Below, piece by piece: positions 1-64,000 of a DNA stretch of 64,000 bases. The stretch is from Pseudomonas allokribbensis. Its GTDB lineage: Bacteria > Pseudomonadota > Gammaproteobacteria > Pseudomonadales > Pseudomonadaceae. The stretch spans positions 2,303,001 to 2,367,000 of the forward strand of contig NZ_CP062252.1 of assembly GCF_014863605.1 (NCBI RefSeq). Reading direction: 5' to 3'. Both the position numbers and the translations under genes were made by a program. The first letter of the stretch is position 1. Every line of letters begins with the position of its first letter. The notes beneath the pieces are model-generated. The model saw only the letters and a list, made by a program, of their open reading frames with translations. It did no database searches and had not been told where the DNA came from.

Positions 1-76
1 CTCGTCTGGATTGCAGAACCTCGGGCCCGCCCGGTTCAGTGATTTCGATGCGGGTCATTTCAGTGGGCAACGTCAT
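1..76 (-). CDS. Quinone oxidoreductase, N-terminal fragment (cut by window edge)
   Basis: Only the first 25 codons are in the window, read leftward from an ATG at 76 with a GAGG Shine-Dalgarno about 8 bases upstream. The peptide (MTLPTEMTRIEITEPGGPEV, then LQS) matches the start of zinc-type alcohol dehydrogenase/NADPH:quinone oxidoreductase proteins, whose first beta strand reads RIEITEPGGPEVLQ. A second in-frame ATG seven codons on could be the true start. The catalytic and Rossmann domains lie outside the window, so the family call rests on this short motif only. Confidence 0.6.
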   Translation of the reverse strand, partial: MTLPTEMTRIEITEPGGPEVLQSRR

Positions 77-140
77 TGTCGATTCCTCTTAATACAAGTG
101 ATCAGTAGATGGGAGCGCACTCAGGGCGCAATGATTCCCG

Positions 141-1361
141 TCATTGGGCGCAGCAGCGTTGCTCGACGGAGGAGGGCAGCAGTTTTATGGCGTGCTCAAG
201 TATCAGAGCGATCACAATGGCACCGCCGGCAATCACGAAGAGCAGCACGTGCTGTCCGCCCATGGCGTTGAACAGCGCCGAATAGGCGAATCCGGCCAGC
301 GCCTGAAACGTGGCGAACGACACCGTGGCGCGGCTCCACGCCACCTGTTGGCGATGATGATCCGGCACCAGCTCATGCACCCTTGCCAACGCCAGCGGGA
401 CAATGCCCGGCGGAAACGAACCGAGCACCACCGCCAGCAGCGCCAACGCCAGGAACGAATGCGAAATGGCCAGCAAACCAAGGGTGATCGCCTGGACCAC
501 CAGCACCAGACGAATGCCGGTTCGTGCGCCGAGATGATCGGCGAGAAAGCCATAACTCACCGGCCCGACGATGGCACCCAGACCGTACATGACCCAGATC
601 AGCGCGCCGACGTGCGCCCCGGCGCCCAGTCCACGGGTGACGTAATCCACCAGAAAGACCATGGCCGGCACCAACCCGGCGGCCATGAATGCGTACTGGG
701 CAAACAGCAGATAAACAGCAGACGGTGTCGGCTCGACCGGCTCCACCTGAGCCGTTGCGGTGGTTACATGGGGCAGCTCCGAGGGCCAGCCGAACCAGCT
801 TAATGCCGTCAGCGCCAGCGACAGCGCGCCCAATCCAAGCCAGGTCGCTTGCAGGCCCAGACTCAACAGCAGCGGAACGATCGTGCCCGAGCCGGCGATG
901 CCCAGACCGATGCCGAGGAAAATCGCCCCACTGGCCAGGCCCTTGCGCGCGGCCGGTACATGGGGCAATACGGTCGAGGCAACCAGCACCATGATCGCGC
1001 CTCCCGCGATTCCCGACAGCAGGCGCCAGCCGAAATACCAGCTCACCGACACGGGGTACGCACAGGCGAAAAACGCCACGGTCACCGCCAGCATCATCAG
1101 ACGCAGAGCGTTTCTCTGGGTAAACCTGCGTGCCAGCGGGCGGCCGAGGAGGGCGCCGATCAGGTAACCGACCAGGTTGGCCGCGCCGAGATAGACCACA
1201 TCATGAGCGGAAAACCACTGCGCCTGAATCAGCGAAGGGATCAGCGGCGTGTAGGCGAAACGCGCCAGACCGATGCTGACCAGGCTGGCGCAGAGTCCGG
1301 CGAAGATCGCCAGCCAGACACTCGTGTCCGGACGCTCGGGCAAAGCAGTTGAAGTGTGCAT
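141..1361 (-). CDS. MFS transporter, YbfB/YjiJ type
   Basis: A 406-residue hydrophobic protein with about twelve predicted membrane segments, the usual length for the major facilitator superfamily. The N-terminal segment (GLCASLVSIGLARFAYTPLIP) and the following loop with GRPLARRF are typical of the YbfB/YjiJ branch, inner-membrane transporters of unknown substrate. It is transcribed divergently from the LysR gene that begins about 110 bases away, so that regulator probably controls it. The ATG at 1361 follows an AGGATTG stretch. The family is clear; the substrate cannot be inferred. Confidence 0.85.
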   Translation of the reverse strand: MHTSTALPERPDTSVWLAIFAGLCASLVSIGLARFAYTPLIPSLIQAQWFSAHDVVYLGAANLVGYLIGALLGRPLARRFTQRNALRLMMLAVTVAFFACAYPVSVSWYFGWRLLSGIAGGAIMVLVASTVLPHVPAARKGLASGAIFLGIGLGIAGSGTIVPLLLSLGLQATWLGLGALSLALTALSWFGWPSELPHVTTATAQVEPVEPTPSAVYLLFAQYAFMAAGLVPAMVFLVDYVTRGLGAGAHVGALIWVMYGLGAIVGPVSYGFLADHLGARTGIRLVLVVQAITLGLLAISHSFLALALLAVVLGSFPPGIVPLALARVHELVPDHHRQQVAWSRATVSFATFQALAGFAYSALFNAMGGQHVLLFVIAGGAIVIALILEHAIKLLPSSVEQRCCAQ

Positions 1362-1472
1362 GACGGCAATCCTGTGAAAGGTTTATGGCGCCCAGCATAT
1401 CGGCTATCTTTGCTGCGTTAATGCAGCGAGTTTGCGTGATTGTGATGCGTTTATGCATCAATGGAGAACGGT

Positions 1473-2348
1473 ATGAACTGGGATGACGCACGGGTGTTTC
1501 TTGCGGTTTGCCGCGAGTCGACATTGCGTGGCGCCGCGCGTGTACTGGGCGTGGATCAGGCGACGGTCGGGCGACGCATCACAGCACTGGAAAAGTCGCT
1601 GGGCGCGACCTTGTTTCTGCGCACCTCCGAGGGCTATGCACTGACGGCAGTCGGTGAAGCCGCGCTCAAGTCGGTGGAAAAAATGGAGCATTCGGCGCTG
1701 GAGCTGGAGCGGCGTATCCAGGGCCTGGATGATCGCCTGACCGGCAGTGTGCGAATCAGCACCACCGATTCGCTGGCCATCGATTTCCTGATTCCGGCCA
1801 TTGCGCAGTTACACGAACAGCATCCGGACGTGCGCGTGCACCTGGACGCCTCCACGCAGATCCTCAGCCTGGCCAAACGTGAAGCGGACATCGCGGTGCG
1901 CAATACCCGCCCGGACAACCCGGACCTGATCGCCCGGCGCATCGCGCGCTGGCCGGTGGGGCTGTTTGCCTCGCAGAGCTATGTCGACAGCCATGGCGTG
2001 CCGGCGCCAGGCAGTGCGTTCGAGGGGCATGATCTGGTGGTGTACCAGCCGTATCTGCAAGGCAACAAAGACTTGACCCTGGTGACCGAACCCGTGACTC
2101 GCGGGCGTATCGTCGCCGGTCTGAGCTCCAGTCTGCTGGTACGACGCTCGATTGCCGCCGGACTGGGTGTAGGAGAAATCCCGGTCTACATGGGCGAACG
2201 CGACGGTCTGGTCAGGCTGTGGCCGGAGCGCACGCGTCCGTTGCCTTATGAAGTGTGGCTGGTGACCCACGCGGATTTGCGCCATACCGCGCGGGTCAGG
2301 GTGGTGATCGAGCACATTGTCGAGGCGTTTGCGCTGGAGAATGAGTAG
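1473..2348 (+). CDS. LysR-family transcriptional regulator
   Basis: The N-terminal winged helix (MNWDDARVFLAVCRESTLRG, then AARVLGVDQATVGRRI) and the substrate-binding domain with TGSVRIS at the hinge are classic LysR. I chose the ATG at 1473 rather than the one at 1461 because GGAG lies at 1462-1465, seven bases before it. The Val in DQATVGRR, where many LysR proteins have SAVS, places it in the branch that resembles small cytosolic regulators of MFS or oxidoreductase genes. It is divergent from the MFS gene at 141-1361; autoregulation and control of that gene are inferred. Confidence 0.88.
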   Translation: MNWDDARVFLAVCRESTLRGAARVLGVDQATVGRRITALEKSLGATLFLRTSEGYALTAVGEAALKSVEKMEHSALELERRIQGLDDRLTGSVRISTTDSLAIDFLIPAIAQLHEQHPDVRVHLDASTQILSLAKREADIAVRNTRPDNPDLIARRIARWPVGLFASQSYVDSHGVPAPGSAFEGHDLVVYQPYLQGNKDLTLVTEPVTRGRIVAGLSSSLLVRRSIAAGLGVGEIPVYMGERDGLVRLWPERTRPLPYEVWLVTHADLRHTARVRVVIEHIVEAFALENE

Positions 2349-2388
2349 TCCTTGATGCTGTGTAGGACGGCTACATCAGCTGACGATC

Positions 2389-2450
2389 TTGCCTACAACA
2401 GCGCCAGAATCCGCTGGCTTGTGAGTTTTTTGGCCGGGTCCTATCGTTTC
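2389..2450 (+). repeat. Copy of extragenic leader module
   Basis: This 62-base stretch matches 12321-12383 closely: TTGCCTAC, CGCCAGAATCCGC, GGCTTGTG and the ending GGGTC-TATCGTTTC are shared, with a few scattered differences. At 12.3 kb the same module opens the leader of a DUF6124 gene; here it stands 55-150 bases before a coiled-coil gene and is followed by a small hairpin (CTCAC/GTGAG) in place of the leader's next stem. It is not coding in any convincing frame. Confidence 0.6.
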
Positions 2451-2597
2451 TCACACCCGGAGTGAGCAGGTGAAACCCTCCGAGGTGATCAATCCAGGGA
2501 AGTATTGATAAACGTCAGAGGTGCGGAATTGATTGCAAGGGAAGTCAGCCAATTTCAAGCAAGCGACATGGCCGGGCAAACGGATAGAACTGAGTCT

Positions 2598-3569
2598 ATG
2601 ACCTACATAACGCGAGACGAATTCAGCGCCAGGATCGAAGTCATCGAGACAAGAATCGATGCGCGGATCGAGTCCATGTCCGCCAAGATCGATGGCTTTC
2701 TGACCCAGCAGGCCGAGCGGGACCAGGCACGGCTGGAGGTCGAAAAAAGGCAGGAGCAGGCCCGGCTGGAGCAAAAACGATCCATGGAGGAAGCCCGGTT
2801 CGAGTGGGAGCGGTCTCAGGAGGCGGCGCGGGTGGAGCGGGAGCAGGCTCGGGAGGCGGCGCGGCTGGAGCGGGAGCGGTCTCAAGAGGTGGCGCGGCTG
2901 GAGCAGAAGCGAGAGCAGGAGGCTGCACGGCAGGGATGGGAGAAGGCTCAGGCGGTGGCGCGGCTGGAGCAGAAACGAGAGCAGGAAACTGCGCGGCAGG
3001 AGTGGGAACAGTCTCAGGAGAAGTCGCGCCTTGAGCGGGAGGAGGCTCAGAAGAACGTGTGCCTTGAGCGCGAGCAGGCTCAGGAGAAGGTGCGTCAGGA
3101 GCGGGAGCTGGCTCTGGAAAAAATTCAGCTGGCGCATGAGCAGAATCTGGAAAACCTTCGGCAGGAGCGCTTGAAGGCTCGACTGGGACATGAAAAGGTC
3201 TTGGAGACGGCCCGACAGGAGCGGGAAACCGCTCGGGTCGAGCGAGAGAAAGTCTACGAAAAAGTCAGACTGGAGCAAGAAAAGGCTCACCTGGAACGCG
3301 ACCAGCGTTACGCGGTCATCTCGGCTCGCATGGACAGGTCTCTGGAGCGAATTGACGAAGCAATCAGGCAGGTCTCGACGATCAAGGCGAATTACTGGGC
3401 GGCAACGGCCGTACATTTTCTCGGGATGGTTGCCATACTCGCGGGTTCTTACTACGCGAATCAGGCAAACGTGCTGGTAACGATGCAGACCACCCTGGCC
3501 ATGATCCAGTCGGTGAAAGAGGCTGGGAGTTCCATACCGGCAACGCTGATCACCCTGCCCACGGAATGA
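2598..3569 (+). CDS. Long charged coiled-coil protein with C-terminal membrane segment
   Basis: From the ATG at 2598 (324 residues; an upstream TTG at 2505 or ATG at 2569 would lengthen it) the protein starts MTYITRDEFSARIEVIETRI. About 190 residues of almost uninterrupted Glu/Arg/Gln/Ala-rich helix follow, built from degenerate 14-residue units (pattern LEREQAQE-AR-EQ). Near the C-terminus (YWAATAVHFLGMVAILAGSY) there is one strongly hydrophobic segment, so the helix probably projects from the inner membrane. Similar short Pseudomonas proteins start with the same YITRDEF motif but lack so long a repeat. Function unknown. A terminator follows at once. Confidence 0.7.
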   Translation: MTYITRDEFSARIEVIETRIDARIESMSAKIDGFLTQQAERDQARLEVEKRQEQARLEQKRSMEEARFEWERSQEAARVEREQAREAARLERERSQEVARLEQKREQEAARQGWEKAQAVARLEQKREQETARQEWEQSQEKSRLEREEAQKNVCLEREQAQEKVRQERELALEKIQLAHEQNLENLRQERLKARLGHEKVLETARQERETARVEREKVYEKVRLEQEKAHLERDQRYAVISARMDRSLERIDEAIRQVSTIKANYWAATAVHFLGMVAILAGSYYANQANVLVTMQTTLAMIQSVKEAGSSIPATLITLPTE

Positions 3570-3570
3570 A

Positions 3571-3598
3571 AAACGGCCTTCAACGAAGGCCGTTTTTT
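3571..3598 (+). terminator. Rho-independent terminator
   Basis: Perfect stem AACGGCCTT/AAGGCCGTT with a CAAC loop and a run of six T, directly after the stop of the coiled-coil gene. It also has A residues on the other side and may work for the convergent pirin gene. Confidence 0.85.
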
Positions 3599-3620
3599 GT
3601 GAGCGATGAACACCAGCGAC

Positions 3621-4343
3621 TCATGGCATTTCCGGCAACTCCTGCGGCCGCAGATCAAACACCAGTACTTCGGCATCCTGGCCATTGCTCAGGGTCAGTG
3701 CCTGTTCTTCACGAACCCGCACACCGTCGCCTTCCTTCAACTGCACGCCGTTCAGTTCAACGCTGCCGCGAGCAACATGCACATAGGCGTAGCGGTTTGC
3801 AGGCAGTTCGAGTGTGGCGCTTTCCTGGCCATCGAACAGCCCGGCATACACGCGTGCATCCTGGCGCACTTTGAGCGAGCCGTGGGTGCCTTCGGGCGAG
3901 ATGATCAGTTGCAGGCGACCGCGTTTTTTCTGCTCGCTGAAGTGCTCCTGTTGATAGCGCGGTTTGGCACCACTGACGTCCGGCACGATCCAGATCTGCA
4001 GGAAGTGCACAGGCTTGCTTGCCGAGTGGTTGAACTCGCTGTGGGCCACGCCGCTGCCAGCGCTCATCAGTTGCACATCGCCCGGGCGGATGACTGAGCC
4101 GGTGCCCAGGGTGTCCTTGTGTTCCAGCGCACCTTCGAGCACATAGGAGAAAATCTCCATGTCGCGGTGTGGGTGCTGGCCGAAGCCTTTACCGGCGGCG
4201 ACGCGGTCATCGTTGATCACCAGCAGGTCGGAGAAACCCTGCTCACGCGGGTCGCGGTAACTGGCGAAAGAAAAGGTGTGGAAGGACTTCAACCAGCCAT
4301 GATTGGCCAGACCACGGTCGGAAGCTTTGCGAAGGGTCAGCAT
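3621..4343 (-). CDS. Pirin family protein (YhhW-like)
   Basis: 240 residues, a bicupin of the pirin family. The N-terminal cupin holds the metal ligands in FGQHPHRDMEIFSYVLEG, followed by HSEFN; the C-terminal cupin is the variant form (ELPANRYAYVHVARGSVEL). Pirins of this YhhW type have quercetinase activity in vitro, but the physiological role is usually unknown. The start is well supported by AAGGAG before the ATG. It is divergent from a GlxA-type regulator 213 bases away, a pairing that suggests a stress or electrophile response (inference). Confidence 0.88.
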   Translation of the reverse strand: MLTLRKASDRGLANHGWLKSFHTFSFASYRDPREQGFSDLLVINDDRVAAGKGFGQHPHRDMEIFSYVLEGALEHKDTLGTGSVIRPGDVQLMSAGSGVAHSEFNHSASKPVHFLQIWIVPDVSGAKPRYQQEHFSEQKKRGRLQLIISPEGTHGSLKVRQDARVYAGLFDGQESATLELPANRYAYVHVARGSVELNGVQLKEGDGVRVREEQALTLSNGQDAEVLVFDLRPQELPEMP

Positions 4344-4556
4344 GATGAAATCTCCTTTCAGGACGTTGATTCGTCCGAGTGAGGAGAAGGTTACTGGTTA
4401 CTCTTGGGTGCAATAAGTAGATGAAAATTGAAATACTGTCCCCTCAGGGTTGACAGTTATGTGCGTCAGCTCACGCATTCTTCTCCAACGTTTGCGCTGT
4501 ACTTGGTCATAATGCGCAAACTTATAATCGTTCATTGATTTCAGTGATGTCTGCTC

Positions 4557-5507
4557 ATGAAAACCGTGGCAATGGTGTTGTTTCCCGAGTTTCTTCTGCT
4601 CGATATGGCCGGGCCGCTGGAAGTGTTTTCGGTTGCCAACCGATACCTGAAGCCGGACGCTCATTATCAACTGACGCTTCTGGGCACTGAGCGTGGGCCG
4701 CTGCGCGCCTCCAACGGCGTGCTGGTGCACACAGACCGGCACATCGACGAAGCCAGTGATCGCTATGACCTGCTGTTGGTGCCGGGCGGTCCCGGGGCCT
4801 ACAACGAAAAATGCCCGCCGTTGCTGGCCTGGCTCCAAGGTGCGGTCGGCCGTGCCGAGCGCTACGGTTCGATTTGCACGGGGGCCTTTGTGTTGGGTTA
4901 CGCCGGGTTGCTCGACGGTTATCGCGTGACCACCCACTGGAATTACACCGAACGCTTGATCAAGGGTTTTCCGAACGCGGATGTCGCCACCGACCAGATC
5001 TTTGTCGAGGACCGAAACCTGATCACGTCCGGCGGCGTCACGGCCGGCATCGATCTGGCACTGGCAGTGGTGGCCCGCGATCACGGCAAGAAACTCGCCC
5101 AGGACGTGGCCAAAGTGCTGTTGGTGGTGATGAAGCGTCAGGGCGGTCAGGCGCAATTCAGTCCGCTGATGGCGGCGGTTTCGCCCCAGGAAACGCCCAT
5201 CACCCGGGTACAGAATCACGTTCTGGAACACCTTGAAGAAAGCTTCACCATCGAACGCATGGCAAGCCTTGCGAACATGAGCGCTCGTCATTTCGCCCGG
5301 GTGTTCGCTCGCGAGGTCAACATGACACCTATGGAGTTCCTGCAAAGTGCGCGCATCGATTGCGCTCGCAATCTGCTGGAAACCAGCGATCTGCCGTTGA
5401 AGACGGTGGCCTACAAAAGTGGTTTCGGCAGCGTGCGCCACATGCGTTTTCTGTTCGGCGAAAAGCTCGGGCTGACCCCGGCCCAGTATCGCGAACAGTT
5501 CAGCTAG
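4557..5507 (+). CDS. GlxA-family transcriptional regulator (DJ-1/PfpI + AraC HTH)
   Basis: 316 residues in two parts. Residues 1-175 form a DJ-1/PfpI glutamine-amidotransferase-like fold with the nucleophile elbow Cys107 in YGSICTGAFVLG. Residues 210-316 carry the two helix-turn-helix motifs of AraC proteins (MASLANMSARHFARVF and LKTVAYKSGFGSVRHMRFLF). Such GlxA regulators sense small metabolites through the first domain and bind DNA with the second. No strong ribosome site precedes the ATG. It is divergent from the pirin gene, its most likely target. Confidence 0.88.
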   Translation: MKTVAMVLFPEFLLLDMAGPLEVFSVANRYLKPDAHYQLTLLGTERGPLRASNGVLVHTDRHIDEASDRYDLLLVPGGPGAYNEKCPPLLAWLQGAVGRAERYGSICTGAFVLGYAGLLDGYRVTTHWNYTERLIKGFPNADVATDQIFVEDRNLITSGGVTAGIDLALAVVARDHGKKLAQDVAKVLLVVMKRQGGQAQFSPLMAAVSPQETPITRVQNHVLEHLEESFTIERMASLANMSARHFARVFAREVNMTPMEFLQSARIDCARNLLETSDLPLKTVAYKSGFGSVRHMRFLFGEKLGLTPAQYREQFS

Positions 5508-5597
5508 AGCGATTCTGTCCGTTACACGCACCCGGATGTCCGTGCTGCGCCCCGTGTGACGGTTGTACCGTCATCGTGGCCTGCCAAGATAACGGAC

Positions 5598-7070
5598 ATG
5601 AACAGCCTCAACGAATTGAACTCGGCGTCGGTCCTGCATTTCGGTCCGTACGCGTTCCATTTGCGCCAACGGCTGATCCTCGAAGGGGATCGGCAACTGC
5701 GCATGGGCGGTCGTGCGCTGGACATTCTGCAAGTGTTGGTCGAGCGTGCCGGCCGGGTGGTCAGCAAAGAGCAATTGATCGCGCTGGTATGGCCAACGTC
5801 GGTGGTCGAGGAGATCAATCTGCGGGTGCACATCGCGGCGTTGCGCCGGGCCCTGGGCGATGGCGAGAACGGACAGCGCTACATCGTCAATGTGCCGCAA
5901 TGCGGGTACAGCTTCGTTGCACCGGTGCACGGCGACAGCGTCGCCCAGGTGGTGTTCGAAAGCCTGCAAGCTCCGCAGCACAATCTGCCCGCACGGCTGA
6001 CGCCTGTCACCGGCCGCGATTCATTGGTCGGTGGTCTGGTGCGGCAATTGCCGCTGTCCCGACTGATAACGGTGACGGGACCTGCCGGCGTCGGCAAGAG
6101 CACCGTCGCGCTGAGAGCGGCGGAGTTGTTGCTGCAGCATTTTCGCGATGGCGTCTGGCGGGTGGATTTATCCCTGATCGACGAGCAAACCTCACTCGTC
6201 GATCATCTTTTGCATACCCTCGATATCGATTTCCCCACCCTGGCAACGCGCCACGCTTTGCTGGTGCTGGATAACTGCGACCCTCTGCACGAAGCCTGCC
6301 GGGGCTTGCTGGAGACCTTGCTCGACGCAGCGCCCCGTCTGTCGATCCTGGCCACCAGCCGCGAGCCGTTGCGTCTCGCCCTGGAGGTCCTCCAGCCATT
6401 GCCGCCCCTCACCACGCCTAAAACCTCGGCGCTCAACAGCGTCGACGAGGTCATGGATTATTCGGCGGTGCAACTGTTTGTCAGTCGCGCCCGTGCCCGT
6501 CAACACGGCTTCTGTCTGCGTGAGCAGGATCTGGAAACGGTGCGCGATATCTGTCGACGACTCGACGGCCTTCCGCTGGCGATTGAACTCGCGGCGGCGC
6601 AGATCGACGCACTGGCACTGGTCGGGTTGCAGGCGCAGCTGGATAACGGCCTGCAAGTCTTGAGTCACGGCCGCCGGACCGCCGTGCCACGTCATCAGTC
6701 GATGATGGCCGCACTGGACTGGAGCTATCAACGCTTGAGCGAGCACGAACAACGCGTGCTGCAGCGGTTATCGGTTTTCAAAATGGCGTTCACGCTGGAT
6801 GCCGCCATCGGCGTGATCAGTTGCGTGCAACTGCCACCCTCGACGATGGTGGCTGTCGTTGAACAGTTGGCGGCCAAGTCGTTGCTGACGGTGGATCGAT
6901 CCAGCGGGACGCTGCGTTACCGAATGCTCAATACCACTCGCCGCTATGCCCGTGAGCAACTGGAGCAGGGCGGCGAGCTGGGTGATGTCGAGCGTCGGCA
7001 TGCGCGTTACCTGGGACGCACGCGATCGAACTCACGCCCGCAACTGACTGCGCAATTCGTCGAGCAATAA
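5598..7070 (+). CDS. Winged-helix/NB-ARC-like ATPase regulator, C-terminally truncated
   Basis: 490 residues from the ATG at 5598. An OmpR/CadC-type winged helix comes first (DILQVLVERAGRVVSKEQLI, then LWP-type motifs), followed by a STAND ATPase: P-loop VTGPAGVGKSTVA, Walker B LLVLDNCD, LATSREPLR and the GLPLAIELAAAQ helix, then a winged helix (LDWSYQRLSEHEQRVL). The protein stops just after RRHARYLG. Its paralogue at 7032-9818 continues for about 460 more residues of TPR-like helices. The last 13 codons here lie on the antisense of that neighbour's end, so the gene looks 3'-deleted and may be a non-functional or regulator-only remnant. Confidence 0.75.
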   Translation: MNSLNELNSASVLHFGPYAFHLRQRLILEGDRQLRMGGRALDILQVLVERAGRVVSKEQLIALVWPTSVVEEINLRVHIAALRRALGDGENGQRYIVNVPQCGYSFVAPVHGDSVAQVVFESLQAPQHNLPARLTPVTGRDSLVGGLVRQLPLSRLITVTGPAGVGKSTVALRAAELLLQHFRDGVWRVDLSLIDEQTSLVDHLLHTLDIDFPTLATRHALLVLDNCDPLHEACRGLLETLLDAAPRLSILATSREPLRLALEVLQPLPPLTTPKTSALNSVDEVMDYSAVQLFVSRARARQHGFCLREQDLETVRDICRRLDGLPLAIELAAAQIDALALVGLQAQLDNGLQVLSHGRRTAVPRHQSMMAALDWSYQRLSEHEQRVLQRLSVFKMAFTLDAAIGVISCVQLPPSTMVAVVEQLAAKSLLTVDRSSGTLRYRMLNTTRRYAREQLEQGGELGDVERRHARYLGRTRSNSRPQLTAQFVEQ

Positions 7071-9818
7071 GCGCACCTTGCGCAAATCCGGGGTGGCGTA
7101 ACCTTCGGTGAAGCGCTGGTAGACCGGTGTCAGTAACTCCAGTGCTTCGCGGTAGCGCGACTGGCGCTGCCACAACTGAGCCAGCGATGTCGCACTGCGC
7201 AGTTCCCACGCCAGGGCGCCTTGCGTCTTCGCAATCACAAGCGATTGCTGCAAGGCGCTTTCGACGGTGTGATGGCAGGGCGATTCAGCGGCCAGCAATC
7301 GCTCGGCCCGAGCTCGCAGGATTTCCGCGGTGCTCCAGCCAGCCGCGCCGCTTTGTGCTCGTTCGAGCAATGCATCATCAACGAAACCGGTGTCCAGTGT
7401 GACCATGATTTCCCTGACCAGGCCGCTATCGGCGGGCGGTATCGCGGGAGCCTTGCCGGCGTCGATCACCTGCGCATAGTGCCGCGCCCACGTGTAGAAC
7501 AGCAGCACCGAATGCTTTTGCGCCTGTTCGAGCAGCAGTTGCAGCAACGCGCGGGCGTTTTGCCCGTCGCCGTTGTAATGGGCGATCAGGCACGAGGCGA
7601 GTGCCAGGGTGTAGCAGATCGAGGTGCCGTGGTTGATCTGTACCGCGATGTCCAGCGCCTGCCGCGCCGTGCGCCAGGCCTGCTCGGGAAATCCTTGCAG
7701 CCACAACACCCGTGCGAGAACGGTCAGCGAAGCAACGCTCTGATCGTATTGCACGCCGAAACCGTGGGTGAAGCGGTTGAGGTGGCCGCTGTGGGCCATG
7801 CGCTGAATGACTTGTTCGGCATGGATTCGCGCCTGATGCTGATCGCCGGCGTAATGCAGGGCGAGCACCCGCAAACGGTGGGTGCTCAGGGACAACTGCG
7901 CATCGCCGTGCAGGCCGAGGCTCTCGAATTGCTCGCTTTGTTCCAGCGCCATCCGGTAATGCCCGCAACTGAGATTGACCGCCATGTGCCCCGACACCGC
8001 ACGCAATTGCCCGGCCTTGTCGTCATGCCGTTGCGCCAGCAGGCGGGCGCTGACGAAGGCTTCGATGGTTTCCGGTGTGCCGCCCCAGGTGTGATAGCAG
8101 GCGCTGCCGAGGGCCAGTTTCAAGGCGATTTCCAGTCGCGGGCAGGGCTCGTCGGATGTCGCCAGCAACGCGAGTGCCCGGCGCACATGAACGCCGTACT
8201 CCTTGAGCAGGGACAACTCTTGCCACAACGGCGCCGAAGTCGCCGTCAGGCGCACGCCGAGCGGGCGCGAGCCTTCATCGTTCAGCGTCCACTCCAGCGC
8301 CGCCCGCAGGTCTTCCAGGCCACGGGCGTAGCGCTCGATCCACACTTCGGTCGGCGTGTTCTCCCAATCGGCCTGGGCCTGATGCATCAACGCCAGGCAG
8401 CGTTCGGCATGACGCTCGCGGGTTTCGCCGAGTTCGGCGGCCTGGTCGAGTTTTTCCAGCGCATAGCGGCGGGTGGTGTCGAGCAGGCGATAGAACACTT
8501 CTTCATCGCCGACCTCGACGTTGAGCAACGACTTGGCGACCAGTTGCGTGATCGAGGCGAACACTTCGCCGGGCTCGATGTGCTGGCCGACGATGACCGC
8601 CGCCGCAGATTCCAGCGTGAACGCGCCACTGAACACGCCCAGTCGGCGCAGGCTGGTCTGCTCGCAGCCGTTGAGCAGGTTGAAGCTCCAGTCCAGCGTG
8701 GCACGCAAGGTTTCATGTCGGCCGAGGTGAGTCTGGTTACCCGCCGGCAAGCTTCCCTGAAGCTGACTCAGCACACCGTCCAGCCCAAGGCTCGCCACCT
8801 GCGCGGCCGCCAGCTCCAGCGCCAGCGGGATGCCATCCAGCCGACGGCAGATTTCGACGATCAAGGGCAGGTCGGCATTGCCCGGCTCAAAGTGTTCGTG
8901 GGCGGCCATTGCCCGTTCGACGAACAGCTGCAGCGCGGAAAATCCCATCGCCTGATCGCGGTCCAGCACCGCAATCGGTGGCGGGCAGTCGAGTGATTCC
9001 AGACGCTGCACGTATTCGCCCTCGGCGCGCAGGCTTTCGCGGCTGGTGGCCAGAATGTGTACCTGCGGCGCGCCACGCAGAATGCTTTCGCTGAGCAGTG
9101 CCACGGCGTCGATCAAGTGCTCGCAGTTATCGATCACCAGCAGCATCTGGCGCTCGCGCAGGCTGTTGATCAGGCACGCCATCGGTTCACTGTCATGCAG
9201 CGAAAGGTCCAGCAGGGCGGCGAGGTGCGAGCAGATCGAGCCGGAATCGTTGAGCGGTGCCAGATCCAGCAGACGAATACCGTCGCGATAACGGCCGATC
9301 AACTGTTCGGCGACGCGCAAGGCCACGGTGGTCTTGCCGATGCCGCCGGGGCCAACGAGGGTGATGCAGCGTTGGCGCGGCAGTTGCGTCATCAGGCTGT
9401 CGACCACCGGCTGACGGCCGATCATCCGCGTACGACGCAATGGCAGGTTGTGCCGACCGATGGGGTCGGTTGCGGGGCGTTGTTCGATGGATTGCAGCAG
9501 GATCGGCGCGACGAAACTGTAACCGCGCTGCGCCACCGTGACGATGTAGCGCTGCCCGGCCTGACCGTCGCCGAGAGCCTTGCGCAGGGCGGCCATGTGC
9601 ACTCGCAGGTTGATGTCTTCCACCACGCTGTCCGGCCAGATTTCGGCGATCAATTGCTGCTTGCTCACGACCTCGCCGGCGTTGGCCAGCAGGATCAGCA
9701 GAATGTCCATGGCGCGGCGGCCCAGGCGCAAAGGCTGGTCGCCTTCAAGCACCAGCCGCTGGCCGGGGTGGATCCGATAGGGGCCAAATCCGATGGCCTG
9801 ATTCGGGGAAAGACTCAA
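7032..9818 (-). CDS. Winged-helix/STAND ATPase/TPR transcriptional regulator
   Basis: About 928 residues. Order: DNA-binding winged helix (residues about 5-105), NB-ARC-like ATPase with P-loop LVGPGGIGKTTVALR, LLVIDNCEHL and LATSRESLR, a winged helix (LDWSFNLLNGCEQ), then a long alpha-helical TPR-like sensor to the C-terminus. I favour the TTG at 9818: AAGGAG lies seven bases before it and the protein then starts SLSPNQAIGFGPYRI, matching the start of the paralogue. An in-frame ATG at 9908 would add 30 residues without such a site. Likely a signal-responsive activator; the ligand is unknown. It overlaps the truncated paralogue by 39 bases tail to tail. Confidence 0.85.
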   Translation of the reverse strand: MSLSPNQAIGFGPYRIHPGQRLVLEGDQPLRLGRRAMDILLILLANAGEVVSKQQLIAEIWPDSVVEDINLRVHMAALRKALGDGQAGQRYIVTVAQRGYSFVAPILLQSIEQRPATDPIGRHNLPLRRTRMIGRQPVVDSLMTQLPRQRCITLVGPGGIGKTTVALRVAEQLIGRYRDGIRLLDLAPLNDSGSICSHLAALLDLSLHDSEPMACLINSLRERQMLLVIDNCEHLIDAVALLSESILRGAPQVHILATSRESLRAEGEYVQRLESLDCPPPIAVLDRDQAMGFSALQLFVERAMAAHEHFEPGNADLPLIVEICRRLDGIPLALELAAAQVASLGLDGVLSQLQGSLPAGNQTHLGRHETLRATLDWSFNLLNGCEQTSLRRLGVFSGAFTLESAAAVIVGQHIEPGEVFASITQLVAKSLLNVEVGDEEVFYRLLDTTRRYALEKLDQAAELGETRERHAERCLALMHQAQADWENTPTEVWIERYARGLEDLRAALEWTLNDEGSRPLGVRLTATSAPLWQELSLLKEYGVHVRRALALLATSDEPCPRLEIALKLALGSACYHTWGGTPETIEAFVSARLLAQRHDDKAGQLRAVSGHMAVNLSCGHYRMALEQSEQFESLGLHGDAQLSLSTHRLRVLALHYAGDQHQARIHAEQVIQRMAHSGHLNRFTHGFGVQYDQSVASLTVLARVLWLQGFPEQAWRTARQALDIAVQINHGTSICYTLALASCLIAHYNGDGQNARALLQLLLEQAQKHSVLLFYTWARHYAQVIDAGKAPAIPPADSGLVREIMVTLDTGFVDDALLERAQSGAAGWSTAEILRARAERLLAAESPCHHTVESALQQSLVIAKTQGALAWELRSATSLAQLWQRQSRYREALELLTPVYQRFTEGYATPDLRKVRLLLDELRSQLRA

Positions 9819-10152
9819 CCGCCCACTCCTTCGATGTTTTTTATGATCCTGACCCGAACAGGGTGAAAAAACCGTGACGGGGTGGTCGGACAGCGACTCG
9901 ATGGGCATGCAAGCCGTCTAATCCGCAGTATCCGAGCATATTCTTCAGGAATGGGCGCCAACGCAACTTGCTTGAAGACCTGACATTTGAGCGTCTGTCC
10001 GTTTCGGGTGCTGACATCACTGTATTTAAAGGCTGGAACCTGTGCCGGTTCGCCCGACAGCCGGGAAAAATTAACAACGATTAACTCGTCCGCGCCCGTT
10101 CTAGAGCCAAAACTCCAAGGCAATGGAGTGCATACGTCCGGAGGACGCTGCG
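9819..10152. other. Intergenic region between divergent genes
   Basis: About 330 bases between the ATPase regulator (leftward) and the flavodoxin-like gene (rightward). It must hold both promoters, but I see no clear sigma-70 pair, repeat or hairpin. The regulator's frame stays open to 9908, so part of it could be coding if the upstream ATG were used. Confidence 0.5.
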
Positions 10153-10722
10153 ATGAGCAAGGTAGTGGTGGTCTATCACAGTGGCTACGGGCACACCCGC
10201 GTCATGGCCCAGGCTGTGGCTCAGGGTGTGGAACGCCACGTGGGCAGCACCTGCCTGTTGCTGGCCGTGGAAGACGTGGAAACCCACTGGGACGACTTGC
10301 ACCGTGCCGACGCCATCATCTTCGGCGCGCCGACCTACATGGGCAGCGCTTCGGCGGCGTTCAAGCAGTTCATGGAGGCCACGGCCTCGTTCTATCTTGC
10401 CCGGCCGTGGCGCAACAAACTCGCGGCGGGCTTCACCAACTCCGGCAGCCTGTGTGGCGACAAACTCAATACCCTGCTGCAACTGGCGGTGTTCGCCGCC
10501 CAGCATTCGATGATCTGGGTCGGGCTCGATCTGTTGCCGGCACGTGCACATGCTGGTGCCTTCGATGGTCAATTGAATCGCCTCGGCAGCTCCCTCGGCG
10601 CCATGTCCCAATCCTCGGTCGAACAACCGCCCGAACAGGCACCGCCGCTGGAAGACCAGCAGACCGCCGCGCACCTGGGCGAGCGGGTGGCACGGCTGGC
10701 TCAGCGGATGGCGCGGGAATGA
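10153..10722 (+). CDS. Flavodoxin-like NAD(P)H-dependent oxidoreductase
   Basis: 190 residues from the ATG at 10153, which has GGAGG eight bases upstream. The N-terminus KVVVVYHSGYGHTRVMAQAV is the FMN phosphate-binding loop of flavodoxin-like proteins, and FGAPTYMGSASAAFKQFME is the second FMN contact typical of the WrbA/NADPH:quinone oxidoreductase group. It is probably a cytoplasmic flavoprotein reducing quinones or similar acceptors. It faces the AraC gene tail to tail with a short shared terminator. Confidence 0.85.
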   Translation: MSKVVVVYHSGYGHTRVMAQAVAQGVERHVGSTCLLLAVEDVETHWDDLHRADAIIFGAPTYMGSASAAFKQFMEATASFYLARPWRNKLAAGFTNSGSLCGDKLNTLLQLAVFAAQHSMIWVGLDLLPARAHAGAFDGQLNRLGSSLGAMSQSSVEQPPEQAPPLEDQQTAAHLGERVARLAQRMARE

Positions 10723-10723
10723 C

Positions 10724-10741
10724 ACCGCCTCAGCGGTTTTT
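10724..10741. terminator. Short hairpin with T run
   Basis: ACCGC/GCGGT stem with a CTCA loop followed by TTTTT, just after the flavodoxin-like gene and overlapping the last codons of the convergent AraC gene. A small but plausible terminator. Confidence 0.5.
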
Positions 10742-11131
10742 CATGACCTGACAACGCCAGGCAAACGGATTGATCCCTTCGCTGCGCGTGAAGATGTGGC
10801 AGAAGTGCGCCTGATCGCAGAAGCCGCATTCCAGGCTGATCTGCGTGAGGCTGTGGTTGGTGTGCTGGATCAACAGTTTGGCCCGGGCAATGCGCTGGGC
10901 GCGGATCCAGTCTTGCGGCGAGTACCCGGTGCTGCACTTGAACGCCCGGGAAAAGTGACTGCGCGACAGTGCGCAAGCGTTGGCCAGTTCGGTGACTTCA
11001 AGGCTGTCGCCGAGGCGTTCGAGGATCAGTTGTTTCACCAAGCGTTCGCGCTGCGGGCTGAGGCCACCGGTGTTGATCTTGCGGGGTTCGCTGGCAGGGG
11101 CGAGGGCGACGGTTTGCTGTGAATGAGCCAT
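10730..11131 (-). CDS. Short AraC-family regulator
   Basis: 133 residues from the ATG at 11131 (a GTG at 11161 would add 10). Nearly the whole protein is the AraC DNA-binding domain: VTELANACALSRSHFSRAFK is the first helix-turn-helix and LTQISLECGFCDQAHFCHIF the second. There is no ligand-binding domain, so it resembles the MarA/SoxS-type or stand-alone regulators whose activity is set by their amount. It lies divergent from the LysR gene at 11341. Confidence 0.82.
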   Translation of the reverse strand: MAHSQQTVALAPASEPRKINTGGLSPQRERLVKQLILERLGDSLEVTELANACALSRSHFSRAFKCSTGYSPQDWIRAQRIARAKLLIQHTNHSLTQISLECGFCDQAHFCHIFTRSEGINPFAWRCQVMKNR

Positions 11132-11340
11132 GGCCAATGTCCGTGTCGGGGGGGAAGGCACGGTCAGCGCTTTCCCTCAGGTCAATAAAACAACGCTGCG
11201 CAGAGGGATTCATTGTTTGGCGAGGGGCGAAGGCTGACGAGTTAAACGTTGTTAATTCCGCTACCAAAGCTGATTTCGAATGGCCGCCGATCAAGTAAAG
11301 TGCGTAGCACTTGCGCCTGGCCAAAAAGGAAAACACGCCC

Positions 11341-12264
11341 ATGAACCGAAACGATCTGCGCCGCGTCGACATGAACCTGCTGGTGATTTTCGAAGCGTTG
11401 ATGTTCGAAAAGAACCTGACCCGCGTCGCCGAAAAACTGTTCATGGGCCAACCGGCGGTGAGCGCAGCACTGGGCCGTTTGCGCGATCTGTTCGACGATC
11501 CGCTGCTGCTGCGCAACGGTCGCGGCATGGAGCCGACGGCGCGGGCGCTGGCGATTCTTCAGGAGCTGCAACCGGCGATGGACGTGATTTCCGGCGCGGT
11601 CAGCCGGGCCAAGGAATTCGATCCTGCGACCAGTTGCGACGTGTTCCGCATCGGCCTGTCGGATGACGCCGAGTTCGGTCTGTTTCCACCGCTATTGCGC
11701 CAGTTGCAGGAAGAGGCGCCGGGGATCGTGGTCGTGGTGCGCCGCGCCAACTACCTGCTGATGCCGACGCTGTTGGCGTCTGGGGAAATCTCCGTCGGCG
11801 TGAGCTACACCACCGATCTGCCGGCCAACGCCAAGCGCAAGAAGCTGCGCGACATTCCCTGCAAAGTCCTGCGCGGCGATGATCGCCCGGGCCCGCTGAC
11901 CCTCGACGAATACTGCGAGCGGCCTCATGCGATGGTGTCGTTCTCGGGGGATTTGAGCGGCAACATTGACGTGGACCTGGCCAAGGTCGGCCGCAGCCGC
12001 CGGGTGGTGCTCGGGGTGCCACAGTTCAGTGGCTTGCGCGCGCTGCTGGCGGGCACCGAGATGATCGCGACCGTGCCGGATTACGCGGCGTGTGCATTGG
12101 TCGAAGGTTGTGCGTTGCGGGCTGAAGATCCGCCGTTTCCGATTGATGCGGCGCAACTGTCGATGGCGTGGAGCGGGGTACATGACAACGATCCGGCGGA
12201 GAAATGGTTGCGGTCGCGGATCAGTCAGTTCATGTCGGTGACGCTGGATATACCGGCGGCTTAG
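11341..12264 (+). CDS. LysR-family transcriptional regulator
   Basis: 307 residues. The helix-turn-helix (MNLLVIFEALMFEKNLTRVA, then EKLFMGQPAVSAALGRLR) is of the NodD/LeuO-like branch, and the effector domain contains FRIGLSDDAEFGLFPPLL. I prefer the ATG at 11341 over one ten codons upstream because AGGA precedes it and the family normally starts MxRxDLRRVDMNLL. The target is unknown; the divergent AraC gene is the nearest candidate. Confidence 0.87.
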   Translation: MNRNDLRRVDMNLLVIFEALMFEKNLTRVAEKLFMGQPAVSAALGRLRDLFDDPLLLRNGRGMEPTARALAILQELQPAMDVISGAVSRAKEFDPATSCDVFRIGLSDDAEFGLFPPLLRQLQEEAPGIVVVVRRANYLLMPTLLASGEISVGVSYTTDLPANAKRKKLRDIPCKVLRGDDRPGPLTLDEYCERPHAMVSFSGDLSGNIDVDLAKVGRSRRVVLGVPQFSGLRALLAGTEMIATVPDYAACALVEGCALRAEDPPFPIDAAQLSMAWSGVHDNDPAEKWLRSRISQFMSVTLDIPAA

Positions 12265-12320
12265 TGTGTTGTTGAAAGGTGTTTAGCGTTACTTCCGGTA
12301 AGCCACAACGCCTTGCGCCT

Positions 12321-12581
12321 TTGCCTACGTGTACGCCAGAATCCGCCGGCTTGTGCGCCTTGGGGCTGGGTCTTATCGTTTCCGGGTCGCTGACGAATCA
12401 GTGATCGGGTCTCGCAGCCCGCGATCTCTAGACGCACAACATCCTCCGGTTTTATGGCGGCTGTACGTGGGAGACCCTTGGGTCTGCCGGTTCTAGAGTC
12501 CCGGTCTGCGACCCGCGTATGGCTGCCACCCCTTCGTATCGCAGCGAATCGTGGCAGCTCAATGACTCTGGAGATGCAACC
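12321..12581 (+). promoter_or_regulatory. Structured leader of DUF6124 gene
   Basis: This 260-base stretch before the DUF6124 gene has no gene but clear structure. Hairpins: TCGCTGA/TCAGTGA (12387-12404), CGGG/CCCG (12406-12421) and AGACCC-TT-GGGTCT (12472-12485), set in the motif TATGGCGGCTGT...GGGAGAC...GTCTGCCGG, ending in TGCTGCCACCC-like sequence. The same arrangement stands before the other DUF6124 gene at 46985-47230, and the AGACCC stem is replaced there by AGACAT/ATGTCT, so pairing is kept. It may be an RNA leader or a repeated DNA element. Confidence 0.6.
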
Positions 12582-12953
12582 ATGATCAAACCCACGCCAA
12601 ACCCACCTGAAACCGATACAACCTCGCCCTACGAAACCCTCGACTCCAGGAAACTCCACGAAGCCGCCGAACGCGCGCTCGATCATTACCTCAATCCGCT
12701 CCTCCCGCGAAAACCCGTGCTCAAACCCAACACCATGTACAAGATCGCCCCCGGCATCGAGCGCGAAGAACTGCTGGCCAACGCCTGTGAAACCCTGACC
12801 TCGGCCAAAGTCATGGCCAACGACTTCGCCGGAATGCTCGACGGCCCGCAGCGACATGTGTTGTTGGGGATTGCGCAGTTGATCATGTTGGGGGAGCTGG
12901 CGGTGAACAGAGTGCTGGATACCCTGGAGCTGCCAGCTGACGCGAGCGTTTGA
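12582..12953 (+). CDS. DUF6124/DUF3077-family protein
   Basis: 123 residues starting MIKPTPNPPETD at 12582, with CTGGAG eight bases before the ATG. The conserved features are the KPTPNPP start, the KLHEAAERALDHYL helix and the C-terminal ELLANACETLTSAKV-GIAQLIMLGELAVNR helix. Soluble and helical; function unknown, common and multicopy in Pseudomonas. A paralogue with the same leader is at 47231-47620. Confidence 0.85.
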   Translation: MIKPTPNPPETDTTSPYETLDSRKLHEAAERALDHYLNPLLPRKPVLKPNTMYKIAPGIEREELLANACETLTSAKVMANDFAGMLDGPQRHVLLGIAQLIMLGELAVNRVLDTLELPADASV

Positions 12954-12967
12954 GCGAGTGCAATCAG

Positions 12968-12997
12968 AACGGCCCTGCAAAGGGCCGTTTTTTGTGT
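12968..12997 (+). terminator. Rho-independent terminator
   Basis: AACGGCCCT/AGGGCCGTT stem, loop GCAA, followed by TTTTTT, 15 bases after the DUF6124 stop. Confidence 0.85.
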
Positions 12998-13150
12998 CCG
13001 GGTGAAATGACTGTACTCCCTTCAAGCGACGACCGTTGGTCTTGAAGTTACGCTCACCTGTCAGATCTGACAGGTGACGCATACGTTCTTTCGCGGTGTG
13101 ATGGGGTCTGTTCCGAAACGGTTCAGGTCCGGCTTCCGAGGGGTTAAATA

Positions 13151-14446
13151 ATGCAGATCAATCCTTATTCTCCGCAGGTCACGGCGGGACTTTTGTTGGT
13201 ACCCATGTTTATCCCGGGATGGAGAGCGCCTGTTCTTCCCGCCGGAGTCTTCCACGGGGGAATTCCCCAGTCGATCTATCAGCCACCCAGTGGCCTGTAC
13301 ATGGTGATTGACCCGGTCACAACGTTGTCCACCACTCTGGCCGTTGGTGACTCTGTGGAGCTGTGGCACAACGGCCAGCCAACAGGGGTGATCAAGAACA
13401 TCAAGAAGGGAGAAGAGAACGACCGGATTGAAATGGATTTGCCGCCGGGATGGCTGGTGGACGGTCAGAACGATCTGTTCTATCGGGTAACTCGCCCCAG
13501 CGGTAATTACGAAGATTCGACTCCGATACTGAATGTGCTGTATCACGACCCGGCCCCCGGTTATCCGGCGCCGGCCGGCATTACCATCACCCATCCGGCC
13601 TTTGTCGGTCCGACGGAAGCGGCGGCGGGGGTGGTGTTTCTCTTCAACGTCAGCTTTGCACGACAGCACGACGAGATTGTTTTGACTGTTGGGGTATGGA
13701 AAACCACGATCAAGGTCACTGATCCAACCAAACCCATCACGGTCACCCTGACAGCCGCCGATTTCAAGCTGATAGGTGACAACCCCAACACGCCGGTCAG
13801 ATGCGTCGTGACCGACCAGTTAGGCAACCGTAACCAGTCGGCGACGACGTTTATGAATATTCAGGCGGCCGGGGCACCTGCGCCTGTGATCGATCCATCA
13901 CGGATGGCACTCGATCAAATCTCGTTTTTCAATAGTTACGGCTGGCCATACCAGTCTTTCAATGAGAGCAGTACGACTCGCCCAGCGACCGGCGGAATAG
14001 CTCCGCATATCTATCGTTCCGGGAATCCAAATATTGCTACCGTCGATGGAAATGGAAAGGTGGTTGCTGTCAGAAACGGCACCACAACCATCACTGCGAC
14101 TGATGCTACCGGCAGAAGCGGCTCCTATACGGTTCAGGTGGATAACGTTTTCCAGTTGTTGGTCAACAACTCGATGTTAACGGCGGATCAGGCAAGTGCA
14201 TGGGTACGTAGCGTCGGTGGCAGGGGCGACGGTAACCTCGAGTTTCTGCCTATCAGTCACTTGGCCAATTACGGTCGCGATCTTTTCGAGAATCGAATTT
14301 ACCCGGATCCACTTGCATATCGGTGGACTCAGATCCAACCGGCAGGAATGGGGTTCAGAATTTGGGAGGGCAACCGGCTGTCAGGTGCCTGGTGGCCTTG
14401 GGGAAGTACTGTGCAAATGCGAGCAATCACCGCAGTCCCTTCCTGA
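13151..14446 (+). CDS. Bacterial Ig-like (BIG2) domain protein
   Basis: 431 residues with no classic signal peptide. Residues about 1-240 look like beta-rich repeats typical of adhesin-like Pseudomonas proteins (SVELWHNGQPTGVIKNIK, TVTLTAADFKLIGDNPNTPV). A BIG2-type Ig domain spans about 265-335 (NPNIATVDGNGKVVAVRNG, then TTTITATDATG). The last 100 residues resemble the Trp-rich C-terminal module seen after such domains (AYRWTQ, RIWEGNRLSGAWWPWGS). AGGGGT precedes the ATG. Role unknown; the base composition is lower in GC than its neighbours, which may mark recent acquisition. Confidence 0.7.
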   Translation: MQINPYSPQVTAGLLLVPMFIPGWRAPVLPAGVFHGGIPQSIYQPPSGLYMVIDPVTTLSTTLAVGDSVELWHNGQPTGVIKNIKKGEENDRIEMDLPPGWLVDGQNDLFYRVTRPSGNYEDSTPILNVLYHDPAPGYPAPAGITITHPAFVGPTEAAAGVVFLFNVSFARQHDEIVLTVGVWKTTIKVTDPTKPITVTLTAADFKLIGDNPNTPVRCVVTDQLGNRNQSATTFMNIQAAGAPAPVIDPSRMALDQISFFNSYGWPYQSFNESSTTRPATGGIAPHIYRSGNPNIATVDGNGKVVAVRNGTTTITATDATGRSGSYTVQVDNVFQLLVNNSMLTADQASAWVRSVGGRGDGNLEFLPISHLANYGRDLFENRIYPDPLAYRWTQIQPAGMGFRIWEGNRLSGAWWPWGSTVQMRAITAVPS

Positions 14447-14536
14447 TCAGGCTCTCCCAAAAAGAGCACACCCATCCAATTTCCCCCCGATCAATCGTTG
14501 CACCATTGCCTGCAATGATTGATCAAGGGTGGGCCC

Positions 14537-14953
14537 ATGAACGCTGCACAACGCAATGACCAGGCGCAACACCTCGGCCTGCTGTTCCTGCGGGTCTCCG
14601 GCGGGTTGTTTCTGCTGTTCGTCCACGGCTTGCCCAAGCTGCTGGACTTCACCGCGCAACTGCAACTGATCGAAGACCCGTTCCACCTCGGTGCCCACCT
14701 CACGCTGATCCTGGCGATCTTCGCCGAAGTCCTCTGTCCGCTGCTGATCGTCGCCGGGGTGCTGGCGCGATTGGCGTGCTTGCCTATTCTGTTTGTGCTG
14801 CTGGTGGCGCTGCTGATCGTGCATCCGCAATGGAGTGTGGCCGAAGGGCAGTTCGGCTGGTTGCTGTTGATCCTCTTCACCACTGTTCTGATCGCCGGGC
14901 CGGGACGGCTGGCGCTCAATGTTCGTTTGCCCGGAGTGCTCCGTTATGCCTGA
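14537..14953 (+). CDS. DoxX family membrane protein
   Basis: 138 residues with four membrane segments. LLFLRVSGGLFLLFVHGLPK and the later FAEVLCPLLIVAGVLARLA are hallmark DoxX motifs. Function is unclear in most bacteria; the family is linked to redox and thiol stress. The start at 14537 avoids a six-codon upstream extension. The last codons overlap the next gene by eight bases, so the two are translationally coupled. Confidence 0.85.
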   Translation: MNAAQRNDQAQHLGLLFLRVSGGLFLLFVHGLPKLLDFTAQLQLIEDPFHLGAHLTLILAIFAEVLCPLLIVAGVLARLACLPILFVLLVALLIVHPQWSVAEGQFGWLLLILFTTVLIAGPGRLALNVRLPGVLRYA

Positions 14954-15572
14954 TTCCCAGACCCTGAAAACCCCGGGACCCGAAGAAACCGTGACGTTGA
15001 TCGTCAAGCATCGGGTCAAGGCCGGTTTCGAACAACCGTACGAAGCCTGGCTGCGCAATATCGTCAGCGTGGCGGGGCGCGAAGAAGGGCACCTGGGCGT
15101 GGATGTAATGCGCAGCAAGCAGGGCGGTCTCGCGCTGTTCACTTGCGTGCTGCGTTATTGCTCGACCGAGGCGATGCAGCGCTGGCTCGATTCACCGCAA
15201 CGCCAGAAGCTGATCGATGAAGCGGCGCCGATGCTCGCCGACGGTGACCAGACCGAGGTCAATGCGGCCAACGAGTTCTGGTTCACGCCACTGGCCGATG
15301 CCGCCTCGCCGCCACCGCGCTGGAAGCAGGCTGTGGTGACACTGTTCGTGATTCTGCCGCACACCTTGCTGGTGCCGCTGATCTGGGGGCCGCTGCTGCA
15401 ACTCAATGCCTTCCTGTCCAACTACGTGGTCGCCACGTTCCTGATCACCCTGACCATCGTGCTGTCGGTGGTGTACGTCTGCATGCCGGCCGCGACCCGC
15501 CTGTTCGCACCGTGGCTGACAGCCAGTCAGCCCCATGAACACCTGGATTCCAACACCAACCCGCCGCGCTGA
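14946..15572 (+). CDS. Antibiotic biosynthesis monooxygenase (ABM) domain membrane protein
   Basis: 208 residues. Residues 15-110 form an ABM ferredoxin-like fold (VTLIVKHRVKAGFEQPYEAW, then VAGREEGHLGVDV). The C-terminal third has two hydrophobic segments (AVVTLFVILPHTLLVPLIWG and YVVATFLITLTIVLSVVYVC). This ABM-plus-two-helix form is a known Pseudomonas family of unknown substrate, probably tethered to the inner membrane. It overlaps doxX and precedes an amidohydrolase gene by 45 bases. Confidence 0.8.
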   Translation: MPDSQTLKTPGPEETVTLIVKHRVKAGFEQPYEAWLRNIVSVAGREEGHLGVDVMRSKQGGLALFTCVLRYCSTEAMQRWLDSPQRQKLIDEAAPMLADGDQTEVNAANEFWFTPLADAASPPPRWKQAVVTLFVILPHTLLVPLIWGPLLQLNAFLSNYVVATFLITLTIVLSVVYVCMPAATRLFAPWLTASQPHEHLDSNTNPPR

Positions 15573-15617
15573 GCCGGCAGGTCTGGGCTTCGTTTCACTA
15601 ATATCGAAGGAACTGCG

Positions 15618-17462
15618 ATGAACGCCAACGCTGATCTGATTCTGTTCAATGGCCAATTTCATACCGTAGACCGCACAAAACCCCTCGCCAGTGCCGTGGC
15701 GATCAAGGACGGCCGCTTCGCCGTCGTCGGCAATGATGCGCAAGCCATGGCCCTGCGCGGCGCCGGCACCCAGGTCGTCGATCTCAAGGGCCGCTGCGTG
15801 ATCCCCGGCCTCAACGACTCGCACTTGCACCTGATCCGTGGCGGTTTGAACTACAACCTCGAACTGCGCTGGGAAGGTGTACCGTCGCTGGCCGATGCGC
15901 TGCGCATGCTCAAGGATCAGGCCGACCGCACACCGACCCCGCAATGGGTGCGCGTGGTTGGTGGCTGGAACGAGTTCCAGTTCGCCGAAAAACGCATGCC
16001 GACCCTCGAAGAAATCAACCAGGCGGCGCCGGACACCCCGGTGTTCATCCTGCACCTGTATGACCGTGCGCTGCTCAACCGCGCTGCGTTGCGCGTGGCC
16101 GGCTACACCCGCGACACACCGAACCCGCCGGGCGGCGAGATCGTGCGCGATGCCAACGGCAACCCGACCGGCATGCTGGTGGCGCGGCCGAACGCGATGA
16201 TTCTGTACTCGACGCTGGCCAAGGGGCCGAAGCTGCCGCTGGAATATCAGGTCAACTCGACCCGCCAGTTCATGCGCGAGCTCAATCGCCTCGGCCTGAC
16301 CAGCGCCATCGATGCCGGCGGTGGTTTCCAGAACTACCCGGACGATTATCAGGTGATCGAGCAGTTGGCCAAGGATGAGCAACTGACCGTGCGTATCGCC
16401 TACAACCTGTTCACCCAGAAACCGAAAGAAGAGCTGACCGATTTCCAGAACTGGACCGGCAGCGTCAAGTTGCATCAGGGCGATGACTTCCTGCGCCACA
16501 ACGGCGCTGGCGAGATGCTGGTGTTCTCGGCAGCGGACTTCGAAGACTTCCTCGAACCGCGCCCGGACCTGCCGCAGACCATGGAACAGGAGCTGGAGCC
16601 GGTGGTGCGCCACTTGGTCGAGCAACGCTGGCCGTTCCGTCTGCACGCCACCTATAACGAATCCATCAGCCGCATGCTCGACGTGTTCGAGAAGGTCAAC
16701 CGCGACATTCCGTTCAACGGTTTGCCGTGGTTCTTCGACCATGCCGAAACCATCACCCCGCAGAACATCGAGCGAGTGAAAGCGCTGGGCGGCGGCATCG
16801 CGATCCAGGATCGCATGGCGTTCCAGGGTGAGTACTTCGTCGACCGTTACGGCAAGCAGGCCGCCGAAGCCACGCCACCGATCAAACGCATGCTCGCCGA
16901 AGGCGTACCGGTCGGCGCGGGTACCGATGCCACGCGGGTGTCCAGTTACAACCCGTGGACTTCGCTGTACTGGATGGTCAGCGGTCGCACCGTTGGCGGT
17001 CTGGCGCTGTATGAAGAAGGTTTGCCGCGCGCCACCGCGCTGGAACTGTTTACCCACGGCAGCGCCTGGTTCTCGTCCGAGCAGGGCAACAAGGGCCAGA
17101 TCAAGGTCGGTCAACTGGCGGATCTGGCAGCGCTGAGCGCGGACTTCTTCCATGTCGAGGAAGAGGCGATCAAGTGGATCGAGTCGGTACTGACCGTGGT
17201 CGGCGGCAAGATCGTTTATTCCGCCGGCGACTTCGAAGACCTCGGTCCACGTGCATTGCCGGTGCTGCCGGACTGGTCGCCAGTGGTGAAAGTCCCTGGC
17301 CACTGGCGCCCGAATTCGCCGTTGCAGGCGCAGGTGCACCAGTGCAGCGGCCCGTGTGCGGTGCATACCCACAGCCATGAAAAAGCCCGGATGTCGAATG
17401 CGCCGGTCAGCGATTTCGCCGGTTTCTGGGGTGCGTTCGGCTGCTCCTGCTTCGCTTTCTGA
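15618..17462 (+). CDS. Amidohydrolase, YtcJ-like
   Basis: 614 residues, an imidazolonepropionase/YtcJ-type metal-dependent hydrolase. The N-terminal beta sandwich (DLILFNGQFHTVDRTKPLAS) is followed by the metal site DSHLHLIRGG and a TIM barrel with HATYNESISRM, FFDHAETITP and AGTDATRVSSYNPW, and the sheet closes with GQLADLAALSADFF. It would hydrolyse an amide or similar bond in the cytoplasm. The last 45 residues hold C576-x3-C580, HTHSH (583-587) and C609-x-C611, a tail not needed by the fold. AGGAACTG precedes the ATG. Confidence 0.83.
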   Translation: MNANADLILFNGQFHTVDRTKPLASAVAIKDGRFAVVGNDAQAMALRGAGTQVVDLKGRCVIPGLNDSHLHLIRGGLNYNLELRWEGVPSLADALRMLKDQADRTPTPQWVRVVGGWNEFQFAEKRMPTLEEINQAAPDTPVFILHLYDRALLNRAALRVAGYTRDTPNPPGGEIVRDANGNPTGMLVARPNAMILYSTLAKGPKLPLEYQVNSTRQFMRELNRLGLTSAIDAGGGFQNYPDDYQVIEQLAKDEQLTVRIAYNLFTQKPKEELTDFQNWTGSVKLHQGDDFLRHNGAGEMLVFSAADFEDFLEPRPDLPQTMEQELEPVVRHLVEQRWPFRLHATYNESISRMLDVFEKVNRDIPFNGLPWFFDHAETITPQNIERVKALGGGIAIQDRMAFQGEYFVDRYGKQAAEATPPIKRMLAEGVPVGAGTDATRVSSYNPWTSLYWMVSGRTVGGLALYEEGLPRATALELFTHGSAWFSSEQGNKGQIKVGQLADLAALSADFFHVEEEAIKWIESVLTVVGGKIVYSAGDFEDLGPRALPVLPDWSPVVKVPGHWRPNSPLQAQVHQCSGPCAVHTHSHEKARMSNAPVSDFAGFWGAFGCSCFAF

Positions 17463-17528
17463 GTCTTGCAATAAAGCGTCGGCCACCGGGGTCGGCGCTT
17501 CACCTCACCACCACCCGAGGAGTTTCAA

Positions 17529-18155
17529 ATGAGCAACGTTCCTTACAAGCGCCTGAACAAAGACGATGCCGTGGTCCTGCTGGTCGACCACCAGACCGGC
17601 CTGATCTCGCTGGTGCAGGATTTCTCGCCGAACGAGTTCAAGAACAACGTGCTGGCGCTGGGCGACATCGCCAAGTTCTTCAAACTGCCAACCATCCTCA
17701 CCACCAGTTTCGACGCCGGTCCGAACGGCCCGATCGTGCCTGAACTGCGCGAACAATTCCCGGACGCACCGTTCATTCAGCGTCCAGGCCAGATCAACGC
17801 CTGGGACAACGAAGACTTCGTCAAGGCCATCAAGGCCACCGGCCGCAAGCAACTGATCATCGCCGGTGTGGTGACTGACGTGTGCGTGGCGTTCCCGACC
17901 CTGTCGGCGCTGGCTGAAGGTTTTGAAGTGTTTGTGGTGACCGACTCGTCCGGCACCTTCAACGAAACCGTGCAGCAAGCAGCGTGGGCGCGCATGTCGG
18001 CGGCCGGTGCTCAACTGTTGAACTGGTTCTCCGTGGCTTGCGAGCTGCAGGGCGACTGGCGCAACGACATGGAAGGTTTGGCGAATCTGCTGTCGAATCG
18101 CCTGCCGAACTACCGCAACCTGATCAACAGCTACACCAAGTTCACTGCCAAGTAA
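17529..18155 (+). CDS. YcaC-like cysteine hydrolase (isochorismatase fold)
   Basis: 208 residues, the usual YcaC length. The isochorismatase-like catalytic residues are visible: Asp20 (LLVDHQTGL) and Cys119 (VVTDVCV), with the cis-peptide region LIIAGVVTD. YcaC proteins form octameric rings and hydrolyse unknown amides. It follows the amidohydrolase by 66 bases, with GAGGAG before the ATG, and a terminator ends the operon. Confidence 0.88.
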   Translation: MSNVPYKRLNKDDAVVLLVDHQTGLISLVQDFSPNEFKNNVLALGDIAKFFKLPTILTTSFDAGPNGPIVPELREQFPDAPFIQRPGQINAWDNEDFVKAIKATGRKQLIIAGVVTDVCVAFPTLSALAEGFEVFVVTDSSGTFNETVQQAAWARMSAAGAQLLNWFSVACELQGDWRNDMEGLANLLSNRLPNYRNLINSYTKFTAK

Positions 18156-18166
18156 TGGGTTGAGGA

Positions 18167-18197
18167 AAAATGCCCGCTGAAGAGCGGGCATTTTTTT
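18167..18197 (+). terminator. Rho-independent terminator
   Basis: TGCCCGCT/AGCGGGCA stem with a GAAG loop and TTTTTTT. It closes the DoxX-ABM-amidohydrolase-YcaC operon. Confidence 0.88.
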
Positions 18198-18213
18198 GTC
18201 TGTCGCAAAGGGC

Positions 18214-19641
18214 TCAGCGCTTTTGCAGCCACCCCAGAAACCCACCCTTGCGAACCGGCAAAGGCTGGGCCATCAACGCCAGCCGACTGTTCTGCTGCCG
18301 TACCGCCTGCAACTTGTTCAACGCCTGGCCGACTTCGCCGCGCTGTTCCATGCACTGGCGGGTGAGGTTCTTGTCGAGCCGATAAATGATCGAAGACGTC
18401 AATGCCGTAAACGTTGCCTGCGAAGGCGTATCGGCCAGAATGCTCTGCTCGCCCATGACCTCACTCGGCCCCATGCGCCCGGCTTCGGTGAAACCATTGC
18501 CGTCCGGCACGCTGGCGCTGACCACGCCGGTGGCAATCACGAACAGGCTGTCCGGCACTTCATTCAGATCCAGCACAACCTGCCCGGCGCTGTACTGCTG
18601 CGCGACCATCGATTCGGCGAGGCGATCGCGTTCTTCATGGCTGAGCGAGCGGAAGATTTTCACTTCATCGAGCAAGGCGCGGGCGCGGGTCGAAGGTTCG
18701 ATCACGCCGTCCGGGTGCCGCGAAATACCGGCCGCTTCGAGATGGCGATGGGCGAGGTCGAACAATTGATTGCGCACTTCAGCCTTTTTGCCCAGCTCGG
18801 CGATAAAACCGCTGGCCACGTATTCCGACATCTCTTCGCCGGCCTCTTTGAGCACCGCTTTCGGCGCAGGCGTCAGCAACAGACTGCTGCTGCCTTGCAG
18901 CGTGCGGTCGAGGGCGTCGAGTACCCGGCGTGGGCGAATGTGGTTCGGCACCTTGATGCTGATCGACACGCCGTGCAGGTTGTTCGGGCGGCTGAGGTTG
19001 ACGATCTTGGCCTTGGCCGCCACCGAGTTCGGCACCACGGCCAGGGTGCCGGCGCTGGTCAGCAGGTGCGTGGCGCGCCAGTCGATGTCGAGCACTTTGC
19101 CTTCGACGCCGTCGATCACCACGAAATCGTCGACCTGATACGGCTTGGTGGTGTTGAGCACGATGCCCGAGAACACGTCGCTCAAGGTGCTTTGCAGCGC
19201 CAGACCGACCACGATGGCGAACACCCCGGAAGTGGCGAGCAGGCCTTTCACCGGCAGCTCCAGCACATAACCGGCGGCCGCGACGATGGCCACCAGAAAC
19301 ACCAGCGCACCGATCACGTCCTGCAACAACCGGCCGCTGTGACCGATGCGGCGCATCAGGATCAGGCCGATCACTTCGGTCAATGCCCGCGCGGCATACA
19401 GCCACCAGAAAATTCCCAGCGCCGTCGCGCCCAGTTGCGCTACCTGATCATCGGCAAAGACTGGCGCCTGCAACGGGCTGACGCCGGCATTGATGATCAG
19501 CGCGCTGAAGGCCAGAAACAGCACCAGCCGCACACCGACCCGTTGCGCGCGATGCTTGAACGGCGCGAGGTGCCAGAGCAGGGCGTCGAGCACCAGCAGC
19601 AGGGCACTCCAGGACAGCAGGTGGGCAGAAAAAACGCTCAT
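18214..19641 (-). CDS. MscS-type mechanosensitive channel with cyclic nucleotide-binding domain
   Basis: 475 residues from the ATG at 19641 (GGAG upstream). Five hydrophobic segments lead to the MscS pore helix and beta domain (GVFAIVVGLALQSTLSDVFS, then VDDFVVIDGVEGKVLDIDWR). The C-terminal 140 residues form a CNMP/CAP-like cyclic nucleotide-binding domain (LFVIATGVVSASVPDG, GPSEVMGEQSILADTPSQAT). This is the bCNG architecture: an inner-membrane channel thought to be gated by cyclic nucleotide more than by tension. Confidence 0.87.
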   Translation of the reverse strand: MSVFSAHLLSWSALLLVLDALLWHLAPFKHRAQRVGVRLVLFLAFSALIINAGVSPLQAPVFADDQVAQLGATALGIFWWLYAARALTEVIGLILMRRIGHSGRLLQDVIGALVFLVAIVAAAGYVLELPVKGLLATSGVFAIVVGLALQSTLSDVFSGIVLNTTKPYQVDDFVVIDGVEGKVLDIDWRATHLLTSAGTLAVVPNSVAAKAKIVNLSRPNNLHGVSISIKVPNHIRPRRVLDALDRTLQGSSSLLLTPAPKAVLKEAGEEMSEYVASGFIAELGKKAEVRNQLFDLAHRHLEAAGISRHPDGVIEPSTRARALLDEVKIFRSLSHEERDRLAESMVAQQYSAGQVVLDLNEVPDSLFVIATGVVSASVPDGNGFTEAGRMGPSEVMGEQSILADTPSQATFTALTSSIIYRLDKNLTRQCMEQRGEVGQALNKLQAVRQQNSRLALMAQPLPVRKGGFLGWLQKR

Positions 19642-19661
19642 GAGGTGAACTCCGGCGGGCA

Positions 19662-19693
19662 CAAAAGAAAACGCCACACCCGAAGGTGTGGCG
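19662..19693 (-). terminator. Rho-independent terminator of the esterase gene
   Basis: On the minus strand a CGCCACACC/GGTGTGGCG stem with a TTCG loop, followed by TTTTCTTTT, lies 12 bases after the esterase stop. Confidence 0.82.
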
Positions 19694-19704
19694 AGTGGCT
19701 GGAC

Positions 19705-20721
19705 TCAGTTCAGATGGGTCTTGAGTTCCGCCGCGGCCTGGCGCACGGCGGCTTTTACTTCCGGAATCTGATTCAGCGGATTGAGCAGGCCGAAGTCATG
19801 AATCATCCCGTTGTAGCGCACCGAGGTCACCGGCACACCGGCCGCGTCGAGGTGGCGGGCGTAGCCTTCGCCTTCGTCACGCAGCACGTCGAACTCGGCG
19901 GTCTGCACCAGCGCGGCGGGCAGGCCCTTGAGCTGTTCGCTGCTGGCATTGAGCGGCGAGGCATGGATCTGCGCACGCTCGGCCGGGTTGCTGGTGTAGT
20001 TGTCCCAGAACCACTGCATCATGCCCTTGGTCAGGAAGTGGCCCTCGGCGAACTGCTGGTACGAGCCGTTATCGAACCCGGCGTTGGTCACAGGCCACAT
20101 CAGCAACTGGAAGCGCAGGGCCGGGGTTTTCTGTTCCTTGGCCATCAACGCCACGACCGCCGCCATGTTGCCGCCGACGCTGTTGCCGGCCACCGCCAGA
20201 CGCTTGCCGTCGACACCGATGTCCTTGCCGTGCTCGGCCACCCATTTCGTTGCGGCGTAGGCCTGATTGATCGCGGTCGGGTACTGCGCTTCCGGCGACG
20301 GCGTGTAATCGACGTACACCGCAACCGCGCCAGAGCCCACCACCAGATCACGAATCAGCCGTTGGTGCGTCGGGAAGTCGCCCAGCACCCAGCCGCCACC
20401 GTGGAAGAACATGAACACCGGCAGTTCGCCCTTGACCTTGGCCGGGCGCACCACTTTCAGGTTGATCGTCTGGCCATCGACCTTGATTGCCTTGTCGCTG
20501 ACTTCAACGCCCGACAGGTCAACCTTCACCGAAGCCTGGGCGCCGGTCAGCACCGCACGGGCGTCTTTCGGGCTCAGTTGCTCAAGCGGTTTGCCACCGC
20601 CAGCGGCGAGGGCGTCGAGGAAGGCCTGGGTGGTGTGTTCGACGCCAGTGCCTTCGGCGGCGAACGCGTTGCTGATGGACAGGGCGAGGAGGGAAGCGGC
20701 GAGGGTTTTCTTGATGTTCAT
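19705..20721 (-). CDS. Secreted alpha/beta-hydrolase, HSL/acetyl-esterase family
   Basis: 338 residues from the ATG at 20721, with AAGGA seven bases upstream. A signal peptide ends near SISNAFA-AEG. The oxyanion motif FFHGGGWVLGD and the serine elbow GNSVGG are those of the hormone-sensitive-lipase family; Asp and His follow in AEFDVLRDEGE and GMIHDFG. It is probably a periplasmic carboxylesterase on short acyl chains. It is divergent from a LysR gene 162 bases away that is its likely regulator. Confidence 0.88.
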   Translation of the reverse strand: MNIKKTLAASLLALSISNAFAAEGTGVEHTTQAFLDALAAGGGKPLEQLSPKDARAVLTGAQASVKVDLSGVEVSDKAIKVDGQTINLKVVRPAKVKGELPVFMFFHGGGWVLGDFPTHQRLIRDLVVGSGAVAVYVDYTPSPEAQYPTAINQAYAATKWVAEHGKDIGVDGKRLAVAGNSVGGNMAAVVALMAKEQKTPALRFQLLMWPVTNAGFDNGSYQQFAEGHFLTKGMMQWFWDNYTSNPAERAQIHASPLNASSEQLKGLPAALVQTAEFDVLRDEGEGYARHLDAAGVPVTSVRYNGMIHDFGLLNPLNQIPEVKAAVRQAAAELKTHLN

Positions 20722-20883
20722 GTGCAATTCCTTTTTAAGTCGTTCGAGTTTTTGTATGCCTTGGGATCGGGCTGCTGTGGCGCTGGGCTTCAGGCCTCAG
20801 CAACACCGTGAGCACAGATTAATGAGGTGCCGGAAAGTGAAAAAGCGGCTATAAAGCGTTTAACTGTCAACCAGAGAGTGACA

Positions 20884-21783
20884 ATGAACCCGTTCGAAGA
20901 CATGCGTATTTTTTGCCAGGTGATGGACTCCGGCAGCTTCACGGCGGCGGCCGATCAGTTGGGCCTGTCCAAGCAGTTCGTCAGCCGTCGGTTGATGCAA
21001 CTGGAGGAGCGCCTCGGCGTGCGTCTGCTCAACCGTTCGACCCGGCGTCTGGACGTGACGCCACTGGGCCAGAGCTATTACGAGTCGGCGCTGCGGCTGT
21101 TAAGCGAAGTCGAACAGGTGGAGCAGGGCATTGCCGGGCAGACCGCCGAACCGCGCGGGACGATTCGTGTCAGCGCGCCGCTGTCGTTTGCGGTGGCGCA
21201 TCTGGGCTGTCTGCTGCCGCTGTTCTTGCAGCGTTATCGCGAAGTCACGGTGGAGGTTGATCTGAGTGACCGCCCGGTGGACTTGCTCGGCGAGGGCTAC
21301 GACCTAGCGCTGCGCATCGGCGTGCTGGAAGACTCGACCCTGATCGCCCGACGCATCGCCGCCATCGAGCGGGTGTACTGCGCCAGCCCTGCGTATCTGG
21401 CCGAGCGCGGCACACCGGTCAAACCAGAGGATCTGCTCAGCCATGACTGCCTGCCTTACGGCCACGGGCGTTCGGTGCAGTGGAGGTTCAACGCGGGGCA
21501 GGGCAAGCCGCAGCTGGTGAATGTCACCGGGCGGATGCGGGTCAACAACGGCGAGTTGCTGCGGGATGCGGCGGTGGCGGGGATGGGGATTACCTACTTG
21601 CCGACGTTCATTGTCGGGGCCGCGCTGAAGGATGGGCGCCTGGTGCCGGTGCTGGATGATTTGCGTCCGGAGCCGTTAATCCTGTCGGCGGTGTATCCGC
21701 AGCATCGTCAGGCATCGCGGCCGGTGCAGGCGTTGATCGAGTTTTTGCGCGAGCGGCTGGATCAGCGTCAGGGGGTGTTGTAG
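20884..21783 (+). CDS. LysR-family transcriptional regulator
   Basis: 299 residues with the HTH in FCQVMDSGSFTAAADQLGLS, then KQFVSRRL, and the effector domain (GTIRVSAPLSFAVAHLGCLL). This is the DsdC/AaeR-like branch with GSFTAAA. GAGAG precedes the ATG. It probably controls the divergent esterase gene. Confidence 0.88.
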   Translation: MNPFEDMRIFCQVMDSGSFTAAADQLGLSKQFVSRRLMQLEERLGVRLLNRSTRRLDVTPLGQSYYESALRLLSEVEQVEQGIAGQTAEPRGTIRVSAPLSFAVAHLGCLLPLFLQRYREVTVEVDLSDRPVDLLGEGYDLALRIGVLEDSTLIARRIAAIERVYCASPAYLAERGTPVKPEDLLSHDCLPYGHGRSVQWRFNAGQGKPQLVNVTGRMRVNNGELLRDAAVAGMGITYLPTFIVGAALKDGRLVPVLDDLRPEPLILSAVYPQHRQASRPVQALIEFLRERLDQRQGVL

Positions 21784-21814
21784 CCCCAGCCGCTCGCACA
21801 ATCTTCAGCGTTGC

Positions 21815-22453
21815 TCAGTTGGCGCGCTTGTCATCGCCTGGCTCGCCGCCAACGTGAACCCCGCGATCATCGCCGGGTTCGCCTGCGGCATGTACGCCAT
21901 GGTCGTCACCGATTTCGCCCGCGCGGTGTACGCCGTGGTCATCACCGATTTCGCCTGCACGATGAACCCCATGGTCATCGCCGATTTCTCCGGCCCGATG
22001 AACGCCGTGATCGTCCCCAGCCTCGGCGTGGGTGCCGTTGCGTCCTGAAGAGGCGCTGTCGCCGGAATGGCCCGAACCATGGTCGCTGCCGCTGTGGCCA
22101 CTGTTTCCACCGCCGCCGCTGCCACTGTTGCCTCCACTGCCGCTGCCACTGTTGCCTCCACTGCCGCTGCCACCGTGGCTACCGCCATTGCCGCCACCGC
22201 CACTGCCACCGTTGCCGCCGCCCCCTCCGCCGCTACCGCCCCCTCCGTTGCCACCACCGCCCCCCCCATTTCCGCCTCCACCGCCGCCACTACCTCCGCC
22301 GCCCCCACCACCACCACCGCTTCCTCCACCCCCACTGCCACCTTCCTTGGCCTGAACGCTGGACACCCCGGACAGGTTGTCCGGGATCAATACGGTAGAC
22401 GCCGACAGGACTGCGCCGATGGCCATTGCGAGCATGAGCTTTTGAATGTGCAT
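21815..22453 (-). CDS. Secreted Gly-rich protein with 12-residue acidic/His repeats
   Basis: 212 residues. A signal peptide (MHIQKLMLAMAIGAVLSAST...) ends near VQA-KEGG. Residues about 37-125 are almost only Gly with Ser, Asn and His. The last 70 residues are about five tandem copies of GDDHGVHRAGEI (three perfect, then HAAGEP and HVGGEP variants) and a final GDDKRAN. The Asp-Asp-His-x-x-His pattern could bind metal. It lies 76 bases downstream of gspF on the same strand, so it may be a cargo or matrix partner of this secretion system (inference). I do not recognise a family. Confidence 0.72.
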   Translation of the reverse strand: MHIQKLMLAMAIGAVLSASTVLIPDNLSGVSSVQAKEGGSGGGGSGGGGGGGGGSGGGGGGNGGGGGGNGGGGSGGGGGGNGGSGGGGNGGSHGGSGSGGNSGSGSGGNSGSGGGGNSGHSGSDHGSGHSGDSASSGRNGTHAEAGDDHGVHRAGEIGDDHGVHRAGEIGDDHGVHRAGEIGDDHGVHAAGEPGDDRGVHVGGEPGDDKRAN

Positions 22454-22529
22454 ATCGTTCTCCGTCTTTGTTGTCTTGATTGGGAACCTGGTTGTGCAGT
22501 GTTGCGCTTGAGTCGGCCCGTTCCCGGGG

Positions 22530-23717
22530 TCAGTGAATGCTTGAAGCGAGTTCGAAGATCGGGATGTACATCAGGATCACGATCACCCCGATCAGCAGGC
22601 CGATGAAGGTCATGAGCAGCGGTTCGAACAGCCGCACGAACCACTCGATCCAGCGGCTGATTTCCTCGTCATAGAAATCGGCGCTGCGCTCCATCATTTG
22701 CCCGAGGTTGCCGGACTGCTCGCCGGCGCGCAGCAGGCGCAGGGACACGGGCGTCACCAGCCGATTGAGCTCCAGCGCGGTGGACAATGACTGTCCTTCG
22801 CGCACCCGTTCGCAGGCCTGGTCGAGTCGCGCCCGCGAGGCTACGGTGAGCAGGCCCCGGACCATGCCCATGGCGGTCACCAGCGGAATCCCGCCTTGCA
22901 GCAGAATCCCCAGGGATCGGTAAAACCGCGCCAGCTCATACATGAAGATCCGCTGGTGCACGGCGGGGAGTTTTTCCACCAGTCGATCCAGCCCACGGCG
23001 AAACGCCGGTTGTTTCTGCAACACGGCGAGGGCGGTGATGATTGCCGCCAGAATCCCGAAAAACTCACCCTGATGCGCGTGCAAAAACATCCCGCTGCTC
23101 ATCAGAATCTGCGACAGCCACGGCAGGTTCGAGCCCAGTCCTTCGAACACCAGGCTGAAACGCGGCACCACGTAGCCCATCAAAAACAGCACCACGCCAC
23201 CGCCGACCACCAACAACAACAGCGGGTAGATCGAGGCGCTGACGATCTTCTGCCGCACCTCGTCCATGCGCTGGCGATAGCTGACATAACGACCCAGCGC
23301 ATCGCCGACCGCGCCGGTCTTCTCGCTGGACTGCACCAGCGCCACGTACAGCGGCGGGAAAACCGCCGACAGCTGGGCCAACGCCTGGGAGAACGATTTG
23401 CCTTCGTACAGCAGCCGCACCAGCTCAGTCAGGGTTTTTCGGGCGGCGGGCGCGGTTTCTTTTTCCGCCAGGCTTTCCAGTGCGTCGATCAACGGCAGGC
23501 CGGCATTGAGCAACGTGGTCAGCTCCTGGCTGAACAGCACCAGGTTGAAGGTCTCGCGTTGGCTCAGGCGCAGCGAACGCCAGTGCCGTTCGGCGTGCAG
23601 GCTGACCACGCGCAAGCCCTGATCTTCGGCGATGCGCCGCGCTTCGCTGTGACCGGGCGCTTCGATGTTCAGCGACACCACGCCGGCCTTGCCCACTGCC
23701 TTCAGATGAAAACGCAT
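22530..23717 (-). CDS. gspF: Type II secretion inner-membrane protein GspF
   Basis: 395 residues from the ATG at 23717, preceded by GGAG; another ATG at 23735 overlaps the gspG stop. Two copies of the GspF domain are seen (LVLFSQELTTLLNAGLPLID and ELARFYRSLGILLQGGIPLV), each followed by the EKTGAVGDALGRY/EQSGNLGQMMERS motif, with three membrane segments. This is the platform protein of the pseudopilus machine, which works with the GspE ATPase encoded at 37417-39123. In P. putida GB-1 a Gsp-related pathway was reported to secrete the Mn-oxidizing factor; this gene probably belongs to its equivalent. Confidence 0.88.
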   Translation of the reverse strand: MRFHLKAVGKAGVVSLNIEAPGHSEARRIAEDQGLRVVSLHAERHWRSLRLSQRETFNLVLFSQELTTLLNAGLPLIDALESLAEKETAPAARKTLTELVRLLYEGKSFSQALAQLSAVFPPLYVALVQSSEKTGAVGDALGRYVSYRQRMDEVRQKIVSASIYPLLLLVVGGGVVLFLMGYVVPRFSLVFEGLGSNLPWLSQILMSSGMFLHAHQGEFFGILAAIITALAVLQKQPAFRRGLDRLVEKLPAVHQRIFMYELARFYRSLGILLQGGIPLVTAMGMVRGLLTVASRARLDQACERVREGQSLSTALELNRLVTPVSLRLLRAGEQSGNLGQMMERSADFYDEEISRWIEWFVRLFEPLLMTFIGLLIGVIVILMYIPIFELASSIH

Positions 23718-23731
23718 GCCGTGTGCTCCGC

Positions 23732-24160
23732 TCATTGCCAGTTGGTGACTTCGGCGTTTTCGCCTTCGCCGCCGGGCTGGCCGTCCTTGCCCATCGACAG
23801 CAAGTCGTACTCGGCGTTTTCACCGGGGTAGCGGTAGGTGTAGTTACGGCCCCATGGGTCCTGCGGGAGTTTTTTCTGCAAGTACGGGCCGGTCCATTTC
23901 GCCTCGTCACTCGGCGCGGTCACCAGCGCCTGCAAGCCCTGTTCGGTGGACGGGTAGTGGCCGACTTCCAGCCGATACAAGTCCAGTGCCTTGCCCAGGC
24001 CTTCGATCTGCGCCTTGGCGACTTTCACTTCGGAGCGCCCCAACTGGGCGAAATATTTGGGCGCGACGATCCCGGCCAACAGGCCGAGCACCACCAGCAC
24101 CACGAGCAATTCGAGCAGGGTGAAACCCTGTTGGGCGCGCGGACGAACATGCAGCTTCAT
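23732..24160 (-). CDS. gspG: Major pseudopilin GspG
   Basis: 142 residues. The prepilin motif QQG-FTLLELLVVLVVLGLLAG has Gly(-1), Phe(+1) and Glu(+5), and the C-terminal part (DLYRLEVGHYPSTEQGLQAL, DPWGRNYTYRYPGENAEYDL) is diagnostic of the major pseudopilin with its calcium-site region. It would be processed by a prepilin peptidase that is not encoded in the window. It starts a minus-strand operon with gspF and the Gly-rich gene. GGAGGT precedes the ATG. I found no sigma-54 promoter on its strand. Confidence 0.92.
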   Translation of the reverse strand: MKLHVRPRAQQGFTLLELLVVLVVLGLLAGIVAPKYFAQLGRSEVKVAKAQIEGLGKALDLYRLEVGHYPSTEQGLQALVTAPSDEAKWTGPYLQKKLPQDPWGRNYTYRYPGENAEYDLLSMGKDGQPGGEGENAEVTNWQ

Positions 24161-24277
24161 GATGACCTCCGGTGAGTGGCAGCCGAGTCGCCTGAGGGCT
24201 TATGCAATTGCCATGCTCAGCCCCCGATAAATCCTGCGTGCGGGCTGAAGCCCTTGAAATACGGGCTTCTCGAGAGT

Positions 24278-24294
24278 CGGCACAGTGCTTGCGT
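24278..24294 (+). promoter_or_regulatory. Sigma-54 promoter of transglycosylase gene
   Basis: CGGCACAGTGCTTGCG has GG at 24279-24280 and GC at 24291-24292, exactly ten bases apart, and matches the consensus GGCAC-N5-TTGC. It lies 70 bases before the transglycosylase start. Confidence 0.72.
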
Positions 24295-24317
24295 ACGGCT
24301 GATTCACGACAGGTCAG

Positions 24318-24345
24318 TGGGGCATTTCCCCCAATTTTTCGGGGC
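24318..24345. promoter_or_regulatory. CCCC/GGGG palindrome (putative MnxR site)
   Basis: TGGGG-CATTT-CCCCC followed by AATTTTTC-GGGG, two half-site pairs back to back. It lies between the divergent gspG and transglycosylase genes, downstream of the sigma-54 start region of the latter, and could serve either. Confidence 0.45.
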
Positions 24346-24362
24346 CTGTCAGGGGAGGCCCA

Positions 24363-24974
24363 ATGCTCAATCCAATCTGCGCAGGACTGCTTGGCTGCAT
24401 GCTGTTGACCGGCATCGCCGAGGCCGATGTGTTTGTCTCCGTGGACGCCAAGGGCAGCTATGTGCTGTCCAACGTCCACCGCCCCGGACGCACCTACGAA
24501 CGGGTGATTCACGAGGCACAAATGCCCGTGGTCAGCCTTGACCGGCAACCGCAATTGATCGCCAACCAGCCCTACGCGGAACTGGTGTCGGCGGCGGCCA
24601 CGGCCAATCACTTGCCCGAAGCCTTGCTGCACGCGGTGATCAACGCCGAGTCGAACTACAACCCCGGCGCCACCTCGCCCAAAGGCGCCGGCGGGCTGAT
24701 GCAACTGATGCCGGACACCGCCCGCGAACTGGGGGTGACCGACGTCTATGACCCCAAGGCCAACATCCAGGGCGGGGCCCGGTATCTCAAGCGCCTGATG
24801 ACCCTGTTCGACAACGATATCGCGCTCGCCGTGGCGGCCTACAACGCCGGCCCCGACGCGGTGCTCAGCCGTGGCCGGGTGATCCCGCCGTTTGCCGAAA
24901 CCCAGCGTTATGTCCCCAGCGTCCTGCGCCAGTATCGGCGTCTGCAGGGGCTGGCAGCGGACGCGCCGTTGTAA
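24363..24974 (+). CDS. Soluble lytic transglycosylase (SLT domain)
   Basis: 203 residues with a signal peptide ending near GIAEA-DVF. After a DUF4124-like start (VFVSVDAKGSYVLSNVHRPG) an SLT domain runs from about residue 75: catalytic Glu96 in INAESNYNP, then GAGGLMQLMPDTA and AVAAYNAGPDAV. It would open peptidoglycan locally, a common accessory of type II secretion and pilus machines. GGGGAGG precedes the ATG and a sigma-54 promoter lies upstream, so it is probably part of the Mn-oxidation regulon and helps assemble the secretion envelope complex. Confidence 0.87.
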   Translation: MLNPICAGLLGCMLLTGIAEADVFVSVDAKGSYVLSNVHRPGRTYERVIHEAQMPVVSLDRQPQLIANQPYAELVSAAATANHLPEALLHAVINAESNYNPGATSPKGAGGLMQLMPDTARELGVTDVYDPKANIQGGARYLKRLMTLFDNDIALAVAAYNAGPDAVLSRGRVIPPFAETQRYVPSVLRQYRRLQGLAADAPL

Positions 24975-24989
24975 ACCTTCAACCCGGTT

Positions 24990-25057
24990 TTCCCCACTTT
25001 CGGGGCAAATCCGCCGGGTCGGAAAAACGGGGAATCGGGTGGGGAATATCCCCCGGA
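24990..25057. promoter_or_regulatory. Paired CCCC/GGGG palindromes before mnxG (putative MnxR sites)
   Basis: TTCCCC-ACTTTC-GGGG at 24991-25006 and TGGGG-AATAT-CCCCC at 25040-25054 lie about 50-115 bases upstream of the sigma-54 promoter, the usual distance for an enhancer-binding protein. The same palindrome recurs at the other promoters of the locus. Confidence 0.6.
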
Positions 25058-25104
25058 TTCTCAAATGATTTCTGTAACTGATTGAACAGCAATACGATTT
25101 TTTG

Positions 25105-25120
25105 TGGCATGCGGATTGCT
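25105..25120 (+). promoter_or_regulatory. Sigma-54 promoter of mnxG operon
   Basis: TGGCATGCGGATTGCT has GG at 25106-25107 and GC at 25118-25119 with ten bases between, close to the consensus TGGCAC-N5-TTGCT. The start codon follows 57 bases later. Confidence 0.85.
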
Positions 25121-25176
25121 CCGAGGGCTTTGTCGAGAATCATTCCCTGTGAGCACCCACTACGAGGTTTCCGATC

Positions 25177-28100
25177 ATGGTTGGCATTCACCACGCACCG
25201 TCCCTGTTGAACTGGCTGCTGTTGCTGGCCTCGATGCTCAGCGTCGAACTGGCCAGCGCCGCCGTGCGCTGCGAACGTAATCTGGTGGCCAACGTCGTGG
25301 CCTTCGATCAGCCGCTGATGTTCAACCGCCTCGGTGCGCAGAACGTCAACGGCATGATGTTCGCCTTGCGCCGCGACGTGGTCGATGACCATGACCGGTC
25401 ACTGGCACAGGGCGGTTCGGCGGTGCCGGGCAAAGTGTCGCTGCGCCCGGACAAGCGTCCACGGCCGCTGGTGCTGCGCGTGGCGGCGGGGGATTGCCTG
25501 ACGATCAACCTGCAAAATCTTCTGGCGTATCAGGCCAACCCGAACCATCACTCCGAGCCCGAGGGTGAAGAGGAAAACGCCAACGTCGGCGAAGCCTTCA
25601 AGGCCGACGAACAAGTCGCCGACCGGCATGTCGGTTTCCAGGTCAACGGCCTGCAAGCGGTGAACAGCATCGATGACATCGCCTCGTTCACCGGGCGCAA
25701 CGCCAACAGTCTGGTCGCCCCCGGTGCCAGCCGTTCCTATCTGTTATACGCGGAGCGCGAAGGGGCGTTCGATGTCAGCAGCCGTGGCGCGACGTTCGGC
25801 GGGGAGGGCGCGGCCGGCAACAATGCCAATGGTCTGTTTGCCCAAGTGGTGGTCGTGCCCAAGGGCGGCCGCACTTACCGCAACACCCTCACTGAAGAAG
25901 ACATGCGCCTGGCCAGCACTGGCCGCACCCCCGCCGGACATCCCATCGTCGATTACCAGGCTCGTTACCCGCAGCGCGAGCCGTGGCTGCGCGAAGGCAA
26001 GGCCGGCGTGCCAATCATCAGCATGGTCGACGGCAGCGAAATCATCTCCAGCGAAAGCGACGCCATCGTCATGGGCAGCAACCCCGACGGCAGCTTTCCG
26101 CCGATCACCTATCCACTGGAATCGGTGGGCAAACGCAACCCGGCGTTGCCCAACCGGCTGGAGCCGTTCCGCGATTTCGCCGCGCAGTTCCAGGACGAAA
26201 CCGCCGTCACCCAGGCGTTCCCGGCGTACTTTGCCGACCCGGTGATGGGCCATGTGCTGGAGCCGACCCGCGACTCGTTCATGATCAACTACGGTGCCGG
26301 CGGCATGGGCGCCGAAGTGATCGCCAACCGTTTGGGCGTGGGGCCGATGCACGATTGCCTGTCCTGCGCCTACGAAGAATTCTTCCTCAGCTCGCACACC
26401 GTCGGCGACGTGGCGATGCTGGTGGACGTGCCGGCCAACACCGGGCTTGAGAACATCGCCCCCGGCCAGACGCCACGTGCCGATCAGGTCGGCGTGAAAG
26501 CCACCATGGCCCTGTATCCGTCTGAGCCATCGAACGTCGCCCACAGTTACATCGGTGACTTCGTCAAATTCCGCAACACCCATAACGGTTACGAGCACCA
26601 CATCTTCCACTTGCACGGTCACCAGTGGCTGTTCAATCCCAACGATGACAACTCCGATTACGTCGACGCTCAGGGCATCGGGCCGGGGGCTGGCTACACC
26701 TATGAAATCGCCAATGGCGGCTCGGGCAATCGCAACCGCGTGGCCGGCGATGCGATTTACCATTGCCACTTCTATCCGCACTTTGCCCAGGGCATGTGGG
26801 CCATGTGGCGGGTGCACGATGTGTTTGAAGAGGGCACCCGACTGGAGGTTTCCCAGCAGGGTGCCGATGGTTTCCACAGCGAACCCTATGCGCTGCGCAG
26901 TGGTAAACCCGCCGCCGGTGCCCGCGCCTTGCCCGATGGCGAAATCATTGCCGGCACGCCAATCCCCGCCATCGTGCCGCTGCCGGGCAAAGCCATGGCG
27001 CCGATGCCGGGCAAGGTTGTCGTGGTGCCGAAAATCGGCGAAACCCTGGTCGCCGGCAACGATGACGACGATGAGGAAGAAGAGGGCGACGATGATCACC
27101 ACGGCGGCAACGCTGGCGCTCAGGCTGTTGGTTCTCTAGCCCTGGTGGATCGCAGCGAAGCCAACCGCAACGCCGACGGCAGCCTGAAAAACCCTGGCTA
27201 TCCGTTCTGGATCGGCGGCATGGAAAGTTCGGTCGGGCAACGTCCGCCGACCCCACCGCTGGACATGCTCGACGCCGCCACCGCGCAATCGCTCAAAGCC
27301 AGCGGCAAGGCGCTGTGGGCCAACCTCGACCCGACGCAATCCGGCGGCTGGGACGGTGGTTTGCCGCGTCATGCACTGGACGGAAAGTCTGCTGGCGGCG
27401 AAGCGCTCACCGTGACCACGTCGCTGGATTTCTCCAAGGAAGTCACCCGCGCCAAACCGATCTATCTGCCTGAAGAGGGTACTGAAGTCGAACAGGCGGC
27501 GATGGCTTTCCACGCGAAAAAGGATCACCCAAGCTTCGCCTTGCTGCCCGGCAATCAAGTGGTGGCCAAGGCCTTCCGCACCAATGGTGCCTTGCCGATT
27601 GCCGGCGCGCCGTACTACGAACCGTGCATGGATGACCGTCAGAAACGTTTGACCAGCAGCGCCGGTATAGGCGAATTCAACAGCGGCGAGCGTCTCGATG
27701 GCATGTCCTTCGTCGGCGCCTCGACCTTCACCGCCGACCGGCCACGGGTCTACAAAGCCGCCAACATCCAGTTCGACGCGGTGTACAACAAGGTCGGTTA
27801 TCACTTCCCGCAGGCCCGGATTCTGGCGCTGTGGGAAGACGCCTGGCCGGTGATCACCAAGCAGCGTCCGCCAGAGCCGCTGGTGATGCGCATGAACACT
27901 TTTGACTGCGTGCAATACCAGCAAACCAACCTGGTGCCGGCCGTCTACGAGATGGACGACTATCAGGTGCGCACCCCGACCGACGTGATCGGCCAGCACA
28001 TTCACCTGCCGAAGTGGGACCTGACGGCGGCGGACGGTTCCTCCAACGGCTGGAACTATGAGGACGGCGTGCTTTCCCCCGGCGCTGTGCAAGAGCGTGT

Positions 28101-30996
28101 GCACGCGATCCGCGAATTCAACCAGTGCGCCGGTACCGATCCACGCGACGGCACCCCGGCCTGCCCGAAAGCCAAGGCGCACCCATTCTTCGGTCAGTAC
28201 GGACGCAGCGACTGGATGGGGGCGCGTACGGCGATGCAGCGCTGGTTCGTCGATCCGGTGATCAACAGCAAAGGCGTGGATCGCGGCCTGGGCACCATCT
28301 TCACCCATGACCATCTCGGCCCATCGACGCACCAACAAATCGGCCTCTACGCCACCGTATTGGCTGAACCGGCCGGTTCCACCTGGTTCCACGCCGAAAC
28401 CGGCGAGCCTCTGTATAGCGGCGCGCGGCAGGACGGCGGGCCGACGTCGTGGCAAGCGGTGATCAACACCGGCGACCTCGACGGCGATGGTTTGAACGAC
28501 AGCTTCCGCGAGTTCTTCCTGGAGTACAGCGACTTCCAGCACGCCTATGAAGCCGGGGTGTATGTGGGCGCCGGCCCGAACGGCATCCCGAATGCGCAAG
28601 CGTTCCCGGCCACGGCCGACAGCTTCCGCTTTGCGATCAACCCGCCGGTGCGCAACAACGCCGGCAACCTGCTCGAAGCGGTGGTCGAGGCGCGCGGCGG
28701 GATCAAACCGGGCTGCCCGAGCCGGCCGTGCCCACAGGCGATTTCCGTGGATGACCCCGGCATGTTCGTCGTCAACTACCGTAACGAACCGCTGGGCCTG
28801 CGGGTGTTCGACCCGAACAAGGTCGGCCCGGACGGCAAGCGCGGCATGCAGGCCGACGGCCTCGGTGGTGACCTGGCGTACGCCATGCAGAGCCGCACCG
28901 ATCGGGCGATCCCGGCGCTGAACCTGGCGCCGAACCAGATCAGTTCGGCCACCGGGCCTACCGGCGGCACCACGCAGTTTCCGCCGCACATCAACAAGGG
29001 CGGCGCTGAACCGGGCGATCCGTTCACGCCGATGCTGCGCACTTACACCGGCGACAACGTGCGGCTGCGGGTGCATGCCGGCGGCCACGAGGAAGAGCAC
29101 AACGTCACCCTGCACGGCGTGAAGTGGCTGCAGAGCGGCTCCGGGTTCGGCAACAGTTCCAACTCCGGGTGGCGCGCTTCGCAGATGGTCGGGATCTCCG
29201 AGCAGATGGGCTTCATCGCGCCGGTGTCGATGCTGTCGAGTTCGGTGGCGACCACCGGGGATTATCTGTACTCGATGGACGCCTCGATCGAAGGCTACTG
29301 GAACGGCATCTGGGGCGTGATGCGCAACTACACCGCGCAACGCAACGACCTGTTCGCGCTGCCGAACAACCCGAAACCCACCGGCATGCGCAACACCGTG
29401 GCATTCGAAGGCAGTTGCCCACGGATCAGCGCCAACCCCAACGGCATCGGCACCCGACCCACCGTGCAGCGCAATTATGAAGTGGTCGCGGCGCTGGCCA
29501 ACGACATCCTGCGCAACCCGCTGGGGCTGACCATCGGCGACTCGGCCGGGCTCGGCCAGCATGTTGGCGGGCCGTTGAATCCGGCGGGCGGCACGCTGGT
29601 GTTCAACTCGCGGCCGGTGAGCATTCCGCAGGTGACGGTGACCGACCCAGAGGATGGCGAAACCATCACCATCGGCGGTCAGAGCGGGCCGATCCATGAC
29701 CCGACCGCGATCCTTTATGTGCGCAAGGGGGATCTCGATCCAGCCACCGGCAAGCTCAAACCCGGCATTCCGGTCGAGCCGCTGGTGCTGCGCGCTGCTG
29801 CCGGGGACTGCATCAACATCACCCTGGAAAACCGTCTGCCGAGCGTGATGCCCGATCTGGCGCAGACCGCCATCCTGCAAGGCCTGGTCAAACGTGATCG
29901 CAACGGTGGTGACGGCTCGACCACCTTCAACAACAACCTGCTGCGGCCGTCCAGCCACGTCGGACTCCACGCGCAATTGCTGGCCTACGACATCACCAAA
30001 TCCGACGGGGTGAACGTCGGTGCCAACCCGATCCAGACCGTGCCACCGCGTGTCGGTAGCACCGGTGCGTACCCGACCCGTACCTATCAGTACTACGCCG
30101 GGCACCTGGAGCGCGAAGGCAAACCGATCACCCAACTGGGGCGCAGCGTCGACAACATCAACGCCACCGCCGTGGAATTCGGCGGCCTCAACTTCACCCC
30201 GGCGGACGTGATCAAACAACCGCAAAAAGGCCTCGGCGGGGCGATGAGCATCCTGCCGGCGGGCGCCACCTGGGTCGACGATGCACGCAAGGTCAGCGCC
30301 ACGGTGACGGCGGCGGGGCAAACGGCTTATCGCGATTTTGCGATGGTCTGGCAGCGTGCCCTGAACCTGCGCTGGGCCAATGGTCGGCCGGTGGAGGGCA
30401 TTGCCTCCGAAGGCATGGGCGTGCCGAACGATCCGAAGGACAACGCCGGCATGGCCATCAACTACAAGGCCGAACCCATGTGGTACCGCTTCGGCCTGGC
30501 GCCGGATGCACCGTTCGGCCGCGCCGATGGCCACGGTTACGGCGACGTGCCCAACGCGCACATGGCCTACAGCAACGCGCTGGTCGGCGGTGATCCGCAG
30601 ACCCCGGTGTTCTACGCCAGGCCAGGGCAGCCGTTCCGCACCCACATCCTGATGCCGACCGGTGGCAGCCGTGGCTCGACCTTCCAGCTCGACGGGCACC
30701 TGTGGTCGGTCAATCCGTTCCAGTCGGAGAAGAGCGATGTCGGCGGCTACCCGATGAACACCCCCGGCGTGGGCTCGGTGAAGTTCGGCTACAACCCGAT
30801 GTCGATGTACATCGGCGCCCGCGAAAGCGTGCTGCCGGCGGCGCACTTCAGCTTCATGTTGCCGAGCGCCGGCGGCGCCAATGCGATAGCGGGGGATTAC
30901 CTGTTCCGCGACAACGCTTCGTTCGGCAACACGGCGGGGTTATGGGGTTTGCTGCGGGTGACCAATGAGCCCGAGCCGGCACCTCAGGGCCAATAG
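25177..30996 (+). CDS. mnxG: Giant multicopper oxidase MnxG, Mn(II) oxidase
   Basis: 1939 residues with a signal peptide (LLNWLLLLASMLSVELASA-A). Copper-type motifs are spread over the chain: HLHGHQWLF near residue 478, HCHFYPHFAQGMW near 529, QHIHLPKWD near 940, THDHLGPSTHQQIGLY near 1044 and HEEEHNVTLHGVKW near 1305. An acidic-His stretch (NDDDDEEEEGDDDHHGG) lies near 630 and a calcium-type loop DLDGDGLND near 1103. Size, motif order and neighbours match MnxG of P. putida GB-1, which oxidises Mn(II) to Mn oxide outside the cell. It is first of a six-gene operon with its own sigma-54 promoter. Confidence 0.85.
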   Translation: MVGIHHAPSLLNWLLLLASMLSVELASAAVRCERNLVANVVAFDQPLMFNRLGAQNVNGMMFALRRDVVDDHDRSLAQGGSAVPGKVSLRPDKRPRPLVLRVAAGDCLTINLQNLLAYQANPNHHSEPEGEEENANVGEAFKADEQVADRHVGFQVNGLQAVNSIDDIASFTGRNANSLVAPGASRSYLLYAEREGAFDVSSRGATFGGEGAAGNNANGLFAQVVVVPKGGRTYRNTLTEEDMRLASTGRTPAGHPIVDYQARYPQREPWLREGKAGVPIISMVDGSEIISSESDAIVMGSNPDGSFPPITYPLESVGKRNPALPNRLEPFRDFAAQFQDETAVTQAFPAYFADPVMGHVLEPTRDSFMINYGAGGMGAEVIANRLGVGPMHDCLSCAYEEFFLSSHTVGDVAMLVDVPANTGLENIAPGQTPRADQVGVKATMALYPSEPSNVAHSYIGDFVKFRNTHNGYEHHIFHLHGHQWLFNPNDDNSDYVDAQGIGPGAGYTYEIANGGSGNRNRVAGDAIYHCHFYPHFAQGMWAMWRVHDVFEEGTRLEVSQQGADGFHSEPYALRSGKPAAGARALPDGEIIAGTPIPAIVPLPGKAMAPMPGKVVVVPKIGETLVAGNDDDDEEEEGDDDHHGGNAGAQAVGSLALVDRSEANRNADGSLKNPGYPFWIGGMESSVGQRPPTPPLDMLDAATAQSLKASGKALWANLDPTQSGGWDGGLPRHALDGKSAGGEALTVTTSLDFSKEVTRAKPIYLPEEGTEVEQAAMAFHAKKDHPSFALLPGNQVVAKAFRTNGALPIAGAPYYEPCMDDRQKRLTSSAGIGEFNSGERLDGMSFVGASTFTADRPRVYKAANIQFDAVYNKVGYHFPQARILALWEDAWPVITKQRPPEPLVMRMNTFDCVQYQQTNLVPAVYEMDDYQVRTPTDVIGQHIHLPKWDLTAADGSSNGWNYEDGVLSPGAVQERVHAIREFNQCAGTDPRDGTPACPKAKAHPFFGQYGRSDWMGARTAMQRWFVDPVINSKGVDRGLGTIFTHDHLGPSTHQQIGLYATVLAEPAGSTWFHAETGEPLYSGARQDGGPTSWQAVINTGDLDGDGLNDSFREFFLEYSDFQHAYEAGVYVGAGPNGIPNAQAFPATADSFRFAINPPVRNNAGNLLEAVVEARGGIKPGCPSRPCPQAISVDDPGMFVVNYRNEPLGLRVFDPNKVGPDGKRGMQADGLGGDLAYAMQSRTDRAIPALNLAPNQISSATGPTGGTTQFPPHINKGGAEPGDPFTPMLRTYTGDNVRLRVHAGGHEEEHNVTLHGVKWLQSGSGFGNSSNSGWRASQMVGISEQMGFIAPVSMLSSSVATTGDYLYSMDASIEGYWNGIWGVMRNYTAQRNDLFALPNNPKPTGMRNTVAFEGSCPRISANPNGIGTRPTVQRNYEVVAALANDILRNPLGLTIGDSAGLGQHVGGPLNPAGGTLVFNSRPVSIPQVTVTDPEDGETITIGGQSGPIHDPTAILYVRKGDLDPATGKLKPGIPVEPLVLRAAAGDCINITLENRLPSVMPDLAQTAILQGLVKRDRNGGDGSTTFNNNLLRPSSHVGLHAQLLAYDITKSDGVNVGANPIQTVPPRVGSTGAYPTRTYQYYAGHLEREGKPITQLGRSVDNINATAVEFGGLNFTPADVIKQPQKGLGGAMSILPAGATWVDDARKVSATVTAAGQTAYRDFAMVWQRALNLRWANGRPVEGIASEGMGVPNDPKDNAGMAINYKAEPMWYRFGLAPDAPFGRADGHGYGDVPNAHMAYSNALVGGDPQTPVFYARPGQPFRTHILMPTGGSRGSTFQLDGHLWSVNPFQSEKSDVGGYPMNTPGVGSVKFGYNPMSMYIGARESVLPAAHFSFMLPSAGGANAIAGDYLFRDNASFGNTAGLWGLLRVTNEPEPAPQGQ

Positions 30997-31023
30997 CGGA
31001 AATGCAGTCGAGGGGAGAGCGAC

Positions 31024-32946
31024 ATGAACAGGATCATCAACATCATCGGCGTCTGTCTTCTGGCGATGGCCGGGGCGTTGCTCACGCTGAGCGAGATTGC
31101 CCTGGCGCAAACCGGCCCCGGGCAGGTGCTGACCCGCGACGGCGTGTCGATTGCATTCAACCTGCAACCGCTGGCTCGCGACGGCAAATTGCGTGAAGGC
31201 GAGTTCGCCGACGTGCAGTTTCGCGTCACCGATGGCGCCTCCGGCCAGCCGCTGTCCGGTGTGGCGCCGGGGGCGTGGATCGATCCCGAAACCGTTGCCG
31301 CCGACCAGGCCCAGGGCCGCGACAAGAGCTGCAAATCCCGGGTCGGGACGTTCCTCAAATCCAACATCGGCGCGCGGCCGCTACTCGATCTCAACAGCTA
31401 CTTCCTGCTGGTGATGAACCGCGATGCCAGCGTTTCGGTGATTGATCCGTCGGTGTCGGTCGGCGGCATCACCAGCACGCTTGCGCGGATCGAACTCAAG
31501 CAACCGCCGATGGACTGGGTTACGCCCAAAGACAACAAAAAGGTCTTCGTGTCGATGCCGACAGCGGGGGAAGTCGCGGTGATCGACAGCGAGCAATTCA
31601 AAGTCCTCGACTCGGTGGCCGCCGGCAGCCAACCGGTGCGCGTTGCGTTGCAACCGGACGAACGTCTGCTGTGGGTCGGCAACAATGCGGCGAAGGCCGA
31701 AGAATCCGGCGTCACCGTGATCGACGCCCACAGCCTGAAACCGCTCAAACACTTGGCAACCGGTCGCGGGCACCACGAAATCACCTTCAGCAAGGACAGC
31801 CGCTTCGCCTTCGTCAGCAACCGTGACGACGGCACGTTGAGCGTCATCGATATCGCCAGCCTGAGTCTGTTGCAACAGGTCAAAACCGGCTCCAGCCCGT
31901 TGTCGGTAGCGTATTCGCCGCTGTCCGGCGCGGTGTACGTGGCTGACGGAAAGGACGGCACTGTCACGGTGATCGACAGCAACAGCCGCGCCGTGCGGCG
32001 GGTGATCAAGCTGCAACAGGGCCTTGGCCCGATGGGGTTCAGCGCCGATGGTCGCTTCGGTGTGGTGTTGAACACGGTGGAGAATCGCGCCACCGTCATC
32101 GATGCGGCCAATGATTCAGCGATCCATGATCTGGAAGTCTCGGCCGAACCCTATCAAGTGGTGTTCACCAAGGCCTATGCCTACGTGCGCGGCCTGGCCT
32201 CGCCGAAAGTCACCATGATCAATCTGGCGTCGCTCGGCGAAGGACGGCAGCCGATCAGTCAGGGTTTCGAGGCCGGGCCGCAGCCACCACGGCTGGCCGG
32301 GGATTTGCCGCTGGCGTCGAGCCTTGCCGTGTCGCGGGATGACAATGCGGTGTTCGTGGTCAACCCGGTGGACAACACCACCTATTTCTACGCCGAAGGC
32401 ATGAACGCGCCGATGTCCGGTTACCCCAATCGTGGGCAAATCGCACGCGCGGCAATGGTTGTCGACCGCAGTCTGCGCGAGGTGTCGCCGGGGCTGTACA
32501 GCGCCCGGGTGAAACTGCCGACGGCGGGGCGTTTCGACGTGGCGTTCCTGCTCAATCAACCGAACATCATTCATTGCTTCAGCGCGCAGGTGGAGCCCGA
32601 CGGCGCGGCTGAAAAACACGTCGGCCCGCCGAAAGTCGAGTTCCTGCCGGGCAAGACCGCCGTGGCGCTGAACGACCCGTACGTGGTGCGGTTCCGCATC
32701 GTCGAGGGCAAGCAAAAGGTGCAGCGCAGCGGCGTGAAAGACGTGCAGTTGCGCTACTTCCTCGCGCCGACGTCGCGGCCCCGAGAGGTGGCGGCGCTGG
32801 AAGTCGCCGACGGTGTGTACGAAGCCCCGGTGACCCTCGACCGTAGCGGCGCCTGGTACCTGCATGTGCGCGCGGCATCGCTGGGCGCGGGTTTCGACGA
32901 CAAGACATTTGCCAGTGTCCGGGTGCTGCCCGGCCAGACTCAGTGA
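31024..32946 (+). CDS. Secreted YVTN beta-propeller protein of the mnxG operon
   Basis: 640 residues, signal peptide ending near IALA-QTG. The middle part has seven or so 40-residue blades with the YVTN/cytochrome-D1-like signature (PVRVALQPDERLLWVGNNAA, HHEITFSKDSRFAFVSNRDD, GTLSVIDIASLSLLQQVKTG). The last 120 residues form a separate beta domain (VEFLPGKTAVALNDPYVVRF). There is no CxxCH, so no heme is carried. It sits 28 bases after mnxG and before two SCO genes, so a role as scaffold or partner of the oxidase is likely but inferred. Confidence 0.78.
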   Translation: MNRIINIIGVCLLAMAGALLTLSEIALAQTGPGQVLTRDGVSIAFNLQPLARDGKLREGEFADVQFRVTDGASGQPLSGVAPGAWIDPETVAADQAQGRDKSCKSRVGTFLKSNIGARPLLDLNSYFLLVMNRDASVSVIDPSVSVGGITSTLARIELKQPPMDWVTPKDNKKVFVSMPTAGEVAVIDSEQFKVLDSVAAGSQPVRVALQPDERLLWVGNNAAKAEESGVTVIDAHSLKPLKHLATGRGHHEITFSKDSRFAFVSNRDDGTLSVIDIASLSLLQQVKTGSSPLSVAYSPLSGAVYVADGKDGTVTVIDSNSRAVRRVIKLQQGLGPMGFSADGRFGVVLNTVENRATVIDAANDSAIHDLEVSAEPYQVVFTKAYAYVRGLASPKVTMINLASLGEGRQPISQGFEAGPQPPRLAGDLPLASSLAVSRDDNAVFVVNPVDNTTYFYAEGMNAPMSGYPNRGQIARAAMVVDRSLREVSPGLYSARVKLPTAGRFDVAFLLNQPNIIHCFSAQVEPDGAAEKHVGPPKVEFLPGKTAVALNDPYVVRFRIVEGKQKVQRSGVKDVQLRYFLAPTSRPREVAALEVADGVYEAPVTLDRSGAWYLHVRAASLGAGFDDKTFASVRVLPGQTQ

Positions 32947-32959
32947 CGAGGACAACGCC

Positions 32960-33610
32960 ATGAACCGATTCGCATCATCCGGCCTGCTGACCTTGTGTCT
33001 GTTGGCCGCCGGCATTCATCAGGCCCGGGCCCATTCGGCGGACGAACACGCGGGGCACAAGGCACCGGCCGCCAGCACCCAGGAACACACCCAGGTCAAA
33101 TTCGTCGACGTGCCGCTGCTCGACCAGAACGGCAAGACCGTGCGCCTGGAGCAGGATCTGGTGCACAACAAAATCGTCGTCATGAGCTTCATCTACACCA
33201 GTTGCACCACGGTTTGCCCGGTGGTCTCGTCGATCATGGGCAAGGTGCAGAAACAGCTGGGTTCGCGGGTCGGCGGCGAAGTGCAACTGGTGTCGATCAG
33301 CATCGACCCGCAGCGCGACGACCCGAAACGCCTGCTGGATTACGCCCGCTCTTTCCAGCGTGGGCCGGGCTGGAGCTGGCTGACCGGTTCGCCGCAGTCG
33401 ATCAACGCCACGCTCAAGGGCCTCGGTAGTTTCAGCGGTGACTTCAAGAACCATCAGCCGCTGATCCTCGTCGGAGACGGCAACAGCCGCCACTGGATGC
33501 GCTACTACGGTTTCACCGACCCGGCGTTGCTGGCCAAGGAAGTGGAAAAACTCAGCGGCCTGCGCACCCACGCCAAACACACCGCGATTGCCATGGAGCA
33601 ACAGCCATGA
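32960..33610 (+). CDS. SCO1/SenC-family copper chaperone
   Basis: 216 residues with a signal peptide (LLAAGIHQARA-HSA). Thioredoxin-like fold with the SCO copper ligands Cys82 and Cys86 (TSCTTVCPV) and His165 (NHQPLIL). An N-terminal His-rich stretch (HSADEHAGHKAP) may add a copper site. SCO proteins deliver or reduce copper for copper enzymes; here the client is most likely MnxG. CGAGGA precedes the ATG, and the end overlaps the next SCO gene by four bases (ATGA). Confidence 0.88.
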   Translation: MNRFASSGLLTLCLLAAGIHQARAHSADEHAGHKAPAASTQEHTQVKFVDVPLLDQNGKTVRLEQDLVHNKIVVMSFIYTSCTTVCPVVSSIMGKVQKQLGSRVGGEVQLVSISIDPQRDDPKRLLDYARSFQRGPGWSWLTGSPQSINATLKGLGSFSGDFKNHQPLILVGDGNSRHWMRYYGFTDPALLAKEVEKLSGLRTHAKHTAIAMEQQP

Positions 33611-34227
33611 GAATGCTCGACTGGATCAGCCTGACTGTGTGCTTCTGGATTCTCGGCAACGTGGCCTTTGCCCACGAAGGCCACGCGCCCGAGGCCCCGG
33701 CGACGGTGGCCGCTGCGCCGGCCAAAGGTACTCATGACGCGAAAACCTGGTTCACCGACACGCCGTTGCTGGATCAACACGGCGTCACCCAGCGTTTCTA
33801 CAGTGATGCGCTGCAGAATCGCGTGGTGCTGCTCAACGTCATCTTCACCAGCTGCAACGATGCCTGTCCGCTGATCACCCGCAAGCTCAAGGAAGTCCGC
33901 GAGCTGCTGGGCGACAAGGCCGATGGCGTCACTTTCATTTCCCTTACCAGTGATCCGCTGCGCGACACGCCGGCGGTGCTCAAGGCTTACACCTTGAAGC
34001 AGGGTGCCGATGACCCTCACTGGCTTTTCCTTACCGGCGACAAGGCGCAGATGGATCTGGTGCTCGGTCGCATCGGCCAGATCGTGCCGACGCCGGAGCA
34101 GCACTCGACCCAGTTGATCGTCGGCGATGTCGCCAACAAACGCTGGAGCAAGATCCGTCCCGACGCCTCGGCCGCCGCCATTGCCCAGCGCTTGCAACTG
34201 CTGACAATGCCCGTGGCCGGCCGCTGA
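33607..34227 (+). CDS. SCO1/SenC-family copper chaperone (second copy)
   Basis: 206 residues, signal peptide ending near VAFA-HEG and again a His-rich start (HEGHAPEAP). The ligands are Cys83 and Cys87 (TSCNDACPL) and His166 (EQHSTQL). It is clearly a paralogue, not a near copy, of the preceding gene, so the two may load different copper sites or act in sequence. Overlapping start and stop codons show coupled translation. Confidence 0.87.
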   Translation: MRMLDWISLTVCFWILGNVAFAHEGHAPEAPATVAAAPAKGTHDAKTWFTDTPLLDQHGVTQRFYSDALQNRVVLLNVIFTSCNDACPLITRKLKEVRELLGDKADGVTFISLTSDPLRDTPAVLKAYTLKQGADDPHWLFLTGDKAQMDLVLGRIGQIVPTPEQHSTQLIVGDVANKRWSKIRPDASAAAIAQRLQLLTMPVAGR

Positions 34228-34236
34228 GTCCGCGCC

Positions 34237-35787
34237 ATGAACCTGCGCCGCGTTCTCGCCTTGATCCTGCTCGCTGGCGCCAGCCTCGGCGCTGCCGCGT
34301 TGCCGCTGACCGCTGAAGAAAGCGCCGGCAAGCGCCTGTACCGCGAAGGCCTGTCGGCCAGCGGCGAGGCGATCATGGCACGGGTCGGTGCGGCGGACGT
34401 GTTGCTGCCGGCCACTAGCCTGCCGTGCGCCAACTGCCACGGTGCCGATGGTCTCGGCCGACCCGAAGGCGGCGTGCGTCCACCGGAGCTGAACTGGTCG
34501 CGGCTGACCAGCCTCCACGGTCAGCAACAGATCAATGGCCGCAACTACCCGGCCTACACCGACAGCAGTCTGGCGCGGGTGATTCAGGAGGGGCGTGACC
34601 CCGGCAACAACCGGCTCGACCCGAGCATGCCGCGCTTTCTGCTGTCGACGAAGGACCAGCGCAACCTCACTGCCTATCTCAAACGCCTGGCCGATGATCG
34701 CGATCCGGGGCTCGATGACCAGACTTTGCACCTGGGCACTTTGCTGCCGAGCCAGGGGCCGCTGGCCGAGGAGGGCGCTACGGTGGCGGCGGTGCTCAAC
34801 GGCAGCGTGGCGCGGATCAATCAGGCCGGGGGCATTCATGGCCGGCAGTTGCGCCTGACCGTGGTCGATCCCGGCCCGGACCGCGCCAGCGCCGAACAGG
34901 CTCTGCAACGGTTGATCGATGAGGAAAAGGTCTTTGCGCTGATCGCCCCGCTGGCCCCGGCGCTGGATAGCGAACTGGCGCCGCGTCTGGAGCAGGCCGG
35001 TCTGCCCCTGATCGGGCCGCTGTCCTTGATGGGCTCGGTGCAGGCCAGTGCGCAGATTTTCGAACCGCTGCCGGGATTGCGCGAGCAGTTGATCGCCCTG
35101 GCCGACTACGCCACCGCCAGCCTGAAAGTGCTGCAAGGGCCGACGCTGATCGCCTATCCCGACGACCCGACCCAGGTGCAGGCCGCCCAGGCGCTGGGGC
35201 AATACTTGCAGGATCACGGCTGGAAAAATGTCCGAATGCAGGCCTACGACCCGGCGGCGGATACCTTGCCGCTGGGCTCACGCTCAGTGTTCTACCTGGG
35301 CAGCGGCAGCGGTTTCAGTCGGCTGGCGACGGGGTTGCAGCATGCCGGGCAGGTGCCGTACCTGTTCGCGACGTCGGGCCAGGTGGCGGGCGACTTGCTG
35401 CAAGTGCCCGAGGGCTTTTCCCGGCGCGTATTCCTGGCCTATCCCTTTGTGCCCAGCGACTGGACTCAGGCCGGGCGCATGGCCCTGACCCTGCTGCGCG
35501 AACATCAGGGCCTCGGCGCGCAGCATGCGGTGCTGCAAGTCGGCGCCTATGCCTCGATGCTGTTGTTCAGCGAAGCCATGAAGCAGGCCGGGCGCGACGC
35601 CAGCCGCGAAAAGATGGTGGCGGCCCTCGAAGGCCTGCACGACTTCGACACCGGCCTGACCCCGCGCCTCAGCTTCGGCCCCGGCCGGCGATCGGGCTTG
35701 AGCGGGGCGCATGTGGTCACCGTGGACTTGCCCGATCAGCGTTTCTATCTGGTCGCGCCCTACAAACCGATTCTCGCGAGCCCCTGA
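34237..35787 (+). CDS. Cytochrome c fused to a periplasmic ligand-binding domain
   Basis: 516 residues, signal peptide ending near GAAA-LPL. Residues 25-150 are a class I cytochrome c with heme motif C64-A-N-C67-H68 and the downstream Met region (DPSMPRFLL). Residues 160-515 form a type 1 periplasmic binding fold as in branched-chain amino acid ABC transporters (LGTLLPSQGPLAEEGATVAA, then NQAGGIHGRQLRLTVVD). No transporter genes are nearby. The fusion suggests electron transfer linked to ligand sensing; in this operon it may take electrons from MnxG. Function unproven. Confidence 0.75.
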   Translation: MNLRRVLALILLAGASLGAAALPLTAEESAGKRLYREGLSASGEAIMARVGAADVLLPATSLPCANCHGADGLGRPEGGVRPPELNWSRLTSLHGQQQINGRNYPAYTDSSLARVIQEGRDPGNNRLDPSMPRFLLSTKDQRNLTAYLKRLADDRDPGLDDQTLHLGTLLPSQGPLAEEGATVAAVLNGSVARINQAGGIHGRQLRLTVVDPGPDRASAEQALQRLIDEEKVFALIAPLAPALDSELAPRLEQAGLPLIGPLSLMGSVQASAQIFEPLPGLREQLIALADYATASLKVLQGPTLIAYPDDPTQVQAAQALGQYLQDHGWKNVRMQAYDPAADTLPLGSRSVFYLGSGSGFSRLATGLQHAGQVPYLFATSGQVAGDLLQVPEGFSRRVFLAYPFVPSDWTQAGRMALTLLREHQGLGAQHAVLQVGAYASMLLFSEAMKQAGRDASREKMVAALEGLHDFDTGLTPRLSFGPGRRSGLSGAHVVTVDLPDQRFYLVAPYKPILASP

Positions 35788-35802
35788 ACGGAGGCCTGGA
35801 TC

Positions 35803-36564
35803 ATGAAGCTCAAAAGCGTGTTGTGGCTGCTGGCATGCTGGTTGCCGATCGCGTTCGCCAATACGGAACCGGTGGCGGCGCGGGTCAATGGCGAGGTGAT
35901 TTCCGAGTTTCGTCTGGAACGGTTTTTCGCCGAATACCTGGAAGACCGGGGCCGCGCCGTCGCGAGCATCCGCAGTCCAAAGGCCTATAAACAGCTGCGC
36001 CAGGCCGCGCTGGACACGCTGATCGACAAGGAACTGTTGTGGCAGGAGGCGCAAAAGCGTGGCCTGAAGGTGGACGATCAAGTGGTGCAGCAACAGGTCG
36101 AACAGATTCGCGTCGCCATCGGCGGCAGAGACAACTTCCTGTGGCGCTTGCAGGATGCGGGGTTCGACGAGGCCTCGTTCACCGAGTACACCCGACGTGA
36201 ACTGGCGGCGCAGCAGATGTTCGCCGCGTTGATCCGCGCCAACACCTTGCAGGCTCGGCATCTGCTGGTTCGGGTGGCGCCGGGTGCCGATGCCGCCACA
36301 GACGCGGCGGCGCGTCTACGCTTGATGCAGATGCGCGCCTCCGTGGTCGAGGGGGCAACGTTCGCCAGCGATGCCGTTCGCTCGCCATTCGGCTGGCATT
36401 TGATCTATTTGCAGAACCACTTGGAGGCAGCCGATGTCCCACAGATGCAGGGGCTTGCAACAGTCCGGGTACAGCGTGCCCGACAGCAACAGGTCCAGGC
36501 TCGTCGCCAGGTGCTCGCGCAATTGCGGGCGCAGAACAGGATCGAACGAATTGACGACGATTGA
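35803..36564 (+). CDS. SurA-like periplasmic chaperone with shortened parvulin domain
   Basis: 253 residues, signal peptide MKLKSVLWLLACWLPIAFA. The SurA N-terminal chaperone fold is clear (VAARVNGEVISEFRLERFFA, LIDKELLWQEAQKRGLKVDD, FTEYTRRELAAQQMF). The parvulin part begins ARHLLVRV and ends SPFGWHLIYLQN, but between VVEGATFASD and that end about 35 residues with the usual GGDLGWF core are absent. It is therefore likely a holdase without peptidyl-prolyl isomerase activity. It is last in the mnxG operon and could help fold or export the very large oxidase. Confidence 0.75.
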   Translation: MKLKSVLWLLACWLPIAFANTEPVAARVNGEVISEFRLERFFAEYLEDRGRAVASIRSPKAYKQLRQAALDTLIDKELLWQEAQKRGLKVDDQVVQQQVEQIRVAIGGRDNFLWRLQDAGFDEASFTEYTRRELAAQQMFAALIRANTLQARHLLVRVAPGADAATDAAARLRLMQMRASVVEGATFASDAVRSPFGWHLIYLQNHLEAADVPQMQGLATVRVQRARQQQVQARRQVLAQLRAQNRIERIDDD

Positions 36565-36570
36565 AGGTTC

Positions 36571-36630
36571 CCCCCCAATAGTGGGGAATGGCTTCGATGT
36601 CCATTCAGGTGCTTCCCCGTTTCTGGGGAA
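36571..36630. promoter_or_regulatory. Two CCCC/GGGG palindromes before the gsp-csg operon (putative MnxR sites)
   Basis: CCCC-AATAGT-GGGGAA at 36573-36588 and TTCCCC-GTTTCT-GGGGAA at 36613-36630. The second is a perfect palindrome of TTCCCC arms. They are about 75 and 115 bases upstream of the sigma-54 promoter. Confidence 0.65.
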
Positions 36631-36703
36631 CGGGGTACCGGGACGAGCGGGCATTGTCATCAAATTCAAGGACATGAAGACATCAATTTACCGGCACTCG
36701 GCC

Positions 36704-36719
36704 TGGCATGAAGTGTGCG
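36704..36719 (+). promoter_or_regulatory. Sigma-54 promoter of response regulator/gsp/csg operon
   Basis: TGGCATGAAGTGTGCG has GG at 36705-36706 and GC at 36717-36718, ten bases apart. The -12 box is TGTGC instead of TTGC, so it is slightly weaker than the mnxG promoter. Confidence 0.72.
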
Positions 36720-36799
36720 TTACCTCTTGTGAGGCGCACTCCAGCAGGATCGGGCAGTTGATTTGAAAAGGCCGGATCTGTCGCTGCAAGGAGTAGACC

Positions 36800-37333
36800 T
36801 TGGTTAACAAAGTACTGGTTGTCGAAGACGAACAGCTGCTTGCACAGAACCTTCAGGATTATCTGTCGGCGCAAGGGCTGGATGTCCGGATTGCACATGA
36901 CGGCGCAGACGGAATCGGCCAGGCCGAGACCTTCGCTCCCGACGTGCTGGTGTTCGATTACCGCTTGCCCGATATGGAAGGGTTCGAGGTGCTCGGCGCG
37001 GTCCGCCAGAACAGGACGTGTCATTTCGTGCTGATAACGGGTCACCCGACCGCTGAAGTCTGTGAGCGGGCGCGGCAACTGGGGGTCAGTCACATCCTGT
37101 TCAAACCGTTTCCACTGGCGGAACTGGCCCGAGCTGTCTGCGACCTTCTGGGGATCCAGCGCGAAGCGAAACCCGGTGCGAGCCCGTCCGAAGGGTTCGT
37201 CGAACGACGCCAGAGCAGGACCGAGAGCTTCCCGTTGCAGTTGTACGATGGCAGTTGGGTGCTGGCGGACCGCCGACGAAACCGGTCGGAGGCCATGGCA
37301 CCGGACGACGATCAAATGCTCACCGGGGAGTAA
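36800..37333 (+). CDS. Receiver-domain-only response regulator
   Basis: 177 residues. Residues 1-120 are a complete receiver (VLVVEDE, phosphorylation site Asp53 in VFDYRLPD, switch Thr in LITGH, Lys in ILFKPFP). The remaining 55 residues are polar with no DNA-binding or catalytic domain. The start is a TTG with AAGGAG six bases upstream. It opens the operon that contains the secretion and curli genes, so it may tune that machine by protein contact, for example at GspE, or draw phosphate from the MnxS kinases. Both are inferences. Confidence 0.82.
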   Translation: MVNKVLVVEDEQLLAQNLQDYLSAQGLDVRIAHDGADGIGQAETFAPDVLVFDYRLPDMEGFEVLGAVRQNRTCHFVLITGHPTAEVCERARQLGVSHILFKPFPLAELARAVCDLLGIQREAKPGASPSEGFVERRQSRTESFPLQLYDGSWVLADRRRNRSEAMAPDDDQMLTGE

Positions 37334-37416
37334 TGGCGCGATAGACGTTCCGGCACTCGCCGAACTCGCCTCCCGCGCCGTCAGGGCCTCAAGCCCCGGG
37401 TGTTGGAGAGCAAGCC

Positions 37417-39123
37417 ATGGAACGTCTGTCCGTTGTCGTCGAAGCGTTGCAGCCTGCGTGTGCCCCGACACGCTTCTCCAGTGAACAACTGGCCCAGGCC
37501 CGGGCGCGGGCCAACACCTCCGGGGAACGGGTGCTCGACGCACTCAACGTCCTTTGCGAACTGGCGCCGATGCCGTTCATTGCCAGCCTCGGCGCCACCC
37601 TGCATTACCCGGTGCTCGACACCGACACCCTGTTTCTGGCGACCCCGGTGTTCGACCGGGTCACCCTCGCGCAATGCCTCAAACGTGAATTCATCCTGCT
37701 GCGGCACAACGATGAAGTCATCGGTGTGTTCGCTGACCCCTTCGACACTTCGCGCCTGGCCTGGATCGATGAATGCCTGCACGGCGCGCCGCTGTATCTG
37801 GTGCACGCCGACGACCTCAAGGCCTATCTGGCCCGTCACGAAGAAAGCTTCCATGCCGTCGAATCGCTCAACGCCCAGGCCGACGCCGGCAGCGAGGTCG
37901 ACACCCTGCAAAGCCTGTCGCTGACCAGCATCAGCGAAGACTCGAGCGTGGTGGTGAAACTGGTCAACTCGACCCTCTACGATGCGCTGAAAATGCACGC
38001 CAGCGACATCCACCTCGGCACCACCGGCAACGGTCTGGTGATCAAGTACCGGATCGACGGCGTGCTCAACAACATCAGCAAGATCCAGGGCAGCGAGTTC
38101 GCCGAACAGGTGATTTCCCGGGTCAAGGTCATGGCCGAACTGGACATCGGCGAAAAACGCGTGCCCCAGGACGGTCGCTTCAAGATCGGCATCAGCGGCC
38201 GGCAGATCGACTTCCGGGTGTCGATCATGCCGAGCATCTTCGGCGAAGACGCGGTGTTGCGGGTGCTCGACAAACAGGACCTGGCCGACAAGGTCTGCGG
38301 TGTGCAGCTGCAAGCGCTGGGCTTCGAAGACGAAACCCTGCGCCAACTGCGCCGCCTCGCTGCCGAACCCTACGGTATGGTGCTGGTGACCGGCCCCACC
38401 GGCAGCGGCAAGACCACCACGCTGTACGCGATGATCACCGAGATCAACCACGGCGTGGACAAGATCATCACCATCGAAGACCCGGTGGAATATCAACTAC
38501 CGGGCGTGCTGCAAATCCCGGTCAACGAGAAAAAAGGCCTGACCTTCGCCCGTGGCCTGCGCTCGATCCTGCGCCACGACCCGGACAAGATCATGGTCGG
38601 CGAGATCCGCGACCCGGACACCGCACAGATCGCCGTGCAATCGGCACTCACCGGGCACCTGGTGTTCACCACCATCCACGCCAACAACGTGTTCGACGTA
38701 ATCGGTCGTTTCACTCAAATGGAAATCGATCCCTACAGCCTGGTCTCGGCGCTCAACGCGATTCTCGCGCAACGCCTGATCCGTCTGGTGTGCAGCAGTT
38801 GCAGCGCACCGGCCACCCCGAGCGATGAAGAACTGCGCGCTTCAGGCCTCGACCCGCACAAGGTCGGCCACTACCACTTCGTCCACGGCAAGGGCTGCGG
38901 CCACTGCCGGGGCAGCGGCTATCGCGGACGCACGGCGATTGCCGAACTGCTGCACCTGGACGACGAGCTGCGGCAGATGATCGTCGAGCGCCAACCCATC
39001 ACTCAGATCAAAGCCCTGGCCTGCGCCCGTGGTTTGCGCCTGTTGCGCGAATCGGCGCTGGAGCTGGTAGAGCATGGTCGGACCACGCTGGAGGAGATCA
39101 ATCGTGTCACTTTTATCGCGTGA
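37417..39123 (+). CDS. gspE: Type II secretion/type IV pilus assembly ATPase GspE
   Basis: 568 residues. An N-terminal GspE/MshE domain (residues 30-150) is followed by the ATPase core: Walker A GPTGSGKTTT near 326, Asp box TIEDPVEY, Walker B MVGEIRDPDTA and the His box FTTIHANN. A zinc tetracysteine region follows (C459-x2-C and C494-x2-C). It powers pseudopilus extension with GspF. GGAGAG precedes the ATG. The last bases overlap the start of the next gene. Confidence 0.92.
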   Translation: MERLSVVVEALQPACAPTRFSSEQLAQARARANTSGERVLDALNVLCELAPMPFIASLGATLHYPVLDTDTLFLATPVFDRVTLAQCLKREFILLRHNDEVIGVFADPFDTSRLAWIDECLHGAPLYLVHADDLKAYLARHEESFHAVESLNAQADAGSEVDTLQSLSLTSISEDSSVVVKLVNSTLYDALKMHASDIHLGTTGNGLVIKYRIDGVLNNISKIQGSEFAEQVISRVKVMAELDIGEKRVPQDGRFKIGISGRQIDFRVSIMPSIFGEDAVLRVLDKQDLADKVCGVQLQALGFEDETLRQLRRLAAEPYGMVLVTGPTGSGKTTTLYAMITEINHGVDKIITIEDPVEYQLPGVLQIPVNEKKGLTFARGLRSILRHDPDKIMVGEIRDPDTAQIAVQSALTGHLVFTTIHANNVFDVIGRFTQMEIDPYSLVSALNAILAQRLIRLVCSSCSAPATPSDEELRASGLDPHKVGHYHFVHGKGCGHCRGSGYRGRTAIAELLHLDDELRQMIVERQPITQIKALACARGLRLLRESALELVEHGRTTLEEINRVTFIA

Positions 39124-39907
39124 TCAATTTGTCGCCGTGCTCGGTGCCAGCGGTGTCGGCCTCGGCCAGCGCCGGGGCAGCGACACCCTGTGGCTGGGCA
39201 GCGTCGGCTACATCGACGAAGGCTTCCACAGCTACACCGTGGCGCTGGACACCCTCGACCGTCTGCTCGGCGAACACGCTCGCGCAGGTTCGGAGCTGAA
39301 CGTGGTGATCTCCGGGCACTTCAGCCGTTTCTGCCTGGTGCCGTGGAGCGAGCAGATCAGCACGCCCGAGGAACTGCGCGGCTTTGCCCAACTGTGTTTC
39401 GAAGACCTGTTCGGCGCCCCGACCCAACCCTGGAGCTTGGTGCTGTCGGCCGAGCCCGCCGGGCATGACCGGATCGCCAGCGCCTTGCCGCAGGATCTGC
39501 TGGAACGCCTGCGCACCCTGGTCAGCGGTCGCAACCTGCGTCTGCGTTCGGTGCAGCCGTACCTGATGAGCGCCTTCAACCGCTTCGACAAAAGCCTCGA
39601 CGCTGGCGACTTCCTGTTCGTGGTCGCCGAGCCGCAACGCAGCGTGTTGCTGCTGGCAAGGGAAGGGCGCTGGGCATCGGTGCGCTCGGTGGGCGGCAGC
39701 GACAGCGATGCGGCACTCAGTGCCTTGATCGGTCGCGAACGGCAACTGCAAGCCTCCACCAGCGAACGCGCCTTCAACGTTTACCTGCACGCCCCGGCGC
39801 GCCTCGATGCGCAACCGGATGTGGCGGGGGTGCACTTGCGCACCCTCGAAGACGACTCGATGACCGTGCGTGACGCCTTGTACGTCATGTCCCGGGCGGT
39901 GGCCTGA
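39104..39907 (+). CDS. PilM/MshI/GspL-like cytoplasmic assembly protein
   Basis: 267 residues from a GTG at 39104 that overlaps gspE by 20 bases and has GGAG/GAGAT upstream. No membrane segment is evident. The fold signature of actin-like PilM/MshI proteins is weak but present (VISGHFSRFCLVPW, ALPQDLLERLRTL, SAFNRFDKSLDAGDFLFVVA, LLLAREGRW). Position between gspE and a PilN-like gene agrees with this role as cytoplasmic adaptor between ATPase and inner-membrane ring. Confidence 0.65.
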   Translation: MSLLSRDQFVAVLGASGVGLGQRRGSDTLWLGSVGYIDEGFHSYTVALDTLDRLLGEHARAGSELNVVISGHFSRFCLVPWSEQISTPEELRGFAQLCFEDLFGAPTQPWSLVLSAEPAGHDRIASALPQDLLERLRTLVSGRNLRLRSVQPYLMSAFNRFDKSLDAGDFLFVVAEPQRSVLLLAREGRWASVRSVGGSDSDAALSALIGRERQLQASTSERAFNVYLHAPARLDAQPDVAGVHLRTLEDDSMTVRDALYVMSRAVA

Positions 39908-39908
39908 G

Positions 39909-40454
39909 ATGCGCGCCCTGAACCTCGACTTCCAACCCCGTCCGCGTTCCGGCCCGTTGGGCTGGAGCCTGCTCGGCGGCGGTGTGTTCCTTGCGCTGGT
40001 GTGCTTCGGCGTGCAGCAGCACCTCGGCGATCAGGCCGAACAACAGCAAGGTCACTTGCAACACACCCAGCGCCAGCTCACCGGCGACAGCGGCAGCAAG
40101 ACATCGCTAAGCCCGGCGGAAACCCGCGAGCAGGCGCAGAACCTCGCCGAAATGCGCAAGGTCTCGCAGCAACTGCGCCGCCCCTGGGAACGCCTGTTCG
40201 CCATGCTCGAAGCCATGCCGCGCGACGACATCGCCTTGCTGACCCTGACCCCGGATGCGCGCAAGGGGCAGGTACGGATCAGCGCCGAGGCGCGGGATCT
40301 GCAAGCGATGCTGGATTTCCACAAGCGGCTGGAGGCCAGTGACGAGCTGTCCGACGTGTCGCTGCTGAGCCATGAAATCGTCGTCAAATCGCCGGAGCAA
40401 CCGGTGCAGTTCAACCTGTCGGCAACCTGGGAGATGGGCGATGCGAATCCCTAG
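39909..40454 (+). CDS. PilN-like inner-membrane assembly protein
   Basis: 181 residues starting MRALNLDFQPRPRSGPLGWS. One membrane segment near residues 18-38 (LLGGGVFLALVCFGVQQ), a coiled region, then a small ferredoxin-like periplasmic domain (DIALLTLTPDARKGQVRISA). That is the PilN/MshJ architecture. It overlaps its downstream neighbour by 14 bases. Confidence 0.7.
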   Translation: MRALNLDFQPRPRSGPLGWSLLGGGVFLALVCFGVQQHLGDQAEQQQGHLQHTQRQLTGDSGSKTSLSPAETREQAQNLAEMRKVSQQLRRPWERLFAMLEAMPRDDIALLTLTPDARKGQVRISAEARDLQAMLDFHKRLEASDELSDVSLLSHEIVVKSPEQPVQFNLSATWEMGDANP

Positions 40455-40989
40455 ACTGATCGTCCACGAATACCTGCAAGGCCTCGGCGTTCCGGGCCTG
40501 GCCGGGCTGGCGCTGCTGGTCGCGACGTTGATCTGGGCACTCGGAGGCTTGCTGCCGGGCTGGCAATCGCTGCAACAGCTCAGCCAGCAAACCCAGGAGG
40601 CCACCGAATACCTGGCCAAGGTCGAGGACGGCAGCATTGCCCCGCCGGTGGTGCCGCAGCGTCAGCTCGATGATTTTCGCAACAAGCTGCCGGCCCAGCC
40701 GCAAGCCACCGTCGCCATCGACCGCATCTACGCCTTGGCCGCGCAGGAGCACATCACCCTGGCGCGCGGCGAATACGCCCTCGGCGTCGATCCCAAGACC
40801 CATCTGGCGCGCTACCAGATCCTGTTGCCGGTGCGCGGCAGCTACCCGCAACTGCGCCGCTTCCTGCATGCCTTGCTTGGCCAGTTGCCGGCAGTGGTGG
40901 TGGAAGACGTCGAGTTTCAACGCAAGAAGATCGCCGACACCGACCTCTCCGGGCGGATCCGTATGACCCTTTACCTGTCGAGGTCGTGA
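40441..40989 (+). CDS. PilO/GspM-like inner-membrane assembly protein
   Basis: 182 residues with one membrane segment (LAGLALLVATLIWALGGLLP), a coiled-coil stretch (QQLSQQTQEATEYLAKVE) and a C-terminal ferredoxin-like domain (TLARGEYALGVDPKTHLARY, GSYPQLRRFLHALL). This is typical PilO/GspM. It forms a complex with the PilN-like protein and its stop overlaps the next start (TGATG). Confidence 0.7.
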   Translation: MRIPRLIVHEYLQGLGVPGLAGLALLVATLIWALGGLLPGWQSLQQLSQQTQEATEYLAKVEDGSIAPPVVPQRQLDDFRNKLPAQPQATVAIDRIYALAAQEHITLARGEYALGVDPKTHLARYQILLPVRGSYPQLRRFLHALLGQLPAVVVEDVEFQRKKIADTDLSGRIRMTLYLSRS

Positions 40990-41507
40990 TGAACACCAAG
41001 CGCGTAACAGGGTGGGTGGCGTTCTTCGGCGTGGCGGCGGCGCTGGCCTGGTTGCCCGAATATTTTTCGCCGAGCGACGACGCGGACGCCACTGACGTCG
41101 CCGTCTCGACCCCGGCCAAATCCACCGCCCGTGGCGCCTTGCCGGCCAGCAGCGCCAAGGCTGGCGCAGCCCCGATCAAGGACTTGAGCCCGGCCGGCGA
41201 CCTGTTCGCCGCCAAATCCTGGAAGGCCGCGCCGACTCTGGCCACCGTCACCGAACAACCCGTCAACCTGACCCCGGTGGTGCAAGCCCCGAGCCTGCCA
41301 CCGGTGCCATTCCAGTTCGTCGGCCGCCTGCATGACCGCAGCGACCTGCAGGTGTTTTTGCAGGACGGCGAAAAAATCTACGTCGTGCGCAACGGGGATG
41401 TGATCGACGACACCTGGAAGATCACCGGCATTTCCGATCTGGAATTGAGCCTGGTCTACCTGCCTCTGCATTTGTCGCAGACCTTGTCTGTGGGGAGTAC
41501 GCAATGA
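40989..41507 (+). CDS. PilP/GspC-like secretin-linking protein
   Basis: 172 residues, an N-terminal membrane anchor (WVAFFGVAAALAWLPEYF), an Ala/Pro-rich linker and a small beta domain at the end (FQFVGRLHDRSDLQVFLQDG, then EKIYVVRNGDVIDDTWKI). The latter resembles the homology region of GspC/PilP that binds the secretin. The gene lies directly before gspD and overlaps it by four bases. Confidence 0.68.
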   Translation: MNTKRVTGWVAFFGVAAALAWLPEYFSPSDDADATDVAVSTPAKSTARGALPASSAKAGAAPIKDLSPAGDLFAAKSWKAAPTLATVTEQPVNLTPVVQAPSLPPVPFQFVGRLHDRSDLQVFLQDGEKIYVVRNGDVIDDTWKITGISDLELSLVYLPLHLSQTLSVGSTQ

Positions 41508-43351
41508 ACAGATCCCGTTTGCTGATGAGCCTTGGCCTGTGCGCCGGGCTGGCTGCGTGCAGCACCGCGCAGGTTGCCAATAAGGAAGCCGCTGACCTGA
41601 TCGAGCAGGGCCAGTACGAGGCGGGCCTGGCCCGGATCCAGGAAGGCTTGCGGGAAAACCCTCGCGACACCGAACTGCACCTGCTGCTCAACAGCGGCCG
41701 GGCCAAGGCGATCACCGCGCTGCTGACTTCGGGCGACACCGATCGTGCTCGCCGCGACTTCGCCAACGCACGCCTGGCCTACAGCCGGGTGCTGACCATC
41801 GAACCGAACAACCGCCGCGCTCAGGATGCTCTGCGCCAACTCGACTACCTGCGCAGCATGGACGAGAAGCTTGAGCTGGCCCGTGGCGACCTGCGTCGGG
41901 GCGATATTTACGGCGCCGACCGGCAGGTCAAACAGATCCTCGAACTCGACCCGAAAAACGACGGAGCGCTGGAGCTGCAAGGCAACATCCGTCTGGTGCA
42001 GAGCCGTAACGTCATCCAGTACCCGCAACTGCGCACCCGGCTCGACCGCCCGGTGACCCTGGAATTTCGCGACGCCAATCTCAAGACCATTTTCGAAGTG
42101 CTGTCCCAGGTCGCCGGGCTGAATTTCATCTTCGACAAGGACCTGCGCCCGGACATGAAAGCCACGATCTTCGTACGTGACGTGCGTATCGAAGACGCGG
42201 TGGCCTTGCTGCTGCAACAGAACCAGCTGCACCAGAAAGTGGTGAATGAAAACACCTTGCTGATCTACCCGGACTCGCCGCAGAAGCTCAAGGACTATCA
42301 AGAGCTGGTGATGCGCACCTTCTACCTGACCAGCATCGACGCCAATACCGCGCTGAACATGATCAAGACCATGCTCAAGACCCGCGATGTGTTCGTCGAC
42401 GAACGCCTGAATACCCTGACCATGCGCGACACCGAAGACGCGATCCGCATGGCCGAGAAACTCCTGCAATCGCAAGACCAGTCCAACCCCGAAGTGGTGC
42501 TGGAAGTGGAAGTGATGGAGGTCGCCACCCAGCGCATTCTCGATCTGGGCCTGCAATGGCCGAGCACCTTCGGCGTGCTCAACAGTGACGGTTCGCCCGT
42601 CACGCTGCTGGGCCAGCTCAAGGGCATCAACTCCGACCGCATCTCGATCGGGCCATCGCCGCAGGCCAAGATCAACGCACAGGACAACGACATCAACACC
42701 CTCGCCAGCCCGGTGATCCGCGTCAGCAACCGTGAGCAGGCGCGTATTCACATCGGTCAGCGCGTGCCGATCATCAGCGCTACGTCGGTGCCGTCCACGC
42801 AAGGGCCGGTGATCACCGAAAGCGTCACTTATCTGGATGTCGGTCTGAAGCTCGAAGTGACCCCGACCGTGCACCTGAACAACGAAGTGGCGATCAAGAT
42901 CGCCCTGGAAGTGAGTAACGCCACACCGCTGGAACCGACCCGTCAGGGCACGATCCCGGTGCAGGTCGATACCCGCAACGCCCAGACCTCGCTGCGCCTG
43001 CACGACGGCGAAACCCAGATCCTTGCCGGCCTGGTGCGCAACGACCATGGTGCCACCGGCAACAAGATTCCGGGGCTCGGCGACATTCCGGGGCTGGGCC
43101 GGTTGTTCGGCAGCAACAAGGACACCATCGGCAAATCGGAACTGGTGCTGTCGATCACTCCAAGGATCGTGCGCAACCTGCCGTATCAGAGCCCGTCGGA
43201 CATGGAGTTCCCGACCGGCACCGAAACCAGCATGCACATCCAGGCACCGGATCGCTCGCAGAATTTCGTGATGCCGACGCCTGCCGCGCAGCCTCGGGCC
43301 ATCGGTGATGCCGCCGTGGCAACCACCCGTGTCACCGTCGAGAAGCCTTGA
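41504..43351 (+). CDS. gspD: Outer-membrane secretin GspD (lipoprotein, TPR N-terminus)
   Basis: 615 residues. The lipobox LAAC at residue 19 marks a lipoprotein. Residues 25-170 are TPR-like helices (YEAGLARIQEGLRENPRDTE), then an N-domain (VTLEFRDANLKTIFEVLSQV) and the secretin beta barrel (VGLKLEVTPTVHLNNEVAIK, LAGLVRNDHG, IPGLGDIPGLGRLF). It forms the outer-membrane pore of the system. The TPR start is unlike classical GspD and more like MshL/BfpB-type secretins of pilus systems. Confidence 0.9.
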   Translation: MNRSRLLMSLGLCAGLAACSTAQVANKEAADLIEQGQYEAGLARIQEGLRENPRDTELHLLLNSGRAKAITALLTSGDTDRARRDFANARLAYSRVLTIEPNNRRAQDALRQLDYLRSMDEKLELARGDLRRGDIYGADRQVKQILELDPKNDGALELQGNIRLVQSRNVIQYPQLRTRLDRPVTLEFRDANLKTIFEVLSQVAGLNFIFDKDLRPDMKATIFVRDVRIEDAVALLLQQNQLHQKVVNENTLLIYPDSPQKLKDYQELVMRTFYLTSIDANTALNMIKTMLKTRDVFVDERLNTLTMRDTEDAIRMAEKLLQSQDQSNPEVVLEVEVMEVATQRILDLGLQWPSTFGVLNSDGSPVTLLGQLKGINSDRISIGPSPQAKINAQDNDINTLASPVIRVSNREQARIHIGQRVPIISATSVPSTQGPVITESVTYLDVGLKLEVTPTVHLNNEVAIKIALEVSNATPLEPTRQGTIPVQVDTRNAQTSLRLHDGETQILAGLVRNDHGATGNKIPGLGDIPGLGRLFGSNKDTIGKSELVLSITPRIVRNLPYQSPSDMEFPTGTETSMHIQAPDRSQNFVMPTPAAQPRAIGDAAVATTRVTVEKP

Positions 43352-43353
43352 TC

Positions 43354-43827
43354 ATGAACGCCTCCCAGCGCGGTTTTACCTTGATCGAAGTTGTGGTGAC
43401 GCTGGCCCTGATCGGCCTGCTGGCCGGCATGGCTGCGCCGCTGACCGAGACCCTGGTACGGCGTGGCAAGGAGCAGGAACTGCGCACCGCGCTGTATCAG
43501 ATTCGCGATGGCATTGACGCCTACAAGCGTGCCTTCGATGCCGGCTACATCGAGAAATCGCTGAACAGCAGCGGTTACCCGCCGAACCTCAAGGTGCTGG
43601 TCGAAGGCGTGCGCGACGTGCGCAGCGCCAAGGGTGCCAAGTTCTACTTTCTGCGCCGGATACCCCGCGATCCGCTGGTGCCGGCCAAGCGTGACGACAA
43701 CGGCGGTTGGGGCCTGCGGGCCTACGACAGTTCGGCCCAGAGCCCGCGCGATGGCGAAGACGTGTTCGACGTCTACTCCCACGCCAAGGGCCGTGGCCTC
43801 AACGGCATCGCTTACCGCGAGTGGTGA
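43354..43827 (+). CDS. Type II secretion pseudopilin (GspG/H-like)
   Basis: 157 residues. The prepilin site QRG-FTLIEVVVTLALIGLLAG has Glu(+5). The globular part (LRTALYQIRDGIDAYKRAFD, RRIPRDPLVP) is G-like but lacks the usual calcium loop. Start two bases after gspD. It is a second pseudopilin in addition to the G protein at 23732-24160. Confidence 0.85.
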   Translation: MNASQRGFTLIEVVVTLALIGLLAGMAAPLTETLVRRGKEQELRTALYQIRDGIDAYKRAFDAGYIEKSLNSSGYPPNLKVLVEGVRDVRSAKGAKFYFLRRIPRDPLVPAKRDDNGGWGLRAYDSSAQSPRDGEDVFDVYSHAKGRGLNGIAYREW

Positions 43828-43832
43828 CTTTC

Positions 43833-44207
43833 ATGCGCCGGGAAAAGGGTTTTACCTTGCTCGAACTGATGGTGGTGATGGCGATCATCGCGACCCTGAT
43901 GACCATCGCATTGCCGCGCTATTTCAACAGTCTCGAAGCCTCGAAAGAGACCACGTTGCACCAGAGCCTGTCGGCCATGCGCGAGGCGCTGGATCACTAC
44001 TACGGCGACACCGGGCGTTATCCCGATTCCATCGAGCAACTGGTCGAACAGCGTTACCTGCGCAACGCGCCACTGGACCCGATCACCGAGCGCAATGACC
44101 AGTGGGTGCTGGTCGCGCCGCCGGAAGGTGTGGCGGGTGGCGTGGCCGATATCAAGAGCGGTGCTACCGGGAGGGCGCGTGATGGCAGCCAGTATTCCGA
44201 GTGGTAA
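43833..44207 (+). CDS. Type II secretion pseudopilin (GspG-like)
   Basis: 124 residues, prepilin site EKG-FTLLELMVVMAIIATLMT with Glu(+5). LDHYYGDTGRYPDSIEQLVE and LRNAPLDPITERNDQWVLV are G-type motifs, and SQYSEW ends the chain. The next gene begins inside its 3' end (overlap 26 bases). Confidence 0.86.
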   Translation: MRREKGFTLLELMVVMAIIATLMTIALPRYFNSLEASKETTLHQSLSAMREALDHYYGDTGRYPDSIEQLVEQRYLRNAPLDPITERNDQWVLVAPPEGVAGGVADIKSGATGRARDGSQYSEW

Positions 44208-44733
44208 GCGCGCGGAACAGGGCGGGTTCACCTACCTGGGCGTGCTGTTCCTGATCGTGATCATGGGCATGGGCCTGGCCAGTGCCGGCGAGTTGTGGTC
44301 GACGGTTTCGCGGCGCGATCGCGAGAAGCAACTGCTGTGGGTCGGCACTCAATACGCCCAGGCGCTGCGCAGCTATTACCGCAGTTCGCCGGGGTTGGCG
44401 CAGTACCCGAAAGACCTGGCTGACCTGCTGCAGGACGAACGTTTTCCTGAGCCACGCCATCACCTGCGCCAGCTCTACCCGGACCCGATTGGCGGCGGTG
44501 AATGGGCGCTGCAACGGGGCTTTGACGGGCGTATCACTGGCCTCAACAGTCCGTCCACCGAAGTGCCATTGAAGCAGGCGGACTTCCCGTCGCAATGGTC
44601 GGATTTCGAGGGCATGCAGCGTTATTCGGACTGGCAGTTCGTGGCTGAAAAAGCCTTCCTCGATGGCACCGGCCCTGGCAACGGGTCCCCGGTCAAAGGC
44701 CAGTCGGCCCTGCCGCAGGCATTGCAGCCATGA
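44182..44733 (+). CDS. Minor pseudopilin lacking Glu5
   Basis: 183 residues. The processing site QGG-FTYLGVLFLIVIMGMGLA is a prepilin motif with Gly instead of Glu at +5, as in GspK-type tip pseudopilins. The rest (RDREKQLLWVGTQYAQALRS, SPGLAQYPKDLADLL, HHLRQLYPDPI) matches a minor pseudopilin family often found next to gspG genes. Without Glu5 it probably sits at the tip. It is joined to csgE by ATGA overlap, so secretion and curli genes are translated from one message. Confidence 0.8.
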   Translation: MAASIPSGKRAEQGGFTYLGVLFLIVIMGMGLASAGELWSTVSRRDREKQLLWVGTQYAQALRSYYRSSPGLAQYPKDLADLLQDERFPEPRHHLRQLYPDPIGGGEWALQRGFDGRITGLNSPSTEVPLKQADFPSQWSDFEGMQRYSDWQFVAEKAFLDGTGPGNGSPVKGQSALPQALQP

Positions 44734-45122
44734 GCCGTCCGTGGTGGTGCGCGTTGATCCTCGCTGCTGTGGCGTGCTGCGCCAGCGCCGCCGAGGAAGA
44801 CGAAATGATGGGCTTCATCGTCGACGACACGATCTCGCACATCGGCCACGACTTTTACTACTCGTTCAGCGAACGCCTGCGCGACACCAGCCCGATGGAT
44901 TTCAACCTGGTGGTGCGCGAGCGCCCCGACGCGCGCTGGGGGAGCCTTGTGACCGTGGAATATCAGCAACGCCTGGTGTATCGGCGCTTCCTGCCGCCGA
45001 ACACCGTAGAACTGAAGGACGAGGCCTACGAGGCCGCCGACTCGGTTCGACTGGAGGTCGTCCGGCGCAAGCTGGAAGCCTTGTTGCAGGACACCACCGA
45101 CCTTGAGAAGGACGAACTATGA
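44730..45122 (+). CDS. csgE: Curli assembly factor CsgE
   Basis: 130 residues with a signal peptide ending near CASA-AEE. The sequence GFIVDDTISHIGHDFYYSFS and the following VRERPDARWGSLVTVEY are typical of CsgE, the periplasmic cap of the CsgG pore. It overlaps both the pseudopilin gene before it and csgF after it by four bases. Confidence 0.9.
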   Translation: MSRPWWCALILAAVACCASAAEEDEMMGFIVDDTISHIGHDFYYSFSERLRDTSPMDFNLVVRERPDARWGSLVTVEYQQRLVYRRFLPPNTVELKDEAYEAADSVRLEVVRRKLEALLQDTTDLEKDEL

Positions 45123-45550
45123 ACACGACAACGTTCTCACGGCGCCGCGGATTCTGGATCTCGGGGTTGTTGATCGGGCTTGCCAGCGCCGCCGCCGTCC
45201 AGGCCACCGAGCTGGTCTACACACCGGTCAACCCGTCGTTCGGCGGCAACCCGCTCAACGGCACCTGGCTGCTCAACAACGCCCAGGCGCAAAACGATTA
45301 CGACGATCCGGACCTCAAGAAACGTACGACGGTGGCCGGCACTTCGGCGCTCGAACGTTTCACCAGTCAATTGCAGTCACGGTTGCTGGGGCAACTGCTG
45401 GACAACATCTCCACCGGCAACACGGGGAGCCTGTCCACCGACGCTTTTATCGTCAACGTCGTCGATGACTCGGGGGCACTCACGATTGAAGTGACTGACC
45501 GAGCGAGCGGCGAGGTTTCTGAAATTCAGGTGAACGGCCTCAACCCATGA
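45119..45550 (+). CDS. csgF: Curli assembly factor CsgF
   Basis: 143 residues. The mature start TELVYTPVNPSFGGNPLNGT is the diagnostic CsgF segment that plugs into CsgG; the rest (SALERFTSQLQSRLLGQLLD, then SLSTDAFIV) is also canonical. Secreted to the outer-membrane surface, it couples the CsgB nucleator to the pore. Confidence 0.93.
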   Translation: MNTTTFSRRRGFWISGLLIGLASAAAVQATELVYTPVNPSFGGNPLNGTWLLNNAQAQNDYDDPDLKKRTTVAGTSALERFTSQLQSRLLGQLLDNISTGNTGSLSTDAFIVNVVDDSGALTIEVTDRASGEVSEIQVNGLNP

Positions 45551-45579
45551 CGGGATGACGGTTCCGGGGAGTGATGGAC

Positions 45580-46440
45580 ATGAAAAAAATAATAGCGCTA
45601 GGGCTGATGTTGGCGGCATTACAAGGGTGTGGTCTGCGTGAGCCGATGTCGGCCGAGCAGGACACCGACACTCCGACCCTGACCCCCAGGGCCTCGACCT
45701 ACTACGACTTGCTGAAAATGCCTCGGCCCAAGGGCCGCTTGATGGCGGTGGTGTACGGCTTCCGTGACCAGACCGGACAGTACAAGCCGACCCCGGCCAG
45801 TTCGTTTTCCACCAGCGTCACCCAGGGCGCGGCGTCGATGTTGATGGACGCCTTGCAGGCCAGTGGCTGGTTTGTGGTGCTTGAGCGTGAAGGGCTGCAG
45901 AACCTGCTGACCGAACGCAAGATCATTCGTGCGTCGCAGAAAAAGCCGCATACGCCGGTGAACATCCAGGCTGAACTGCCGCCGTTGCAGGCGGCGAACA
46001 TGATGCTTGAGGGCGGGATCATCGCTTACGACACCAATGTGCGCAGCGGCGGGGAAGGGGCGCGGTATCTGGGGATCGATCTGTCCCGTGAGTACCGGGT
46101 TGATCAGGTGACTGTGAATTTGCGCGCGGTGGATGTGCGCAGCGGGCAGGTGTTGGCGAATGTGATGACCAGCAAGACGATTTATTCGGTGGCGCGCAGT
46201 GCCGGGGTGTTCAAGTTTATCGAGTTCAAGAAATTGCTTGAGGCTGAGGCGGGGTATACGACGAATGAGCCGGCTCAGTTGTGTGTGTTGTCGGCGATCG
46301 AGGCGGCGGTGGGGCATTTGCTGGCGCAGGGGATTGAGCGGCGGTTGTGGCAGGTCGCGGGGGATAATTCTTCGCCTGCGGGGGATGAGACTTTGAATCG
46401 GTATTTGACTCAGAACAAGGTGGATCCGGAGGCTGAGTGA
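45580..46440 (+). CDS. csgG: Curli secretion pore CsgG
   Basis: 286 residues from the ATG at 45580, which lies eight bases after GGGGA; ATG/GTG codons at 45574 and 45571 are too close to it. The lipobox LQGC gives a lipoprotein. CsgG motifs are present: PKGRLMAVVYGFRDQTGQYK, GWFVVLEREGLQNLLTERKI and YRVDQVTVNLRAVDVRSG. It is the nonameric outer-membrane channel that exports CsgA and CsgB. Last gene of the long operon that begins at the response regulator. Confidence 0.93.
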   Translation: MKKIIALGLMLAALQGCGLREPMSAEQDTDTPTLTPRASTYYDLLKMPRPKGRLMAVVYGFRDQTGQYKPTPASSFSTSVTQGAASMLMDALQASGWFVVLEREGLQNLLTERKIIRASQKKPHTPVNIQAELPPLQAANMMLEGGIIAYDTNVRSGGEGARYLGIDLSREYRVDQVTVNLRAVDVRSGQVLANVMTSKTIYSVARSAGVFKFIEFKKLLEAEAGYTTNEPAQLCVLSAIEAAVGHLLAQGIERRLWQVAGDNSSPAGDETLNRYLTQNKVDPEAE

Positions 46441-46467
46441 ACTTGGCGGCCTTTGGGCCGACCAGGT

Positions 46468-46800
46468 TCCTTTGGGTGTTTTGAGTACATATCCGTTGCT
46501 GCGGTAACGGCTTCTTATGGTTTCGCCCTTACGGCGACTCCCTTTGGCAAACGCCCCAAAGGAAGCAAAGGTCTGGGCCCCGGCGTTCAGCCCCTCGCTG
46601 GGGCTCGGGGTTCCTTCGTTCCGGGATTCATCCGGGGGCATCGCCTCCGGTTTGCTTCGCTGCACCTCCTCTCGATGTGTTCGACTTCGTCGAACGGTCG
46701 CTGCGCTCCCACCCCCGGATGAATCCCTCCACTCAGCCTGCCGAAGGGGCCGGCACGTCAAAAGCGGTACTCGAGCTAACGCTCATTGTGTTGAGTGGTG
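46468..46800. repeat. Large Pseudomonas extragenic repeat
   Basis: About 330 non-coding bases after csgG. Phrases such as TTTGAGTACATATCCGTTGC, GGTTTCGCCCTTACGGCGAC, TCCGGGGGCATCGCCTCCGG and TCCCACCCCCGGATGAATCC belong, from memory, to a repeat found many times between genes in Pseudomonas genomes. Several inverted repeats lie inside. There is no convincing gene. A short tandem AGCAGAA run (46811-46831) follows it. Confidence 0.65.
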
Positions 46801-46850
46801 AGAGGCGAAAAGCAGAAAGCAGAAAGCAGAAAGCGGACTGCTTTTGCTTT

Positions 46851-46905
46851 GATCGTTCCCGCGCTCCGCGTGGGAATGCAGCCCGGGACGCTCCGCGTTC
46901 CATTC
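46851..46905. repeat. Short palindromic extragenic repeat
   Basis: GATCGTTCCCGCGCTCCGCG and TGGGAATGCAGCCCGGGACG followed by CTCCGCGTTCCA: a widespread Pseudomonas REP-like element with GTTCCC...GGGAA symmetry. Confidence 0.6.
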
Positions 46906-46984
46906 TCGAATGTTTAAAAGATGTGTCTGTTTTAACGATCCTTCCCACAAGGTTTTCAGGTTGTCCGTCGGAAGCGCGGGCTCT

Positions 46985-47230
46985 AGCCTGTTTTGGTCGC
47001 TGCCAATTCAGCGATCGGGTCTGGAAACCCGGATGTGCGAGAAAGCGAAATCGCTTTTCATAACGTATGCTTGCGCACCTTCATTGTGTGCACGCTGTTA
47101 TGGCGGCTGTGCGCGGGAGACATTTATGTCTGCCGGGTCGCGTTCTCCCCGGATTTCCAGCCCGCGTACTGCTGCCACCCATTCTTCCTGGAAGTCGATT
47201 GGGCCGGCTGCAACCATCAATGAGGACGAA
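46985..47230 (+). promoter_or_regulatory. Structured leader of second DUF6124 gene
   Basis: Shares with 12387-12535 the hairpins TCGCTG/CAGCGA (46997-47014), CGGGT/ACCCG (47016-47031) and AGACAT-TT-ATGTCT (47118-47131), and the blocks TATGGCGGCTGT, GTCTGCCGG, CCCGCGTA and TGCTGCCACCC. The stem changes are compensatory. Between the second and third hairpins it carries an extra 30-40 bases. No gene lies in it. Confidence 0.62.
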
Positions 47231-47620
47231 ATGACCATGAAGAAACCAACACCCAACCCACCCGAAAACCAGGCCAGTCTCGAAACCGACCCAACCTCCC
47301 CATACACCTCCATCAACTCGAAAAAACTCCACGAAGCCGCCGAGCGCGCCCTCGACCATTACCTCTGCCCCGGCGCCCACATCATGGGCAGCGTCAACGA
47401 ACCCGCCCCGATGTACCTCGCCAACCCGGCCTACAACACCGAATCCCTGCTCGCCAACGCCTGCGAATCCCTGGGCTCCGCCAGCGAAATGCTCAACAAC
47501 TTCGCCGCCACCCTCGACCCCGCCCACCGCAAGACCGCGCTGGGTATCGCGCAGATCCTCATGTTGAGTGAGCTGGCCGTAAATCAGGCCTTGGATCACG
47601 TCGAGCTGAACGATGAATAG
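47231..47620 (+). CDS. DUF6124/DUF3077-family protein (paralogue)
   Basis: 129 residues (ATG 47231; 47237 is also possible). The same plan as the protein at 12582-12953: KKPTPNPPENQ start, KLHEAAERALDHYL and ESLLANACESLGSASEMLNN, then GIAQILMLSELAVNQALD. Function unknown. Its stop overlaps a small antitoxin-like gene, a hint of translational coupling. Confidence 0.85.
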   Translation: MTMKKPTPNPPENQASLETDPTSPYTSINSKKLHEAAERALDHYLCPGAHIMGSVNEPAPMYLANPAYNTESLLANACESLGSASEMLNNFAATLDPAHRKTALGIAQILMLSELAVNQALDHVELNDE

Positions 47621-47780
47621 CTCGGTACAGAAACCAAGTCCCTTCGAATCGGAACATAGTCGACTTACCTTGGAGGCAATGGACGATGTGGATGCTGATC
47701 GGGTGATTGACCATCAAACAGTGCTGGATTGGGCCGGTTCTTTGATCTGTCCGGATAAACCAATAGATAGTCTCCAATAG
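47613..47780 (+). CDS. Small antitoxin-like protein (CopG/stability type)
   Basis: 55 residues, MNSSVQKPSPFESEHSRLTL then EAMDDVDADRVIDHQTVLDW. The pattern LEAMxDVDAxRVIDHQxVxxW is that of short antitoxins that accompany RelE/ParE toxins in Pseudomonas. Start overlaps the DUF6124 stop by eight bases. No toxin gene follows; the next gene is another antitoxin-like one. I judged it real from its coding pattern and motif. Confidence 0.55.
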   Translation: MNSSVQKPSPFESEHSRLTLEAMDDVDADRVIDHQTVLDWAGSLICPDKPIDSLQ

Positions 47781-47803
47781 CTTGAGAACCATCAGAAACA
47801 AAA

Positions 47804-47838
47804 AAAGAACGCGATCCAAAAAAGAGGTCGCGTTCTTC
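47804..47838. terminator. Hairpin with A/T tract
   Basis: AGAACGCGA/TCGCGTTCT stem around a 13-base loop, with seven A on its left side. On the minus strand it reads as a terminator (stem then TTTTTTT), although no minus-strand gene ends here. It may stop antisense transcripts or be a remnant. Confidence 0.4.
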
Positions 47839-47858
47839 ACTTTCAATCAGGAGCCAAC

Positions 47859-48050
47859 ATGGATGACCTGTTCTCCCCAATCGTTTCAGACTTCGAAAGC
47901 GAAGAGCAGGCCGCCAGATATGACCGTTGGTTGCGTGCCAAAGTACAGGTTTCAATCGATGACCCACGACCCAGCATTCCGAATGCGCAGGTGATGGCTG
48001 AAATGTCGGCCCTGATGGAGGACAAACGAAGAAAGCATGAGGCGGGGTGA
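47859..48050 (+). CDS. Antitoxin-like 'stability determinant' protein
   Basis: 63 residues. EEQAARYDRWLRAKVQVSID followed by DPRPSIPNAQVMAEMSAL is the conserved core of short Pseudomonas/proteobacterial antitoxins annotated as stability determinants that pair with RelE/ParE toxins. CAGGAG precedes the ATG. No toxin is adjacent: the next gene is an unrelated 72-residue protein, so it is an orphan. Confidence 0.65.
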   Translation: MDDLFSPIVSDFESEEQAARYDRWLRAKVQVSIDDPRPSIPNAQVMAEMSALMEDKRRKHEAG

Positions 48051-48144
48051 GTGCTTTGCGTTGGCAATGTGAAAAGTAGAAAAGCGCAATGCCGATTTTG
48101 GCTACTCTACTGCTTCCTGACGACTAACTATTTTTGAGGAGCGC

Positions 48145-48363
48145 ATGGACCTTTCACCACCACTGGAAATCGACAGCGCTACCTATGCAGAATTCTTGGG
48201 CCTGTGGGAAATGGGTTCCTTTGATAATCAGCGATTGGGACAAGCCTTCTACAACCATTTCCGCCTCCATCGGTTAACCGATCAGGCTTTGTTGCATGGG
48301 CTTTACGAGGCAGACGGCAAGAAGGCTCGAGCCGCTATAAGTCGCATATTTAATCTCAATTAG
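48145..48363 (+). CDS. Small unknown protein
   Basis: 72 residues, MDLSPPLEIDSATYAEFLGL then WEMGSFDNQRLGQAFYNHFR. TGAGGAG stands before the ATG. No signal peptide or membrane segment. I do not recognise the family. The stop overlaps the end of the antitoxin remnant on the other strand. Confidence 0.6.
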   Translation: MDLSPPLEIDSATYAEFLGLWEMGSFDNQRLGQAFYNHFRLHRLTDQALLHGLYEADGKKARAAISRIFNLN

Positions 48364-48463
48364 CATCAGCCTTTTTGCGCATTGATTCCATTAAGGCATG
48401 TATCTCGGCCATCACCTGGTCATGCGGGATGTTCGGACGCGGATCATCGAGAGAGGCCTGCAC
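48356..48463 (-). pseudogene. Remnant of a second antitoxin gene
   Basis: The minus strand encodes EVQASLDDPRPNIPHDQVMA, then EIHALMESMRKK, close to the C-terminal half of the antitoxin at 47859-48050 (AKVQVSIDDPRPSIPNAQVM). The N-terminal half with RYDRW is missing; upstream codons are unrelated and contain a GAAAACGG-T-CCGTTTTC palindrome. So this is a truncated copy in opposite orientation. Confidence 0.6.
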
Positions 48464-48558
48464 TTCCGACGGCCAACCGCCAGAATTCGTCAGAAAAGTC
48501 CCCGATTTTCTGAAAACGGTCCGTTTTCCGTAGTACGCCACTCAAGCTTCAGCGCGAA

Positions 48559-48590
48559 AAAAACCGCGACCCTAAAAGATCGCGGTTTTC
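48559..48590 (-). terminator. Rho-independent terminator of csgA
   Basis: On the minus strand AACCGCGA/TCGCGGTTT stem with TTTTTTT, 15 bases past the csgA stop. Confidence 0.85.
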
Positions 48591-48603
48591 CAACACCCAA
48601 CCC

Positions 48604-50055
48604 TTACTGCTGCAAAACCGTCGCCTGGTTAGCCGACCCGAACTGTTGAATATTCGCGGTCTGTGTCATCCCGCTCTGATCCACATTGGCAATGTTCCCG
48701 GTTCCGCCCTGGGTCACGTACGCCACGTTCATGGTGTCAGCCTGTTTCACGGTGATCATGTTGTCGCTGCCATAAAGCTGCGCGGTGTACGCCTGGTTGC
48801 CCGTGCCGGACTGATCGAATTCGGTGCTGTTGCCCGTGCCGTTCGAGCTGCCTTGGGCCAGGTTGGTAGTGCCGCGTTGATCGGAGATCAGGATGTTGTC
48901 GCTGCCGTTCTGATCGAAGTACAGCTCGTTGTAGGAATCAGCCTGGCTGACTGTGGTTTTGTTGCCGGTGCCAGTCTGGTGGGTCGTCATGGTGTGGCCG
49001 ACGCCGTCCTGGGTGAAGCTGGCGATGTTGCCGTTACCCGCCTGATTGATCGTTGCACGCTGGTTGCTGCCGAACTGGCCGCCGTGTTGCGGGCCTTTCC
49101 AGTTGCTGGCGTAGACCTTGTTGTCGTTGCCCACGGAGGTGGCGTTGAGCGTGTGACCGTCGCCACTCTGGTAGGTGTAGTGCACGTTGCCGTTGCCGAC
49201 TTGATAGAGGGCCAGCGTCGAGTTGACCGACTCGAACTGGTCGGCGTAGATGGCGTTGGTGTTGCCGACCTGGGTGACGGCGGCGGTGTTGTTTTCGCCG
49301 AAGCTCTGGTCGACCACGGTTTCGTTGCTGTCGCCGTATTGGTTGACGGTGGCCTGGCTGGCCAGTTGGGTGTCTTGCCAGATTTCGCTGCCGTTGAGGT
49401 TGCCGAACTGGTTGATGGTGATGTTGCCGCCGGTGCCGTTGCGCTGGTCGGCGTAGCCGTAGTTGTTTTCGCCGGCCTGGTTGATGCCGATCTGCCCGCC
49501 GTTGTGGGTGACCTGTTCGGCGGTGCCGTAGTTGGCGGTGCCGTATTGGGTGATCACCGAACTGTTGCCGCTGCCTTCGTACAGTTGCTCGATGTTGGCT
49601 TCGTTGCTGTCGCCGAACTGGAAGGTCTTGCCTTCGCTGCCATTCTGCGAGTCCTGGTAGACGAACGAGAAATTGCCGGTGCCTTGCTGCTGTTGCAGGG
49701 CGGTGTTGGGTGAGCCGAAGCCCAGCGACTGGCTGGCGTGGGTGGTGTTGAAGGCGCCGACCTGTTGTTGGGTGATGGTGCCATTGTCTTCGTAAAGTTG
49801 TTCGGCATAGGCGGCGTTGTAGTCGCCGACCGCGTCCTGGGTGATGACGCTGCTGGCGGTGTCTTGCACGGCGGCGGCGTCGTTGCCCTGGCCGAGTTGG
49901 GTCTGGGTGGCGCTGCTGAACGGGGCCTGGGTCTGCTTCACATTGGCGATGTTGGCAGTACCGACCTGGCTCTGGGTGGACAGGCTGTCGTCGGCCATGG
50001 CCTGGGCACTGATCATGACCAGGATGGCGGCGGTGAGGGGCGTCAGTTTGAACAT
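48604..50055 (-). CDS. csgA: Giant curlin CsgA (20 repeats)
   Basis: 483 residues, signal peptide ending near AQAMA-DDS. The mature chain is built of about 20 units of 21-31 residues, each starting G-x-x-N and containing Gln at regular places (GTGNIANVDQSGMTQTANIQ; GDSNETVVDQSFGENNTAAV). That is the amyloid beta-arch curlin pattern, with four times as many repeats as the five of E. coli CsgA. It is the structural fibre subunit, exported by CsgG. GGAGAG precedes the ATG; csgB lies 26 bases upstream. Confidence 0.88.
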   Translation of the reverse strand: MFKLTPLTAAILVMISAQAMADDSLSTQSQVGTANIANVKQTQAPFSSATQTQLGQGNDAAAVQDTASSVITQDAVGDYNAAYAEQLYEDNGTITQQQVGAFNTTHASQSLGFGSPNTALQQQQGTGNFSFVYQDSQNGSEGKTFQFGDSNEANIEQLYEGSGNSSVITQYGTANYGTAEQVTHNGGQIGINQAGENNYGYADQRNGTGGNITINQFGNLNGSEIWQDTQLASQATVNQYGDSNETVVDQSFGENNTAAVTQVGNTNAIYADQFESVNSTLALYQVGNGNVHYTYQSGDGHTLNATSVGNDNKVYASNWKGPQHGGQFGSNQRATINQAGNGNIASFTQDGVGHTMTTHQTGTGNKTTVSQADSYNELYFDQNGSDNILISDQRGTTNLAQGSSNGTGNSTEFDQSGTGNQAYTAQLYGSDNMITVKQADTMNVAYVTQGGTGNIANVDQSGMTQTANIQQFGSANQATVLQQ

Positions 50056-50081
50056 GATGAACTCTCCGATGATTGCAGTGC

Positions 50082-50543
50082 TTAGCGATATTGCTTGACC
50101 GAAACGCTCATGCCGTTGCCCGACTGGGTCACGGCGCTTTGCAGCCCCGTGCCGGCCTGCTCGATGCTGGCGTCGTTGTTGTTGCCGTTTTGCGAAATCT
50201 GCGCGCGGTTGTGGCTGCCGTTTTGTGTGATGGACGCGGCGTTGCCGGAACCGTTTTGCGTGATCAACGCCATCAGGTCGCTGCCTTGCTGAAGGATGTA
50301 CGCCTCTTGATTGCTGCCCGACTGCACGATCTTTCCAAGCAGCGACTGACCGTTCTGCGAGAGCAGGGCGAGGTTGGCCTGGCCGTTCTGGTCGATCAGG
50401 GCTTGCTGGCCCACCGGGGGCGGCAGTTCACCGAGGTCGGCGGAGGGCGCCAGGTCGTCGTTTTCCATCAGGTCGTCGGCACGCACGCCCGCACTGCCGC
50501 ACAGGGCGAGCAGGCAAAGCAGGGCGGCGGTCGGCGTGTTCAT
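50082..50543 (-). CDS. csgB: Curlin nucleator CsgB
   Basis: 153 residues from the ATG at 50543 (AGGA eight bases before). Signal peptide ends near GVRA-DDL. Five to six curlin units follow (SGNAASITQNGSHNRAQISQ), ending SVKQYR, with a charged C-terminus as in CsgB, which anchors and nucleates CsgA fibres. The gene order B before A is as in E. coli, but csgD and csgC are absent. Confidence 0.85.
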   Translation of the reverse strand: MNTPTAALLCLLALCGSAGVRADDLMENDDLAPSADLGELPPPVGQQALIDQNGQANLALLSQNGQSLLGKIVQSGSNQEAYILQQGSDLMALITQNGSGNAASITQNGSHNRAQISQNGNNNDASIEQAGTGLQSAVTQSGNGMSVSVKQYR

Positions 50544-50646
50544 GGCGTTGTCCTGTGGTGTGTCGTGTTGCGCAAACCTGAAATCGTGGCTGAGACCGGC
50601 CCCACCCACTCCGCGCCAGGCGGTGTGGGGCGGGTGGGGCGTGGGC

Positions 50647-52881
50647 TCAGAGGGTGGTCACCGAGATGGTGCGTACGGTGCCCTGGGACGAACGGATGGT
50701 GGCGGTCGGGTTGGCCGATGGCACCACCGTCGTGTTGTTCAACGTCAGCCGCCAGCGTCCGGTGACCGGTACCGTCGTCGTGCCCAGGGTGACCAGCCCG
50801 GTCGGGGTGGTGACCTGCACGGTGATGGTGTTGCCGGTGGTCACCGATGAGGTGCCGGCGAAGTCCCAGTTGAAGCGGTTGCCGGAACGGGCCTGCACGG
50901 TCGAGGTGGTGATCGTGAAGGTTTCCGCTGCTGGCCGTGGCGACACTTGCACAGTGACCGTGGCCGGCGTCGACTGGGCGCCGAAGCTGTCCCGGGCGAT
51001 GTAGGTGAAGGTCGTGGTGAAAGCGGTGGTCACGGTGGCCGGTGGGGTGTAGGTGATCACCGTGCCGTCAGTGCTGACGGTGCCGCGTCCTGCCGGCGGT
51101 TGGGTCAGGCTGGCGACGCCCAGCGGCGTGTTGCCTTCCGGATCGGTGTCGTTGGCCAGGACGTTGATCGGGATCGCCACGCCCAGCGTTGCGACGCTGT
51201 CGGCGACGGCGGTCGGTGGCCGGTTCGGCGCGACGCTGATGGTCACCGTGGCCGGGTTCACCGAGGCCAGGCCTTTGCTGTCCTGGGCCTTGTAGGTGAA
51301 GGTCGTGGTCAGCGGTGCGTTGACCACGGCTGGCGGGGTGTAGACCACCGAGGTGGTGCCGTTCAGGGCAACGGTGCCCTGGCCGGCCGCCGGTTGGGTC
51401 AGTGCGGTGATGGTCAGCGGTACGTTGCCGTCCGGGTCGTTGTCGTTGGTCAGCACGTTGAGGGTGATCGGCACGCCGAAGCTGGTGCTGCCGGTGTCGG
51501 CGACGGACAGCGGCGCCTGGTTTTCACCGGTGTCCGGCGCGTTGCCGACGACTACGACCGGTTCTGTGTCGCTGCCGCCAGCGGCGGATTTGACCGTGAC
51601 GGTGGCCGGCGGCTGGGTCAGGTCGGCGACGGTGATTTTTTGCAGGGTGCCGGTTTTCGACAGGCGTCCGTAACCTTGGGCAACCATATCCGGCACGGCG
51701 ACTTCATCGGTCGATGTGGCTTCGATCAGCAGGCTGTGGTTGGCCCAGCTGTAGCGGGCAGTCTGGATTTTCACCACGTCGGTGAGCTTGGCCGATACCG
51801 AAGTCGGGCGCGTTGTCCCGGCCGGGTTGGTTGCAGTCACGACGATCACCGATGGCAGGGTCCCGTTGCCCAGACGCTGGCCGAAGAACAGACCGTTGTT
51901 GTCACCCAACAGACTGGTCTGGCACGGCGTTTTCGGTGGACCGGGCAGCAGCGCCAGGGTTTCGCGGAAACACAGGGTCGAGCTGCTGTCTGCCTTGGCG
52001 AACACTTCGGTACGCACGCCGGCCGACGTCCGGCGATAGGTGGCGCGATCGAGGGCGACGTGGGTCTGTTGACGGTTGTCGAGGACCTTGCCGGCGACGG
52101 TGAACAGGGTGGTCTGAATCGAGCCGGCGCCCGAGGGACCGTCGATCCGCACGAAGTTGGTGTTGAACGGGCTGCCGGTCACTGCTTCAGTGAGGTTCGG
52201 GTCACCGACGAAGGTTTCGATGCTGCCGGTGTCCGGATTCACTTCGGTGTACGGGCCGTTGATGCTGCGCAGGAACGGTCCGATGGCGCCGTTGAGCGCA
52301 CCGCTGAAGTTGCCCGGAGCGCCGATGCCGACGTCCTTGGTGATGTTGATTGCCCGCCGACCTGGCGTGGTGACGGTGACCGTTTCCACGCCATACGGGT
52401 GGGTGATGGTGTAAGTGCCGGCAACAGGCACGTTCACCCGGATGCGGATCCGCGCGAAGCTTTGCTGATCACCGTCCACCGGGTTTCCCGAGGCGAACGC
52501 TGCTTCGATCCCGGCGACATAGGCGTCCATACCAAAACCGGCGCCATTGTTGGGGATATTGGTTTCCGCCAGGAACCAGAACGCTTCCGGCGGCCAGTTG
52601 TCGGGGAAGACCATCGGCAGCGTGTCGTCGAAAATCCCCGGTTCCGGCAGCAGGGTGCACATGTACGCCGGCGGGGTGGCGGCCGGCACTCGCGAACTGG
52701 CGGCGCGCGACTGGCAGAGCTCCATCGACAGCAGGTTGTTGTCCTGGTACCACATCGGGAATTTCCCGGTGGCGAAGGTGTAGGGGCCGGGATCGACGGC
52801 GGCCAGTTGCGCGAACGCACTGCCGGTCAGCGAGATTGTCAGCCCGAGCGCGTTGAGCGCGAAGCGTGGCCACTTGTTCAT
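50647..52881 (-). CDS. Secreted protein with cadherin-like Ig repeats
   Basis: 744 residues from the ATG at 52881, which has AGGAGG in front. Signal peptide ends near SAFA-QLA. Residues 30-430 are a beta-rich domain shared with the next gene (AAVDPGPYTFATGKFPMWYQ, then ITHPYGVETVTV and PGRRAINITKDVGIG). After that come two tandem Ig/cadherin-like modules (PITLNVLTNDNDPDGNVPLT; PINVLANDTDPEGNTPLGVA) of the Big_9 type and a beta-sandwich C-terminus. It is probably a cell-surface or matrix protein; it lies in one operon with csgBA. Confidence 0.75.
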   Translation of the reverse strand: MNKWPRFALNALGLTISLTGSAFAQLAAVDPGPYTFATGKFPMWYQDNNLLSMELCQSRAASSRVPAATPPAYMCTLLPEPGIFDDTLPMVFPDNWPPEAFWFLAETNIPNNGAGFGMDAYVAGIEAAFASGNPVDGDQQSFARIRIRVNVPVAGTYTITHPYGVETVTVTTPGRRAINITKDVGIGAPGNFSGALNGAIGPFLRSINGPYTEVNPDTGSIETFVGDPNLTEAVTGSPFNTNFVRIDGPSGAGSIQTTLFTVAGKVLDNRQQTHVALDRATYRRTSAGVRTEVFAKADSSSTLCFRETLALLPGPPKTPCQTSLLGDNNGLFFGQRLGNGTLPSVIVVTATNPAGTTRPTSVSAKLTDVVKIQTARYSWANHSLLIEATSTDEVAVPDMVAQGYGRLSKTGTLQKITVADLTQPPATVTVKSAAGGSDTEPVVVVGNAPDTGENQAPLSVADTGSTSFGVPITLNVLTNDNDPDGNVPLTITALTQPAAGQGTVALNGTTSVVYTPPAVVNAPLTTTFTYKAQDSKGLASVNPATVTISVAPNRPPTAVADSVATLGVAIPINVLANDTDPEGNTPLGVASLTQPPAGRGTVSTDGTVITYTPPATVTTAFTTTFTYIARDSFGAQSTPATVTVQVSPRPAAETFTITTSTVQARSGNRFNWDFAGTSSVTTGNTITVQVTTPTGLVTLGTTTVPVTGRWRLTLNNTTVVPSANPTATIRSSQGTVRTISVTTL

Positions 52882-52916
52882 GATGCCTCCTGATGCGGAT
52901 CTGGGCATGTGAGCGT

Positions 52917-54260
52917 TCATTGCACGATGACCACTTCTTCGGTATCGCTGCCGCCGTTGGACGACGTCACCCGAACCTTGGCCGGTGGGATCGGGGTGAT
53001 CCCGGTGGTCAGGGTTTTCACTGCGCCGTCACCGCCCAGCGCACCGATGGCGGCGCCGCTGCCGGAGGTGGCGGTGAGTACCGGCGGCGAGGTTTCGTCA
53101 CTGGTCGAGGCCACCAACGTCAGTTGCCCGGAGCTCAGGCTGTACTCGGCGCGCTGGATCACCACCAGGTCGGTCAGGGTCATGGGTAGGGTGGTCGGCA
53201 AACTGGTCGCGATGGCCAGGTGGTTGTCGGCGGTCACTTGCAGCGTGGTCGGCAAGGTCGGGTTGACCTGCGATTGCGCGTACCAGCTGCCGGTGCTGTC
53301 GGCCTCTTTGAGGTTGAGCACCGGCGTGCTGCTGGTGACCGCGACGGTGGCCGGAGCAGGCGGGGCTTTGACGAATACGTCTTGTTGGGCGACCGGGGCG
53401 CTGTCGCCGGGTTTGCGCGAGTAGGTGCTGCGTTCGGTGATCAGCGGTGTTGGCCGAACCACCGTCGACAACTTGCCGGAGACGGCAAACACCGTGGTGC
53501 GCAGATCGATCCCGCCGGGGCCTTCGATGCGGATGAAGTTGGTGTTGAACGGGCTGCCGGTCACCGCTTCTTCAAGGTTCGGGTCGCCGATGAATTGTTC
53601 GGCACCGCCCGCCGGATTGGTCTCGGTATACGGACCGTTGACGCTGCGCAGGAACGGCCCGACGTCACCCTTGAGCGCGCCGTCGTAGGTTTTCGGACTG
53701 CCGATGCCGATGTCGCGGGTCATGTTGATCGCGCGGCGACCGGGGGTGTCGACGGTGAACACTTCGACGCCGTACGGGTGAGTGATCACGTAGGTCCCGG
53801 CGGTGGGTACATCGACCCGGATGCGGATGCGGGCGAAGCTGATCTGGTCGCCTTCCACCGGATCACCGCCACTGAACGCCGCTTCGACGGCCGAGCCGTA
53901 GGACAGGTTGATGCCCCGGGCCGCATCGACAACGGTGCCGTCGGCGGTGAACCAGAACGCTTCGTCGGGAAAGTTGCTCGGGAAGACGATCGGCTGGGCG
54001 TCGTCGAACACACCGGGTGTCGGAATCAGCGAGCACATGTACGAAGGGGCGCCAGGCGTGCTTGGCACGCGCGAGCTGAGCGCTTTGGACAGGCACAGAT
54101 CCAGCGTACGACCGTGGGTGTCCTGATACCAACTGGCAAATCCGCCGGTCGCCGGGGCATAGGGTCCGGGATCGACGGCGAACAGAGCGGCCTGGGCAAT
54201 GCCCTGGGCCAAGGCGCTCACGACCAGGACGGTCGCGGTTTTGGACAGTAAAGGGTGCAT
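52917..54260 (-). CDS. Secreted paralogue of the Ig-like protein
   Basis: 447 residues, signal peptide ending near GIAQA-ALF. It covers the same N-terminal domain (AVDPGPYAPATGGFASWYQD, ITHPYGVEVFTVDTPGRRAI, GPFLRSVNGPYTETNP) but lacks the Ig-like modules; the last 40 residues (PPAKVRVTSSNGGSDTEEVV) match the end of that domain in the neighbour. GAGGGA precedes the ATG. First gene of the minus-strand operon that leads to csgB and csgA. No known family recognised. Confidence 0.75.
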   Translation of the reverse strand: MHPLLSKTATVLVVSALAQGIAQAALFAVDPGPYAPATGGFASWYQDTHGRTLDLCLSKALSSRVPSTPGAPSYMCSLIPTPGVFDDAQPIVFPSNFPDEAFWFTADGTVVDAARGINLSYGSAVEAAFSGGDPVEGDQISFARIRIRVDVPTAGTYVITHPYGVEVFTVDTPGRRAINMTRDIGIGSPKTYDGALKGDVGPFLRSVNGPYTETNPAGGAEQFIGDPNLEEAVTGSPFNTNFIRIEGPGGIDLRTTVFAVSGKLSTVVRPTPLITERSTYSRKPGDSAPVAQQDVFVKAPPAPATVAVTSSTPVLNLKEADSTGSWYAQSQVNPTLPTTLQVTADNHLAIATSLPTTLPMTLTDLVVIQRAEYSLSSGQLTLVASTSDETSPPVLTATSGSGAAIGALGGDGAVKTLTTGITPIPPAKVRVTSSNGGSDTEEVVIVQ

Positions 54261-54319
54261 GAGTTAATCCCTCTATCGAAGTGCCTGCCCCTTGGGGGTG
54301 GGTCAGTTGCAGAGGGGCT

Positions 54320-54339
54320 TTACAACTTCCATACCAACG
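54320..54339 (-). promoter_or_regulatory. Imperfect sigma-54 promoter of the Ig-like/csgBA operon
   Basis: On the minus strand TTGGTATGGAAGTTGTA: GG, ten bases, then GT in place of GC. The -24 half is good, the -12 half is off by one base. It lies 60 bases before the start of the operon, and a CCCC/GGGG palindrome lies 85-100 bases further upstream. Confidence 0.45.
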
Positions 54340-54424
54340 ACCCGTAACGGTCGGGAGAAGCCCGTGGCGCAAGGGTTGGCAAGTGAGGGTGGGGATTTTT
54401 TGCAGCGCGGGCATCGGGCGACAG

Positions 54425-54440
54425 TCCCCAGGATTGGGGA
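54425..54440. promoter_or_regulatory. TCCCC-N6-GGGGA palindrome (putative MnxR site)
   Basis: TCCCC-AGGATT-GGGGA in the 306-base gap between the divergent Ig-like gene and the sensor-kinase gene. The rest of this gap holds only the promoter candidate on the left; I see no sigma-54 promoter toward the kinase. Confidence 0.6.
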
Positions 54441-54566
54441 TTGTGGGGCTCCATCGGCAGAGCGGATTTGCAGATCGATGATCGTGGGGCCGTTCACCCC
54501 CCGCATCCGGGCAATCACCCAACGGTGGGCTATAACCCTATAGGGACGTATCGGGAAGTCGCCGCC

Positions 54567-56015
54567 ATGAACATGCAGTCAAAATCGCTACCGGTCGAGG
54601 AGAGCAGCCTGCGGCTGGGCTCGCGCAAGCAGCCGTTCAATCTGCTGCGCTGGTTTTCATTGATCAGCATGGCGGTGATCGGCACGGTGGCCGTGGCGCT
54701 CGGGACGGTGTCGACGCGATTCGTGATCGAAGAAAGCGTGCAGCGCGATGCCTTGCTGACCGCGCAGTTCATTCAGGCCATCGCGTCGGCGGAAGTGCGT
54801 CACGTCTCGATCCCCAATATCCGCACCATGGGCGAGTTGCTCGACCCGCGCCAGGACAACGATTTTCCCGACGTAGACCCAGCGGCCCGGGCCAATGCCC
54901 GAGGCGAGTTTCTCGATCACATTGCCCACTTGCCGGACGTGATTCTCGCCAACATTTATGCGCCGGATCGTCTGGTGATCTGGTCGACCAACCCGGCACT
55001 GACCGGTACGCGGATTCACGCCGATGAAGACCTCGACCGGGCGTTCAATGAAAAGATTCCGGTCTCGGCCAGTTACCACGACGTCGACAAGGGTCGTGAA
55101 GAGCAGAAGTTCGTGGTGCCGCCGGAATACATCTTCATCGAGAACTACATCCCGTTGTTCGACGCAGACGGCAAGAACGTCACGGCGATGGTCGAGATCT
55201 ACAAGGAGCCCAAAGACCTGATCGCCCGCATGGAGCGCGGTCTGACCCTGATCTGGCTGGCCACGGCGCTGGGCGGCGGGCTGATTTATCTGGGGCTGTA
55301 CTGGATCGTGCGTCGGGCGGCGATCCTGTTGGCGGTCCAACAAAAGCAACTGATCGCCAACGAAACCTTCGTTGCGCTGGGCGAGATGTCCTCGGCGGTG
55401 GCGCACAGTTTGCGCAACCCGTTGGCGACCATCCGCTCCAGCGCCGAACTGGCCCTGGAATTCGACGCGGGGCCGGCGCAGAAGAACATCAAGGACATCA
55501 TCGGCCAGGTCGATCGCATGTCGAAGTGGGTGCGCGAACTGCTGCAGTCGCTGCGACCGCTCAACGACGAACCGGAACCGGTGAACCTGGTGGCGGCGCT
55601 GCATGAAAGCCTGGTCGCGTTCGAACAGCAGATCGCCAAAAACGCGGTAAACGTGGTGTTTCATCCGCAACAAACGCCGATGGTGCTGAGCCAACCGGTG
55701 CAACTCACGCAAATCCTCAACAGCCTGTTGGCCAACGCACTGGAGGCGATGGACAAGGGCGGCACGCTGACCATTACGCTTGAGCCAACGGACAGCCGAG
55801 GTGTCAGCGTCATGCTCAGTGACACCGGCAAAGGCATGAACGAGGAACAGCGCAGCATGGCGTTCCGGCCGTTTTTCACCACCAAGCAGGGTGGGCTCGG
55901 CGTAGGGCTGGTGCTGGTCAAACGGATCATGGAGCGCTTCGGCGGCGGCGTGACCCTGGACAGCCGCGAAGGCGAGGGCACCACCGTTCGTCTGGCGTTT
56001 CAGCTCATCCAGTAA
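54567..56015 (+). CDS. Sensor histidine kinase, MnxS1/MnxS2 type
   Basis: 482 residues. Two membrane segments (near 35-55 and 235-255) flank a periplasmic sensor of about 180 residues (MGELLDPRQDNDFPDVDPAA; FVVPPEYIFIENYIPLFDAD). The HisKA box has His280 in AVAHSLRNPLATI and the ATPase domain has NSLLANALEAM, DTGKGM and GLGVGLVLVKRI. Its close relative at 60172-61665 overlaps mnxR. In P. putida GB-1 two such kinases act through MnxR and are needed for Mn oxidation; which of the two corresponds to S1 cannot be told here. Confidence 0.85.
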   Translation: MNMQSKSLPVEESSLRLGSRKQPFNLLRWFSLISMAVIGTVAVALGTVSTRFVIEESVQRDALLTAQFIQAIASAEVRHVSIPNIRTMGELLDPRQDNDFPDVDPAARANARGEFLDHIAHLPDVILANIYAPDRLVIWSTNPALTGTRIHADEDLDRAFNEKIPVSASYHDVDKGREEQKFVVPPEYIFIENYIPLFDADGKNVTAMVEIYKEPKDLIARMERGLTLIWLATALGGGLIYLGLYWIVRRAAILLAVQQKQLIANETFVALGEMSSAVAHSLRNPLATIRSSAELALEFDAGPAQKNIKDIIGQVDRMSKWVRELLQSLRPLNDEPEPVNLVAALHESLVAFEQQIAKNAVNVVFHPQQTPMVLSQPVQLTQILNSLLANALEAMDKGGTLTITLEPTDSRGVSVMLSDTGKGMNEEQRSMAFRPFFTTKQGGLGVGLVLVKRIMERFGGGVTLDSREGEGTTVRLAFQLIQ

Positions 56016-56070
56016 ATTGGGGTGAACTTCCCCCAGGAGCGGGTGTCAGGCCCCAGTCACCGGGGAGTGG
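56016..56070. promoter_or_regulatory. CCCC/GGGG palindromes before mcoA (putative MnxR sites)
   Basis: TGGGG-TGAACTT-CCCCCA at 56018-56035 and CCCC-AGTCACC-GGGGA at 56051-56066, 55-100 bases before the sigma-54 promoter. Spacing is seven instead of six. Confidence 0.5.
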
Positions 56071-56118
56071 GGAATGCAACAGCGTCTGTAATGGCTTGTT
56101 TCAACGGGGATTAATACT

Positions 56119-56135
56119 TTGGCGAGGTAATTGCA
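56119..56135 (+). promoter_or_regulatory. Sigma-54 promoter of mcoA
   Basis: TTGGCGAGGTAATTGCA has GG at 56121-56122 and GC at 56133-56134, ten bases apart, a strong consensus match. The start codon at 56174 follows about 40 bases later. Confidence 0.85.
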
Positions 56136-56173
56136 AAACACCATCACCCCTTCCTTAGATGAGGCGGCTGGTG

Positions 56174-58981
<2,808 letters not shown>

Positions 58982-58998
58982 AAAGGGAGGGAGCCGAC

Positions 58999-60069
58999 AT
59001 GACCCAGCCAACGCCGCGCTCCCGCGCCCTCGGCATGCACTTGATCCTGGTGCTGGTCACCTGCCTGTTCGGCAGTCAGGTGCTCATCGCCCATCAAGCG
59101 CTGCCCGAAGGCGCCAGCGAATCCGCCACCCCGTGGGGTGGCGACTATTTCCCCAACACCCTGCTGACCGATCAGGACGGCAAGCAGGTGCGCTTTTTCG
59201 ATGATCTGATCAAAGACAAAGTGGTGGTGATCAACTTCATCTTCACTTCATGCAGCGACTCCTGCCCACTGGAAACCGCACGCCTGCGCCAGGTGCAGAA
59301 ACTGCTGGGGGATCGGGTCGGCCAGGACATCTTTTTCTACTCGATCAGCATCGACCCGCTCAGCGACACCCCCGAAGTGCTCAAGGCCTATTCGCAACGG
59401 TTCAAGGTCGGCCCTGGCTGGAAATTCCTCACCGGCGAATTCGAAGACGTCACCGACCTGCGCAAGAAACTCGGGCTGTTCATTGAGGGCGTCGACAACG
59501 GCCGCACCAAGGATCACAACCTGAGCCTAATCGTCGGCAACCAGAGCACCGGGCGCTGGATGAAGGCGTCGCCGTTCGAGAACCCGTGGATCCTTGCCGA
59601 TCAACTGGCCAACACCCTGCAGAACTGGAAGCAGCCAAGCATCGAGGAAAGCTACGCCAATGCGCCGGACATTCGTCCGCCAAGCAACGGCGAAGAACTG
59701 TTCCGCACCCGTTGCGCGTCGTGCCACAGCCTCGGTCCGCAGGACGGCGAAGGCATCGGCATGCGCAACATCGGCCCGGACCTGATCGGCGTGACCCGTC
59801 AGCGTGACCCGGCCTGGCTCAACCGCTGGATCCGCGAACCGGATCGGGTACTGGCGGAAAAGGACCCGATCGCACTGCAACTGTTCGAACAATACGAGCG
59901 GATTCCGATGCCCAATCTACGCCTGGACGAGTTGTCGGCGCAGTCGATCATCGACTTTCTGCGCGATGAAACCGAGCGTCAGCACCCCACCGCGCAGCCC
60001 TTGGCTGACGGGGCGTTGACGCCAATAAGTCCGGCCGCCAGCAGCGAAACGGTGAGTCGCATGCGCTAG
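58999..60069 (+). CDS. SCO copper chaperone fused to cytochrome c
   Basis: 356 residues from the ATG at 58999 (GGGAGG upstream). A membrane-anchor or signal segment (LILVLVTCLFGSQVLIAHQA) leads to a SCO domain with Cys85, Cys89 (TSCSDSCPL) and His173 (KDHNLSL). From residue 230 there is a class I cytochrome c with heme motif C239-A-S-C-H243 and Met in IPMPNLRLDELS. Copper insertion and electron flow are thus joined in one chain. It is placed to serve McoA; the fusion is known in other copper oxidase loci but its role is unproven. Confidence 0.82.
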   Translation: MTQPTPRSRALGMHLILVLVTCLFGSQVLIAHQALPEGASESATPWGGDYFPNTLLTDQDGKQVRFFDDLIKDKVVVINFIFTSCSDSCPLETARLRQVQKLLGDRVGQDIFFYSISIDPLSDTPEVLKAYSQRFKVGPGWKFLTGEFEDVTDLRKKLGLFIEGVDNGRTKDHNLSLIVGNQSTGRWMKASPFENPWILADQLANTLQNWKQPSIEESYANAPDIRPPSNGEELFRTRCASCHSLGPQDGEGIGMRNIGPDLIGVTRQRDPAWLNRWIREPDRVLAEKDPIALQLFEQYERIPMPNLRLDELSAQSIIDFLRDETERQHPTAQPLADGALTPISPAASSETVSRMR

Positions 60070-61633
60070 CGGCTAAATAGCATCATTGAGTCCTGTATCA
60101 CGGTCATTGCCACCTACACTCAGTCGTGAGGTGGCTGTAACCGGTTCGATACACAATGCCAGGGCACCCCCATGCAACGACTGGAAGAACAAAAAACACC
60201 TGCGCCGAATGTCGCGGCAGCAGCCATCAAGAGTTGGGGCGGACAGTTCAATCTGCTGCGCTGGTTCTCGCTGGCCAGTTTTTTCATCATCGCCGCCGTG
60301 GCGCTGGGGCTGGGCTATATCTCCACGCGTTTTGTGGTCACCGAGAGCGTGGAGCGCGATGCGTTGCTGACGGCGCAATTCGTCCAGGCCATCGGCGATG
60401 CGGAAATGCGCCATGCCGGCATCACACCCCTGCGCACCATGGGCGAAATGCTTGATCCGCGTCAGGACGAAAATTTCCCCGACGTCGATCCGGTGGCCCA
60501 TGGCGCGGCCCGGGCCGAGTTTCTCGATCATGTCGAACACTTGCCGGACATCCTGCTGGCGACGGTCTACGCCCTGGATCGCTCGGTGATCTGGTCGACC
60601 AACCCGGAGCTGATCGGCGTGAAATTCGAGGACGATGACGAGCTGGACGAATCGTTCGAAATGAAAGTGCCGGTCTCTTCCAGTTATCACAAGATCGACG
60701 ACGAGAAACCCGAGCAGAAACTGTCCCGCGAACCCAAATACCTGTTCATCGAAAACTACATTCCGATGTTCAACGCCGACAAAAGCAAAGTCATCGCCAT
60801 GGTCGAGATCTACAAGGAACCGGCGGATCTGGTGGACCGCATCGACCGTGGTTTTGCTTCGATCTGGGCGGCGACGATCCTCGGTGGCGCGGCGATTTAT
60901 CTGGGGCTGTTCTGGATCGTGCGGCGTGCCTCGACCTTGCTGCAGAGCCAGCAACAGCAACTGATCAGCAACGAAACCTTTGTCGCCCTGGGCGAGATGT
61001 CTTCGGCGGTGGCTCACAGCTTGCGCAACCCGTTGGCGACCATCCGTTCCAGCGCCGAACTGGCCCAGGAAGTGGCCAGCCAGAGCGCCCAGCGCAATAT
61101 CGGCGACATCATCAGTCAGGTCGACCGCATGTCGCGCTGGGTGCGCGAGCTGCTGGTGTCGTTGCGGCCGATGAACGATGACGGTGAAGCGGTGGACCTG
61201 CTGGCGGCGGTCGAAGACACCCTGGGCGCGTTTGATGCGCTGATTCGTCGTAGCGGGGTCGACGTGCGATTCAACCCGCAGGACTGCCCGCCGGTCGTCA
61301 GCCAAAGGGTGCTGCTGACGCAGATTCTCAATAGCCTGTTTGCCAACGCCCTGGAAGCGATGCCCAAGGGCGGCGTGCTGAGTGTCGACATTGAGACACC
61401 CCATGCCGGCCAGGTGTGCATGACCCTGGGCGACACCGGCAAAGGCATGAGCGCGCAGCAGCAACAGCTGGTGTTCAAACCGTTTTTCACCACCAAGCAG
61501 GGCGGCCTCGGGGTTGGCCTGGCACTGGTCAAAAGAATCATGGAGCGTTTTCAGGGCTCGGTCGTGCTGACCAGCCGCGAGCAGGAAGGAACCCGCGTCA
61601 GTCTCAACTTTAAAGTGGCATCGGGAGGGGAAT

Positions 61634-63054
<1,421 letters not shown>

Positions 63055-63064
<10 letters not shown>

Positions 63065-63423
63065 ACCGCGTTACTCCGTGGATTCGGCGGGCTCAGGCAC
63101 TCCAGCAGGCACGTCGGGTCCAGCACCTCGTCATTGACGTAGATGCCGCGCTCGGCATCGTACGTGCGGATAAACACCCGCACCGTCGCATCGGCCACGG
63201 TCGGCAGTTGTGAATCGTGGAAGTCGTGGCGATCGGGGATCACCACGAAATCCTGCGGCGTGGTGTCATCGAACGGCCGTGGCGGCTGGGCATTCAGCGA
63301 CGGCGGCGCCGGATGGGCGAACGGCTGGTTCGGCCCGTAGTAGTTGAAGTTGCTGTCGAGAGCTTGCGCCTGTGTGGCGGCGAGCAGACAGGCGGATAGC
63401 AGCAGCCGGTTGAACGTTTGCAT
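63055..63423 (-). CDS. Small secreted protein of unknown function
   Basis: 122 residues from the ATG at 63423. Signal peptide MQTFNRLLLSACLLAATQAQ ends near AQA-LDS. The mature part has Pro-rich stretches (HPAPPSLNAQPPRPFDDTTP) and a beta-rich C-terminus with two Cys (DPTCLLECLSPPN). No family recognised. It lies tail to tail with mnxR. Confidence 0.65.
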
Positions 63424-63560
63424 GGCGGCACCTGTGGAAGCGGTTTTCCCCAAGGCTATTAACTATAGCCGCCCGTTGGCTTACAAGTTCGCAACAACCT
63501 GGATCTGCAGGCTCAACTAGACTCGGGCCGCTCAATCAAGAGCATCGTCCGGAGTGCGCC

Positions 63561-64000
63561 ATGGAAGTGCCAAACAACAAGAACGCCATCGAAAGCAATC
63601 GTCAGGCGTGGAACGATTCAGCCCGTCATCATCAGGAATCGCCCGACTGGCAGGCCTTGCTGACCGAGGTCGCCCAGGCTGATTTCTCCTGCCTCGACTC
63701 AACCCTGCGCGGTTTGCTGGAGCAGGTCGGTGTCGATGGGAAGGATGTCGTGCAACTGGGTTGCAACAATGGCCGCGAGAGCCTCTCGCTGTTCGCGCTG
63801 GGTGCGCGAAGCGTCGTCGGGGTCGATCAGTCGGTGGCGTTTCTCGAACAGGCCCGGGAGCTCAACAGCCGCTCGCCGCACAAGGCCGAATTCGTCGAAA
63901 CCGATATTCATCACCTGCCCGAATCACTGCGCGGTCGCTTCGACGTGGCACTGATCACCATCGGCGTCCTCAACTGGATGCCGGACATCGGCGAGTTTTT
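63561..64000 (+). CDS. Class I SAM-dependent methyltransferase (cut by window edge)
   Basis: The first 147 codons. After a helical start (AIESNRQAWNDSARHHQESP) the SAM-binding motif VVQLGCNNGRESLSLFALGA and VVGVDQSVAFLEQAREL appear, with FDVALITIGVLNW as motif II. Methyltransf_11/25 type; acceptor unknown. GGAG seven bases before the ATG. Confidence 0.85.
   Translation, partial: MEVPNNKNAIESNRQAWNDSARHHQESPDWQALLTEVAQADFSCLDSTLRGLLEQVGVDGKDVVQLGCNNGRESLSLFALGARSVVGVDQSVAFLEQARELNSRSPHKAEFVETDIHHLPESLRGRFDVALITIGVLNWMPDIGEF

Follow-up and report, generated by a model that had tools for sequence, protein, structure and literature searches.

Gene content of the manganese oxidation locus

The window, a 64,000-nucleotide stretch of the Pseudomonas allokribbensis genome, carries genes for manganese oxidation, type II secretion (T2SS), and curli export. 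The manganese-oxidizing multicopper oxidase gene mnxG (25177..30996, plus strand) scores 3901.8 bits against the NCBIfam equivalog NF041487 (cut-off 3100) and is preceded by a lytic transglycosylase gene (24363..24974, plus strand; SLT, E 5.2e-28). On the same strand, the mnxG operon continues with genes that Pfam families identify as encoding a beta-propeller protein (31024..32946), two SCO1/SenC copper chaperones (32954..33610 and 33607..34227), and a cytochrome c/periplasmic binding protein (34237..35787), and its last gene encodes a SurA-like peptidyl-prolyl isomerase (35803..36564; SurA_N). According to PMC11409713, the mnxG operon is known in P. putida GB-1, MS-1, and DSV-1, with mnxG, the beta-propeller gene, and the two SCO1 genes in the same order. 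The beta-propeller gene adjoins mnxG in many other phyla as well. In P. putida GB-1, mnxG mutants still oxidize manganese and are merely slower (PMC3056050), which indicates that other oxidases exist.

A second plus-strand operon begins with a gene for a receiver-domain response regulator (rr; 36800..37333, TTG start as listed; Response_reg, E 1.5e-21). It continues with genes for a GspE assembly ATPase (37417..39123; T2SSE, E 1e-124), a GspL/PilM-like actin-fold protein (39104..39907), a PilN-like protein (gspM1; 39909..40454; Pfam PilN), a GspM/PilO-like protein (gspM2; 40441..40989; T2SSM_b), a GspC/PilP-like protein (40989..41507), a GspD secretin with a TPR N-terminus (41504..43351; Secretin, E 1.7e-39), and three pseudopilins (43354..43827, N_methyl; 43833..44207, N_methyl and T2SSG; 44182..44733). 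The third pseudopilin has no Pfam match and shares 37–40% identity with the corresponding third pseudopilins in four T2SS from Burkholderiales. Presumably, pseudopilins 1 and 2 are xcmT2/T3-like and pseudopilin 3 is xcmX-like. The string ends with csgE (44730..45122; Pfam E 1.4e-35), csgF (45119..45550; E 6.9e-32), and csgG (45574..46440; E 2.7e-81). Two curlin genes form a separate minus-strand unit (48604-50546), namely a csgA-like gene (48604..50055; 483 aa, seven Curlin_rpt stretches) and a csgB-like gene (50082..50546; 154 aa, four stretches). This curli (type VIII) gene set would make amyloid fibers. As in E. coli-type curli, CsgE, CsgF, CsgG, and curlin-repeat subunits are present; the window differs in that csgEFG lie behind a T2SS, the subunits are on the opposite strand, and CsgA has 483 aa. 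PMC3521004 states that csgD is not found near csg operons in Pseudomonas, P. stutzeri excepted.

The genes from gspE to csgG are tightly packed. The distances are -20 bp for gspE-gspL, +1 bp for gspL-gspM1, -14 bp for gspM1-gspM2, -1 bp for gspM2-gspC, -4 bp for gspC-gspD, +2 bp between gspD and the first pseudopilin gene, +5 bp between the first two pseudopilin genes, and -26 bp between the second and xcmX. An ATGA is common to xcmX and csgE (44730-44733) and another to csgE and csgF (45119-45122), each a 4-bp overlap. The sequence-only reading had described the genes from gspE to csgF, nearly all of which overlap or touch, with these two ATGA motifs, as one translationally coupled operon. 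By the gene calls of the window, all neighbors from gspE (37417) to csgF (45550) do overlap or lie at most 5 bp apart; rr-gspE (+83 bp) and csgF-csgG (+23 bp), at the ends of the operon, are short gaps with no overlap. Among Pseudomonas loci in which both genes were measurable, the 4-bp xcmX/csgE overlap is kept in 55/59 and the csgE/csgF overlap in 58/58, and all 13 genes from rr to csgG are called in 57 of the 60 loci that have a full-length Xcm secretin. Pfam families in the string are T2SSE, PilN, T2SSM_b, Secretin, N_methyl, CsgE, CsgF, and CsgG. The T2SS and csgEFG genes therefore form one conserved gene string, beyond what chance would produce.

The core of the arrangement is not new, since an Xcm-csg cluster has been in print since 2003. 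De Vrind et al. (2003, Mol Microbiol 47:993) reportedly described, in P. putida GB-1, xcmT2-xcmT3-xcmX followed by the csg homologs csmE-csmF-csmG, with xcmT1-xcmS elsewhere, and are said to have found this Xcm Gsp-related pathway necessary for secretion of the manganese-oxidizing factor. The window likewise has three pseudopilin genes followed by csgE-csgF-csgG; compared with the reported Xcm-csm cluster, its link to mnxG is physical, in the same island, and GspF and GspG lie beside mnxG. PMC4509608 cites the 2003 Xcm work and names P. putida GB-1 and KT2440.

Assignment of the secretion system

The Xcm machine is split. Upstream of mnxG and outside the gspE-csgG string, the minus strand (22530-24160) encodes GspF, an xcmS-like inner-membrane platform protein found by a family search in the same genome (22530..23735; T2SSF, E 2.8e-57), and GspG, an xcmT1-like major pseudopilin (23732..24160; T2SSG, E 3.7e-44). 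With these, the T2SS core set of secretin, assembly ATPase, GspF, GspG, and minor pseudopilins is present; no prepilin peptidase gene was found in the Xcm cluster. The inner-membrane clamp GspL-M-C is also present. Its PilN and T2SSM_b components are recognized by Pfam, and the GspL/PilM-like and GspC/PilP-like proteins, which have no Pfam match, were assigned by model and Foldseek. The AlphaFold2 model of the former (pLDDT 88.9) has PilM and also cytoplasmic GspL as top PDB matches. For the latter, the C-terminal domain weakly matches PilP and the GspC HR domain, the model has an overall pLDDT of 59.7, and the best Foldseek match is weak (E 6.6e-3).

GspE (492.6 bits, T2SS equivalog cut-off 630) and GspD (157.5 bits, cut-off 351) both fall below the equivalog thresholds, which points to a divergent T2SS subtype. 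These low scores, the near tie of GspE with PilB (480.5 bits), and the division of the inner-membrane parts as PilM-N-O-P would also be expected of a type IV pilus. Such an identity is highly improbable because the major subunit is a T2SSG protein and the cluster genes run against Pfam include a single ATPase gene (T2SSE). Moreover, the Xcm phenotype in P. putida GB-1 is reportedly a secretion defect. The machine is an Xcm-type T2SS of a divergent subtype.

Promoter-like sites

Candidate sigma-54 elements were sought as GG-N10-GC at -24/-12, a pattern match that is no proof of use. One lies before mnxG (25105..25120, plus strand; 11/12 matches), where 43/44 mnxG upstream regions score at least 10. 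Another precedes the T2SS-csg operon (36704..36719, plus strand; 9/12 matches), for which the best site scores at least 9 in 59/59 loci, compared with 3.8% of shuffled regions. Across the whole window the strict pattern occurs at chance frequency (three found, 3.23 expected), so only the kept position in relatives speaks for these sites. The best site of csgB in the window is not good (6/12). Scans of 36400-50800 for sigma-70 promoters (one site, 2.6 expected) and terminators (19 sites, 12.1 expected) were uninformative.

The second site lies within the 235-bp gap between the end of the mnxG operon (36564) and rr (36800). With its own sigma-54-like site, the rr-T2SS-csg operon does not look like part of a single transcript under a Mn-oxidation promoter, as the sequence-only reading had supposed. 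The two operons are probably co-regulated neighbors instead. PMC11409713 reports that manganese oxidation needs sigma-54 and MnxR.

Distribution among Pseudomonas genomes

The sample comprised 199 Pseudomonas genomes, 59 with mnxG and 140 without. The Xcm secretin is present in 59/59 mnxG genomes but in only 2/140 others; the search returned 71 matches, 10 of which were weaker (34–36% identity) and set aside as another secretin. Intact csgEFG genes are found in 58/59 mnxG genomes, and csgE joined to Xcm in none of the 140 genomes without mnxG. CsgE is also present in 43/43 named mnxG genomes, which are partly the same genomes. Because the parts are mostly physically linked in Pseudomonas, these co-occurrence counts represent few independent events. 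The T2SS-csgEFG string goes with the Mn oxidase in this genus, and the earlier statement that curli and type II secretion are normally separate does not hold for its mnxG-bearing members.

Exceptions are few. In one genome (G137), csgF, csgG, and the greater part of csgA/B are gone, yet an open mnxG and Xcm remain, and 7/199 genomes have csgE without mnxG or Xcm secretin. True separation of mnxG from Xcm was seen in two genomes (G102 and RIT623). In G025, G134, and G170, mnxG and Xcm lie on separate contigs, but these splits look like assembly breaks, since the contig ends on the side of mnxG (L088, L090, and L089). Two genomes with mnxG and Xcm on separate contigs (G076 and G174) were left out of the mnxG-side reading. 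In P. jinjuensis, which has three tandem mnxG copies, mnxG only appears to be unlinked. A second mnxG in G087 and a classical csg operon are divergently oriented (L072); the second copies of G151 and G167 are not beside csg in the stretches read, so G087 was not counted as a separate recruitment.

mnxG-associated loci outside Pseudomonas

A phylum-level sample of 398 genomes had mnxG only in the P. allokribbensis genome and one other (G299), too few for a test. Elsewhere, T2SS-like genes occur within 10 kb of mnxG in 7/37 non-Pseudomonas loci (Roseomonas, Hyphomonas, and others), and also beside mnxG on an Indioceanicola plasmid (L095). Among Hyphomonadaceae, 6 of the 10 mnxG genomes have contiguous T2SS-mnxG-core-csgFG-curlin loci, and curlin repeats are found in 9/10 mnxG-positive versus 37/95 mnxG-negative genomes (p 0.0046, uncorrected for kinship). 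The survey of gene order in other genomes proposed by the sequence-only reading thus found conserved synteny in Pseudomonas and a comparable T2SS-mnxG-curli locus, built of other parts, in Hyphomonadaceae. The T2SS and CsgG of Hyphomonas belong to lineages other than those of Pseudomonas; a single clade joining CsgG from both mnxG-linked groups is rejected (AU p 0.0018), and Xcm GspE clusters with T2SS of Burkholderiales that lack csg. These phylogenies indicate that the T2SS and curli parts have separate origins in the two bacterial groups.

For Burkholderiales, 4 of 25 matching records were read, all large plasmids (Janthinobacterium, Paraburkholderia, Eleftheria, and Cupriavidus). In these four, the T2SS has the same gene order (E-L-M-M-C-D-three pseudopilins), GspE is 53–57% identical, and no csg gene lies in the 25-kb stretches; unlike in the window, each has its own GspF and GspG in or adjoining the cluster. 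The coupling of the last pseudopilin gene to csgE might suggest that Xcm and CsgEFG make up one machine, so that curlin depends on Xcm or MnxG on CsgG. Given these csg-free plasmid systems, related csgEFG genes with no T2SS matches within 19.9-kb stretches of two genomes (G042 and G060; L074 and L075), and the other T2SS and CsgG lineages in Hyphomonas, a shared machine is very unlikely, as either half can be found alone.

Curli is not a general feature of mnxG carriers. Curlin repeats were found in 4/36 non-Pseudomonas mnxG genomes and none in the other 32, many of which are incomplete MAGs, and no csg gene lies beside the T2SS-mnxG pairs of Roseomonas and Indioceanicola in the stretches read. 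Together with G137 and the seven Pseudomonas genomes that have csgE alone, these observations would fit an ordinary biofilm fiber whose csgEFG genes follow the T2SS simply because both systems are useful for life on surfaces, with the T2SS alone serving manganese oxidation. We consider this explanation rather doubtful, as nearly all mnxG Pseudomonas retain intact csgEFG, the ATGA coupling is kept, and curli was recruited separately as a third partner in Hyphomonadaceae.

Proposed roles of the two exporters

We lean towards a conserved Mn-oxidation island in which both exporters take part. The conserved promoter-like sites and the published rpoN/MnxR dependence suggest that sigma-54 would turn on two neighboring operons together, mnxG-beta-propeller-SCO-SCO-cytochrome-SurA and rr-T2SS-csgEFG. 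MnxG is likely the T2SS cargo, given the linkage of the genes; Xcm, completed by GspF and GspG from upstream of mnxG, would carry the folded oxidase over the outer membrane. A Gsp pathway is reportedly required for manganese oxidation. CsgEFG would act separately, as the exporter of CsgA and CsgB, which may form an acidic amyloid coat that keeps the oxidase, together with its mineral, close to the cell. The gene overlaps may keep both exporters in step.

It is plausible that curli carries Mn oxide. A like arrangement with different parts in a distant bacterial group hints that the fibers serve Mn oxide formation, and the fact that this trio was put together separately in two classes provides sequence evidence for a functional link. 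More tentatively, and with somewhat less than even confidence, we suggest an amyloid-guided Mn biomineralization unit in which the Mn oxidase works with a dedicated T2SS and with curli. The unit would have been assembled at least twice, in Pseudomonas and in Hyphomonadaceae, each time with T2SS and curli parts of a separate lineage, and an acidic curlin scaffold would bind the exported oxidase and nucleate the oxide.

In the open-licence literature, no paper was found that treats mnxG together with type II secretion, reports separate assembly of the trio in two classes, or combines at least four of the subjects Hyphomonas, manganese, curli, multicopper oxidase, and type II secretion; papers on manganese oxide, curli, and amyloid looked unrelated. 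The main text of PMC11409713 contains none of the terms "secretion", "curli", "csg", or "xcm", and among the matches listed mnxG and curli appear together only in PMC3056050. New here are the co-occurrence counts over 199 Pseudomonas genomes and the T2SS-mnxG-csgFG-curlin loci of Hyphomonadaceae. The subject bears on how a large copper oxidase comes to be positioned outside bacterial cells and how bacteria determine the site of Mn oxide growth. Should curli prove to be the scaffold, biogenic Mn oxide would be a mineral templated by amyloid.

Gene Organization

The genome of P. allokribbensis is a single contig of 6.57 Mb, of which the window covers 2303001–2367000. Gene calls and Pfam matches identified a string of genes on the forward strand of the window (36800–46440). 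This string begins with a receiver-domain gene (rr; 36800–37333, +) and continues with genes for GspE, four inner-membrane or associated proteins (GspL/PilM-like, PilN-like, GspM/PilO-like, and GspC/PilP-like), a TPR-secretin, three pseudopilins, CsgE, CsgF, and CsgG. Intergenic spacings range from −26 to +5 bp between gspE and csgF, and ATGA overlaps join csgE to both the third pseudopilin gene (xcmX) and csgF; these values bear out the sequence-only reading, which described nearly all genes of this interval as overlapping or touching. Structures were predicted for two products that lack Pfam matches. The GspL/PilM-like product is predicted to adopt an actin-like fold, as in PilM and cytoplasmic GspL (pLDDT 88.9; Foldseek E = 1.9e-13), and the GspC/PilP-like product has a predicted C-terminal domain resembling PilP/GspC HR (best Foldseek match E = 6.6e-3; overall pLDDT only 59.7). 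The rr product has a receiver domain and no recognised output domain.

Genes for GspF and GspG are missing from this string and are located at 22530–24160 (−), upstream of mnxG (25177–30996), the gene for the manganese-oxidising multicopper oxidase, which exceeds the NCBIfam equivalog cut-off. The csgA and csgB genes were identified by Pfam at 48604–50546 (−). Adjoining them is a gene for a large Big_9/cadherin-like protein (50647–52920, −), which was matched beside csgBA in many relatives and is a possible matrix protein. A second CsgG-family match is present elsewhere in this genome (G000:C1:3736610–3737140).

Conservation in Pseudomonas

The neighbourhood of csg genes and the adjoining type II secretion system (T2SS; hereafter Xcm) was reportedly already in print from de Vrind in 2003. 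Clusters of csgEFG and csgAB are reported for P. putida in a passage of PMC3056050, and the main text of a curli survey (PMC3521004) contains neither "type II secretion" nor "gsp". Among 199 Pseudomonas genomes, secretin matches (E threshold 1e-60) were found in 71, of which 61 have at least 70% identity and were counted as Xcm, including a fragment at a contig end in G021. The other ten (34–36% identity) were set aside. Genes for MnxG and CsgE were found in 59 and 66 genomes, respectively, and every one of the 59 mnxG genomes has a match to CsgE as well as the Xcm secretin. Xcm occurs without mnxG in two of the 199 genomes (G021 and G163), and neither of these has a CsgE match. A search of open-licence literature with few terms found no report of this strict co-occurrence. 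Linkage of the parts in most cases, together with kinship among the genomes, means that Fisher values for co-occurrence overstate independence. In a partly overlapping named set, CsgE was present in 43 of 43 genomes with Pseudomonas-type mnxG among the matches listed. Seven of the 199 genomes have CsgE without Xcm secretin or mnxG; the regions read in these genomes contain csg genes but no Xcm matches, and in most of them a csgA match separates csgF from csgG.

The arrangement is also conserved. CsgE follows the secretin by 1.4–2.1 kb in 59 of the 61 Xcm genomes. In 53 of the 59 mnxG genomes, mnxG shares the strand of the secretin and lies 10.4–12.3 kb ahead of it. Full-length secretins define 60 loci (the 59 mnxG genomes and G163); in 58 of these, csgE, csgF, and csgG are all open over 85% of the length in the window. 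The 4-bp overlap is present in 55/59 loci for xcmX-csgE and 58/58 for csgE-csgF, and csgA lies inside the 19.9-kb stretch in 33 of the 50 full-length loci with csgG. A stop codon interrupts two matches (G015 secretin and G129 mnxG). G137 (L039) retains mnxG and Xcm, with a csgE remnant, no csgF or csgG, and most curli genes lost; G163 (L066) retains Xcm and a csgG remnant, with no mnxG, csgE, or csgF. These natural losses provide possible natural test strains. The whole Xcm-csg string is kept in G102 (L062), in which mnxG is 188 kb from the secretin, and in Pseudomonas sp. RIT623 (L220), in which mnxG sits on a different contig, away from the genes that normally adjoin it.

Additional mnxG copies were observed. 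Pseudomonas jinjuensis has three in tandem (L156:9995–25709), each about 73% identical to the protein of the window. G087 has a second mnxG and a beta-propeller gene divergent from a classical csgE-F-A-G-B operon, and no T2SS match was found at this locus (L072:3177–15797). A record named Pantoea sp. Ap-967 (L147) carries a Pseudomonas-type mnxG; the name is probably wrong.

Putative Sigma-54-Dependent Regulation

The best sigma-54-type site (GG-N10-GC, 12 scored positions) within 200 bp before rr matches at least 9 positions in 59 of 59 loci (35 at 9, 5 at 10, and 19 at 11), a score reached by 3.8% of shuffled copies of this region. Scores of at least 10 were found upstream of mnxG in 43 of 44 cases, and scores of 8 or lower upstream of xcmT1, the GspG-type major pseudopilin gene, in 24 of 28; the best score upstream of csgB in the window is 6. 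The strict pattern in the window alone is not above chance (3 found vs. 3.23 expected); the case for these sites therefore depends on their conserved position. A sigma-54-dependent regulator, MnxR, is described in PMC11409713, as is an rpoN mutant that no longer oxidises Mn. Together with this dependence, the kept sites suggest that rr-T2SS-csgEFG and mnxG probably form two transcripts under common regulation. No report of the site before the rr-T2SS-csg operon was found in open-licence literature searched with few terms.

Proposed Roles of the T2SS and Curli

Outside Pseudomonas, all four Burkholderiales plasmids read, from 25 plasmid records with a match, have an Xcm-type T2SS without csg. 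The best 80 of 503 MnxG relatives were confirmed against alphaproteobacterial MnxG, and 37 of these 80 loci are not Pseudomonas-type among the matches listed. Within these 37, T2SS-like genes were found in seven (L099, L100, L127, L128, L149, L162, and L170) in flanks of up to 10 kb, many cut by contig ends, with a weak match in L127. Curlin repeats were found in 4 of the 36 corresponding genomes among the matches listed, many of them MAGs; the four are three Hyphomonadaceae and Roseomonas pecuniae. Because T2SS genes accompany mnxG across a wider set of lineages than do curli genes, MnxG export would most likely be the job of the T2SS. A passage of PMC3056050, citing de Vrind 2003, states that transposon screens found general secretory pathway genes to be needed for Mn oxidation. 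Two groups appear to have recruited curli as a third, optional partner, which might retain the oxidase or the oxide. The CsgA proteins of the window and Hyphomonas are acidic (pI 4.06 and 4.05, respectively), which would suit metal binding; acidity is common among curlins.

On an Indioceanicola profundi plasmid (L095), mnxG, a beta-propeller gene, and two SCO genes are flanked by T2SS genes, and no csg match was found in the 35-kb stretch. A 1612-aa protein (9899–14737) adjoins this mnxG and has no Pfam match. Relatives of mnxG were also observed in MAGs labelled Methanoperedens and anammox bacterium Jettenia (L102 and L105).

Hyphomonadaceae Loci and Origins of the Parts

Among 105 genomes from the family of Hyphomonas sp. 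BRH_c22, mnxG is present in 10 and curlin repeats in 46, with curlin in 9 of 10 mnxG-positive vs. 37 of 95 other genomes (p = 0.0046, a Fisher value that likewise overstates independence). Six loci (L149 and L190–L194) share the order T2SS minor pseudopilins-mnxG-beta-propeller-SCO-SCO-cytochrome-csgF-csgG-curlins, with gene identities in L149 mostly checked by Pfam. No report of such a locus was found in open-licence literature searched with few terms. For the other four mnxG genomes, csgFG and curlins are about 20 kb from mnxG in G650; G622 has curlins, and the stretch read there contains no match to csgFG; in G618 the contig that carries mnxG stops short; and G655, which is fragmented, gave no curlin match. 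G635 has csgFG of the mnxG-locus kind without mnxG.

In the CsgG tree (43 rows; long branches present), Pseudomonas Xcm-type sequences group with gammaproteobacterial sequences and the mnxG-linked Hyphomonadaceae sequences with alphaproteobacterial ones; joint grouping of the two mnxG-linked sets was rejected (p-AU = 0.0018). In the GspE tree (21 rows; long branches present), Xcm and the Burkholderiales T2SS form one group (100/100) to which the alphaproteobacterial mnxG-linked T2SS does not belong. A quick MnxG tree (28 rows) places both groups inside one larger clade, not as sisters. Taken together, these trees indicate that Pseudomonas and Hyphomonadaceae each assembled the three-part cluster, or exchanged parts of it, independently of one another.
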